Positions 1 through 34,474 of a stretch of DNA of 34,474 nucleotides are shown here, piece by piece. Position numbers and translations under genes: made by a program. Position 1 is the first letter of the stretch. Every line of letters begins with the position of its first letter. The stretch spans positions 1 through 34,474 of the forward strand of contig JAGYLP010000020.1 of assembly GCA_018401015.1 (NCBI GenBank). The letters are read 5' to 3'. Below the pieces are notes generated by a model. The model was not told the DNA's origin and searched no databases. It worked only from the letters and a program-made list of their open reading frames with translations. The DNA comes from Bacteroidales bacterium. Its GTDB lineage: Bacteria; Bacteroidota; Bacteroidia; Bacteroidales; M50B96.

Positions 1-1250
1 ATTCATGGCAGGATGCCTATGATGCGATCCTAAGTGGCCCCAACAAAGCACTGTTATCAACAACGTATATCCCTGAACGCACTGATCTGTTCAAATGGGC
101 CGGTCCGACAAGCAAGGGAATGTATGCCATTTTTGAGAATGGAGAATCGAACTTTATCTTTCCCCTGCCCATTGAAGAGTGTAAACAGCTTCCTTCCATA
201 GCAGTAGTAACCGACTGGTGGGAAACTACAACCCTCGAAGACATGGGTTTTACAAATCTGGTTTATTTCGAAACCTATGGTGAGGCATTAGAGGCATTTA
301 TGAATAGTGAAATACCATTTATTGCCAGCGATTTTTACCATTTAATTTCCGCTCTTCCATCGGGTTACTATTTGGAAAACGTCCATGCAGTAACAAGCTA
401 CCGAACTGTTTATTATTATCTTGCCTTTTCAAATGACGTTAGCGATGCAACAGTAAACAGCGTTCAGAATGAGATCGAATCTATGATTAGAAATCAAAGT
501 ACTGTATCAATTGTGCGGAAATACATCCCATTTATGCCTGAAAGTTATATCGCAGGAACCATTCAACTTTATACCGAAAATTCACCCCCATTTAGCTATG
601 AATATGGACATGGAACCTCAGCCGAAGTTAGAGGCTCCTCAATAGACATTGTGAATGAAATTATGGGAAGGACAGGATATGTGAACAGTATCAACCTGAC
701 TTTATGGAACAATGCGTATGACATTGTACAATACTTGCCAAACTGCGCTTTATTTAATACAACTCGCACCCCTGAACGTGAAAATATGTTCCAATGGGTT
801 GGTCCGATTTCATCCAGCAGAACCTATTTTTATACGCTGGCTTCTTCCGGATTGACGATTGAAACACTTGAACAGGCGAAAGCGCTGGAGTCCATCGCTA
901 CACCAAACGGGTGGTTCACTCATGATTTTCTGATAAACAACAACTTTCAAAATATCGTTGCAACTTCACTCACTACCAAGGAAGCTTTCGAGCAATTGAT
1001 AAGCGGCGAGGTTCAAGCTTTGCTGTTGACCGATTTGGATGTGCAATGGTTGGCCGATATAAGCGAGGTACCAATGAGCAACCTGACCCAACATATGGAA
1101 GTTTTAAACTTAAAGGATTATATCGCATTCAGCCTTAGCACTCCTGCTGCTACTGTAGAGCAATGGCAAACTCATCTTGATGCCATGAAGGCCGACGGCA
1201 CATTCGAAACAATATGGAATCAATGGTTCGAAGAGGCGCCAATGCCTTGA
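1..1250 (+). CDS. Tandem family-3 solute-binding (PBPb-type) protein, 5' end missing
   Basis: The reading frame (first full codon at base 3) is open from the window edge to TGA at 1248-1250, so the gene starts upstream. At least two periplasmic-binding (SBP_bac_3-like) lobes follow each other. The segment before about base 120 (W-x-D-A-Y-D-A-I ... P-E-R-T-D-L-F-K-W-A-G-P) is clearly paralogous to the later W-N-N-A-Y-D ... P-E-R-E-N-M-F-Q-W-V-G-P near bases 705-810. That P-E-R-x-x-x-F-x-W-x-G-P motif is typical of extracellular binding proteins that hold amino acids or feed sensor domains. No membrane segment is visible in the part present, so whether this is a free periplasmic protein or the input half of a larger sensor cannot be told. 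The upstream part, including any signal peptide, lies outside the window. Confidence 0.8.
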   Translation, partial: SWQDAYDAILSGPNKALLSTTYIPERTDLFKWAGPTSKGMYAIFENGESNFIFPLPIEECKQLPSIAVVTDWWETTTLEDMGFTNLVYFETYGEALEAFMNSEIPFIASDFYHLISALPSGYYLENVHAVTSYRTVYYYLAFSNDVSDATVNSVQNEIESMIRNQSTVSIVRKYIPFMPESYIAGTIQLYTENSPPFSYEYGHGTSAEVRGSSIDIVNEIMGRTGYVNSINLTLWNNAYDIVQYLPNCALFNTTRTPERENMFQWVGPISSSRTYFYTLASSGLTIETLEQAKALESIATPNGWFTHDFLINNNFQNIVATSLTTKEAFEQLISGEVQALLLTDLDVQWLADISEVPMSNLTQHMEVLNLKDYIAFSLSTPAATVEQWQTHLDAMKADGTFETIWNQWFEEAPMP

Positions 1251-1566
1251 TGCTGTTTTATTAGTGTAGAAAAGTTTCATGGTCGGAACCTATACTGACA
1301 ATATTCAATTCTCACAGATACTCTGAAATTTTCTCTATCAATTATTTGGATCGCCGCATGGCGGCGCCTCAGTGAATGTTTTTGGCAATTTCTGATTTTT
1401 CTTTCTCTTCCACGTAAATTCAAAACCAAAAACTTTTAATCCATACATTCACTAAAAGTTAGACCTTAAGGTGAACATATTCTTATTGTGCTTGTACCTA
1501 TGGTAACCATTCGCTCTAATGCCTATTTCTTTATAGGCCATGCTTTCTTGCGAATAAAAAATGTAG
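1251..1566. other. Intergenic region with a short GC-rich hairpin
   Basis: No coding frame is supported here. A perfect 6-bp stem (1352-1357 with 1361-1366, CGCCGC/GCGGCG, 3-nt loop) lies about 100 nt after the stop of the upstream gene in otherwise AT-rich DNA. It is not followed by a T run, so it is not a convincing intrinsic terminator. It could be a small REP-like palindrome. Confidence 0.35.
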
Positions 1567-1885
1567 AAAGCAGAAAAATATCATGAGTTGAATAGGTTGC
1601 AGGTTGAATCGGGCATAAGTGTGAAAGAGTTTTGTGAGAATTATGGATTGAATCGCTCGTTGTTTTACTACTTGGATTAAAAAACTGACAGGGAAAACCC
1701 GTCAGGGCAGGTTTATTTTCCTGCTTGTAAAACCAATAAATCCTCGACCGCTTACTCTGAAAAAGAATTCACTCCAAAGGGCCTCTCACGAAAGCCTTGA
1801 GTTAGCTTTCGGTGAATCGTTGGTAGAAATTGTAATTCCAAAGGGAGTTTTAGTTCGACTAAAGGAACTGGTGAATCCTGAGTAA
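1567..1885 (+). pseudogene. Decayed IS66-type transposase accessory gene (orfA/TnpA-like) remnant
   Basis: Two adjacent frames together read like an IS66 orfA protein. The first part (1567-1671) encodes a helix-turn-helix segment including V-K-E-F-C-E-N-Y-G-L-N-R-S-L-F-Y-Y and stops at TAA 1678-1680. An extra T around 1672 moves the continuation into the next frame, where W-I-K-K-L follows directly. That frame stays open to TAA 1883-1885 and includes I-V-I-P-K-G-V-L-V-R-L near the end, resembling the I-x-x-P-x-G-V-x-x-R-L region that closes many IS66 orfA proteins. No start codon is in frame (TAG at 1564-1566). The element is inactive. Assignment is by motif pattern only. Confidence 0.6.
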
Positions 1886-1918
1886 GAGCGAGAAATAATT
1901 CAACTTCAGGATTAGACT

Positions 1919-2032
1919 ATGTTTTATTTACACGAATCCTTGGGTTACTTTTTCTACCCGCATCCGGCGATAATTCTGATAAAATATCGATTCCGGATCG
2001 GGGCTATATGTGTTTACTGCTACATGCTTTGA
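1919..2032 (+). pseudogene. Possible 5' fragment of IS66 orfB (TnpB-like)
   Basis: An ATG at 1919, 34 bp after the orfA-like remnant, opens a 37-codon frame ending at TGA 2030-2032. Its first residues (M-F-Y-L-H-E-S-L-G-Y-F-F-Y) match the spacing of the IS66 orfB N-terminus (M-F-x-L-x-x-S-x-x-Y-x-x-Y). The T-D-M-R-K-like region expected next is scrambled. Position and order fit orfA-orfB of IS66, but the match is short. No transposase core gene follows, because the structured repeat element begins ten bases later. Confidence 0.4.
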
Positions 2033-2041
2033 ATGCAGCGT

Positions 2042-2168
2042 GCGTTAGGGATTGCAGTGGAAAGCCCGGAGCGCGCCGCCCTTACAAAGGAGGAAGGAGA
2101 AATGGAAAAGGTGCGTTAAGGGCGGCGGCGAGGACTTGGAGCGGAAAGCCCGACCCGCAGGGTAACGC
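2042..2168 (+). repeat. GC-rich two-arm structured intergenic element
   Basis: A compact symmetrical element sits in AT-rich DNA. The outer arms GCGTTA (2042-2047) and TAACGC (2163-2168) can pair. The inner arms GCCGCCCTTA (2075-2084) and TAAGGGCGGC (2117-2126) pair perfectly over 10 bp. Just inside each outer arm lies a copy of TTG[C/G]AG[T/C]GGAAAGCCCG (within 2050-2069 and 2133-2152). From memory, similar GGAAAGCCCG-containing palindromic elements recur between genes in many Bacteroidota genomes, but I cannot verify that here. It could be a mobile palindromic repeat or a structured RNA. The strand shown is arbitrary. Confidence 0.6.
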
Positions 2169-2497
2169 CAAAAAGAAAGAGGGTAGAAGGAACGGCTTCG
2201 CCTGATAAACGAATCAACTTTTCGTGTTGGGTAGCCGGGAGTTCCCGTTATTCCAAAGCACCAGGAGAAGTTTCGGCAGGGAAATTTATCGGTTGTCAAA
2301 TAAAGCGGACTCTTGTACGCAAGTTGAATGTTCAATACGTTAAGCACGAGTAGGATTGATTTAAACGGTACCGTTTCTTTCCCTTTTTCCATATCGAAAA
2401 TGACCGTCTTTCCAACCCCGGCGAGATCCGCCAACGTTTTTTGACTCAATCCTGCTTTTTTTCTGCGAAACTTAATTATCGTCCCTAATTGTCCCAT
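2045..2497 (-). CDS. HipB-like XRE-family HTH regulator with aberrant C-terminal tail
   Basis: Residues 1 to about 65 form a small Cro/C1-type helix-turn-helix protein. It contains R-R-K-K-A-G-L-S-Q-K-T-L-A-D-L-A-G-V-G and then M-E-K-G-K-E-T-V-P-F, the pattern of HipB/Y4mF-type antitoxin-like regulators, which are usually 70-100 aa. The ATG at 2497 is the natural start. Beyond about residue 70 the frame (150 aa in total) gives low-complexity, non-domain sequence. It runs into the GC-rich structured element and stops inside that element's left arm (TTA at 2045-2047), so the native 3' end seems lost. No HipA kinase gene adjoins it. Three operator-like palindromes lie just upstream and suggest autoregulation. 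The HTH identity is firm; whether the tail is translated or functional is doubtful. Confidence 0.65.
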   Translation of the reverse strand: MGQLGTIIKFRRKKAGLSQKTLADLAGVGKTVIFDMEKGKETVPFKSILLVLNVLNIQLAYKSPLYLTTDKFPCRNFSWCFGITGTPGYPTRKVDSFIRRSRSFYPLSFWRYPAGRAFRSKSSPPPLTHLFHFSFLLCKGGALRAFHCNP

Positions 2498-2509
2498 ATA
2501 CCACCATCA

Positions 2510-2529
2510 TTTACTGCCTGGGCAGTAAA
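2510..2529. promoter_or_regulatory. Operator-like palindrome O1 upstream of the HTH gene
   Basis: TTTACTGCC (2510-2518) and GGCAGTAAA (2521-2529) form a perfect 9-bp inverted repeat with a 2-bp centre, 12 bp before the ATG of the HipB-like gene. It is the best of three related sites and probably the autoregulatory operator. Confidence 0.7.
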
Positions 2530-2581
2530 TACAGAGCATCTTAATTACAAATACACGTGTTCATGGCAGAAATTAATATTT

Positions 2582-2601
2582 TTTACTGCCTATGCATTAA
2601 A
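2582..2601. promoter_or_regulatory. Operator-like palindrome O2
   Basis: The left half TTTACTGCC is identical to O1. The right half GCATTAAA is a degenerate inverted copy. It starts 72 bp from O1. Confidence 0.55.
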
Positions 2602-2652
2602 ATCAGCTTACCTAGGCGACTTTAGAAGGCTATTCTTATGTAAAACATAATT

Positions 2653-2672
2653 TTTACTGTTTAAGCAGCAAT
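2653..2672. promoter_or_regulatory. Operator-like palindrome O3
   Basis: TTTACTGT...GCAGCAAT is a weaker version of the O1 palindrome, with 7 of 8 positions kept in the left half. It starts 71 bp from O2, so the three sites are evenly spaced at about seven helical turns. Confidence 0.45.
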
Positions 2673-2700
2673 CTAGAAGAAATAAGTAGCGAGTCTGTAT

Positions 2701-2782
2701 AAGAAAAAACAGCCATCGAACCAGAAACAAGGCAAAAAGTACACCCTTAGTACTCCCTACTCTTGCTCAATTCTGTTTTGTG
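2701..2782. repeat. 82-bp direct repeat, copy 1
   Basis: This begins AAGAAAAAACAGCCATCG and ends TTCTGTTTTGTG. It matches 2805-2886 over 82 bp with two visible mismatches (A/G at 2725, T/C at 2748). No open frame or known domain is visible in either copy. Confidence 0.9.
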
Positions 2783-2804
2783 AGTGTGTGCAAGTATGGT
2801 TAAC

Positions 2805-2886
2805 AAGAAAAAACAGCCATCGAACCAGGAACAAGGCAAAAAGTACACCCTCAGTACTCCCTACTCTTGCTCAATTCTGTTTTGTG
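2805..2886. repeat. 82-bp direct repeat, copy 2
   Basis: Second copy, offset by 104 bp. Its last bases overlap the start of the 21-bp duplicate of the ssrA 3' end (2880-2900). Confidence 0.9.
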
Positions 2887-2900
2887 GAGCTGCCGGGAGT
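2880..2900. repeat. 21-bp duplicate of the ssrA 3' end (attachment-site-like)
   Basis: Bases 2880-2900 are identical to 2983-3003, which contain the last 16 nt of the tmRNA gene plus 5 nt of its downstream flank. Duplication of a tmRNA 3' end is the classic footprint of integration by a tyrosine recombinase. No integrase gene is in the window, so this would be a relic. Part of the match (GCCGGGAGT) is also shared with a REP-like repeat, which weakens the case. Confidence 0.5.
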
Positions 2901-2926
2901 TCCCGATACCGCTTCGCTCATCGGGA
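2891..2926. repeat. REP-like double hairpin
   Basis: CGGGA-GT-TCCCG (2893-2904) is followed by TCCCGAT (2901-2907) pairing with ATCGGGA (2920-2926) around a 12-nt loop; the two hairpins share TCCC and are mutually exclusive. GCCGGGAGTTCCCG recurs exactly at about 2231-2244, and a near copy in inverted orientation lies at about 18775-18790. Confidence 0.6.
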
Positions 2927-2943
2927 TAAACTTCGACATTAGT

Positions 2944-2981
2944 AAAAAAAATAGAGTCTAACTTCTTTCAAAGTTAATCTC
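2944..2981 (-). terminator. Intrinsic terminator of ssrA
   Basis: Read on the minus strand, this is a GAG..TAACTT / AAGTTA..CTC stem with a 6-nt loop, followed within two bases by eight T residues. It begins seven nucleotides after the mature tmRNA 3' end. Confidence 0.75.
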
Positions 2982-2987
2982 TTTTTG

Positions 2988-3380
2988 TGGAGCTGCCGGG
3001 AGTCGAACCCGGGTCCAAACAAGGAGCTAACTTGCTTTCTACATGCTTAGTGATGGCTTAATTGTCGGGAAAAGTCCGGAGCATCACATCCAAGCTCTTC
3101 CTTAGCTTCTTAAATTTCGCAAACCGGCCGAAGCAAACAGTTGCTATCCTCTAGTTATCTGCGCTCCCGGTTCGGGCGGGTAAGAGGAAGCCTCCCGGGG
3201 AACGTCTTGTCCCGGTTCCTAGAACCAGGATTAAGCTTCAATCTACTAAGCTTCGATTAAGCAGCAAGAGCGTAATTATTTTCGCCATTTAAAACGTTGC
3301 GAGCCGTGTTTAACGAGGCAACCCACCCTCGGCATGCTTACAAACCACCTCATCTTGCTGTCAATACCAAAGACAGCCCC
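2988..3380 (-). ncRNA. ssrA: tmRNA (transfer-messenger RNA)
   Basis: The 5' end GGGGCTG (3380 downward) pairs with CAGCTCC near the 3' end (2989-2995), and a T-arm of the GGGTTCGACTCCC type lies just inside it. The discriminator A is at 2988. CCA is not encoded, because the next bases read CAA. The resume frame at 3286-3257 encodes GENNYALAA followed by TAA, the tag typical of Bacteroidota. Length is about 393 nt, normal for the phylum. tmRNA with SmpB rescues stalled ribosomes and tags the nascent chain for proteolysis. The gene has its own promoter (3397-3427) and terminator (2944-2981), so it is monocistronic. Confidence 0.97.
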
Positions 3381-3396
3381 GTGATTTTGCAAACCA

Positions 3397-3427
3397 CAAA
3401 GATAGCACGCTGAAAGTGCTTTTCCAA
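3397..3427 (-). promoter_or_regulatory. Bacteroidota-type promoter of ssrA
   Basis: On the minus strand TTG (3427-3425) is followed after 20 nt by TATCTTTG (3404-3397), a perfect match to the -7 consensus TAnnTTTG. The mature 5' end lies 16 nt downstream. Confidence 0.8.
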
Positions 3428-3536
3428 GCATCCTTCAGCCTGAATTTATGTCCAATATTATCCCTGAAAAATCCTTTGGACAATACAGGGTTTTTCCAAT
3501 TGACAATGGGTAAACAAGACGGAAAAGACAGAAAAC

Positions 3537-3743
3537 CTACTCCTTTTTCTTACAGGTTGATAGGCCAAAGGGTAAGTACAACGGACAAGTGCTAATCAAA
3601 CTGGTTAACACAAAAATACCTGCAGCTATTAATAAGACAATTGCCAATGTTCCGGTAATTAGTTCCAGGTAAAACAGCACGACAATGACTGCAGCAACCA
3701 GCAATCGAAGTACCCGGTCGAAAGATCCCATGTTCTTTTTCAT
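3537..3743 (-). CDS. DUF2892 (YgaP-like transmembrane domain) protein
   Basis: A 68-aa protein starting M-K-K-N-M-G-S-F-D-R. Two adjacent hydrophobic helices (about residues 12-28 and 32-50) are followed by C-P-L-Y-L-P-F-G-L-S-T-C-K-K. This is the full DUF2892 pattern: an N-terminal N-x-G-x-x-D-R-x-x-R, a helical hairpin and a C-P-x-Y-x-x-x-G-x-x-T-C ending. In other bacteria the same hairpin is fused to rhodanese domains (YgaP), but its own function is not established. I start at the ATG of 3743, because the in-frame ATG nine bases upstream adds only M-I-I. It is a single gene with no partner on its strand. Confidence 0.85.
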   Translation of the reverse strand: MKKNMGSFDRVLRLLVAAVIVVLFYLELITGTLAIVLLIAAGIFVLTSLISTCPLYLPFGLSTCKKKE

Positions 3744-3995
3744 AATGATCATTTATTAGCGTTAGTTGATTACTATTCTTAAACAAAATTCGCTTCGGAA
3801 AGTTCTCACAAAGAACTGAATATTACAAACTTTATAACCTTTGGTTGTGTATCGTATAAAGCTTGATTTTTCGTAAGCAGAAAATCTAATCTTAATTGGC
3901 ATTCGAGATAAATCCACCAACAATTGATGAATCTTCGAATCAATTTATGTAGAAATTCGAGCTACTTTTGTAGGCAAGGATCTAAACATTGACAC

Positions 3996-4940
3996 ATGAC
4001 ATCGATTCATAAAAAGAAAGTTCAGTTGGCCCTGGGCAGCGGCGGAGCCAGAGGGATTGCCCACTTGGGAGTGATTGACGAACTCCTTGAGAGGGGCTAT
4101 GAAATAACCGGAATATCGGGCACTTCCATGGGTGCTGTGGTTGGTGGCATTTACGCAGCCGGATTTCACGATGTTTACAAAGAATGGATGCTCAGCATTA
4201 ACAAAACACGCGTATTCAACTTAATGGATTTCACCCTCGAAAAACAAGGATTCTTAAAAGGTGAAAAAGTATTTGAAGAGTTAGAAACAATTCTTCAAAA
4301 ACCGAGAATCGAGCAATTCTCGATTCCATTTACTGCAGTAGCAGCCGATTTGACGCATAAAACAGAAGTTTGGTTCAACAGCGGCGACTTATTCGCTGCC
4401 CTCCGTGCCTCTATCGCCATTCCCGGGGTATTTACTCCGGTCATTCAAGATGAATATGTTTTGGTTGACGGAGCCGTTCTTAATCCAATCCCTATTAACG
4501 CATTGAATCCCAATGAAGACGAATTCATTCTGGCGGTCAACTTATATGGATTGGATTCCTATAAATCGGGCGAGAAAAAATCCTCGGTCGATGAATTTAA
4601 AATTCTTGATGAAATCAAATCCTGGTTGAATATTCAGTCAAAATCGACCAAACCAGCTATTCCCAAAGCCAAAAAGCATCAGCAATCCTTTCAGAATATG
4701 CTTTACTACTCCTTCCAAATGACGCAAGATCGACTCACCGAGCTCATGATGGAAAAATATCCACCCGATTTGCGCATTGATATTCCACGCGGTATCTGTG
4801 GAACTTTTGATTTTCACAGGACGAAAGATCTCATTGCAGTAGGGCGCGAAGCTTGCCGCGAAGCACTGAATCACTACGAAAAAGAGCAATGGGACTATTA
4901 TCACTACAGCACAAAAAGTAATCGTCCGCCTAAACTCTAA
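3996..4940 (+). CDS. Patatin-like phospholipase (RssA/YlbK type)
   Basis: A 314-aa protein with the three marks of patatin lipid acyl hydrolases. These are the oxyanion-hole loop G-S-G-G-A-R-G (about residues 14-20), the nucleophile elbow G-T-S-M-G (Ser44), and the catalytic D-G-A (Asp158). There is no signal peptide, so it is cytoplasmic or membrane-associated and is expected to hydrolyse acyl esters of membrane lipids. The conserved N-P-I-P-I after the catalytic Asp fits bacterial patatins. TACTTTTG at 3963-3970 matches the -7 consensus 25 bp before the ATG, without a clear TTG at the -33 position. It converges on the DCC gene with a 4-bp gap. The physiological substrate is unknown. Confidence 0.93.
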   Translation: MTSIHKKKVQLALGSGGARGIAHLGVIDELLERGYEITGISGTSMGAVVGGIYAAGFHDVYKEWMLSINKTRVFNLMDFTLEKQGFLKGEKVFEELETILQKPRIEQFSIPFTAVAADLTHKTEVWFNSGDLFAALRASIAIPGVFTPVIQDEYVLVDGAVLNPIPINALNPNEDEFILAVNLYGLDSYKSGEKKSSVDEFKILDEIKSWLNIQSKSTKPAIPKAKKHQQSFQNMLYYSFQMTQDRLTELMMEKYPPDLRIDIPRGICGTFDFHRTKDLIAVGREACREALNHYEKEQWDYYHYSTKSNRPPKL

Positions 4941-4944
4941 TCGT

Positions 4945-5373
4945 TCATGGCAACAAGCGATTTCCTTTAGTGGAGGCTCCTAGGGAACATCGTTCTTCGG
5001 GGAAAAAGGTGCGGCGATATTGGGCAAGCAAACGATATAAGTAATCCCGAAAAAATTTAGGGACCAGAAAAAAAATCAAACTTAAGGTCCAAGGGAAGCT
5101 AAGACTACTCAAAACCTTTAACACAGCTGTACTTTCAGTGTAAAAGGTCTTATCGTCAAGCAAAATTACTGAATCAGGAAGAAGTGTTCCCGGCTCCAGC
5201 TTCATTCGCCATTTCCGGGCATAATCGGAATCGAGCGATGCGTAAAGAAAAATTCCCTTGGGATCGTGTCGAATGAGCCATTTCACAAATCGATTGCATA
5301 AGGGACAATCCCCATCGACCAACAAGACTTTATGTAAAGTTCCGTTTTCCATGCTAGCATACGAACCCGACAT
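4945..5373 (-). CDS. DCC-family (DUF393) thiol-disulfide oxidoreductase-like protein
   Basis: A 142-aa protein with the name-giving motif near the N-terminus: V-D-G-D-C-P-L-C-N-R-F-V-K-W (about residues 19-32), a C-x-x-C pair in a thioredoxin-like fold. D-S-V-I-L-L-D follows mid-protein, and a hydrophobic segment (about residues 91-104) comes after it. These match DUF393 throughout. The ATG at 5373 lies 3 bp after the stop of the SGNH-like gene, so the two are probably cotranscribed with the MBOAT gene further up. A second possible start is eight codons in. Redox activity is assumed from the C-x-x-C and not proven for the family. Confidence 0.88.
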   Translation of the reverse strand: MSGSYASMENGTLHKVLLVDGDCPLCNRFVKWLIRHDPKGIFLYASLDSDYARKWRMKLEPGTLLPDSVILLDDKTFYTESTAVLKVLSSLSFPWTLSLIFFLVPKFFRDYLYRLLAQYRRTFFPEERCSLGASTKGNRLLP

Positions 5374-5376
5374 GGT

Positions 5377-6303
5377 TCAATTTGTTTCGTCGTTTTCTAT
5401 GAAAGCTTTTAATCGCATAGCGAGGTTCTTACTCAATTCATTAGCAGATTCACTATACAGGTGATTTCCATCGGTATAGGTGTAATAATCGCCTTCCTGA
5501 CTAAAATCGATGAAAGGAAGGTGATTTCGATCTGCCACCGCCTGTACCGAGTCGCCGAAGCCCGGTAGTAACTCGTCATCGATAGCTAAAAGCAAGGAAT
5601 CGACCGGCAAGCGAATTAAGAAAACCTGTCCATGAGGTTTCAACCACTGAATCGTTTTCTCGAGATAGGCCCAACGAGTAGCGGAGTAGCGATATTTAGG
5701 AAGGTTGTAGCGTCGGTAGTCGGAAGCTTTGCCAACCGTACGTCGAGCAACTAAATCAGGCTCCATGTCGATGCTAATTTCCAGCCATCCATTGTCGTGC
5801 AGACATATTTCCTTTCCGGGATCGACCAATAATTCGTAATAGGATTTGGGATAAGACTGAAGTAAGTAGTGCCCGTTGGGTCGGTAATTGACCCATTTGG
5901 TTTGGTCGATGAAAGATCCCACCTCTCGAAAGCGAGTGGAGTCTTCCGGAAAACCGGTTCGACAACTCAAACTCCATGGATCGACACACAGCAGAAAGAT
6001 CCCATCTTTCCCCCCTTTTTTAACTTTCCGTTGGATACTTTTAAGGTAAACCGGACCATAGGGACTGTCTTCAATGGTAAAGGCATAGTTATACAGGTCG
6101 TTCCGGTTTAATTCCCGATTAAGCACTGCAGGATTTAGCCCTTGAGCGGCACGAGATGTTCCAAGTACAAGCGATTCCTGTTGCTTCGAGGTAAATCGCA
6201 AATAATACGCATCGTCGTATCCATCCACTTGTAGAAAGACGAACCCGATTCCTGCGAGCAACAGAACACTTAAAAGTGTGATTTGAATGAGGAACTTTTT
6301 CAT
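5377..6303 (-). CDS. SGNH-hydrolase-like membrane-anchored partner of the MBOAT acyltransferase
   Basis: A 308-aa protein starting M-K-K-F-L-I-Q with one N-terminal membrane segment (about residues 3-22). The rest would face the periplasm. Two motifs point to the SGNH/DltD/AlgJ-like group: L-V-L-G-T-S-R-A near residue 48, where the Ser is the nucleophile candidate, and T-D-G-N-H-L near the C-terminus, a D-x-x-H pair. Proteins of this kind commonly sit beside an AlgI-type MBOAT protein and move acyl groups onto an exported glycan. I choose the ATG at 6303 over the track start 48 bp upstream because the extra residues precede the membrane helix and look non-coding. The acceptor polymer cannot be named; no polysaccharide synthesis genes are nearby. 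Confidence 0.75.
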   Translation of the reverse strand: MKKFLIQITLLSVLLLAGIGFVFLQVDGYDDAYYLRFTSKQQESLVLGTSRAAQGLNPAVLNRELNRNDLYNYAFTIEDSPYGPVYLKSIQRKVKKGGKDGIFLLCVDPWSLSCRTGFPEDSTRFREVGSFIDQTKWVNYRPNGHYLLQSYPKSYYELLVDPGKEICLHDNGWLEISIDMEPDLVARRTVGKASDYRRYNLPKYRYSATRWAYLEKTIQWLKPHGQVFLIRLPVDSLLLAIDDELLPGFGDSVQAVADRNHLPFIDFSQEGDYYTYTDGNHLYSESANELSKNLAMRLKAFIENDETN

Positions 6304-6444
6304 GGAATCAGCTTTATTTTTTGGAAGGCCGAAATACATGCAATAGGACACTTTCCGGAGCCAAGGTGTTCCGAATGTTGAAATCCATGGTTAGCGAGAA
6401 ACTCCTTTGAAAAAACCGACTGTATTTCCTTCATTTTCATAAGC

Positions 6445-7893
6445 TTAAAACTGGAAATAAATGAAAGCTTCTTCCTTCCCTGCAAAGAGAAAAATAATCC
6501 AGGCTAAAAGCAAGTAAATAGTCCAACGCAACCAACGATGTTCGACGAAATCGAGTTTTTCGAGTGCAAAACTTCCACGGCGGCCAAACCACTCGATAAG
6601 CAGCAGTAAAAAGATAAAAAACAAGCTCAGGTAGAAGTTATCAAACTTAGCGGTAGGAACAGCCTGAAATAAGCTCATGGAGAATATTCCTTCCAAATAC
6701 GACCAGGCATGGGAAACATTTTCAGCCCGAAAAAAGACCCAAGCCAGGGTAGTGAGCAGAAAAGTTCCAATCATGGAAAGGAATTCACGTCCTTTGGGAA
6801 AGCGAGCCTGATAAGCTACTATTTCCAAATGCTTGCGATTGTTTTTAGTGAGCAGGAGCGGGAGGAAATACAAGGCATTTAGCGCTCCCCAGATAATGAA
6901 GGTCCAGTTTGCACCGTGCCAAAAACCGCTTATCAGGAATATGGCGAAGGTGTTGCGCAACTTCATCGATACTCCGCCTTTGCTTCCACCTAAGGGGATA
7001 TACACATAATCGCGAAACCAGGTAGATAGCGATATGTGCCATCGCCGCCAGAACTCAGCAATATCGCGAGAGAAATATGGGAAAGCGAAGTTTTGCATCA
7101 AACGGAATCCGAAGAGTCGGGCTGTTCCAATAGCGATATCGGAGTAACCGGAGAAGTCGCCATAGATTTGAAACGCAAAAAAGATAGCACCGAGCAGGAG
7201 GGTTGAACCACCGTAATCATCGGAGTTATTGAAAATAGCATTAGCGATTAAGGCTGCATTATCGGCTACCACCACTTTTTTGAACAAACCCCAAAGAATT
7301 TGTCGCATTCCTTGCACAGCAAGCGAATAGTTAAACACCCTTTTAAAGAAAAATTGAGGCAACAACTGACCGGCGCGCTCAATAGGACCGGCAACCAGCT
7401 GAGGAAAGAAGCTGACATAAGCCGCAAATGCAAGGAAATCGCGGGTTGGTTGTATTTTTCGTCGGTATAAGTCGATGGAGTAGGATAGCGTTTGAAACGT
7501 GTAGAAACTAATCCCTACAGGGAGTATGATCGAGAGCGAAGAAGCTTCGAATTCTTGTCCGAAGAGTCGAAAGGCAGCGATGAAATTATCCAGGAAGAAA
7601 TGGTAATATTTAAAGAAGCCTAGCAATCCTAAATTCACTCCCAAGCTCAGCCACAACAACGCTTTTCGGGTTCGGCTAGGCAGATCCTTACCCAAAAACC
7701 AGCCTATGCTGTAATCCACCACTGTACTGAAAAGAATTAAGCTTAAAAAACGATAATCCCACCAGCCATAAAAGACATAACTGGCAATCACCAACCATGC
7801 GTTTTGAGCTCGAATATTCCTTTGAAACCCGAACCAATAGATCAGGAAGACGAGTGGAAGGAATAGAGCAAAATCGATTGAGTTGAACAGCAT
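6445..7893 (-). CDS. MBOAT-family O-acyltransferase (AlgI-like)
   Basis: A 482-aa polytopic inner-membrane protein beginning M-L-F-N-S-I-D-F, the usual start of AlgI-type MBOAT proteins. Diagnostic segments are G-D-F-S-G-Y-S-D-I-A-I-G (about residues 245-256), F-W-R-R-W-H-I-S-L-S-T-W-F-R-D-Y (281-296), L-G-G-S (301-304), and F-W-H-G-A-N-W with the conserved catalytic His at about 326. The family transfers acyl (often acetyl) groups across the membrane to sugars or wall polymers, with an SGNH protein as partner; one follows 141 bp downstream on the same strand. It is divergent from the DUF1801 gene with a 41-bp gap. Length and motif set are complete. Confidence 0.94.
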   Translation of the reverse strand: MLFNSIDFALFLPLVFLIYWFGFQRNIRAQNAWLVIASYVFYGWWDYRFLSLILFSTVVDYSIGWFLGKDLPSRTRKALLWLSLGVNLGLLGFFKYYHFFLDNFIAAFRLFGQEFEASSLSIILPVGISFYTFQTLSYSIDLYRRKIQPTRDFLAFAAYVSFFPQLVAGPIERAGQLLPQFFFKRVFNYSLAVQGMRQILWGLFKKVVVADNAALIANAIFNNSDDYGGSTLLLGAIFFAFQIYGDFSGYSDIAIGTARLFGFRLMQNFAFPYFSRDIAEFWRRWHISLSTWFRDYVYIPLGGSKGGVSMKLRNTFAIFLISGFWHGANWTFIIWGALNALYFLPLLLTKNNRKHLEIVAYQARFPKGREFLSMIGTFLLTTLAWVFFRAENVSHAWSYLEGIFSMSLFQAVPTAKFDNFYLSLFFIFLLLLIEWFGRRGSFALEKLDFVEHRWLRWTIYLLLAWIIFLFAGKEEAFIYFQF

Positions 7894-7934
7894 GAGTCGG
7901 TTACAAGCAATTTGAATTGAAAAACAGGTAAAAA

Positions 7935-8444
7935 ATGAGGAACAAAAATAAAGTTTTAGTTCGTTCTAAGCGGGTAGATGAGGATTTATCGTACAAGATG
8001 CAGGACAAACCAAAAATAGCTGATAAAAGCACTAGTTTTAGGGTCAAAATTCTATTTACGATGAACGTTGATTCTTACCTGACCAGTTTTCCAACAGCGG
8101 TTCAAGATTTATTGAACGCTATGCGGCAACAGATTCTGACCTTAGTCCCTGATGCTGAAGAAAAGATGGCTTATGGGATGATTGGGTATAAGGCCTATGG
8201 AAAACCGCTCGTGTATATTTCCGGGAATAAAAATCACTTAGGCTTGTATGCTTTGCCCGAAGCTCATGCATTATTTCAAGAGCCACTAAAGGAATATAAG
8301 CAGGCTAAGGGATCTGTTCAATTCCCTTACGACCAAGAGATTCCCTATCCCATTGTACAACAGATGGTTCTATTCAATCTTGAAAAAAATCGAGCAGCAG
8401 CCAGCTTGAAAAAATCGAAAAAAATGAAGAATGATGCAATTTAA
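7935..8444 (+). CDS. DUF1801 (YdhG-like) protein
   Basis: The last 127 residues match DUF1801: V-D-S-Y-L-T-S-F-P, then R-Q-Q-I-L-T-L-V-P-D-A-E-E-K-M-A-Y-G-M-I-G-Y, then K-N-H-L-G-L-Y, ending in a lysine-rich tail. Homologues have been described as frataxin-like or iron-chaperone-like, but roles vary. Two starts are possible. ATG 7935 gives 169 aa with a basic 42-residue extension and is preceded by AGG at a plausible distance. ATG 8061 gives 127 aa, which matches the usual family length (M-N-V-D-S-Y). I list the longer form but think the shorter protein equally likely. The 3' end overlaps the next gene by 14 bp, so the two are translationally coupled. Confidence 0.8.
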   Translation: MRNKNKVLVRSKRVDEDLSYKMQDKPKIADKSTSFRVKILFTMNVDSYLTSFPTAVQDLLNAMRQQILTLVPDAEEKMAYGMIGYKAYGKPLVYISGNKNHLGLYALPEAHALFQEPLKEYKQAKGSVQFPYDQEIPYPIVQQMVLFNLEKNRAAASLKKSKKMKNDAI

Positions 8445-9381
8445 AATGCTACTAATCCTATTCATTATGAGCTCAACATCAATCTGGAGTCAAAATGCTC
8501 CTTTTGCTCGTTTCCAACCCTTGTTGGGCAGCTGGCACGGTAACGGAAGTGGTTATGGTGGTTCAACATCGACCATCGATGCTAGTTTTCGCCTGTCCGA
8601 GTCGTTTATCAAAGTAATCCATCATGCTGTTTTTAAAGGAGAGGATGATGAATCGGCTCCCTATCACCACGACGAAGGATTCATCAGTTTCGATAAAAAC
8701 CGGGAACAATTTGTTTACCGTCAGTTTAACAGCGAAGGGTATATCAATCAGTATGTGCTCGACGAAGAAGAATCGGGCGATTCCACCTGGGTTTTCATTG
8801 CTGAGTCGTTTGAAAATTTCGATTCGGAAGCTAAAGCGGTTTTTCGTCTGGAATTAGGCTATAACTCCGAATTACACACCCAGTTCGACTTGAGCCTCCC
8901 AGGTCAAAAAACCATGTGTATTGGAAAAAATACGATGCATCGGAAAGAAGAACCGACCACAACGACCAGGCCCAGAGTAAGCGGCATTGGAGGTATTTTC
9001 TTCTTCTCGGAACAACCGCAGCAACTCAAGGCATGGTATGCCGAGAACCTTGGTTTAGCCGTGAACGATTATGGCAGCAGTTTTGAGTTTCGGAACGCAC
9101 ATCGGCCCGACGAAATCAATTACTTACAGTGGAGTCCCTTCCATCAATCGTCCGACCATTTTCAGCCGTCCGAGAAATCGTTCATGATCAATTATCGGGT
9201 AGAGCATCTCGATGAACTGCTCGTATCCTTGAAGGCGAAAGGGATTTCGATACTGGGCGAAGTGCAGTCTTATCCGTATGGCAAATTTGCTCATCTAATG
9301 GATCCCGAAGGAAATAAAATTGAGTTGTGGGAAGCCGTTGATTCGGTATTCACCGAAATGGGCGGGCCAACGACAAAATAA
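8431..9381 (+). CDS. Exported fusion of a lipocalin-like beta-barrel domain and a glyoxalase (VOC) domain
   Basis: A 316-aa protein. It begins with a short hydrophobic leader (M-L-L-I-L-F-I-M-S-S-T-S-I-W-S-Q), so a periplasmic location is likely; starts at 8431, 8434 or 8446 are all possible. Residues about 25-170 resemble small ligand-binding beta-barrels of the DUF1579/nitrobindin-like kind (F-Q-P-L-L-G-S-W-x-G). Residues about 182-310 form a VOC domain (G-G-I-F-F-F-S-E, W-Y-A-E-N-L-G-L, and a closing D-P-E-G-N-K-I-E-L-W-E with the usual metal-ligand Glu). VOC proteins are normally cytoplasmic, so the leader plus barrel fusion is unusual. Substrate is unknown. It overlaps the DUF1801 gene by 14 bp. 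Confidence 0.7.
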   Translation: MMQFKMLLILFIMSSTSIWSQNAPFARFQPLLGSWHGNGSGYGGSTSTIDASFRLSESFIKVIHHAVFKGEDDESAPYHHDEGFISFDKNREQFVYRQFNSEGYINQYVLDEEESGDSTWVFIAESFENFDSEAKAVFRLELGYNSELHTQFDLSLPGQKTMCIGKNTMHRKEEPTTTTRPRVSGIGGIFFFSEQPQQLKAWYAENLGLAVNDYGSSFEFRNAHRPDEINYLQWSPFHQSSDHFQPSEKSFMINYRVEHLDELLVSLKAKGISILGEVQSYPYGKFAHLMDPEGNKIELWEAVDSVFTEMGGPTTK

Positions 9382-9477
9382 GGCGATGAACGACAAGTGT
9401 TTTACCTACCCGATTGATGTTTCAGAATACCCTCATTATCGGCATTTTTCCTTAGTTTTGCGCCGAAATTGAAAACC

Positions 9478-10647
9478 ATGGAAAGACTCGTTACTTCGAA
9501 TTTAAAATTAGGGATCATAGCCGGTGGTCAATTGGCTAAAATGCTCATCCAGGAAGCCAGTAAGTGGGATATTATTACCTACGTGCTCGACAACGATGCT
9601 CATTGTCCGGCGCGCAGCATCGCTTCCCATTACATTCAGGGAAGCCATCTCGACTACGAGGATGTGTATCAGTTTGGGAAAGAGGTGGATTTGCTCACCT
9701 ACGAACTGGAAGCCATTAATATCGAAGCGCTTAAACAGCTCAAAAAAGAGGGTTATACTATTGTTCCCGACCCCGACACCCTGGAAATGATTCAGGACAA
9801 AGGGAAACAAAAAGAGTTCTATCGACACCATCAAATTCCGACATCACCGTTCAAACTTTATCAGAATGCGATTGAGATTCAGCAAGATATAAAGCTTGGA
9901 AATCTGCCGCTTCCTTTTGTACAAAAACTTCGAACGGGTGGTTACGACGGGCGCGGAGTAGCCGTTATGGAAACAGAGGCCGAATTAGGGAAAATGCTCG
10001 AAGGAGAGTCGCTTATCGAAGACAAAATTAGCATCGATAAAGAAGTTGCGGTTATTGTAGCCCGAAACCGGAAAGGAGAAATAAAATGTTTTCCGGTGGT
10101 TGAAATGATTTTCGATTCGAAAGCCAATTTGGTCGATAAGCTGATTTGCCCATCGACACTTAGCTCGGAACAGGCAGAGGAAGCCAAAAAGATTTCGTCT
10201 CAAATTGCCGAATTACTGCAATACGAAGGAGTTTTGGCCATTGAGTTTTTCATCGATCAAAACGGGAAAGTGTTAGTGAACGAAATGGCTCCTCGTCCGC
10301 ACAACAGTGGACATCATACCATCGAAAGTATGATAACCTCTCAGTTTGAACAGCATTTGCGTGCCATTTTAAATTTACCGCTTGGATCCACCGAGCTCAA
10401 GTTACCATCGGTAATGGTAAATATTTTGGGAGCTGAAGGTGAAGTTGGTCCGGTTCGCTACGAAGGATTAACCGAAAGCATGGCAGTTGAAGGCGTAAAG
10501 ATTCATCTGTACGGAAAGAAAATCACCAAACCTTTCCGAAAGATGGGTCACGTTACCATTTTAGCCAAAACACCGGAAGCGGCCATGGAGAAAGCAGAAC
10601 AAATTAAACACTTAATTCAGGTAAAAGCATGGGAACAACCGTCGTAA
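9478..10647 (+). CDS. purK: N5-carboxyaminoimidazole ribonucleotide synthase (PurK)
   Basis: A 389-aa ATP-grasp enzyme that carboxylates AIR with bicarbonate and ATP in purine synthesis. Visible marks are the N-terminal L-G-I-I-A-G-G-Q-L-A-K-M, the Y-D-G-R-G region, and the metal/ATP-binding E-M-A-P-R-P-H-N-S-G-H-H-T, all characteristic of PurK. An in-frame TTG three codons upstream (9469) is unlikely as the start. ATG at 9478 gives M-E-R-L-V-T-S-N-L-K-L-G and is preferred. TAGTTTTG at 9453-9460 fits the -7 consensus, but no TTG sits at the right distance. The 3' end overlaps purE by 19 bp, the normal purK-purE pairing. Confidence 0.95.
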   Translation: MERLVTSNLKLGIIAGGQLAKMLIQEASKWDIITYVLDNDAHCPARSIASHYIQGSHLDYEDVYQFGKEVDLLTYELEAINIEALKQLKKEGYTIVPDPDTLEMIQDKGKQKEFYRHHQIPTSPFKLYQNAIEIQQDIKLGNLPLPFVQKLRTGGYDGRGVAVMETEAELGKMLEGESLIEDKISIDKEVAVIVARNRKGEIKCFPVVEMIFDSKANLVDKLICPSTLSSEQAEEAKKISSQIAELLQYEGVLAIEFFIDQNGKVLVNEMAPRPHNSGHHTIESMITSQFEQHLRAILNLPLGSTELKLPSVMVNILGAEGEVGPVRYEGLTESMAVEGVKIHLYGKKITKPFRKMGHVTILAKTPEAAMEKAEQIKHLIQVKAWEQPS

Positions 10648-11129
10648 GTATCGTCATGGGTTCAGATTCCGATTTGCCGGTCATGCAACAGGCAGCGGAT
10701 ATTTTGCAGGAACTGGGGGTCGAATTTGAAATCGACATTGTTTCGGCTCATCGCACGCCCGAGAAGCTCTTCGATTTTGCTTCGAAGGCTCACGAGCGAG
10801 GCATCGAAGTGATTATAGCCGGAGCAGGCGGAGCAGCCCATTTGCCGGGCATGGTAGCCTCCATGTCGCCTTTGCCTGTAATTGGAGTCCCCATCAAATC
10901 GAGCAATTCGATCGATGGTTGGGATTCGGTTTTATCCATCCTGCAAATGCCAGGTGGAGTTCCCGTTGCGACAGTCGCCTTGAATGGAGCAAAGAATGCC
11001 GGAATTTTAGCAGCACAGATTATATCGGTTCAAAAGCCGGAAATACGCGAACGAATTATCGGCTACAAAGCGAATTTGAAGCAACAAGTGCACGAAAAAG
11101 CGACACAACTTAAAAATAAACTTTCCTAA
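10629..11129 (+). CDS. purE: N5-CAIR mutase (PurE)
   Basis: A 166-aa cytosolic enzyme converting N5-CAIR to CAIR, directly after PurK. It shows the family signature in order: M-G-S-D-S-D-L-P-V-M (about residues 10-19), S-A-H-R-T-P-E (about 39-45), and A-G-A-G-G-A-A-H-L-P-G-M (about 63-74). Length is typical of class I PurE. The ATG lies inside the purK 3' end (19-bp overlap), which implies coupled translation. Confidence 0.97.
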   Translation: MGTTVVSIVMGSDSDLPVMQQAADILQELGVEFEIDIVSAHRTPEKLFDFASKAHERGIEVIIAGAGGAAHLPGMVASMSPLPVIGVPIKSSNSIDGWDSVLSILQMPGGVPVATVALNGAKNAGILAAQIISVQKPEIRERIIGYKANLKQQVHEKATQLKNKLS

Positions 11130-11164
11130 ACAAGCCATTCAACCTATCAAGCTTCGATTCTCGA

Positions 11165-12103
11165 ATGAACCTTACCATCGATATTCCCACTGCAGCCGAA
11201 ATGCTTCGCAAAGGCAAAGTCGTTGCTTTTCCAACCGAAACGGTTTATGGTTTGGGGGCGAATGCATTGGATCCCATGGCAGTGGCAAAGATCTTCGAGT
11301 TGAAGGAGCGTCCGAGTTTCGACCCGCTTATTGTGCATATTGCAGAAAAGAGCGACCTCGAGCGCCTTTGTGATCGACCCGATCCACGGATTTATCCTAT
11401 CATCGATGCCTTTTGGCCCGGTCCGCTCACCATCGTTCTCCCTAAAAGTGAGCTGGTTCCCGACATTGTTACCTCCGGTCTTTCGAGTGTTGGCATTCGC
11501 ATGCCGAACAATCCCATAGCACTTGAGTTGATTCGCGCAGCCGGCGTTCCATTGGCAGCACCCAGCGCCAACAAATTTGGACGAATCAGTCCAACTTCAG
11601 CCCAGCATGTAGCAAAGCAATTACCCGAAGTAGATGGAATTCTGGATGGAGGTTCCACCCAGGTAGGCATTGAATCGACCATTATTCGTTTAACCACGAA
11701 TGGATTTCAAATTCTTCGAAATGGACTCATTACCCGGGAAGATTTGGAACCGTATCTTCCTTTCGACCCCACTCCACCCGACCAAATGGTGGCACCGGGA
11801 ATGCTTCCTTCTCATTACAGTCCGCTCAAAATCATGCATTTGGTTACCGACGAATCGGATCTACCCACCGATTATTCACGGGCAGGACTAATTTCTTTCA
11901 GTGGAAAATGGGATCGGGGTTTTGCGAAGGTAATTAGCCTTAGTGAGAAGCGCGATTTACGCGAATACGCTGTTCGACTATTTGCTGCCATGCATAGTCT
12001 GGAAGACGATGCAACGATCGACACCATTTATGCCGAAACAGTTCCCGAGGAGGGCATTGGCAAAGCCATTATGGATCGTTTACGAAAAGCTTCGCATCGC
12101 TAA
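11165..12103 (+). CDS. tsaC: Threonylcarbamoyl-AMP synthase, Sua5 type
   Basis: A 312-aa protein that makes threonylcarbamoyl-adenylate from Thr, bicarbonate and ATP for the t6A37 tRNA modification. The YrdC domain covers about residues 8-195: G-K-V-V-A-F-P-T-E-T-V-Y-G-L-G, then K-x-R-P-x-x-D-P-L, then R-M-P-N, then A-P-S-A-N. A linker containing A-P-G-M-L-P-S-H-Y-S-P-L leads to the C-terminal Sua5 domain, so this is the long Sua5 form rather than the YrdC-only form. It follows purE by 35 bp on the same strand and may be cotranscribed. It converges with the DUF2075 gene, 10 bp apart. Confidence 0.93.
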   Translation: MNLTIDIPTAAEMLRKGKVVAFPTETVYGLGANALDPMAVAKIFELKERPSFDPLIVHIAEKSDLERLCDRPDPRIYPIIDAFWPGPLTIVLPKSELVPDIVTSGLSSVGIRMPNNPIALELIRAAGVPLAAPSANKFGRISPTSAQHVAKQLPEVDGILDGGSTQVGIESTIIRLTTNGFQILRNGLITREDLEPYLPFDPTPPDQMVAPGMLPSHYSPLKIMHLVTDESDLPTDYSRAGLISFSGKWDRGFAKVISLSEKRDLREYAVRLFAAMHSLEDDATIDTIYAETVPEEGIGKAIMDRLRKASHR

Positions 12104-12113
12104 TCGGTTTGGG

Positions 12114-14306
12114 TTATTCTCCCAAGATACGTTCAAACACCCCGACAATTTGAAAGGTGCTGAGTTCATCGTCCACCAATTCCAAAACAGGATAGTCAGG
12201 GTCGTAGGAGCGAGGTTTTAGAGAGATTGAACGATGTTCTTGCCCCTCTTGATCGATCCATTTTTTACTTTCATATTCCTTTATAGTGTAATGCGAGCCG
12301 AGGTCATCGTCTTGTACATGCGTATGTTCCGCCAGAACGATTAGCCCATTGCGCGAACCTCCTCGATATTTCCGAAAGAGACAAACCGAATCAGATGGAA
12401 TAATTCGGTTCATGGAATTACCGGTTACACGGCAAGCGAACAAATCGGAAGAGGGACGAATACCCTTCGGCAATTTGACCCATCGATGACCCTCCAGTGC
12501 CGTTGGTTCGCTAAAATTTCCGGCAGCCACTTTCAAATCGTAAAAAGGAATCGCATTTTCAAAAGGGAAGATCCCATCTGTTAGGAAAAGTGGTTCCTTG
12601 GAATCGGAATGAGTCAATCGTTTGGGAATATAATTTTCCAAATATGTTTTAAGATTGGAATCACATATATATACGAAGGTTCCGCGTATTCCCCGGAGCA
12701 TAATGGTTTGATAAATATTGAGAATAAAATCCTTTAGTTCTTTGGGATCTTTAATGGATTGCTTCCCGTTACGGTCGTAATAGTGGTCTTCGCGAATAAT
12801 GATTTCTTCATTAACAGGATCGTAGGAGATTTCATTTCCAAAAATAATCCCGGCATAATTCAAATCGTAGCCTTGGGTAGTATGAATACAGCCCACCTCA
12901 TTCACTGCATTCTCGGAATTAATCCAATCGGAAGCCGTTCCATTCCACCTCAGCTTCACCTCACCGATTTGTATATCGAACAGGTCGGGATTATTTTTCG
13001 ATTTCCATTCCCAGGCATAGCCGGCAATCATTCGCGAGAGGCCAACTTCCGCATCTTTTTCTTTAATGAGGGAAATCATTTCTTCGAGGGAATCGAAGAG
13101 TTTAAATTCATAATTATCGAAAGTTGGCCGATTCGATAATTTGAGTTTTCCATTCAACAAACAGCGGACAAACTCGACATATTCATTTCCGCCACGAACC
13201 CGAAACTGAGATTTAAGCGATAAGGAGGAGGTCGATTTAGAAGTTTTAAGACGATTGAATTCCTCCTTGCTAACATCGGAAGGTTTAATTGACTGAGCTT
13301 GATCGTAAAAAAGGATTGTATGATTGGATTGCATAATCATCCAATCCAGCTCGCTACGTGTGTGCTTATCGAGATTAAGTGCCGCACAGGCTTTATCGAA
13401 TGCACTAAAATAGGTCCCCAGGTTTACTCTTCGACGCAAGCGGTGCGATTCATCAACCATTAATAAATCGTATCGATTTCTGGTCACTTCAGCAGGGCCA
13501 ATAACCATACTGGCGTTCAATCCTTTAATATTTCGAAAGACTTTTTTAAGCGTAGCACGAAACGAGGCCATAGGAACTACCAGAGCCATTTCTGGGTTTG
13601 GAAATCTTTCCCGAATAGCAGAAACTAGATGAATGAATTGTTTTTCCTCAGAACCAAATTCTCTAAAGCTAAAATCGTCGAGGTGAGTCGATAGCATTTT
13701 GAATAAGAAAATAGCGAGAATTGTTTTACCCGTTCCGGCTCCCCCTTCAACTAACAAGTTTTTCGATTGTCCGGTACTTAGGTGCTGCAGAATTTGGCGC
13801 AAACCCTCCGATTGTTCAACCGTTAAGCTTTTGTAGGGGGAATATTTAAATAAATCGGAATTATCGATGTGTTCAATGGAGTGGCGAGTAATTCCGGCAG
13901 ATCGAAGTTGATTCCAGATCGATAGAAACACCTCGTGGTACACTTCCTTCTTTTGAAAATAGTTATGATTAGCCAACCCCAGGTTTCCGTTCAATAACTG
14001 ATAGACCCGATCGCCAGCCATATATTTAATCAGATTAGCCTCGATATCGAGCGTAGCTGATTTATTAAACTTATTGCTGGTAATAAGATGAACAGTCGTT
14101 AAGCGTCTTTTTGAATGGTGTTTAAGGTGCGTACTCATTCTGGCTAAGGCATTGGTTGTTTCGCCAACGTATGCCAGTTTGCTTTCTTCGTCGCTAAGGA
14201 TGTAAACCAGTGGCCATAAATCTTTTGCATAACGGTTTTGGTTCAATTCCTCGAACAATCTCGGTTCAAAATGATAGTGTTGGATGCTTACGGGGGAGAG
14301 GTTCAT
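12114..14306 (-). CDS. GIY-YIG nuclease / DUF2075 helicase-like ATPase / S24-like protein
   Basis: A 730-aa multidomain protein with three recognisable parts. Residues about 30-110 resemble a GIY-YIG endonuclease: V-Y-I at 34-36, Y-V-G-E-T at 46-50, and a conserved Arg and His after it. Residues about 160-560 form a DUF2075/SF1-type ATPase: Walker A G-G-A-G-T-G-K-T (188-195), Walker B L-M-V-D-E-S-H-R (282-289), H-T-T-Q-G-Y-D (475-481), and a closing M-L-R-G-I-R-G (536-542). Residues about 588-728 look like a LexA/S24 signal-peptidase fold: V-T-G-N-S-M with Ser631, and Y-T-I-K-E-Y with Lys676, matching the Ser-Lys dyad. No autocleavage Ala-Gly site is evident. Its start overlaps the MazG-like stop (TAATG). 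A nucleic-acid-processing or phage-defence role is inferred. Confidence 0.85.
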   Translation of the reverse strand: MNLSPVSIQHYHFEPRLFEELNQNRYAKDLWPLVYILSDEESKLAYVGETTNALARMSTHLKHHSKRRLTTVHLITSNKFNKSATLDIEANLIKYMAGDRVYQLLNGNLGLANHNYFQKKEVYHEVFLSIWNQLRSAGITRHSIEHIDNSDLFKYSPYKSLTVEQSEGLRQILQHLSTGQSKNLLVEGGAGTGKTILAIFLFKMLSTHLDDFSFREFGSEEKQFIHLVSAIRERFPNPEMALVVPMASFRATLKKVFRNIKGLNASMVIGPAEVTRNRYDLLMVDESHRLRRRVNLGTYFSAFDKACAALNLDKHTRSELDWMIMQSNHTILFYDQAQSIKPSDVSKEEFNRLKTSKSTSSLSLKSQFRVRGGNEYVEFVRCLLNGKLKLSNRPTFDNYEFKLFDSLEEMISLIKEKDAEVGLSRMIAGYAWEWKSKNNPDLFDIQIGEVKLRWNGTASDWINSENAVNEVGCIHTTQGYDLNYAGIIFGNEISYDPVNEEIIIREDHYYDRNGKQSIKDPKELKDFILNIYQTIMLRGIRGTFVYICDSNLKTYLENYIPKRLTHSDSKEPLFLTDGIFPFENAIPFYDLKVAAGNFSEPTALEGHRWVKLPKGIRPSSDLFACRVTGNSMNRIIPSDSVCLFRKYRGGSRNGLIVLAEHTHVQDDDLGSHYTIKEYESKKWIDQEGQEHRSISLKPRSYDPDYPVLELVDDELSTFQIVGVFERILGE

Positions 14307-14635
14307 TACAATTCGTTATACTTTTTGGCGGTTCCTTTTGCTTTATTTACCGGGTACTTTACATCGTTTTTTTTAATCTTCTCCAAGAGGATTTCTTTCA
14401 CATCAAAATGATATTTTTCAGCGAGAAGAAAAGCGTAAGCAAACACATCGGCCAATTCCTCTTTCACTTTATCGGGGTTTGCCGCTTCGGCCGATTTCCA
14501 GAGAAAATTCTCCAAAAGTTCTCCGGCTTCGATGCTAAGAGCAAGGGCTAGATCCTTTGGGTTATGAAATTGCTCCCAGTCCCGTTCATTTCTAAACTGA
14601 AGGAGCGCTTCGGTTATGTCTTGTATATCGTTCAT
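14306..14635 (-). CDS. MazG-like nucleotide pyrophosphohydrolase
   Basis: A 109-aa all-alpha NTP-PPase of the short MazG/RS21-C6 type. R-N-E-R-D-W-x-x-F-H-x-P-K-D-L-A is followed by the metal-binding E-A-G-E-L-L-E (E-x-x-E) and K-E-E-L-A-D-V-F-A-Y (E-x-x-D). Such enzymes hydrolyse (d)NTPs to monophosphates and pyrophosphate in the cytoplasm. I start at ATG 14635 (M-N-D-I-Q-D); the longer frame from 14674 only adds residues that overlap the upstream gene. Its stop shares one base with the start of the GIY-YIG/DUF2075 gene, so the two are translationally coupled and probably act together. Confidence 0.9.
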   Translation of the reverse strand: MNDIQDITEALLQFRNERDWEQFHNPKDLALALSIEAGELLENFLWKSAEAANPDKVKEELADVFAYAFLLAEKYHFDVKEILLEKIKKNDVKYPVNKAKGTAKKYNEL

Positions 14636-14660
14636 TTTCTTAATATGTTTAAATCGTTGG

Positions 14661-15332
14661 TTAAACCGATTCAAAAGCCTTTTCCAAAAAAGAATTTATC
14701 TTCCGGCTGGCTTGATAATAATTCATAAGCTCATCCAACAATGTGTCGCTGGTAATGAGATCATAATTCAACTCCGCTCCAAAATAAAACTGTTTGCCAG
14801 CAATGAGTGGTTCGGTTTTAAATGCCTCGGCAAACTCGGGTGGAATTCGTTTGTTCTTTTCGCCGTGGAGGGTTCCGAATAATTCAACGAAGGATGGATC
14901 GGTGTAGGCTTCCCGGAATTCATTGGGCGATTCTGCCATTAACGAGCGGACAGTGTGCAGCATTTTTGTGTCTAAAAAATAGCAGCCTCCGAAGAAGCGG
15001 ATTGCATCGGCTGCCAGCTCGATATAAATGCCTGGATACATTTTATCCCGCTTTCCCAAGGCCGAAATAATAGCTCCCATGTGTAATTTATAAGGAGCCT
15101 TATCCTTGCTGAAACGGATGTCGCGATTGATGCGGACAATGGCGTCTTTGGGCTCTATTTGAACCTTCGGATCTACGAGATGAATTCGAAATATAAAATC
15201 CTGAATGAACCGGTTAAAAGGCTTTTTCACATCATTCTCGTACCGGGAACGATGTTCGTCGAACCAAGCTTTGTGGTTGTTGACCGATAATTCTTTGAAA
15301 AAATCCAGGTATGCCGGAGTAAAGTAATTCAT
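14661..15332 (-). CDS. DUF2461 family protein
   Basis: A 223-aa protein matching DUF2461 (TIGR02453-type) along its length. Marks are F-x-x-L-x-x-N-N-H-K-A-W-F-D-E-H-R at the N-terminus, I-N-R-D-I-R-F-S-K-D-K-A-P-Y-K near residue 70-85, and the G-G-C-Y-F-L-D-T-K region near residue 115. The biochemical function is unknown. It lies 25 bp upstream of the MazG-like gene on the same strand, so it may be the first gene of a three-gene unit ending with the DUF2075 protein. DUF2461 genes are common outside such contexts, so functional linkage is uncertain. Confidence 0.88.
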   Translation of the reverse strand: MNYFTPAYLDFFKELSVNNHKAWFDEHRSRYENDVKKPFNRFIQDFIFRIHLVDPKVQIEPKDAIVRINRDIRFSKDKAPYKLHMGAIISALGKRDKMYPGIYIELAADAIRFFGGCYFLDTKMLHTVRSLMAESPNEFREAYTDPSFVELFGTLHGEKNKRIPPEFAEAFKTEPLIAGKQFYFGAELNYDLITSDTLLDELMNYYQASRKINSFLEKAFESV

Positions 15333-15512
15333 GGGACACGATTTTTGGCTAAAGTAGGGAATTTGAATGAAATTGGGCGTCAGAACAGTTGGTGTTAGGT
15401 GCGCTTTTTATGCCTAGGGAAGCCCAGGGTTTGATTCAACGAATGAAGGGCAAAATCCAAAATTAGGTGGCTACTCCCCTTTAATGCGCATATCTGAATG
15501 CGCCGAAAAACT

Positions 15513-15842
15513 TTAATAACCCTGAAAATAAAACTCGATATGATCTTCCCGGACAAAAAAGAACAAGAGCTTTTCCAGGTTGAAGTAACTGCTTCCAATA
15601 ACCAGAAAGGGTCCGTCGAACGAGAATTCCTGCTTTCTGGTTAAGTCATAACTATTGGTTGCGGTGCTCTCTCCATACGATGTGACCCGATGGAACTTGA
15701 CCATTCCATTTTCGATGTTCTTGGCAGAGCTAATCGAATCAATTTTAGCAATCATTTCTTTGTAATCGGCATTTGATTGACTGTAGCTGATGAATCCTAG
15801 AAGTAAGAGCCATAAGATCAATCCATTTCGCATAAGTTTCAT
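15513..15842 (-). CDS. Small exported protein of unknown function
   Basis: A 109-aa protein with a clear signal peptide (M-K-L-M-R-N-G then a Leu-rich core, ending near S-Y-S-Q). The mature part of about 85 residues resembles no family I recognise; it ends E-D-H-I-E-F-Y-F-Q-G-Y. I use the ATG at 15842 because the nine codons upstream precede the basic n-region. It stands alone, flanked by about 180-200 bp non-coding stretches on both sides, and is probably periplasmic. Confidence 0.6.
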   Translation of the reverse strand: MKLMRNGLILWLLLLGFISYSQSNADYKEMIAKIDSISSAKNIENGMVKFHRVTSYGESTATNSYDLTRKQEFSFDGPFLVIGSSYFNLEKLLFFFVREDHIEFYFQGY

Positions 15843-16038
15843 GATATAGTTTTTATAATGGTACTTCAAAGTTCACCAAATAATTTGATTCCAAGCACCT
15901 GGAAAGAATATTTTACACAGCCAGATAATCCGGGTTTAAAGCTTTTTTTGACATCACCTAGCTACCCGAGGGAATGCAGGCAAGGAATACGAGAAAAAAC
16001 CATCCGCCGTTCCAATGAGCAAATGACTCTTAGTCCTT

Positions 16039-18030
16039 TTATTTCCTCAGAACCACTTTATATCGCCGATTAGCTTCATCGTGTACCCACAGATTATTAC
16101 TTTCGAGGTGCGAAATCCAGTGATACTCAAATGGCACAAAAATCTGATTATCCTTATCAACTACTCCGAATCGTTCATTTTTCCCGACAACCCATAGCTT
16201 CTCTTTGGGCCGATTCCAATGACCCAGAAATTTAATGGAATCGTACTCACAAGGCAGAAGGATTTCATTTTCAAAATTCACCACACCCCACTTCCCTTTG
16301 CGCTTCACCTTAAATATGTCCCGTTCCTGTTCGTAATGATCATCGTAGCGAAGCTCTTCATACTTTTCGGTCAATAATTCTTTTCCCGAATAATCCATCG
16401 CGCCTGTTTTTCCATTTCGGGAATAGAGCAAGTAACGGAGGTTAACACTCATGGCTTCGAGCTTATCATATTTGAAATCGATTAAAATCTCGAAGCTGGT
16501 ATCCATTACTCCGAATCTCCCGTTGGAATGTTGTAGAATCAGTTTATTCTGTTGAAACAACAACTCGTCGGTCATATCGAAGGGAGTAGCCGTCGATAGC
16601 TCTTTTGCTTCGAGTTCCGATTGGTGTTTAGTATAAAAATGACTCACTTGAATGGGATGGAATGATTGATGATACACCATTGGTAAAATCATTCTGTTCG
16701 AAGTAGTGTCGATGATTCCCAGCAAATCGACGTAACGGACAGAACAATAATTTGGGTTAAATCGAAAGTGCAAAGGTTCAATTATCCAGTCGGGTTGCAG
16801 ATTACCTGCATCCTTTTTCTTATTATCGACATCGATACGGTAAAATTCTCCGTTTTTTAGGACCAAGGCCGTAGAATCGGCAGAAAAATCTTCGACATAA
16901 TCGTATTCAAGCGGAATAATGGTTTCATAATCATGATTCCAGAATCCAAATTTCCCTTCTCGGGCAACCCGAAACAAACCCTTTTTATGTTGCAGGTCAA
17001 GCACTTCGTACTGAGGCGGGATAATCTCTTGAAAATCTTCGCTTAACAAGCCTTTTTTATTGTTCTTCGTAACATAAAAAACAGCCCGATTAGTTTCGGC
17101 ATCCAATCTATGGGAGTTTCGTCGGTAAATTTCATCGTAATGATTGAGGGTTAAGAGTTCATTTTGCTGCGGCAGGAAAATAGCAGCGTAGGTAAAATCA
17201 TTCGGCTTATTGTTCGGATCCTTTCCCGACATGAAATAAACAGGTAGTGTTTTTTCCGGATCGATGCTGAGGGAATAAGCATCGAACTTGTAGGCATCGA
17301 AAGTAATGGGAACCACGATTTTGTTTCGGTAGTTAATAATACCCCATTGCTGATTCTTCTGAACTAAAAGATAGGTGTAATAAGGAATAATAGCATCATA
17401 TTCCATTGGCACAACCAGGTTCCCGAGCGAATCGATTAAACCATATTTCACCTCTTTGACTTGACCAAAATCGGTGTCAGTGTAATGGGTAGAGGCTTGT
17501 TCTGCATAAGTAGTTGAAACCTTATAGAAACCGGAAAAATCAAATAGCACTTGTGGACTCTGATACCATACCCCTTTGTAGTCCTGACTACTGTGGTAAG
17601 GGAATAAATTTCGAAAGCCATGAGTTCTTCGCTGGATTGGAATCTCTCGAAAGCGTTTGGTTAAAGTCGATAAATCGTATTTCGTATTGAAAGCTTTTAC
17701 AATCGTGCCGGTAGTATCTCTGAAAAAATATTCATTTCCAACCGGCATCGGGTGAAACATGGAATGGTGCATGGCTCTGGGCTGAATTTGTTCCAGGAAA
17801 AATATTTTTCGATCCCAAAAATCAATATGATCCACTTCGATCATTTGTACTCCATCGTAAAAGGGATAATAAATGGTATCCAATTGGGTGGGCATTTTGG
17901 ATCGGAAAAGATCTTCGGCCTTCAAAGGTCTTTGGAGCGTATCATATTGAGCTTCAGCTGACCCCGAAAGGATAAGCAAAATCGACAGCACCCAAAAAAC
18001 CAGTCCCCTCATCGATCGTTCATTGGTCAT
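16039..18030 (-). CDS. Secreted WG-repeat protein
   Basis: A 663-aa protein with a signal peptide (hydrophobic core about residues 9-22, ending A-E-A-Q), then many degenerate WG beta repeats of the kind G-x-W/Y/F-G-x-x-(D/N)-x-x-x-x-x-x-x-P-x-x-Y-D. Clear units include K-Y-G-L-I-D-S-L-G-N, Q-W-G-I-I-N-Y-R-N-K, K-F-G-F-W-N-H-D, K-W-G-V-V-N-F-E-N-E and R-F-G-V-V-D-K-D-N-Q. The family is common in Bacteroidota, and its members are thought to be binding scaffolds of unknown ligand. ATG 18012 (M-R-G-L-V-F-W) is an alternative start. There is no T9SS tail, so it is probably periplasmic or surface-anchored by other means. Confidence 0.88.
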   Translation of the reverse strand: MTNERSMRGLVFWVLSILLILSGSAEAQYDTLQRPLKAEDLFRSKMPTQLDTIYYPFYDGVQMIEVDHIDFWDRKIFFLEQIQPRAMHHSMFHPMPVGNEYFFRDTTGTIVKAFNTKYDLSTLTKRFREIPIQRRTHGFRNLFPYHSSQDYKGVWYQSPQVLFDFSGFYKVSTTYAEQASTHYTDTDFGQVKEVKYGLIDSLGNLVVPMEYDAIIPYYTYLLVQKNQQWGIINYRNKIVVPITFDAYKFDAYSLSIDPEKTLPVYFMSGKDPNNKPNDFTYAAIFLPQQNELLTLNHYDEIYRRNSHRLDAETNRAVFYVTKNNKKGLLSEDFQEIIPPQYEVLDLQHKKGLFRVAREGKFGFWNHDYETIIPLEYDYVEDFSADSTALVLKNGEFYRIDVDNKKKDAGNLQPDWIIEPLHFRFNPNYCSVRYVDLLGIIDTTSNRMILPMVYHQSFHPIQVSHFYTKHQSELEAKELSTATPFDMTDELLFQQNKLILQHSNGRFGVMDTSFEILIDFKYDKLEAMSVNLRYLLYSRNGKTGAMDYSGKELLTEKYEELRYDDHYEQERDIFKVKRKGKWGVVNFENEILLPCEYDSIKFLGHWNRPKEKLWVVGKNERFGVVDKDNQIFVPFEYHWISHLESNNLWVHDEANRRYKVVLRK

Positions 18031-18406
18031 TGTTCCGTTTTAAATGGTAAGTATTATTAAACTAAGAAACATCCTTTGGCTGTACTTTATTATAGGAACC
18101 TGATAAAAGGCAGTTAGTTGAGAAAGAACAATCAACAAAGAGTTCATATAGAGGTTTAACTAGGATTAAGTGAGTACACATACAAAATTCCCTTTCAATG
18201 TCACGGGGAATGAAGGCGAATCGTAGAGCTAGCTATTGATTTTTTGTACCAAGGATGGGTAAGTGCATCAGGACAAATAGTAGTATATTGTCGTCCGTGT
18301 AGAATCTGGAATTGCCTAATTTTCGGAAATGACATGAGGATGAGGGATGGAAATTCTGGATTCTGAACTTAGTTTTAAATTAGGTAACGAATAAGTACTT
18401 ATTGAG
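18031..18406. other. 376-bp non-coding region
   Basis: No supported frame on either strand. It must contain the start signals of the WG-repeat gene (minus) and the DUF2200 gene (plus), but I could not identify a good TTG/TAnnTTTG pair for either. Confidence 0.5.
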
Positions 18407-18772
18407 ATGCGAGTAACACCCGAACATAACAAGCGAATGGCAAATTTGACATTTGCGGAGGTCTATCCACATTACTTGACCAAAGTAGAGAAGAAATCCA
18501 GGACCAAAGATGAATTGCATGCAGTAATAGAATGGCTGACCGGTTTTGACGCGAAGATCATTCAACGACTTACAGAAGAGCAAGTTACATTTGAAACCTT
18601 TTTCAAGCAAGCCGAGTTGAATCCCCATGCGGACTTAATCAAAGGAGTAATTTGCGGATATAGGATAGAGGAAATTGACAATCCGCTTACAAAGCAGATC
18701 AGGTTTCTCGACAAATTAGTCGACGAACTAGCTAAGGGGAAGCCGTTGGAAAAAATTCTGAGGAAAGGCTAA
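18407..18772 (+). CDS. DUF2200 family protein
   Basis: A 121-aa cytoplasmic protein that follows the DUF2200 pattern from end to end: M-T-F-A-x-V-Y-P-H-Y-like (here L-T-F-A-E-V-Y-P-H-Y-L-T-K-V-E-K-K), then H-A-V-I-E-W-L-T-G-F-D, then V-T-F-E-T-F-F, then I-K-G-V-I-C-G-Y-R-I-E-E-I-D-N-P-L, ending L-D-K-L-V-D-E-L-A-K-G-K. Length is typical. Function is not known for the family. It is a single gene with no close neighbours on its strand. Confidence 0.93.
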   Translation: MRVTPEHNKRMANLTFAEVYPHYLTKVEKKSRTKDELHAVIEWLTGFDAKIIQRLTEEQVTFETFFKQAELNPHADLIKGVICGYRIEEIDNPLTKQIRFLDKLVDELAKGKPLEKILRKG

Positions 18773-18854
18773 CATCGGGAACTCCGGAATATTTGGGCGT
18801 GAGTCGGTTAAAGTTGGAAAGTGGAGCGAATCTATCCTGGTATGGACTAGTGCA

Positions 18855-18890
18855 GAAAGCCATTTTTTTATATCGGAAAGCCATTTTTTT
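18855..18890. repeat. Short tandem 15-bp repeat in the DUF2200-NfeD intergenic region
   Basis: GAAAGCCATTTTTTT occurs at 18855-18869 and again at 18876-18890 (21-bp period). The surrounding non-coding stretch 18773-19106 otherwise holds only a degenerate inverted copy of the CCGGGAGTTCCCG repeat near 18775-18790, with no gene. Confidence 0.6.
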
Positions 18891-19106
18891 CACTTGCGAA
18901 TAGTATATCAATCAGAAGATTATTTAAATTAGTTGCGTTTAAATTGAAAAGGATGAATGTCCCCCGAATGCAGGTAGGTTTGAGTGGGCTATTGGATGCA
19001 TAGCTCGTTGGATAGTTGATTAAAGGCAATGTGATTCGAATTTGGGGACGGAAGTTCGATTTTATAACACTTGGAAAAAAGATCAATTAACAGAATAATT
19101 AAAAAA

Positions 19107-19544
19107 ATGGAAACCTGGCACATCTTATTAACCATCGGAATAATTGCATTTATTGCTGAAATTTTTACAGCAGGATTCATTTCCGGAGCCATTGGTATCG
19201 GAGTAATTTTCGCTGCCATAGGCAATTACATGGGATTGGAAATAAAATGGCAAATATTACTATTTGCATTTGGATTGGCATTAACCTATTTTCTAATAAG
19301 ACCCATCATAACAAAATATGGGTATCGAAAGGATAAAATCAGAACAAACCAAGATGCCTTAATCCATAAAATTGGAGCAGTAACCGAAGAGATAAACCTT
19401 TCAAAAGATACAGGCAGGATTAAGATTGATGGCGACGACTGGAAGGCAAAATCAATTGATCACGAGATTATTCCAATTGGGACCATGGTTACTGTTGTTG
19501 AAATAGATAGTATTGTTTTAATCGTTAAACCAATAAATAATTAG
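19107..19544 (+). CDS. NfeD-like membrane protein
   Basis: A 145-aa protein with three hydrophobic segments in the first about 75 residues (I-L-L-T-I-G-I-I-A-F-I-A-E-I-F-T-A-G-F is the typical NfeD beginning). A soluble OB-fold domain follows, with G-A-V-T-E-E-I and closing I-P-I-G-T-M-V-T-V-V-E-I-D. NfeD proteins work with SPFH proteins in membrane microdomains, and an SPFH gene follows after 2 bp. The ATG at 19107 begins M-E-T-W-H-I-L-L; the TTG-initiated extension from 19071 is rejected because it adds a charged tail before the first helix. Confidence 0.92.
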   Translation: METWHILLTIGIIAFIAEIFTAGFISGAIGIGVIFAAIGNYMGLEIKWQILLFAFGLALTYFLIRPIITKYGYRKDKIRTNQDALIHKIGAVTEEINLSKDTGRIKIDGDDWKAKSIDHEIIPIGTMVTVVEIDSIVLIVKPINN

Positions 19545-19546
19545 TT

Positions 19547-20530
19547 ATGGGAGTGATAATCATTGCAGGAGCTATTGCTCTTTTCGTATTAATCTTTGCC
19601 GTTGCGGGTTTTAAAATTGTGCAACAAGCTGAAGTCATTGTAATCGAACGACTTGGAAAATATAGCCGTACCTTACATTCAGGAATAAACATCATTTGGC
19701 CTATCATAGATAAGCCGCGAGAAATTACGTGGAGATATGTTGTTGAAGGGGCCGACGACAGGAAACAAATTCGATTTAGCACGAAGTCTAGAATTGATAT
19801 TCGAGAGACTGTTTATGACTTTCCGAAACAAAATGTCATTACGAAGGACAATGTAAATGTTCGAATAAATGCCTTGCTCTATTTCCAAATTATGGATCCT
19901 GTGAAAGCGATTTATGAAATAGAAAACTTACCCGATGCCATTGAAAAATTAACCCAAACTACACTTAGAAATGTAATTGGTGAATTAGAGCTAGATGAAT
20001 CCTTAAGTTCACGCGATACCATCAATTCAAAGCTACGGACGATCCTGGATGAAGCAACCAATAAATGGGGTGTAAAGGTTAATCGGGTAGAGTTACAGGA
20101 TATTAATCCGCCAGAAGACATCAAGCAAGCAATGGAGAAGCAAATGCGGGCCGAAAGAGATAGAAGAGCTGCCGTATTGGATGCAGAAGGGAAAAAGACC
20201 GCAAAAGTTCTGGAAGCGGAAGGATTTCGGGAAAGTGAAATCAAAAAGGCGGAAGGAGAAAAACAATCTGAGATTCTAAGGGCAGAAGGACAGGCTCAAG
20301 CCAGAATTAGAATTGCTGAGGCTGAAGCTGAAGCAATTAAGCTCGTTACCAATGCGATTAGCTCAAAAAATGGCGACCCAATCAACTATCTAATAGCAAC
20401 AAAATATATCGATACACTTCAAGAAATGGTATCTGGAAAGGACAATAAAACGATTTACATGCCATTCGAAGCAACCGGTGTTTTGAGTTCAATTGGTGGA
20501 ATAAAAGAAATGCTGATTAATCAAAAATAG
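19547..20530 (+). CDS. SPFH/Band 7 protein (stomatin/paraslipin type)
   Basis: A 327-aa protein with one N-terminal membrane helix (about residues 3-23). The Band 7 domain follows (V-I-V-I-E-R-L-G-K-Y-S-R-T-L-x-x-G-I-N near 31-50; Y-D-F-P-K-Q-N-V-I-T-K-D-N-V near 90-103). Then comes a long Ala/Glu-rich coiled coil (A-E-R-D-R-R-A-A-V-L-D-A-E-G onward, about 205-265), and a C-terminal G-V-L-S-S-I-G-G-I-K-E. This is the QmcA/paraslipin layout. It forms an operon with the NfeD gene, and together they probably build an oligomeric inner-membrane scaffold. Confidence 0.94.
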   Translation: MGVIIIAGAIALFVLIFAVAGFKIVQQAEVIVIERLGKYSRTLHSGINIIWPIIDKPREITWRYVVEGADDRKQIRFSTKSRIDIRETVYDFPKQNVITKDNVNVRINALLYFQIMDPVKAIYEIENLPDAIEKLTQTTLRNVIGELELDESLSSRDTINSKLRTILDEATNKWGVKVNRVELQDINPPEDIKQAMEKQMRAERDRRAAVLDAEGKKTAKVLEAEGFRESEIKKAEGEKQSEILRAEGQAQARIRIAEAEAEAIKLVTNAISSKNGDPINYLIATKYIDTLQEMVSGKDNKTIYMPFEATGVLSSIGGIKEMLINQK

Positions 20531-20905
20531 CTAGCCCCCGACCGCACAAACTGCCCCACCGGCAAGTCGTTCACAAGGAGAACTATTTGCAAGTGATTTG
20601 AAATGGCCTATGGGGTCTGTCCGCAATCGATGCCACCACCCGAATAATTTGGGGAATTCAAGAATGGCACGATTTGAATCAGATTACCCAAAGCCCTGCT
20701 ATACCAACAACATACATTGGCAAGATTTATATCGGATAGCTACAGAGGAACTCATCCCTTCCTTGCCCCGTTTATTAGCCTCTAAGCCCGTCGAATCTTT
20801 TGCTCCAATAGCGAGGGTTACTAAGGATTAAATGGCGCTGTTTGCGCCAGATTAACGAAGCAGAATCGATTTCACATTGAAATCAAAACAGTAACGTCTT
20901 TGGAA
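20531..20905. other. 375-bp non-coding region between convergent genes
   Basis: A 77-codon frame (20598-20831, plus) is open but has no recognisable domain and an atypical composition (Pro, Arg and His rich), so I do not call it. The stretch may hold decayed coding DNA. I see no terminator with a T run for either flanking operon. Confidence 0.45.
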
Positions 20906-21529
20906 TCAATTCTCCATCAATTGTAATCCTTCCATAGCCGATGAGCCGGTAGGAGTATTCATGAGAGCCTTGTTAAACAACACCCTGGCTTCCCGGTATT
21001 TTTTTAACTGAAAATTCGTCCAGGCATACATTACCAGGGCATCGTAGTCGAAGGGATATAAACTCACCACCTTTTCGAAGTATTTTTCAGCTTTCAGGTA
21101 ATCTTTCTGACCGTAGTAAATTAATCCCAGCCGATGCATCGCAATAGTGTTATTAGGCATAATTTCCAGTATTTTTTCGTACTGACTGATTACGGCAGTC
21201 CAGTTTCCCATTGCTGCCTGTGGCAACACAATGCCAAAACGGGGCTCAACAGCAAATTGCTTGAGAGCAATAGCTTTGTTGTAATAGCTTTGAGCTTCGC
21301 TAAATAAGCCCGATGAATAGGTTAGCCAGCCTAATCGAAGGTTAATTTCGTACGAATTTTCGTTGTAAATTTCTTTTAAATTGAGAATTGCTTCCGAAAG
21401 GTTGCCAGCAGCCTCGTTCAAATAACTTTTCTGAAAGCCATCGATACTTTTCTCATAATCTTGTGCATTAGCAATCGCTCCAATAGTTAATAGCACAAGA
21501 GCTATGCTTAATTTTTTTAAAACTTCCAT
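20906..21529 (-). CDS. Exported tetratricopeptide-repeat protein
   Basis: A 207-aa protein with a signal peptide (M-E-V-L-K-K then a hydrophobic core ending A-N-A-Q) and at least four TPR-like helical pairs: N-L-S-E-A-I-L-N-L, L-F-S-E-A-Q-S-Y-Y-N-K-A-I-A-L, A-M-H-R-L-G-L-I-Y-Y-G-Q-K-D-Y-L-K-A-E-K-Y-F, then K-K-Y-R-E-A-R-V-L-F-N-K-A-L. It is the last gene of the operon running from the PqqD-like gene. Its start lies inside the end of the beta-barrel gene (13-bp overlap). It is likely a periplasmic adaptor for the upstream outer-membrane protein; the partner is inferred from position only. Confidence 0.8.
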   Translation of the reverse strand: MEVLKKLSIALVLLTIGAIANAQDYEKSIDGFQKSYLNEAAGNLSEAILNLKEIYNENSYEINLRLGWLTYSSGLFSEAQSYYNKAIALKQFAVEPRFGIVLPQAAMGNWTAVISQYEKILEIMPNNTIAMHRLGLIYYGQKDYLKAEKYFEKVVSLYPFDYDALVMYAWTNFQLKKYREARVLFNKALMNTPTGSSAMEGLQLMEN

Positions 21530-22854
21530 ATTATTCCTCCTGTAATTGATTGATATTTCATTGATTTATTGTTAGATGTATTAAAAACATCGTCGTCTGG
21601 CACAAACATAGTTTCTGAATGATAGTTTCTGTACCCGATGTACAAGGTGCTCCCCGACTTGTATAATGGGAAAATCAAGTTAACACCATAAATAGAATTG
21701 AATTTTTCCAGGCTGTTGTAGGTTAGCTCGGAAAATGGATCGTAGAAATTGGTAAAACCACCATGCATCCATAAGCCTTCGAGCCAAAGATTTTTATGCA
21801 CTTTCAGTCCTATTTTATGCGATTGAATATTTTGTGTTTCACTGTTGGCGTTTTGTTGCTGAACGTGTTTATACAGTGCTCCTGTATAGTAGAAATTTAA
21901 GTTTCCAAAAGGGAATAGACTCACTAATAAGCCCATATTGTTTTGTGTGCTTAGGTTGAAATTAGAGTGTGCAACAGCTAAGCCCACCTCCACAATTCCA
22001 AGTTGCTTTTTTACTTTTAAAGCTAGGGCAGCTTCGTTAAACGTGTCATAAGTATATACCTTTCTGTCGTTACCCGAGCTAACAGTATAATCATAAACAA
22101 TTGGTACACGATAATTTACAAACGAAATAGCCGGGGTAAAGGTAAAGCCATAAAAGGGCGTTACATCAACAGCTAAATGATAATTGTACTGACGTAAGGT
22201 TTGCGATTCTGACAAATAGGAAGTTGTATCCACCACTTCGAGTGCATAACCATCCCTATATAAAACATTTAGGTGATGGCGAGCCAGCACCGACGAACCC
22301 ATTTGGTGATTCAGACTAACCGCTAAATTGAATGATTTATTGGGCATTATTTGACTGCCGTCTATACCGGTTGGTGCCGTTTGCATTAATTCGTCCTTAA
22401 ACTGATTGCTCAGTCCATTTCCAAGGCCAAGATATATCCCTAATTCGGTGAAAATTTTAGGTTCTCCCTTGTCGATAAAATTTCTCAAAGTCGATGGAAA
22501 ATGGCTCTTCAATTTCAGAGCATCGTTGCTTCTTCCGCTGTACTGGTAACAATAATAAAGGTGCTCAGAGGCAATGGCATCGTTGTGGCTAAACTCCAGC
22601 GCTTGTTTGTAATGAGGAATAGCCTGTCGATAGCGTTTCTTCATATAGTAAGCATAAGCCATTCGTACGCGTAAATAGTAATAATCGATTTGTTGGTCAA
22701 CTGCCAATTCACCAATTTTTATAATCCGGTTCCAGTCGCTGTTTAGGTAAGCACGATAGGTCGCTGTATCGACCTGAATAAAAGTCAAATCCGACTGTGC
22801 ATTTAATGAAATGAGCGACAGAAAAACCGAGTATAATACGATTAATTTTTTCAT
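21517..22854 (-). CDS. TPR plus outer-membrane beta-barrel protein
   Basis: A 445-aa protein with a signal peptide (M-K-K-L-I-V-L-Y ... L-N-A-Q). A short helical TPR-like region follows (about residues 40-115, Y-R-Q-A-I-P-H-Y-K-Q-A-L-E). The rest, about 300 residues, is of alternating amphipathic strands that end I-T-G-G-I-I-W-K-F. A C-terminal aromatic residue after alternating strands is the usual end of an outer-membrane barrel. It overlaps the UT-M23 fusion gene by 4 bp (ATGA) and the next TPR gene by 13 bp, so all three are coupled. It may form the outer-membrane part of an export, import or sensing apparatus; no specific family is recognised. Confidence 0.72.
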   Translation of the reverse strand: MKKLIVLYSVFLSLISLNAQSDLTFIQVDTATYRAYLNSDWNRIIKIGELAVDQQIDYYYLRVRMAYAYYMKKRYRQAIPHYKQALEFSHNDAIASEHLYYCYQYSGRSNDALKLKSHFPSTLRNFIDKGEPKIFTELGIYLGLGNGLSNQFKDELMQTAPTGIDGSQIMPNKSFNLAVSLNHQMGSSVLARHHLNVLYRDGYALEVVDTTSYLSESQTLRQYNYHLAVDVTPFYGFTFTPAISFVNYRVPIVYDYTVSSGNDRKVYTYDTFNEAALALKVKKQLGIVEVGLAVAHSNFNLSTQNNMGLLVSLFPFGNLNFYYTGALYKHVQQQNANSETQNIQSHKIGLKVHKNLWLEGLWMHGGFTNFYDPFSELTYNSLEKFNSIYGVNLIFPLYKSGSTLYIGYRNYHSETMFVPDDDVFNTSNNKSMKYQSITGGIIWKF

Positions 22855-25064
22855 CTTTTAAAGTGAATGGCTCCCTGCTTCGAAAGTACTTGCATCGTTT
22901 TAATTCCCCGAGCGTCGATTTCAATTTTAAATTTTTTCGTTTCCAAAAGTCTATTCATAAAGTAATTATTCATAGCGGCTTCCAGAACAATTAACGATGG
23001 AGATAGGGTATCATCTACTTGCCGACAGGCAATGGTATATTTCGATTTTGCGAGCTGCACAAAAGGGCTGATAAAATCGTGGAACCACAAAATTGTGCGA
23101 GGGAATGTTAAGTAAAGTGGAAATTGATCGTGTACGATTAGATCCTGATAATATCCTTTTTGTACCCTTAGGAGGGAGAGGAACAGCTGGTACAAATAAC
23201 TTTTCTTATTACCTTCGAAATATGTAAAGTAAAAGATGGTTTTGTCGCTTTCAAAATAGGCCATAGCACCCGTTTGAGCGCAATAAAAATACGACTGATT
23301 TAGCTCATTAACGCGAACTTCCCATTGAGCTTCAATTTGTTGATCGGCCTCAACAACCGTAAATTTCAGGATTTGACCCGGGATAAAATCCAGCGCATCA
23401 GCCAGTAAATTATTTACTTCGATATTAGACACCCATTGATCCTGTGCGGGTTTTGAGTGCGTATGTAAGGCAAATAAACCATGCTTGTGTTCAATGTAGT
23501 TACTTAGTGGATAATCCATGGTAACCGCACCGATATATGGATAAGGCTGAATTTGGAAATGCAGATGCGGGTAAGGCGAACGACCGGAATTGCCACAATT
23601 GCCAATTGGTTGTCCAAACTTCACTTCATCTCCTTTTTTTACAGTAATCGACCCCTTTTTAAGATGACTCAATTTGGTGTAAATACCATTACGGTGTTTA
23701 ATAATTACTGTATTCCCCCAATTATCAATTAAGTTGGGTTTGCCTATAATATTGTCAGCAATTCCGTCGGTGACGTTTTCCACGACACCATCCTCGGGAG
23801 CAATAACCGGTTTATTAAAGCAATAATAGTCTTCGGGATAATCACCTTCGTTTTTGTATTGGTTTCCATCCGGGCCCTCAATATTAAAATCCCAGGCATA
23901 GCGGTATGGGCCTTTGTGAGTATGCTCTCCATCGTGTCCTTGTGAGACCTTCCAATGACCGAAAAACGGCAATTTAATTGGAGTAAAGAGTTTAAACCGA
24001 AAACGTTCCTTGTTATTTAGGAAAATATACAAGTTTTTTTCAGGTGCATTATATTGAAAATAAACCTCGGAAAGTGAATATGAATATTTTTCTCTGAATT
24101 TAAGGGAATAGATAAAAAGGAAAACAACCAAATTAAAGGGTAGCGAATATATCGGCAATCTGAATTGCATGAAAATCATGTTCATACTGATGGTTAAAAT
24201 GGCTACAAAGGGAATTAATAAAATCATCCACAGATAAGCATTTCGCGAGGGAATTAAAAAGAAACCGCCCAGTGCAATAGACGAAAGGATGTAGTTAAAA
24301 CCGAAAAAACTATAGTCGTAAATAGTTATTTCGGCCCCTATCAGATTATAAAACCCATACGCAAGGAAAAAACCAATTAAGGAGAGTGAAAAGGCAATTC
24401 GCGAAAAAAGCAACAAACCGAAAGATAAAAGAAACCCGCTTAACACATTGTACTGAAACAAGATGGCACTTAACGATATAAAATAAGCACGCAGAGATGC
24501 CGGCAAGGGCAGATGATTCACTCTTTCATACAAATCCAGGAGTGTTTGGCCACCTAAATGGTATAATTCATTGGTTGTAAAAATGCCTCGCTCATTGATT
24601 CCCAGCACATTAAAGCTTGATGTTGCCAGCATGAAAATCCATAACCCAAGAATAAACGGAATACTTAAAAAGGGTAAACCATATTTCCCTATTACTCCCT
24701 GTAGGGATATAGATATAAAAAAAGTAAATAGCGATGCCAATATGACAATAAAGACCAGATAACAGGTAGGACTAAAATGAACCCCTAAGCCAAGGCCGAC
24801 CAACAGGCTGTTGAATCCAAGCAAGCCTTTTCTGAGTGTATTCCTGTCGAAACTGAGAGTTAGACCGGTAACCACCGTTACAAGAACAGCCAGGAGGCCA
24901 AAGAGCCCGGTGTAGAAATCGAAAAAAGTAACCAGTAAAATAAGAGAAGCAAATACCTTGTGGGTCGAGAAAAATATTTGCGAATAACTGTTTAAAATAA
25001 TCTCAATAAACTCTTTTCCGAATGAATGTTGAGCAGCTATGGAATTCGAAATTTTACTGAACAT
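22851..25064 (-). CDS. Urea-transporter-like membrane domain fused to an M23 peptidase
   Basis: A 737-aa fusion. Residues about 15-325 form a polytopic membrane domain of the urea transporter (UT/Yut) family. It shows the internal duplication typical of UTs: G-L-L-G-F-N-S-L-L-V-G-L-G-L-G (80-94) and G-F-N-Y-I-L-S-S-I-A-L-G-G (255-267). Residues about 365-515 form an M23/LytM-type metallopeptidase with candidate Zn/catalytic residues H383, D392 (W-D-F), H467 (S-H-L) and H500-x-H502 (H-L-H-F). About 220 further residues have no recognisable domain. M23 enzymes usually cut peptidoglycan peptides outside the membrane, so the peptidase would hang in the periplasm below the channel. It follows the decarboxylase by 16 bp and overlaps the barrel gene. 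Confidence 0.85.
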   Translation of the reverse strand: MFSKISNSIAAQHSFGKEFIEIILNSYSQIFFSTHKVFASLILLVTFFDFYTGLFGLLAVLVTVVTGLTLSFDRNTLRKGLLGFNSLLVGLGLGVHFSPTCYLVFIVILASLFTFFISISLQGVIGKYGLPFLSIPFILGLWIFMLATSSFNVLGINERGIFTTNELYHLGGQTLLDLYERVNHLPLPASLRAYFISLSAILFQYNVLSGFLLSFGLLLFSRIAFSLSLIGFFLAYGFYNLIGAEITIYDYSFFGFNYILSSIALGGFFLIPSRNAYLWMILLIPFVAILTISMNMIFMQFRLPIYSLPFNLVVFLFIYSLKFREKYSYSLSEVYFQYNAPEKNLYIFLNNKERFRFKLFTPIKLPFFGHWKVSQGHDGEHTHKGPYRYAWDFNIEGPDGNQYKNEGDYPEDYYCFNKPVIAPEDGVVENVTDGIADNIIGKPNLIDNWGNTVIIKHRNGIYTKLSHLKKGSITVKKGDEVKFGQPIGNCGNSGRSPYPHLHFQIQPYPYIGAVTMDYPLSNYIEHKHGLFALHTHSKPAQDQWVSNIEVNNLLADALDFIPGQILKFTVVEADQQIEAQWEVRVNELNQSYFYCAQTGAMAYFESDKTIFYFTYFEGNKKSYLYQLFLSLLRVQKGYYQDLIVHDQFPLYLTFPRTILWFHDFISPFVQLAKSKYTIACRQVDDTLSPSLIVLEAAMNNYFMNRLLETKKFKIEIDARGIKTMQVLSKQGAIHFKR

Positions 25065-25080
25065 GATATTGAATTAATTT

Positions 25081-26439
25081 CTAAAGGTTTATCCTGCCAA
25101 GATGATCCGGAATTTGATCGAGTTCATTCATTGTTTCGTGCGTTTCGTTATTACGAATTACATGCGGTGTACCTTCGGTATCAATAAGAACTACTTTGGG
25201 ACGATAGGTAATAAATTGCATCCACTGGGTCATGTTATATGCACCTATTCGTTTGATAACTACCTGGTCGCCTTTTTCGAGCACCGGGAACTGTATGGCA
25301 GCTCGAATAATATCGATATTCATACACAAGGGGCCATAAATCGTAGTATCCTCGGTGTCGTGCTGTTTTATATAAGCTGGGACAATATGGTGTTCGTACC
25401 AGAACGATGTAAAAAGATTATTCACTCCAATATCGATAATTAATGAGCGGCGTCCGTCGAGCAAACGTTTATTCGCCAACACGGTTCCGAGCAAATATCC
25501 AGCTTCGTCGATGAGTGCACGTCCAGTTTCCAGAAAAAGTATGGGCATGTGCTCATACTGTATGTCGCTATTAACCAGAGCATCGCTAATAGCCTGGGCA
25601 TAATCGTCGAAGGAGGGACAAGTATCACTTCCGGGCAAATAAGCGCCTTTAAGGGTGTTTTTTGAAGCAAAGCCTCCACCCATATCGATGTATTTGATGT
25701 TATGCTGGTATTTATGTGCAATACGCACGGTTAAAGCGGCTAATTTCGACATGGCCACCGCATAGGCTGTTGGGGTCATTATGTATGTCCCAATATGGGT
25801 ATGCAAACCTACCAGTTCGATATTTGGGTCGGGCATGATTTTATTGATGGCTGTCCATGCTTCGCCATTTTCATAATTAAAACCAAATCGATCCCAATGA
25901 GGATAAATGCCAGTGTCCATATTTATGCGAATAGCCACTTTCGCAACTTTATTCAGCATGGGAGCAATTCTTTTAATGTCGTACAATTCATCGAGGTGGT
26001 CGATATGGATATACGATCCGTTTTCGATGGACCGTTTTAAGTCGTCTTCCGATTTATCGGGGCCATTAAAAATTATTTTGTTACCCGGGACGCCGTTTGC
26101 TATTGCTTTATCATATTCAAAGCCCGACACCACTTCGGCCCAAGAACCCTCTTGGTGAAATACTTTACATACTGCATTCAGATAATTAGTTTTATACGAC
26201 CAGGCGAACTGAACTTTCGGGTAGCGGGTTTTAAATGCAGAAAGCGCTTCCTGATAGGTGTTGCGAATAGTTTTTTCAGATAAAACATACAATGGAGAAC
26301 CGAATTGTTCCAATAAATCCTGTACCGGATAATTATCGATATGACTAATAGGCTGAATGGCTGTTCCTAAACCAAATTTATCGGGGACTCCGGCATGAAT
26401 TCGATTAACCACCGGTCGTTCAAATTTTATTTTTTCCAT
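25081..26439 (-). CDS. Fold-III PLP-dependent decarboxylase (diaminopimelate/ornithine decarboxylase-like)
   Basis: A 452-aa enzyme of the alanine-racemase-fold decarboxylase group. Visible sites are the PLP lysine in S-Y-K-T-N (Lys83), the H-T-H-I-G-T loop (213-218), the phosphate-binding G-G-G-F (254-257), E-T-G-R (304-307, replacing the usual E-P-G-R), and the catalytic Cys in G-P-L-C-M-N-I-D (Cys372). G-A-Y near 399-401 is also conserved. All residues needed for activity appear present, so it should decarboxylate a basic or D-configured amino acid. Its context is not a lysine operon: it sits between an ATP-grasp gene (32 bp upstream) and the UT-M23 gene (16 bp downstream), so it is probably not the housekeeping LysA. 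The substrate cannot be read. Confidence 0.88.
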   Translation of the reverse strand: MEKIKFERPVVNRIHAGVPDKFGLGTAIQPISHIDNYPVQDLLEQFGSPLYVLSEKTIRNTYQEALSAFKTRYPKVQFAWSYKTNYLNAVCKVFHQEGSWAEVVSGFEYDKAIANGVPGNKIIFNGPDKSEDDLKRSIENGSYIHIDHLDELYDIKRIAPMLNKVAKVAIRINMDTGIYPHWDRFGFNYENGEAWTAINKIMPDPNIELVGLHTHIGTYIMTPTAYAVAMSKLAALTVRIAHKYQHNIKYIDMGGGFASKNTLKGAYLPGSDTCPSFDDYAQAISDALVNSDIQYEHMPILFLETGRALIDEAGYLLGTVLANKRLLDGRRSLIIDIGVNNLFTSFWYEHHIVPAYIKQHDTEDTTIYGPLCMNIDIIRAAIQFPVLEKGDQVVIKRIGAYNMTQWMQFITYRPKVVLIDTEGTPHVIRNNETHETMNELDQIPDHLGRINL

Positions 26440-26471
26440 TTTTTCTGATTTTTAAAATTTTAGCCACTATA

Positions 26472-27524
26472 TTATTTTTCAATTTCACCAAAAATCGCCA
26501 ATTGTTCAAACTCATGAATATCTCCTAAAAGATCCCAGGAATAACGAATAAACATTTTACCCACCTGATAACTCTCGTAGGGTGTTACCTCCTTTCCAAA
26601 GGCGAGCTTTACCAAAGCTTCGGGGATATTTTGTCCGGCTCCAACTGCTAAATATACCCAGGCTGGTATACGAGGATTAATTTCTATCATATAATACTCG
26701 TTGGCATTTGTTTTAATCATTTCAAGCTCCATCCCTCCTCGCCACTTTGTTTTGGAAATCAAATCGCGGGTTATGCGGAGCATTTCCTGATCGCTAAGGG
26801 TAATCCCGCTCCATGCTTTCCCTTTGTCAGTAATAAATTGTTTGCGCATGGGAACTGCAGCAATGGTATTACCTAGTCCATCTCCAAGAGCAACTATATT
26901 TACCTCGGTTCCCTTAATAAATTCTTGAATAATAACAGGTAGCCCCCATTTTGCACTGATTTTATTATAATGGTTGGTAACTTGTTCCGGGTTATAGGCA
27001 ATGTATGCATCGTAAAACTTCCCCTTAACAAGCACAGGATATTCAAATTCGTCACTTAACTTTTGAATATCAGTATTACTTACGATTGCTTTACTTTTAG
27101 GGACTTTAATATCGTATTTGGCTCCAAACTCGACTAAATTTGCTTTATGACGTTCTTCAAATTGCTCAATAGTTGGCAAATAGGTAGTAATACCCAATTC
27201 AACAAGCTTTGTTTGAGCTTTCATGAAAGTGTAAAGCTCGGCATCGAGATTCGGAATGATTAAATCGAGTGGATCCTTCCGGTGAATCTCCTCAATCCGC
27301 TCAAGGTAGGCATCTATACCGGTTGAAGGATAAGGTATCATATAAGTTTTATCGATCATATCGGGCATATAGATACCGGGTTCCAGATTCTCGTAGGCTA
27401 AACCAACGATGCGGACATTTAGTTCCTTTGAATCTCGTAACGCCCTTATAACAGGTATTCCAGGACCTGGATTATCGGTGTTGTTTAGCCCGGTTACGGC
27501 AATCGTGAGTGTGAGTTTTTCCAT
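26472..27524 (-). CDS. ATP-grasp carboxylate-amine ligase (CarB-like fold)
   Basis: A 350-aa protein starting M-E-K-L-T-L-T-I-A-V-T-G. An N-terminal pre-ATP-grasp domain carries G-P-G-I-P-V-I-R-A-L and D-L-I-I-P-N-L-D-A-E. The ATP-grasp core has Y-P-V-L-V-K-G-K, I-I-Q-E-F-I-K-G-T-E-V, G-G-M-E-L-E-M-I and Y-Y-M-I-E-I-N-P-R, where the Glu and Asn bind Mg. It resembles the ATP-grasp halves of carbamoyl-phosphate synthase and stand-alone amino-acid ligases. It probably joins an amino or amide nitrogen to a carboxylate through an acyl phosphate. The start at 27524 leaves one base after the PqqD-like stop, so the two are tightly coupled; the longer track start lies wholly inside the PqqD-like gene. 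Confidence 0.88.
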   Translation of the reverse strand: MEKLTLTIAVTGLNNTDNPGPGIPVIRALRDSKELNVRIVGLAYENLEPGIYMPDMIDKTYMIPYPSTGIDAYLERIEEIHRKDPLDLIIPNLDAELYTFMKAQTKLVELGITTYLPTIEQFEERHKANLVEFGAKYDIKVPKSKAIVSNTDIQKLSDEFEYPVLVKGKFYDAYIAYNPEQVTNHYNKISAKWGLPVIIQEFIKGTEVNIVALGDGLGNTIAAVPMRKQFITDKGKAWSGITLSDQEMLRITRDLISKTKWRGGMELEMIKTNANEYYMIEINPRIPAWVYLAVGAGQNIPEALVKLAFGKEVTPYESYQVGKMFIRYSWDLLGDIHEFEQLAIFGEIEK

Positions 27525-27525
27525 T

Positions 27526-27777
27526 CTATTGATCCTCCCGTTCCAACAAATTAAACTGCTCCAACATTCGCACAAAATCATCCATATACCGCTGAAATAC
27601 AGCCGGATCAACCTCATATTTCTCCATAACCGCTTCTAAGACTTCAGCTTCATCCTTATTGTCCTTTAACAGTTTAAGTATAAACTGTCCTGTTTTATTT
27701 AAACTGAACGATTCCCCTGTATTCGGGTCGAACAGAAAACCCGTTTCGCTCACTGCTACATTTGCTTTCAATTTCAT
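27526..27777 (-). CDS. PqqD-like protein (RiPP recognition element fold)
   Basis: An 83-aa protein matching the PqqD family: an N-terminal beta part with E-T-G-F-L-F-D-P-N-T-G-E-S-F-S-L-N-K-T-G-Q-F-I-L written across residues 11-34, followed by helices with V-L-E-A-V-M-E-K-Y-E-V-D and a closing F-V-R-M-L-E-Q-F-N-L-L. PqqD proteins bind leader peptides or act as small carrier-like chaperones for modifying enzymes. I start at ATG 27777 (M-K-L-K-A-N-V) because the 16 upstream codons are lysine and serine rich and outside the domain. It is the first gene of the operon, 1 bp from the ATP-grasp gene. No precursor peptide gene was found next to it. Confidence 0.88.
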   Translation of the reverse strand: MKLKANVAVSETGFLFDPNTGESFSLNKTGQFILKLLKDNKDEAEVLEAVMEKYEVDPAVFQRYMDDFVRMLEQFNLLEREDQ

Positions 27778-27876
27778 GATACTGATTTTTGGCTGTTTAC
27801 TTCGCAAAGATTCCTTTTTTATCAATTGGGCTTTTTACGAAATTTTATTCAAATTGTATGAAATTTTCCGATTCGC

Positions 27877-28464
27877 CTAAATTTCGTCGATCGCTCGTTT
27901 AGATAAACGGTCGCTATCCTTGTATTGACTAACCGTCATGCCTGTAATGGCCTTGAATTGACTCGAAAGGTAATGAACACTCGAATAGTCCATCATATAT
28001 GAAATTTCGCTTAAGGTAAACTCCTCGGTATCCAATAGATGTTTGATTCGCTCAATCTTCTGAAGTACAATGAATTTCTCAAGGGTTTGTTGTTCATGTT
28101 CTGAGAACACTTTGGACAAATACTGATAACTCAAACCTAACTTTTCGACTAAGTAATCCGACTTTCGAACTAATGAATCAACATTATTGAGATGGTGTAT
28201 TAACTCGATGACTGCTATTTTAATTTGTTCAACAATCCGATCTTCTCGAGAATGGATTAATTCGAACCCATAACGAACAAGCATATTATTAATAGCCTCG
28301 TTTGTTATTGGTTTCACACCATGCTTTACTTTTACCTTACCTAATGTAATATCGATAACACTTAGTCCGAGATACTCCAGCTTTTCCTTTATTAAAAAGA
28401 TGGAACATCTACAAAACATGTTTTTAACAAATAGCTCTTCGACTAATATATGCTCGTTTTTCAT
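27877..28464 (-). CDS. AraC-family regulator with HMA-like N-terminal domain
   Basis: A 195-aa protein. Residues about 9-75 look like the ferredoxin-like HMA module seen in a Bacteroidota AraC subgroup (V-K-N-M-x-C at 13-18, then a helix and L-G-K-V-K-V). Residues about 85-190 form the two-helix-turn-helix AraC DNA-binding domain (Y-Q-Y-L-S-K-V-F-S-E-H-E, L-E-K-F-I-V-L-Q-K-I-E-R-I-K-H-L-L, L-S-E-I-S-Y-M-M-D-Y-S-S-V-H-Y-L-S-S-Q-F-K with G-M-T-V-S-Q-Y). The family's C-x-x-C metal pair is reduced to C-R-C (Cys18, Cys20). It lies 99 bp upstream of the PqqD-like gene on the same strand and is the obvious candidate regulator of the operon. Confidence 0.85.
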   Translation of the reverse strand: MKNEHILVEELFVKNMFCRCSIFLIKEKLEYLGLSVIDITLGKVKVKHGVKPITNEAINNMLVRYGFELIHSREDRIVEQIKIAVIELIHHLNNVDSLVRKSDYLVEKLGLSYQYLSKVFSEHEQQTLEKFIVLQKIERIKHLLDTEEFTLSEISYMMDYSSVHYLSSQFKAITGMTVSQYKDSDRLSKRAIDEI

Positions 28465-28482
28465 TTTGCTTTGAGCCCTTTT

Positions 28483-28956
28483 TTATTTACTGGTCCTACC
28501 AACACTTCCAAGATTAGAACCCTCCTCGCCATGAAAAAACAGAATTACAGGGCGAAAATTACTATACAAGCGAGATCTTCGTACTTCAAGTTTAATCTCT
28601 TCTTTCTTCCCAAGAAAACGATCCGTCATAGCAGGAGTTGATTTATTGACCATTGCATTTATTCCCTTTGACAAAGGGCAACTACACATCCTATTCATCG
28701 GCTTTATCTCCTTGATTATTATTCGGAATAGACTCTTCAGCCCAAGGATTAACAACTTCCCAATGTCCCTATTATTGCAATTTTGATTGATTATAAGTTG
28801 AGCCGAACCCAGGAGATCAAAATTTTGATTCAATTCCGACACATTCTCAGTATACAAACAAATAGCTTGATGCTTATGCACAGAACCCTCCTTTTGGACA
28901 ATCAACGCTTCGCCAAAATCAGGTACGACATCGAAAAAATCTGCTCTTACCTTCAT
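28483..28956 (-). CDS. Doubtful open reading frame, no recognised domain
   Basis: A 157-codon frame ends 18 bp before the AraC gene on the same strand. Its first part (M-K-V-R-A-D-F-F-D-V-V-P-D-F) looks weakly protein-like, but no motif, signal peptide or membrane segment is recognisable. The remainder (C-S-C-P-L-S-K-G, R-F-L-G-K-K-E-E) gives no family. It may be a decayed gene or chance. Listed only because it is the longest frame in a 1.25-kb gap. Confidence 0.2.
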   Translation of the reverse strand: MKVRADFFDVVPDFGEALIVQKEGSVHKHQAICLYTENVSELNQNFDLLGSAQLIINQNCNNRDIGKLLILGLKSLFRIIIKEIKPMNRMCSCPLSKGINAMVNKSTPAMTDRFLGKKEEIKLEVRRSRLYSNFRPVILFFHGEEGSNLGSVGRTSK

Positions 28957-29714
28957 TCCACGAAGTTAAAATTTCCATGAAAATTGGAGTTGCTCCTGAA
29001 AAAAATCAAGATAGATTAACATCAATTCCTGGAGAATAAAAATTGAACCGTAGGTGTGAAATGTATGAGTCCTCATCTGGAAATGACATTTGCGACGATT
29101 TATGGATAGAAAAGGGCTCCTGCAATAATTGACCATTCGCTGTATTGGCTCAAGCTCATTTAAAAACCATTTTTGTTGCATTGCAATTTGCTAATCACCA
29201 TCTGTTCTTTTTCAATTATCCCACTCATTTCTTTCACTCATTTCTCTCAATCGCTACGCTTACTTACTTGATGGACTGATAATTTTCTTGCTTAGCTGTC
29301 TGATTATTATCACGATTTTGTAAGAATAGTTGCATCCTATGCCTATTGCCTGAACCAAATACCGTTATAAATGTGCAGCTAATCTGACAAATAGATGATT
29401 CGTTATATTTTCGTGATAAGCATTTATTTTCGCAATGTCTCTCATTAAACCCTTCAATTCCCATCTTTGTGCCATTAAAGTTCAATAATAGTTCTGTTGT
29501 TTTTGTATCCTTAAATCCTATCCGATTAGAAATGGATTGAGTAGCCTGAGAATGTTGCTACTCGCGCCATTTATCAGATTGTTGTCTGATTAATCGATGT
29601 ATTCGCAGGCATGGGTAAAGCATGATGAACCGTATTGTTGGATTTTTCTTGTGTAATTGACGGGTCATTGGCCTAATAAATAGTTTTCAATCAGATAATT
29701 AAATTTTACCTGCG
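28957..29714. other. About 760-bp non-coding region
   Basis: AT-rich, with only short frames on both strands that lack domains or leaders (for example 29264-29485 minus). TAGTTTTC at 29681-29688 preceded by TTG at 29657-29659 is a weak promoter candidate for the secreted protein that starts at 29715. No tRNA, inverted repeat with T run or repeat array was seen. Confidence 0.45.
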
Positions 29715-31754
29715 ATGATTACAAAAAATCTGCAATTGGGATTAAAGTCAAAATATTGGGGGCTAGTCGGATTATTCCTTATTCTCTGGGGATCCACGCT
29801 TCAGGGACAATCGCCCGTAAGCATTAGTGCTACCACCATCGATGCTACGGTTGCAAGCACTATTCAAGGGCATTTGAATAGTGGTACGAGTGTAATTGTG
29901 GAATCAGCCAATGCAAATGCGGATCTGGTTTTCAATTCTGGCGTTTCTATCACCAAATCTACCGGTGGAGATGCCAGTTTAACCTTTAAGTCGGCTAGGC
30001 AACTTTACCTGAATTCTAATGTCAACATACAATCAACATCGGGGAAATTGCACTTGGTTTTTTGGACTAACTCCAACAATACCGGTGGTATCCTTCGGTT
30101 TGGAACCGGAAGTGTCGATGCGAATGTTCTAATTGAAACAAACGGCGGGCACTTTTGGGCTGGCGGAGGAAGTGGTTCTACCACCTGGAATGGGTTAACC
30201 GTAGGCGATGGTTTTGCATTAGGAGGTGTTGTTGCCTCGGGTAGTCTACCCTGGTGGGGACTGGAACTCTATGGTGGTACCCGTATTTATACGCAGGGAG
30301 GTGATGTTCAGTTGAAAGGAGCTTCTCAAAGTCAACCGACTACTGTGGGTGTTAGATTAATTCGAAGCCTTATCAATGCCGGAGCCGGATCGATCGATAT
30401 TCAAACCGATGTTACGGGTGTGAATGGTGGAACAAATGCTGCTTATGGGGTTTGGATGGAAGGTGATGGTGGTTTCTCTACTACAACAGGAAACATCCAA
30501 ATCAATAATACACTCGACGGACAAGCCGGAACCTCTACCGGAGTGCTATATACTAGGACAGCCGACGGACTTCCGATCATTGTTTCCTCATTAGGAAATG
30601 TCACCATCGAAAGTGATTTGTCGGCTGCTATCTCAGCTGTTAGATGGTTTTTCGATATCGATGAATCTTCCTTCCCCATCGAAAAAGCTTCTACGGCAGT
30701 CGATTTTACTCAAACTTTGCCCGCTGTTTTATCTGGTGCAACCAGCACTTTTTACAGCAGCTCGAACGGTGTGGCAACCGTCGATAACGATGGACTTGTA
30801 TCTATTGTTGGTCTGGGGAATACTACCCTCACCGGGGTTTTTAACCGAAACGATTGGAATCTGATTCCTTCTCGTTGGCGATATCAAATTGCTGTAGTTA
30901 ATAAAGCAGACCCCCAATTAAGTTTTGCTCAGTTGGAGGTTGTCAAAGACTTGTCCGACCCCAGTTTTACTCTTGCTGCCACTCAAGGGAATCAAGGAGG
31001 AGGAACTTATGGCTCCATAACGTATGCCTCATCGAATCGAAGTGTAGCAACCGTCAATCCTAGTACTGGAGAGATTACCTTAATAGGTGAGGGTTCAAGC
31101 ATTATTTCCGCTACATCGGTGAGTACGGTTACCTACGCTCAGGGGAATGCCAACTATTCGCTGCTCGTAACCAATGGTTTGGTGGTGGTAACAAGCAGTG
31201 CTACTAATAACAATGGAGTGGTAACAGTTAACGGAAATGTGGTGTCGGATGGTGGAAGTGCCATTAGTGAACGAGGATTTGTCTATTCCTCAAACATAAA
31301 TCCAACCATTGCCGATAATAAAGTTACGGTTGCTGGTGCGACCGGAACATTTAGTGGATCCACTCCGAACCTGGGAGGGGGCACTTTCTACTTCCGTGCT
31401 TTTGCTACCAATAACAATGGAACGGTTTACGGCTCGGAAATCAGTTTGAATATAGTAGGTTCCGTGATTTGGGTTGGTGGAGTGAGCAACGACTGGAATG
31501 ATGCTGCCAATTGGAATCCCAATGTCGTTCCTAGCGCTTTGATCGATGCGGAAATCCCAATCGTAATACAAGGAAATGTCTATCCGGTGGTATCCAATGG
31601 TGTAAATGCAGCTACCAAGAACCTAATCGTCTCGTCGACAAGTGTAGCCGAAAGTATTCAGGTAGAAGATGGAGCTTCACTTACCATTCATGGAACCTAC
31701 ACTGTTTCCGACGGAGCCGGCGTTAAAGTCATGGGGAGCCAAATTATACCCTAA
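29715..31754 (+). CDS. Large secreted adhesin-like protein with Ig-like (Big_2-type) repeats
   Basis: A 679-aa protein with a signal peptide (basic start, then G-L-V-G-L-F-L-I-L-W-G-S-T-L-Q-G-Q). Residues about 35-330 are Gly/Ser/Thr/Asn-rich beta-helix-like sequence as in filamentous surface proteins. Residues about 335-490 contain two Ig-like units with the Big_2 pattern (S-S-S-N-G-V-A-T-V-D-N-D-G-L-V-S and S-S-N-R-S-V-A-T-V-N-P-S-T-G-E-I). Then comes a fibronectin-like stretch (E-R-G-F-V-Y-S-S and F-Y-F-R-A-F-A-T-N-N-N-G-T), and W-V-G-G-V-S-N-D-W-N-D-A-A-N-W-N-P. It stops at 31754 without a T9SS sorting domain or barrel, unusual for such a protein in this phylum. It is probably cell-surface or released. 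Confidence 0.78.
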   Translation: MITKNLQLGLKSKYWGLVGLFLILWGSTLQGQSPVSISATTIDATVASTIQGHLNSGTSVIVESANANADLVFNSGVSITKSTGGDASLTFKSARQLYLNSNVNIQSTSGKLHLVFWTNSNNTGGILRFGTGSVDANVLIETNGGHFWAGGGSGSTTWNGLTVGDGFALGGVVASGSLPWWGLELYGGTRIYTQGGDVQLKGASQSQPTTVGVRLIRSLINAGAGSIDIQTDVTGVNGGTNAAYGVWMEGDGGFSTTTGNIQINNTLDGQAGTSTGVLYTRTADGLPIIVSSLGNVTIESDLSAAISAVRWFFDIDESSFPIEKASTAVDFTQTLPAVLSGATSTFYSSSNGVATVDNDGLVSIVGLGNTTLTGVFNRNDWNLIPSRWRYQIAVVNKADPQLSFAQLEVVKDLSDPSFTLAATQGNQGGGTYGSITYASSNRSVATVNPSTGEITLIGEGSSIISATSVSTVTYAQGNANYSLLVTNGLVVVTSSATNNNGVVTVNGNVVSDGGSAISERGFVYSSNINPTIADNKVTVAGATGTFSGSTPNLGGGTFYFRAFATNNNGTVYGSEISLNIVGSVIWVGGVSNDWNDAANWNPNVVPSALIDAEIPIVIQGNVYPVVSNGVNAATKNLIVSSTSVAESIQVEDGASLTIHGTYTVSDGAGVKVMGSQIIP

Positions 31755-31822
31755 ACAATCCTGCTGCTTTATGGATTTCAAGCTTTCACAAGTTGAACAG
31801 AAAAGATTTTAGATAGGTCGAT

Positions 31823-32254
31823 TCAGAAAAGCTGATAATTGGGATTATCCTGATATTTCCGGGCCAAATTCGCAATACTCTCATCCGATAGGGTGTCGTA
31901 TAAGGTGCCGCGTATTGAGGCGAACCGATCGTGCAGCGGACAAGGATTTTCGGCAGAACACTGCGAGATGCCCATTCCGCAGGCAGTGAAAATTTTATTC
32001 CCCTCGGTAGCTTCAACGACCTTTATGATAGATTGTTGAGCTTGCTCTTCAGTAAAATAAAAGCCTCCACGCTTCCCTTTTTGCGACGAAAGCAAACCCT
32101 GACGAACGAGCCGCTGTAGAATTTTTGCAATGAAATGTACCGGAGCCTGAATCTCCTCCGAAATCGCGACCGATCCTGGCCATGCATCTTCCAGATTCTT
32201 AACCCGAATAAAAACCAACGCACGTAGGGCGTATTCCGTCTCCTTGTGAAACAT
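31823..32254 (-). CDS. Rrf2-family Fe-S-type transcriptional regulator
   Basis: A 143-aa winged-helix regulator beginning M-F-H-K-E-T-E-Y-A-L-R-A-L. The recognition helix is near residues 39-52 (V-H-F-I-A-K-I-L-Q-R-L-V-R-Q) and the wing follows (K-G-K-R-G-G-F). Three cysteines, C92, C99 and C105 (C-G-M-G-I-S-Q-C-x-x-x-x-x-C), match the IscR/NsrR cluster-binding pattern. It is divergent from ric, with two palindromes in the shared promoter region, so it very likely senses nitric oxide or redox stress and represses ric and itself. NsrR-like function is inferred from the Cys motif and neighbour. Confidence 0.9.
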   Translation of the reverse strand: MFHKETEYALRALVFIRVKNLEDAWPGSVAISEEIQAPVHFIAKILQRLVRQGLLSSQKGKRGGFYFTEEQAQQSIIKVVEATEGNKIFTACGMGISQCSAENPCPLHDRFASIRGTLYDTLSDESIANLARKYQDNPNYQLF

Positions 32255-32264
32255 CTTTTTTCGA

Positions 32265-32272
32265 CAAAGATA
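32265..32272 (-). promoter_or_regulatory. -7 box of the Rrf2 gene
   Basis: On the minus strand this reads TATCTTTG, a perfect match to the Bacteroidota -7 consensus TAnnTTTG. The upstream -33 element is not clear because palindrome 1 occupies the spacer. Confidence 0.55.
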
Positions 32273-32273
32273 A

Positions 32274-32288
32274 TCTTTTATTAAAAGA
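32274..32288. promoter_or_regulatory. Rrf2 operator-like palindrome 1
   Basis: TCTTTTA-T-TAAAAGA is a perfect 7-1-7 inverted repeat directly upstream of the -7 box of the Rrf2 gene. It is the expected form of an Rrf2/NsrR-type operator. Confidence 0.75.
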
Positions 32289-32293
32289 CCTTT

Positions 32294-32323
32294 TTGTCTT
32301 TTAATAAAAATTGCCTACTTTTA
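32294..32323 (+). promoter_or_regulatory. Promoter of ric
   Basis: TTG (32294-32296), a 19-nt spacer, then TACTTTTA (32316-32323), one base from TAnnTTTG. The ATG of ric is 26 bp downstream. The spacer is occupied by operator palindrome 2. Confidence 0.7.
32297..32311. promoter_or_regulatory. Rrf2 operator-like palindrome 2
   Basis: The left half TCTTTTA is identical to palindrome 1 and the right half TAAAAAT is degenerate. It starts 23 bp after palindrome 1 (about two helical turns) and fills the spacer of the ric promoter. Confidence 0.65.
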
Positions 32324-32349
32324 CATCGTTAAATTTTAAACGATAAACG

Positions 32350-33054
32350 ATGAACATCTTAAAAAATACTTTAGGTGATATTGTCCGCGACGATTTCCGG
32401 ACAGCGGCCTTATTTACGCAACACGACATTGATTTTTGCTGCGGCGGAAAAGAAACGCTTGAGTCGGTGGTAGAACGAATGAACCTGGATGAAAATACAA
32501 TTGTGAAACAGATTGAAGTCCTGAAACAAGAACCGATACCTTTTTCGCACGATTTCAAATCCTGGGAACCCATTTTCTTGATGGATTACATTGTACAAGT
32601 GCACCATGCATTTGTGCGGAAAAATTTGCCCGGTCTTTTACTTTATACCCATAAGATTGCTGAAGTTCATGGTGAGAATCATCCGGAATTAAAGGAGGTG
32701 GCTACTTTATTTTCTGCAATCGCCCGGGAAATGACAGCTCATCTCCAGCGAGAGGAGGAAGTGGTATTTCCGGCTATTCGGAGTTTATTTTCCGAAGGAG
32801 GTTCGACCGATTCCGACTTTTGGCAAAATGAACTCGATGCAATGCACGAAGAACATGAGTGGGTAGGAGCTAATACCGACCATTTAAAAGTACTGACGAA
32901 TAAATATGCTCTTCCGTCCGATGCTTGTCCTACGTATCAAACTGCGATGAATTTGCTTCAGTCGTTCGAGGAAGATTTACACATCCATGTTCATTTGGAA
33001 AACAATATTTTGTTTCCAAAAGTCGAAGCGCGTTTGAAGAAACTTAGTGTTTGA
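32350..33054 (+). CDS. ric: Iron-sulfur cluster repair di-iron protein (ScdA/YtfE/RIC)
   Basis: A 234-aa cytoplasmic protein with the two RIC domains. The N-terminal ScdA_N (DUF542) domain has D-F-C-C-G-G (Cys30, Cys31). The C-terminal hemerythrin-like four-helix domain supplies the di-iron ligands: V-Q-V-H-H-A-F near residue 78, A-H-L-Q-R-E-E-E near 135, M-H-E-E-H-E-W near 168, and H-V-H-L-E-N-N-I-L-F-P-K near the end. RIC proteins repair Fe-S clusters damaged by nitric oxide or oxidants. Length is normal. Paired with a divergent Rrf2 Fe-S regulator and operator sites. The 3' end overlaps the convergent cyanophycinase-like gene by 11 bp. Confidence 0.95.
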   Translation: MNILKNTLGDIVRDDFRTAALFTQHDIDFCCGGKETLESVVERMNLDENTIVKQIEVLKQEPIPFSHDFKSWEPIFLMDYIVQVHHAFVRKNLPGLLLYTHKIAEVHGENHPELKEVATLFSAIAREMTAHLQREEEVVFPAIRSLFSEGGSTDSDFWQNELDAMHEEHEWVGANTDHLKVLTNKYALPSDACPTYQTAMNLLQSFEEDLHIHVHLENNILFPKVEARLKKLSV

Positions 33055-34360
33055 TAATGGGAATCACTTGGCTATCCGATTCCGACCTGATTTGGAGGAA
33101 ATAGATGCCGGGTTTCCATCCATTAGTAAGCACTTTTGACAAAGGTTTGCCCGATAGATTTGGCCTATCAATCAACTCACCCAAAGGGGAGAAGATAGCA
33201 CAGTTGAGTGGTTTTTTAGATAAATTCCAATGAATCGAAAATTCATGTTGAAAAGGGTTTGGGTGAATGTTTACCAGCGCTTGAGGTTCTGTGTCGAAGC
33301 CTTGAATCGGGTTGCTTTGTATCGGGGATCCATTTATTTCGTGGAGCACACCCTGGTGTACGAACCAGTGGAACCATTCACCACCTGACTCTGAGCTACG
33401 ATCGTTCAGGTCGAAATAGAAGTTACCCGCAGGATTTGCCGGGATTCGACAAGCTTTGATGGCCAGGCTATCCCGATACCATTCCAAGGGCATTCCGGGT
33501 TCGCATGTTTCCGGATAGTTCACATTTAGTTGTGGATTTACCTGAACGAACCATACGTAATCCTCGTAATCGGGGTAATCGCCATAGACGGAAGCTTTCC
33601 CGGTTGAATCGATACAAACAGCCGTGTATTCCTCGCAGGCAATAGCCAATAAGCTCCGATTCCAATCTTGAAGGCTTCGTGCCAGGAAGCTTACCAATCG
33701 GCCTTTGCGATCGGGGTTATCGAAATGTGTTTCCATAAAGCTCGATTCGATTAATCCATCGTTCAAAAAGAGCGTTGTATCCAGGGTGAGGTTTGGGTGA
33801 AAGGGATTCATCAATGCCTCGTTGGACGTAATCGTTCCGTATTCTGCGGTAAAGTAAGTATCGCCCAGGATCGCCATTCCTGCGCTCGTCCCCCCGATGA
33901 CGATGTTTTTTAGTTTGATATGGCTACGAATGATGGAATCGACCGGAGTATTTCGCCAGAAATCGATGTAATTCCATTGGTCGCCACCGGCAAACCAGAT
34001 TGCTTCGGCTGCTTGTATCCTTTCCAATACGTAGGAGTCGTACGAGGCAGCGGCTTCGTGAAACACGATGGTTTCGACCGAATGGACATCTATTCCCAGG
34101 TCCGAATACAGGTAATTATTGTAACCGTCTGATCCGCTTGCTCGGAGCACCAGGATATCGCCACCGTTTGCTTGTTGCAGGAACCAGGTCATCGCTGAAT
34201 CATTTTCCGTGGCGCCACCCATGAGGCAAATTCCACCTTTGGCATTCCCTTCCCAGTTTTGGTTGTTTCCGGTGAAATACGACGTATAGCTCTGAGCTAC
34301 ACTGTTCAAGGAGAAGGTAAGCAGGCTGATGCAAGCGACGATGAATCGAATCGAACTCAT
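33044..34360 (-). CDS. Exported cyanophycinase-like (S51) peptidase with T9SS sorting domain
   Basis: A 438-aa protein with a signal peptide (I-V-A-C-I-S-L-L-T-F-S-L-N-S-V-A-Q). A class-I-amidotransferase-like S51 fold covers about residues 40-310: G-G-I-C-L-M-G-G, then W-F-A-G-G-D-Q, then the nucleophile elbow G-G-T-S-A-G (Ser159), then T-H-F-D-N-P-D-R-K-G-R-L. The tail from about residue 360 (V-N-I-H-P-N-P-F ... G-I-Y-F-L-Q-I) is a T9SS type A sorting domain, so the enzyme goes to the cell surface or medium. Cyanophycinases cleave Asp-Arg dipeptides from cyanophycin; the substrate of this exported form is unknown. It overlaps ric by 11 bp at the 3' end. Confidence 0.9.
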   Translation of the reverse strand: MSSIRFIVACISLLTFSLNSVAQSYTSYFTGNNQNWEGNAKGGICLMGGATENDSAMTWFLQQANGGDILVLRASGSDGYNNYLYSDLGIDVHSVETIVFHEAAASYDSYVLERIQAAEAIWFAGGDQWNYIDFWRNTPVDSIIRSHIKLKNIVIGGTSAGMAILGDTYFTAEYGTITSNEALMNPFHPNLTLDTTLFLNDGLIESSFMETHFDNPDRKGRLVSFLARSLQDWNRSLLAIACEEYTAVCIDSTGKASVYGDYPDYEDYVWFVQVNPQLNVNYPETCEPGMPLEWYRDSLAIKACRIPANPAGNFYFDLNDRSSESGGEWFHWFVHQGVLHEINGSPIQSNPIQGFDTEPQALVNIHPNPFQHEFSIHWNLSKKPLNCAIFSPLGELIDRPNLSGKPLSKVLTNGWKPGIYFLQIRSESDSQVIPIIKH

Positions 34361-34408
34361 ATCAATTTAGTTAGTTAAAATTTTCCTTAAAAATAAGCAA
34401 AAAGCATC

Positions 34409-34438
34409 TTGTTTTGAATGAAAAACTCATTATATTTG
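34409..34438 (+). promoter_or_regulatory. Promoter of the tRNA gene
   Basis: TTG (34409-34411), a 19-nt spacer, and TATATTTG (34431-34438), a perfect match to the Bacteroidota consensus. The mature tRNA 5' end lies 14 nt downstream. Confidence 0.8.
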
Positions 34439-34452
34439 CAACCGCAAAACAA

Positions 34453-34474
34453 GCGGGAATAGCTCAGTTGGTAG
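34453..34474 (+). tRNA. 5' part of a tRNA gene, probably tRNA-Gly
   Basis: GCGGGAA (acceptor strand), TA, then GCTC and AGTTGGTAG form the acceptor and D-arm start of a tRNA. The window ends before the anticodon. GCGGGAATAGCTCAGTTGG is the usual beginning of Bacteroidota tRNA-Gly, so Gly is likely but not certain. Confidence 0.85.

Follow-up and report, generated by a model that had tools for sequence, protein, structure and literature searches.

RiPP recognition elements (RREs) are used in genome mining for RiPP pathways, and their ligand is assumed to be a precursor peptide. Urea transporter (UT) proteins are passive channels known for urea-sized solutes. Discrete lasso RREs bind the leader motif [Y/W]xxPx[L/V/I/F/A], and Asp70 of the RRE LppB hydrogen-bonds the leader Tyr, according to the available part of PMC13381572. 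Decarboxylases related to the FigC/FslC type (SbnH, AcsE, MccE and BtrK) act on conjugated amino acids, as given in the accessible portion of PMC7857480.

The present analysis concerns a six-gene locus of a Bacteroidales bacterium, located in a 34,474-nucleotide stretch of DNA that was analysed as a whole (hereafter the window). New here are the predicted lasso-type identity of its PqqD-like protein and a matching leader-like motif on the neighbouring PLP decarboxylase (DEC) itself. The initial annotation knew of no described system with this gene set, and literature searches likewise found no description of the combination of a tagged DEC, an RRE, a ligase, a UT channel and envelope parts. 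The leader-like tail of DEC and its co-variation with the RRE had been overlooked there, and they point to a different probable ligand of the PqqD-like protein.

Methods

The start of the PqqD-like gene was taken as the ATG at 27777, the mechanical open reading frame beginning at a TTG, and that of the ATP-grasp gene as the ATG at 27524 (350 aa), not that of the 381-aa open reading frame. Tail statistics use one DEC per genome; 136 rows were reduced to 133 by removal of the repeat genomes L137, L142 and L151, and to 132 by removal of the truncated L102. L034, with no full DEC, was left out of these statistics. Named records and further genomes were pooled in the tail rows, and one species could appear in both. 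LppB residues were set on the RRE by the residue spacing found in the available part of PMC13381572, not by alignment.

Results and discussion

Gene layout and conservation

All six genes lie on the minus strand, with gaps of 1, 32, 16, -4 and -13 bp in order from the PqqD-like to the TPR gene, and an AraC-family regulator precedes them, as initially annotated, at a distance of 99 bases; the ligase and the amino-acid-type decarboxylase named there are also recovered by Pfam. The features are:

27877..28464, minus strand: AraC-family regulator, 195 aa (Pfam HTH_18, 1.5e-12)
27526..27777, minus strand: PqqD-like discrete RRE (predicted), 83 aa (Pfam PqqD, 1.2e-13)
27586..27588, minus strand: codon of RRE residue 64, Tyr in the window (TbiB1 alignment, co-variation)
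26472..27524, minus strand: ATP-grasp ligase, 350 aa, PRK12767/CPSase-like (Pfam ATP-grasp, 1.6e-9)
25081..26439, minus strand: AR-fold PLP decarboxylase (DEC), 452 aa (Pfam Orn/DAP/Arg decarboxylase, 2.7e-31)
26365..26439, minus strand: leader-like tail of DEC (residues 1-25), conserved and predicted to be disordered (pLDDT and conservation)
26407..26424, minus strand: FERPVV, a [Y/F]xxPx[I/L/V] motif of RRE-recognition type, DEC residues 6-11 (relatives' alignment)
26371..26379, minus strand: K21-F22-G23 of the DEC tail (fixed spacing from Tyr/Phe)
22851..25064, minus strand: UT-M23 fusion, 737 aa (Pfam UT 5.9e-62 and M23 4.9e-18)
24108..25010, minus strand: urea-transporter domain, UT-M23 residues 19-319 (Pfam and structure comparison)
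23454..23996, minus strand: M23 (LytM) domain, UT-M23 residues 357-537 (alignment and structure comparison)
21517..22854, minus strand: exported protein with N-terminal TPR followed by a putative outer-membrane barrel (Pfam TPR)
20906..21529, minus strand: exported TPR protein, 207 aa (TPR_2, 5.8e-20)

The six genes had been proposed to form one transcription-unit-like set, and when the scattered-homologue comparison set beforehand was run the homologues proved to be co-localised. The UT-M23, DEC and ATP-grasp genes, the three tested, occur all-or-none in the same 23 of 247 sampled Bacteroidota genomes, and in the named genomes the gene order is kept wherever the contig reaches (31/31 upstream and 32/32 downstream, counts that leave out L001-L003 and L039 as own copy or M23-only). 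Many lineages of Bacteroidota carry the set, as do a few other phyla; its ATP-grasp was found in 76 of the 395 genomes sampled from the class of the window, and the cultured genera Pedobacter, Algoriphagus, Lutibacter and Plebeiobacterium carry the system. Conservation of the operon is far beyond chance, because the order is conserved across phyla and the 13-base overlap of the barrel and TPR genes is retained in 23 of the 26 loci holding both. The AraC gene is outside the conserved six-gene unit, a homologue lying upstream in only 3 of 35 loci (L010, L016 and L018). A scan for promoters and terminators gave no excess over shuffles.

Additional genes were seen at individual loci, such as one between the PqqD-like and ligase genes in G601, an IF-2B-like gene (L019, L021) or a DUF4405 gene (L022) between those for DEC and UT-M23, a gene for a T9SS-tailed protein upstream in 7 of 20 loci and one for an S74-type protein downstream in L036. 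No extra neighbour is general across loci, and a common seventh gene was rejected. L117, L120, L123 and L155 have an identical ATP-grasp segment.

The PqqD-like protein and the tail of the decarboxylase

No PF05402 match other than the PqqD-like protein, annotated at first as a carrier or RRE, was found in the genome at E 0.01. The best solved match of this protein is TbiB1 (2.3e-12), with TfuB1 at 2.9e-9 and PqqD itself at only 0.014; the NCBIfam lasso PqqD model is the top match but scores 41.2 of 70 bits, below the cut-off. Judged from these matches it is a lasso-type RRE and is not predicted to serve PQQ chemistry. Its C-terminus was considered as a carrier site and rejected, length and residues being variable.

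A YxxP-type leader that may be cognate to this RRE is encoded nearby, in the form of a [Y/F]xxP motif on the N-terminus of DEC, which is the predicted ligand. DEC starts with [Y/F]xxPx[I/L/V]...K-x-G at fixed spacing in all 132 readable proteins (one per genome); P9 and K21 are conserved in 132/132 and G23 in 131/132, with no change of spacing. A stricter form of the motif holds in 51 of 53, missing L080 (YESP) and L034. In the AlphaFold model of DEC, residues 1-25 have pLDDT below 50 and are predicted to be disordered.

RRE residue 64 aligns with the position of the Asp in the ERDLRDF segment of TbiB1 and corresponds, by spacing, to Asp70 of LppB. Among the 132 genomes, a tail Tyr occurs with Asp64 in 117, with Asn in one and with His in one, and a tail Phe with Tyr64 in 12 and with His in one; thus Asp64 pairs with a tail Tyr in 117/117, and a tail Phe with Tyr64 or His64 in 13/13. 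His64 occurs with Phe in L071 and with Tyr in L022, so the rule is not one-to-one. Within the first 51 rows, residue 64 is the sole one of 83 positions perfectly associated with the tail residue (phi 1.00, next 0.74), a position examined after the LppB Asp was known and a pattern first seen in a 28-row alignment inside those 51 rows. The 81 further readable genomes agree with it, as does the L208/L196 pair. On the tree there are three tail changes and three Tyr/not-Tyr changes at residue 64, and a phylogeny-aware test had two independent pairs (sign test p 0.5), too few for significance. As the tail changes are few, the weight of the co-variation lies in its position and perfection and not in a large number of independent events. 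That the PqqD-like RRE would bind the N-terminal tail of DEC rather than a separate precursor peptide is strongly supported by these comparisons.

The tail could also mean that DEC itself undergoes a RiPP-like maturation, being a leader plus core that the RRE presents, with the ATP-grasp ligating at K21 and/or the M23 domain cutting at K-F-G, so that the enzyme is matured or carries a substrate on its tail. Although not part of the RRE motif, K21 and G23 are conserved as strongly as it is, an RRE with an ATP-dependent amide ligase and a peptidase resembles lasso-type gene logic, and M23 would be cytosolic should the UT topology prove correct. The Tyr/Phe stands 17 residues from G23, and the leader aromatic stands at -15 (PbaA) and -16 (LppA) from the core in the available part of PMC13381572. 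However, K-F-G may instead serve as a second site of docking, and maturation leaves the UT channel and the barrel without a clear role. To our knowledge no M23 domain acts as a RiPP leader peptidase, and we regard such maturation as unlikely, though not far-fetched.

The envelope proteins and the direction of transport

The modelled UT-M23 protein contains a complete ten-helix UT fold, its UT domain superposing on UT-B, UT-A, zebrafish UT and dvUT with VIA-align Z of 35.6-36.6 and rmsd of 2.2-3.0 over 304-317 residues. At positions that we take to matter for urea conduction, F80 of dvUT corresponds to F84 in the window protein (Cys in Verrucomicrobia rows), the Thr of the LTxPF motifs is replaced by Ser and, in the alignment with dvUT, the Glu of GEVMF by Ala. 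The M23 domain matches M23/LytM structures with Z of 11.8-14.7, and its zinc/catalytic residues H383, D392, H500 and H502 (His, Asp and HxH) are invariant in 29 rows. The C-terminal beta region (540-737) has no Pfam match.

For the barrel protein, the best 60 of 104 PDB matches show TPR proteins, and its relatives match mostly TPR in Pfam (YfaZ at 0.008 in 1 of 22); no convincing match for the barrel itself was found in Pfam or among those 60. By a simple rule 19 of 22 relatives have an exported N-terminus, and 13 of 22 end in F. With the beta-type alternation of the window protein, these features suggest an outer-membrane barrel. By the same kind of rule, 29 of 31 relatives of the TPR protein begin with a signal-peptide-like segment. 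The assignment of the last three genes to the envelope thus agrees with an inner-membrane UT fold, an exported TPR protein and a probable barrel-type part.

The early suggestion that M23 contacts the cell wall fares less well. Net charge is higher on the M23 side of the UT domain in 23 of 29 rows, a pattern that, with the fold, would place both termini in the cytosol, and M23 with them. The stand-alone relatives of the domain that were readable, five of 7 rows, look exported. A conserved Cys was dropped as evidence that M23 is cytosolic because L063 and L065, which look exported, keep the same Cys.

In another reading the locus serves uptake and use, with M23 in the periplasm. The barrel and TPR proteins would take in material, M23 would free small amides from peptides of the cell wall or another source, and these would enter through the UT channel to be assimilated by the ligase and DEC in the cytosol. 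The invariant catalytic residues and the exported-looking M23-only relatives agree with this, and UT proteins, as passive channels, would allow transport in either direction. The charge pattern and fold speak against it, as do the RRE and the tagged conjugate-type decarboxylase, which are biosynthetic features, and uptake appears quite improbable.

Search for a separate precursor

A lasso cyclase (Asn-synthetase-like), a B2 protease and a short precursor are absent from the six genes by Pfam and NCBIfam. The 52 loci hold 1326 small open reading frames, of which 65 (in 37 loci) are YxxP-like in their first 40 residues; no conserved family was seen among them, and no conserved YxxP small open reading frame lies within 1.2 kb (or to the contig end). 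A classical RiPP pathway could have its precursor encoded elsewhere, the DEC tail being only a mimic or a regulatory tether; the available part of PMC7470986 reports discrete RREs of lasso type that occur apart from lasso machinery and may act in RiPP classes not yet characterised. The lack of a conserved frame within 1.2 kb of the 52 loci and the co-variation of the tail with the RRE argue against such a pathway, which is very improbable.

Decarboxylase chemistry

In profile ranking the best solved match of DEC is N-citrylornithine decarboxylase (2e-83), the best diaminopimelate (DAP) decarboxylase reaching 1.9e-61. M373, following the catalytic Cys, T344 and Y348 are invariant in 28 rows, the latter two aligning with T327 and Y331 of FigC (sites from the available part of PMC7857480). 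DEC thus carries the sequence signs of the FigC clade, with the acidic residue beside Cys lost and the Thr/Tyr of the specificity helix present. As it resembles N-citrylornithine decarboxylase and not LysA or ODC, its substrate is probably a conjugate whose amide bond the ATP-grasp makes. That DEC is a plain DAP decarboxylase for lysine, the other genes being unrelated, can hardly be correct even though no LysA above the cut-off was found in the window's own genome or in G116, and this identity was rejected on a TIGR01048 score of 228.5 bits against a cut-off of 297.9, a separate LysA above the cut-off in 10 of 12 operon genomes examined, and Met and Thr (1TWI alignment) at the Asp beside Cys and the DAP-binding Arg, DAP decarboxylase residues according to the accessible part of PMC7857480.

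Proposed pathway and its implications

We give an even chance to the reading that the six genes form one self-contained system. The RRE would clasp the leader-like tail of the neighbouring DEC and so may bring it to the ATP-grasp ligase. The ligase would join an amino acid into an amide conjugate, from which DEC would remove the alpha-carboxylate, giving a small decarboxylated amide or amine. The product could then cross the inner membrane by the UT-type channel, the outward direction being assumed, and as such channels are known for urea-sized solutes its size would be limited. M23, fused to the channel, may trim the product or its carrier or set either free, and the two exported proteins, TPR and TPR-barrel, would provide the last part of the route or tie the complex to the outer membrane. 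We count against this reading that the exported-looking M23 relatives fit an M23 outside better than the handling of a cytosolic product.

In a more specific version, which we consider decidedly doubtful, the RRE would present the DEC tail to the ATP-grasp, which would charge the invariant Lys21 of the tail with an amino acid through its side-chain carboxylate, DEC would decarboxylate the tethered amino acid, and an M23 on the cytosolic face would free a urea-sized amide into the channel. Such a pathway, if true, would use a ribosomal leader but no precursor peptide, the enzyme being both client and reactor of the RRE system. More generally, a lasso-type RRE with a metabolic enzyme's tail as its ligand would put the RRE-leader code to a second use. 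Some of the discrete lasso-type RREs that the available part of the RRE-Finder report (PMC7470986) describes as lacking lasso machinery could be explained in this way. As the set is all-or-none for three genes, recurs through its ATP-grasp in its class and is present in cultured genera, the substrate, the product and the channel-peptidase role are directly testable.

Comparison with known systems

Among the RREs compared (TbiB1, TfuB1/FusB1 and LppB), TbiB1 and TfuB1 resemble the PqqD-like protein in sequence, and LppB, placed by spacing and not aligned, has an Asn-Asp-Phe pocket pattern at equal spacing in the available part of its source. The [Y/W]xxPx[hydrophobic] motif reported there is common to the lasso-type and LPP systems and this locus, but it stands on a precursor peptide in those and on a PLP decarboxylase here, with Phe in place of Tyr in 13 of 132. 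The UT domain shares its whole fold with the UT/SLC14 channels dvUT and UT-B (Z about 36), whereas here M23 and a C-terminal beta region follow it in one polypeptide. M23 shares fold and zinc/catalytic residues with ShyA, DipM, Csd1-Csd2 and LasA, but is tethered to a channel and has an extra EDYYCFN segment. With FigC/FslC (and SbnH, AcsE, MccE and BtrK), DEC has in common the fold, the Met after the catalytic Cys and the Thr and Tyr of the specificity helix; His357 of FigC, a citrate contact, is Ile here and T330 is Trp, and the partner is an ATP-grasp instead of an NIS synthetase, with an RRE-type tail added. The butirosin proteins BtrI, BtrJ (an ATP-grasp) and BtrK likewise combine a small protein, a ligase and an AR-fold decarboxylase acting on a conjugate; BtrI, however, is a carrier protein, whereas the small protein of this locus is a predicted RRE with a variable C-terminus.

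Gene complement of the operon

Positions and intergenic gaps of all six genes, and the place of the AraC-type regulator gene, agree with the initial annotation; two starts were corrected. The family assignments made there stood for the PqqD-like, ATP-grasp, Orn/DAP/Arg decarboxylase, urea transporter (UT), M23, TPR and AraC proteins, the barrel alone being inferred. The features discussed are:

20906-28464, minus strand: operon encoding a PqqD-like protein, an ATP-grasp ligase, a PLP decarboxylase (DEC), a UT-M23 fusion, a TPR-plus-barrel protein and a TPR protein, with the regulator gene
27777, minus strand: corrected ATG of the PqqD-like protein (83 aa)
27524, minus strand: corrected ATG of the ATP-grasp ligase (350 aa)
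12114-14306: 730-aa protein with GIY-YIG, Schlafen-group-3-type helicase and S24 peptidase-like matches
33044-34360: S51 peptidase of the cyanophycinase type, with a type IX secretion tail

TPR forms the N-terminal part of the barrel protein, for which TPR proteins are listed among the best 60 of 104 PDB matches. Its relatives match mostly TPR in Pfam (YfaZ at 0.008 in one of 22). Of the 22, a simple rule classes the start of 19 as exported, and 13 have a C-terminal Phe; an outer-envelope barrel identity is what we infer. The TPR and TPR-plus-barrel proteins are predicted from their sequences to be two exported partners. Searches of open-licence papers for combinations of urea transporter, M23, PqqD, ATP-grasp, decarboxylase, Bacteroidetes and RRE (RiPP recognition element) did not turn up this six-gene set, in agreement with the initial annotation, which knew of no described system of this kind.

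Conservation of the operon

The six-gene set is indicated by comparison of sequences to be an all-or-none unit. Of the 36 loci that UT-M23 retrieved from named genomes, 35 are UT-M23 relatives and one (L039) is M23 only; contig ends truncate some of them. Wherever the contig sufficed, PqqD, ATP-grasp and decarboxylase genes precede UT-M23 in that order (31/31) and a TPR gene follows it (32/32). Judged by their titles, the records span MAGs of Bacteroidales and further Bacteroidetes, Balneolales, Algoriphagus, Lutibacter, Plebeiobacterium, Pedobacter, one Cloacimonadota and several Verrucomicrobia. The barrel gene was detected by tblastn in 27 loci, and the 13-base barrel/TPR overlap is kept in 23 of the 26 loci with both genes; the Cloacimonadota and Verrucomicrobia loci gave no detectable tblastn match to the barrel, though the slot has room for a gene and several of them have a called ORF in it.

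At E limits of 1e-90 for the decarboxylase and 1e-40 for ATP-grasp, both co-occur with UT-M23 in the identical 23 of 247 genomes sampled across the phylum; three further UT-M23 rows were M23-only matches, and the match in genome G005 consists of two overlapping pieces. Regions were fetched for 20 of the 23, and every one shows the order PqqD, ATP-grasp, decarboxylase, UT-M23, TPR, one group having the TPR gene before a shorter barrel-like gene (about 270-300 aa). ATP-grasp was present in 76/395 genomes of a class-level sample and 34/395 of a larger phylum sample, and the first three genes are collinear in 106 of 107 short loci read, representing 102 genomes, 82 of them outside the twenty fetched and the window's own. 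The exception (L196, genome G601) has a large ORF between PqqD and ATP-grasp; PqqD and UT-M23 share contig and strand in G601. Flanking genes vary between genera. The initial annotation had proposed scattered homologues as its refutation; given the conserved order and co-occurrence, that refutation failed.

Several loci carry additional genes. A secreted-looking protein of ~280 aa, possibly a partner at the cell surface in these genomes, is encoded upstream of PqqD on the same strand in seven of the 20 fetched loci (L086, L089, L090, L092, L093, L094, L095); the sole one scanned (L086) bears a type IX secretion sorting tail. Two related genomes (L019, L021) have an IF-2B-family gene, of the methylthioribose-1-phosphate isomerase-like kind, inserted between DEC and UT-M23; the family was assigned by a scan of the L019 copy. 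In the Verrucomicrobia locus L036 a large protein (14271-16619) with a terminal S74 endosialidase-chaperone domain follows the operon, and members of its gene cluster also occur in L034, L035, L037 and L038. The L037 MAG is labelled Klebsiella pneumoniae and has a Verrucomicrobia-type operon; the label looks wrong.

Specificity of the decarboxylase

Among solved structures DEC matches N-citrylornithine decarboxylase best (7kh2, 2e-83), with DAP decarboxylase (1.9e-61) and BtrK (5e-40) behind it. As described in PMC7857480, FigC T327, T330 and Y331 stand where other members have acidic or Arg residues, and the clade with SbnH, AcsE, MccE and BtrK (also DAPDC and D-ODC) includes members acting on conjugates. 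The DEC positions compared (Met373, Thr344, Trp347, Tyr348) are invariant in 28 rows and mark a decarboxylase with conjugate-type specificity residues, while the position of FigC His357 is Ile in DEC. DEC therefore probably acts on a conjugate, though one without a citryl group.

Identity of DEC with LysA was rejected (228.5 bits against a LysA cut-off of 297.9), and a separate LysA is present in 10 of 12 operon genomes examined, those lacking one above cut-off being the window's own genome and G116. The former is rated 99% complete, yet has no LysA above the curated cut-off; its sole other PF02784 protein (C45) looks like the arginine-decarboxylase type.

The UT-M23 fusion

UT-M23 joins the fold of a UT channel to an M23 domain that is intact by sequence. 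In its model (mean pLDDT 87.4) the UT fold is complete (Z 35.6-36.6 against UT-B, UT-A, zebrafish UT and dvUT over 304-317 residues) and is accompanied by a LytM domain (Z 11.8-14.7); none of the 29 rows departs from the M23 zinc/catalytic residues. In known UT proteins both termini face the cytosol. With loops assigned manually, the N/C-terminal side has the higher net charge in 23 of 29 rows, and K+R are more numerous there in 17 and fewer in five. This would put M23 on the cytosolic side, adjoining the other three enzymes; weighing against it, the five M23-only rows with loci (of seven; three genomes) start, as judged by eye, with a signal or lipoprotein peptide.

Recognition element and decarboxylase tail

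The PqqD-like protein, the sole PF05402 match in the window's genome, is assigned by profile comparison to the lasso-type RREs. A 28-protein profile best matches, among solved structures, TbiB1 (5v1u/5v1v, 2.3e-12) and then TfuB1 (6jx3, 2.9e-9), each the B1 protein of a lasso pathway; true PqqD scores no better than 0.014. Lasso cyclase and B2 protease are absent from the operon. Lasso-type discrete RREs without lasso machinery are reported in PMC7470986 (RRE-Finder), possibly belonging to uncharacterised classes or being false positives.

The first ~25 residues of DEC precede the start of all the listed alignments with solved decarboxylases. Residues 1-25 are predicted to be disordered (pLDDT under 50; model mean 82.6) and nevertheless have invariant positions: [Y/F]xxPx[I/L/V] occurs in 132 of 133 decarboxylases, one per genome (L102 is incomplete), and Pro (132), Lys21 (132) and Gly23 (131 of 132 readable) keep their spacing. 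Since Lys21 and Gly23 lie beyond the RRE motif, the tail may have a further function, perhaps as an attachment or cleavage site. The RRE would clasp the decarboxylase to the ligase, the ATP-grasp enzyme would form an amide that DEC would then decarboxylate, and the product would exit through the UT channel.

The leader-like motif appears to match a lasso-type RRE. PMC13381572 describes discrete lasso RREs as recognising [Y/W]xxPx[L/V/I/F/A], the leader Tyr being hydrogen-bonded by LppB Asp70, a contact also present in an actinobacterial lasso complex; Asn33, Phe74, Met78 and Leu83 of LppB complete the residues named for the recognition site. RRE residue 64 aligns with the Asp of TbiB1 ERDLRDF; LppB, itself unaligned, was placed by spacing (constant offset of 6), whereby Asn33, Asp70, Phe74, Met78 and Leu83 correspond to RRE residues 27, 64, 68, 72 and 77, which are Asn (130), Asp (118), Phe (115), Leu (128) and Leu (113) of 133.

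Tail and RRE also co-vary. Among the 51 rows examined first, all 10 with tail Phe have Tyr64, whereas those with tail Tyr have Asp64 (39), Asn64 (1) or His64 (1), residue 64 alone of 83 positions having a phi of 1.00 (next 0.74). The 81 further readable genomes have Tyr/Asp (78), Phe/Tyr (2) and Phe/His (1), and G601 has Tyr/Asp. On a tree of decarboxylase core and ATP-grasp, the tail residue and Tyr/not-Tyr at residue 64 each change three times, well-supported branches forcing two changes; with two independent pairs only, the co-variation is not significant as a phylogenetic test. It has weight because it falls on the one position known from structures.
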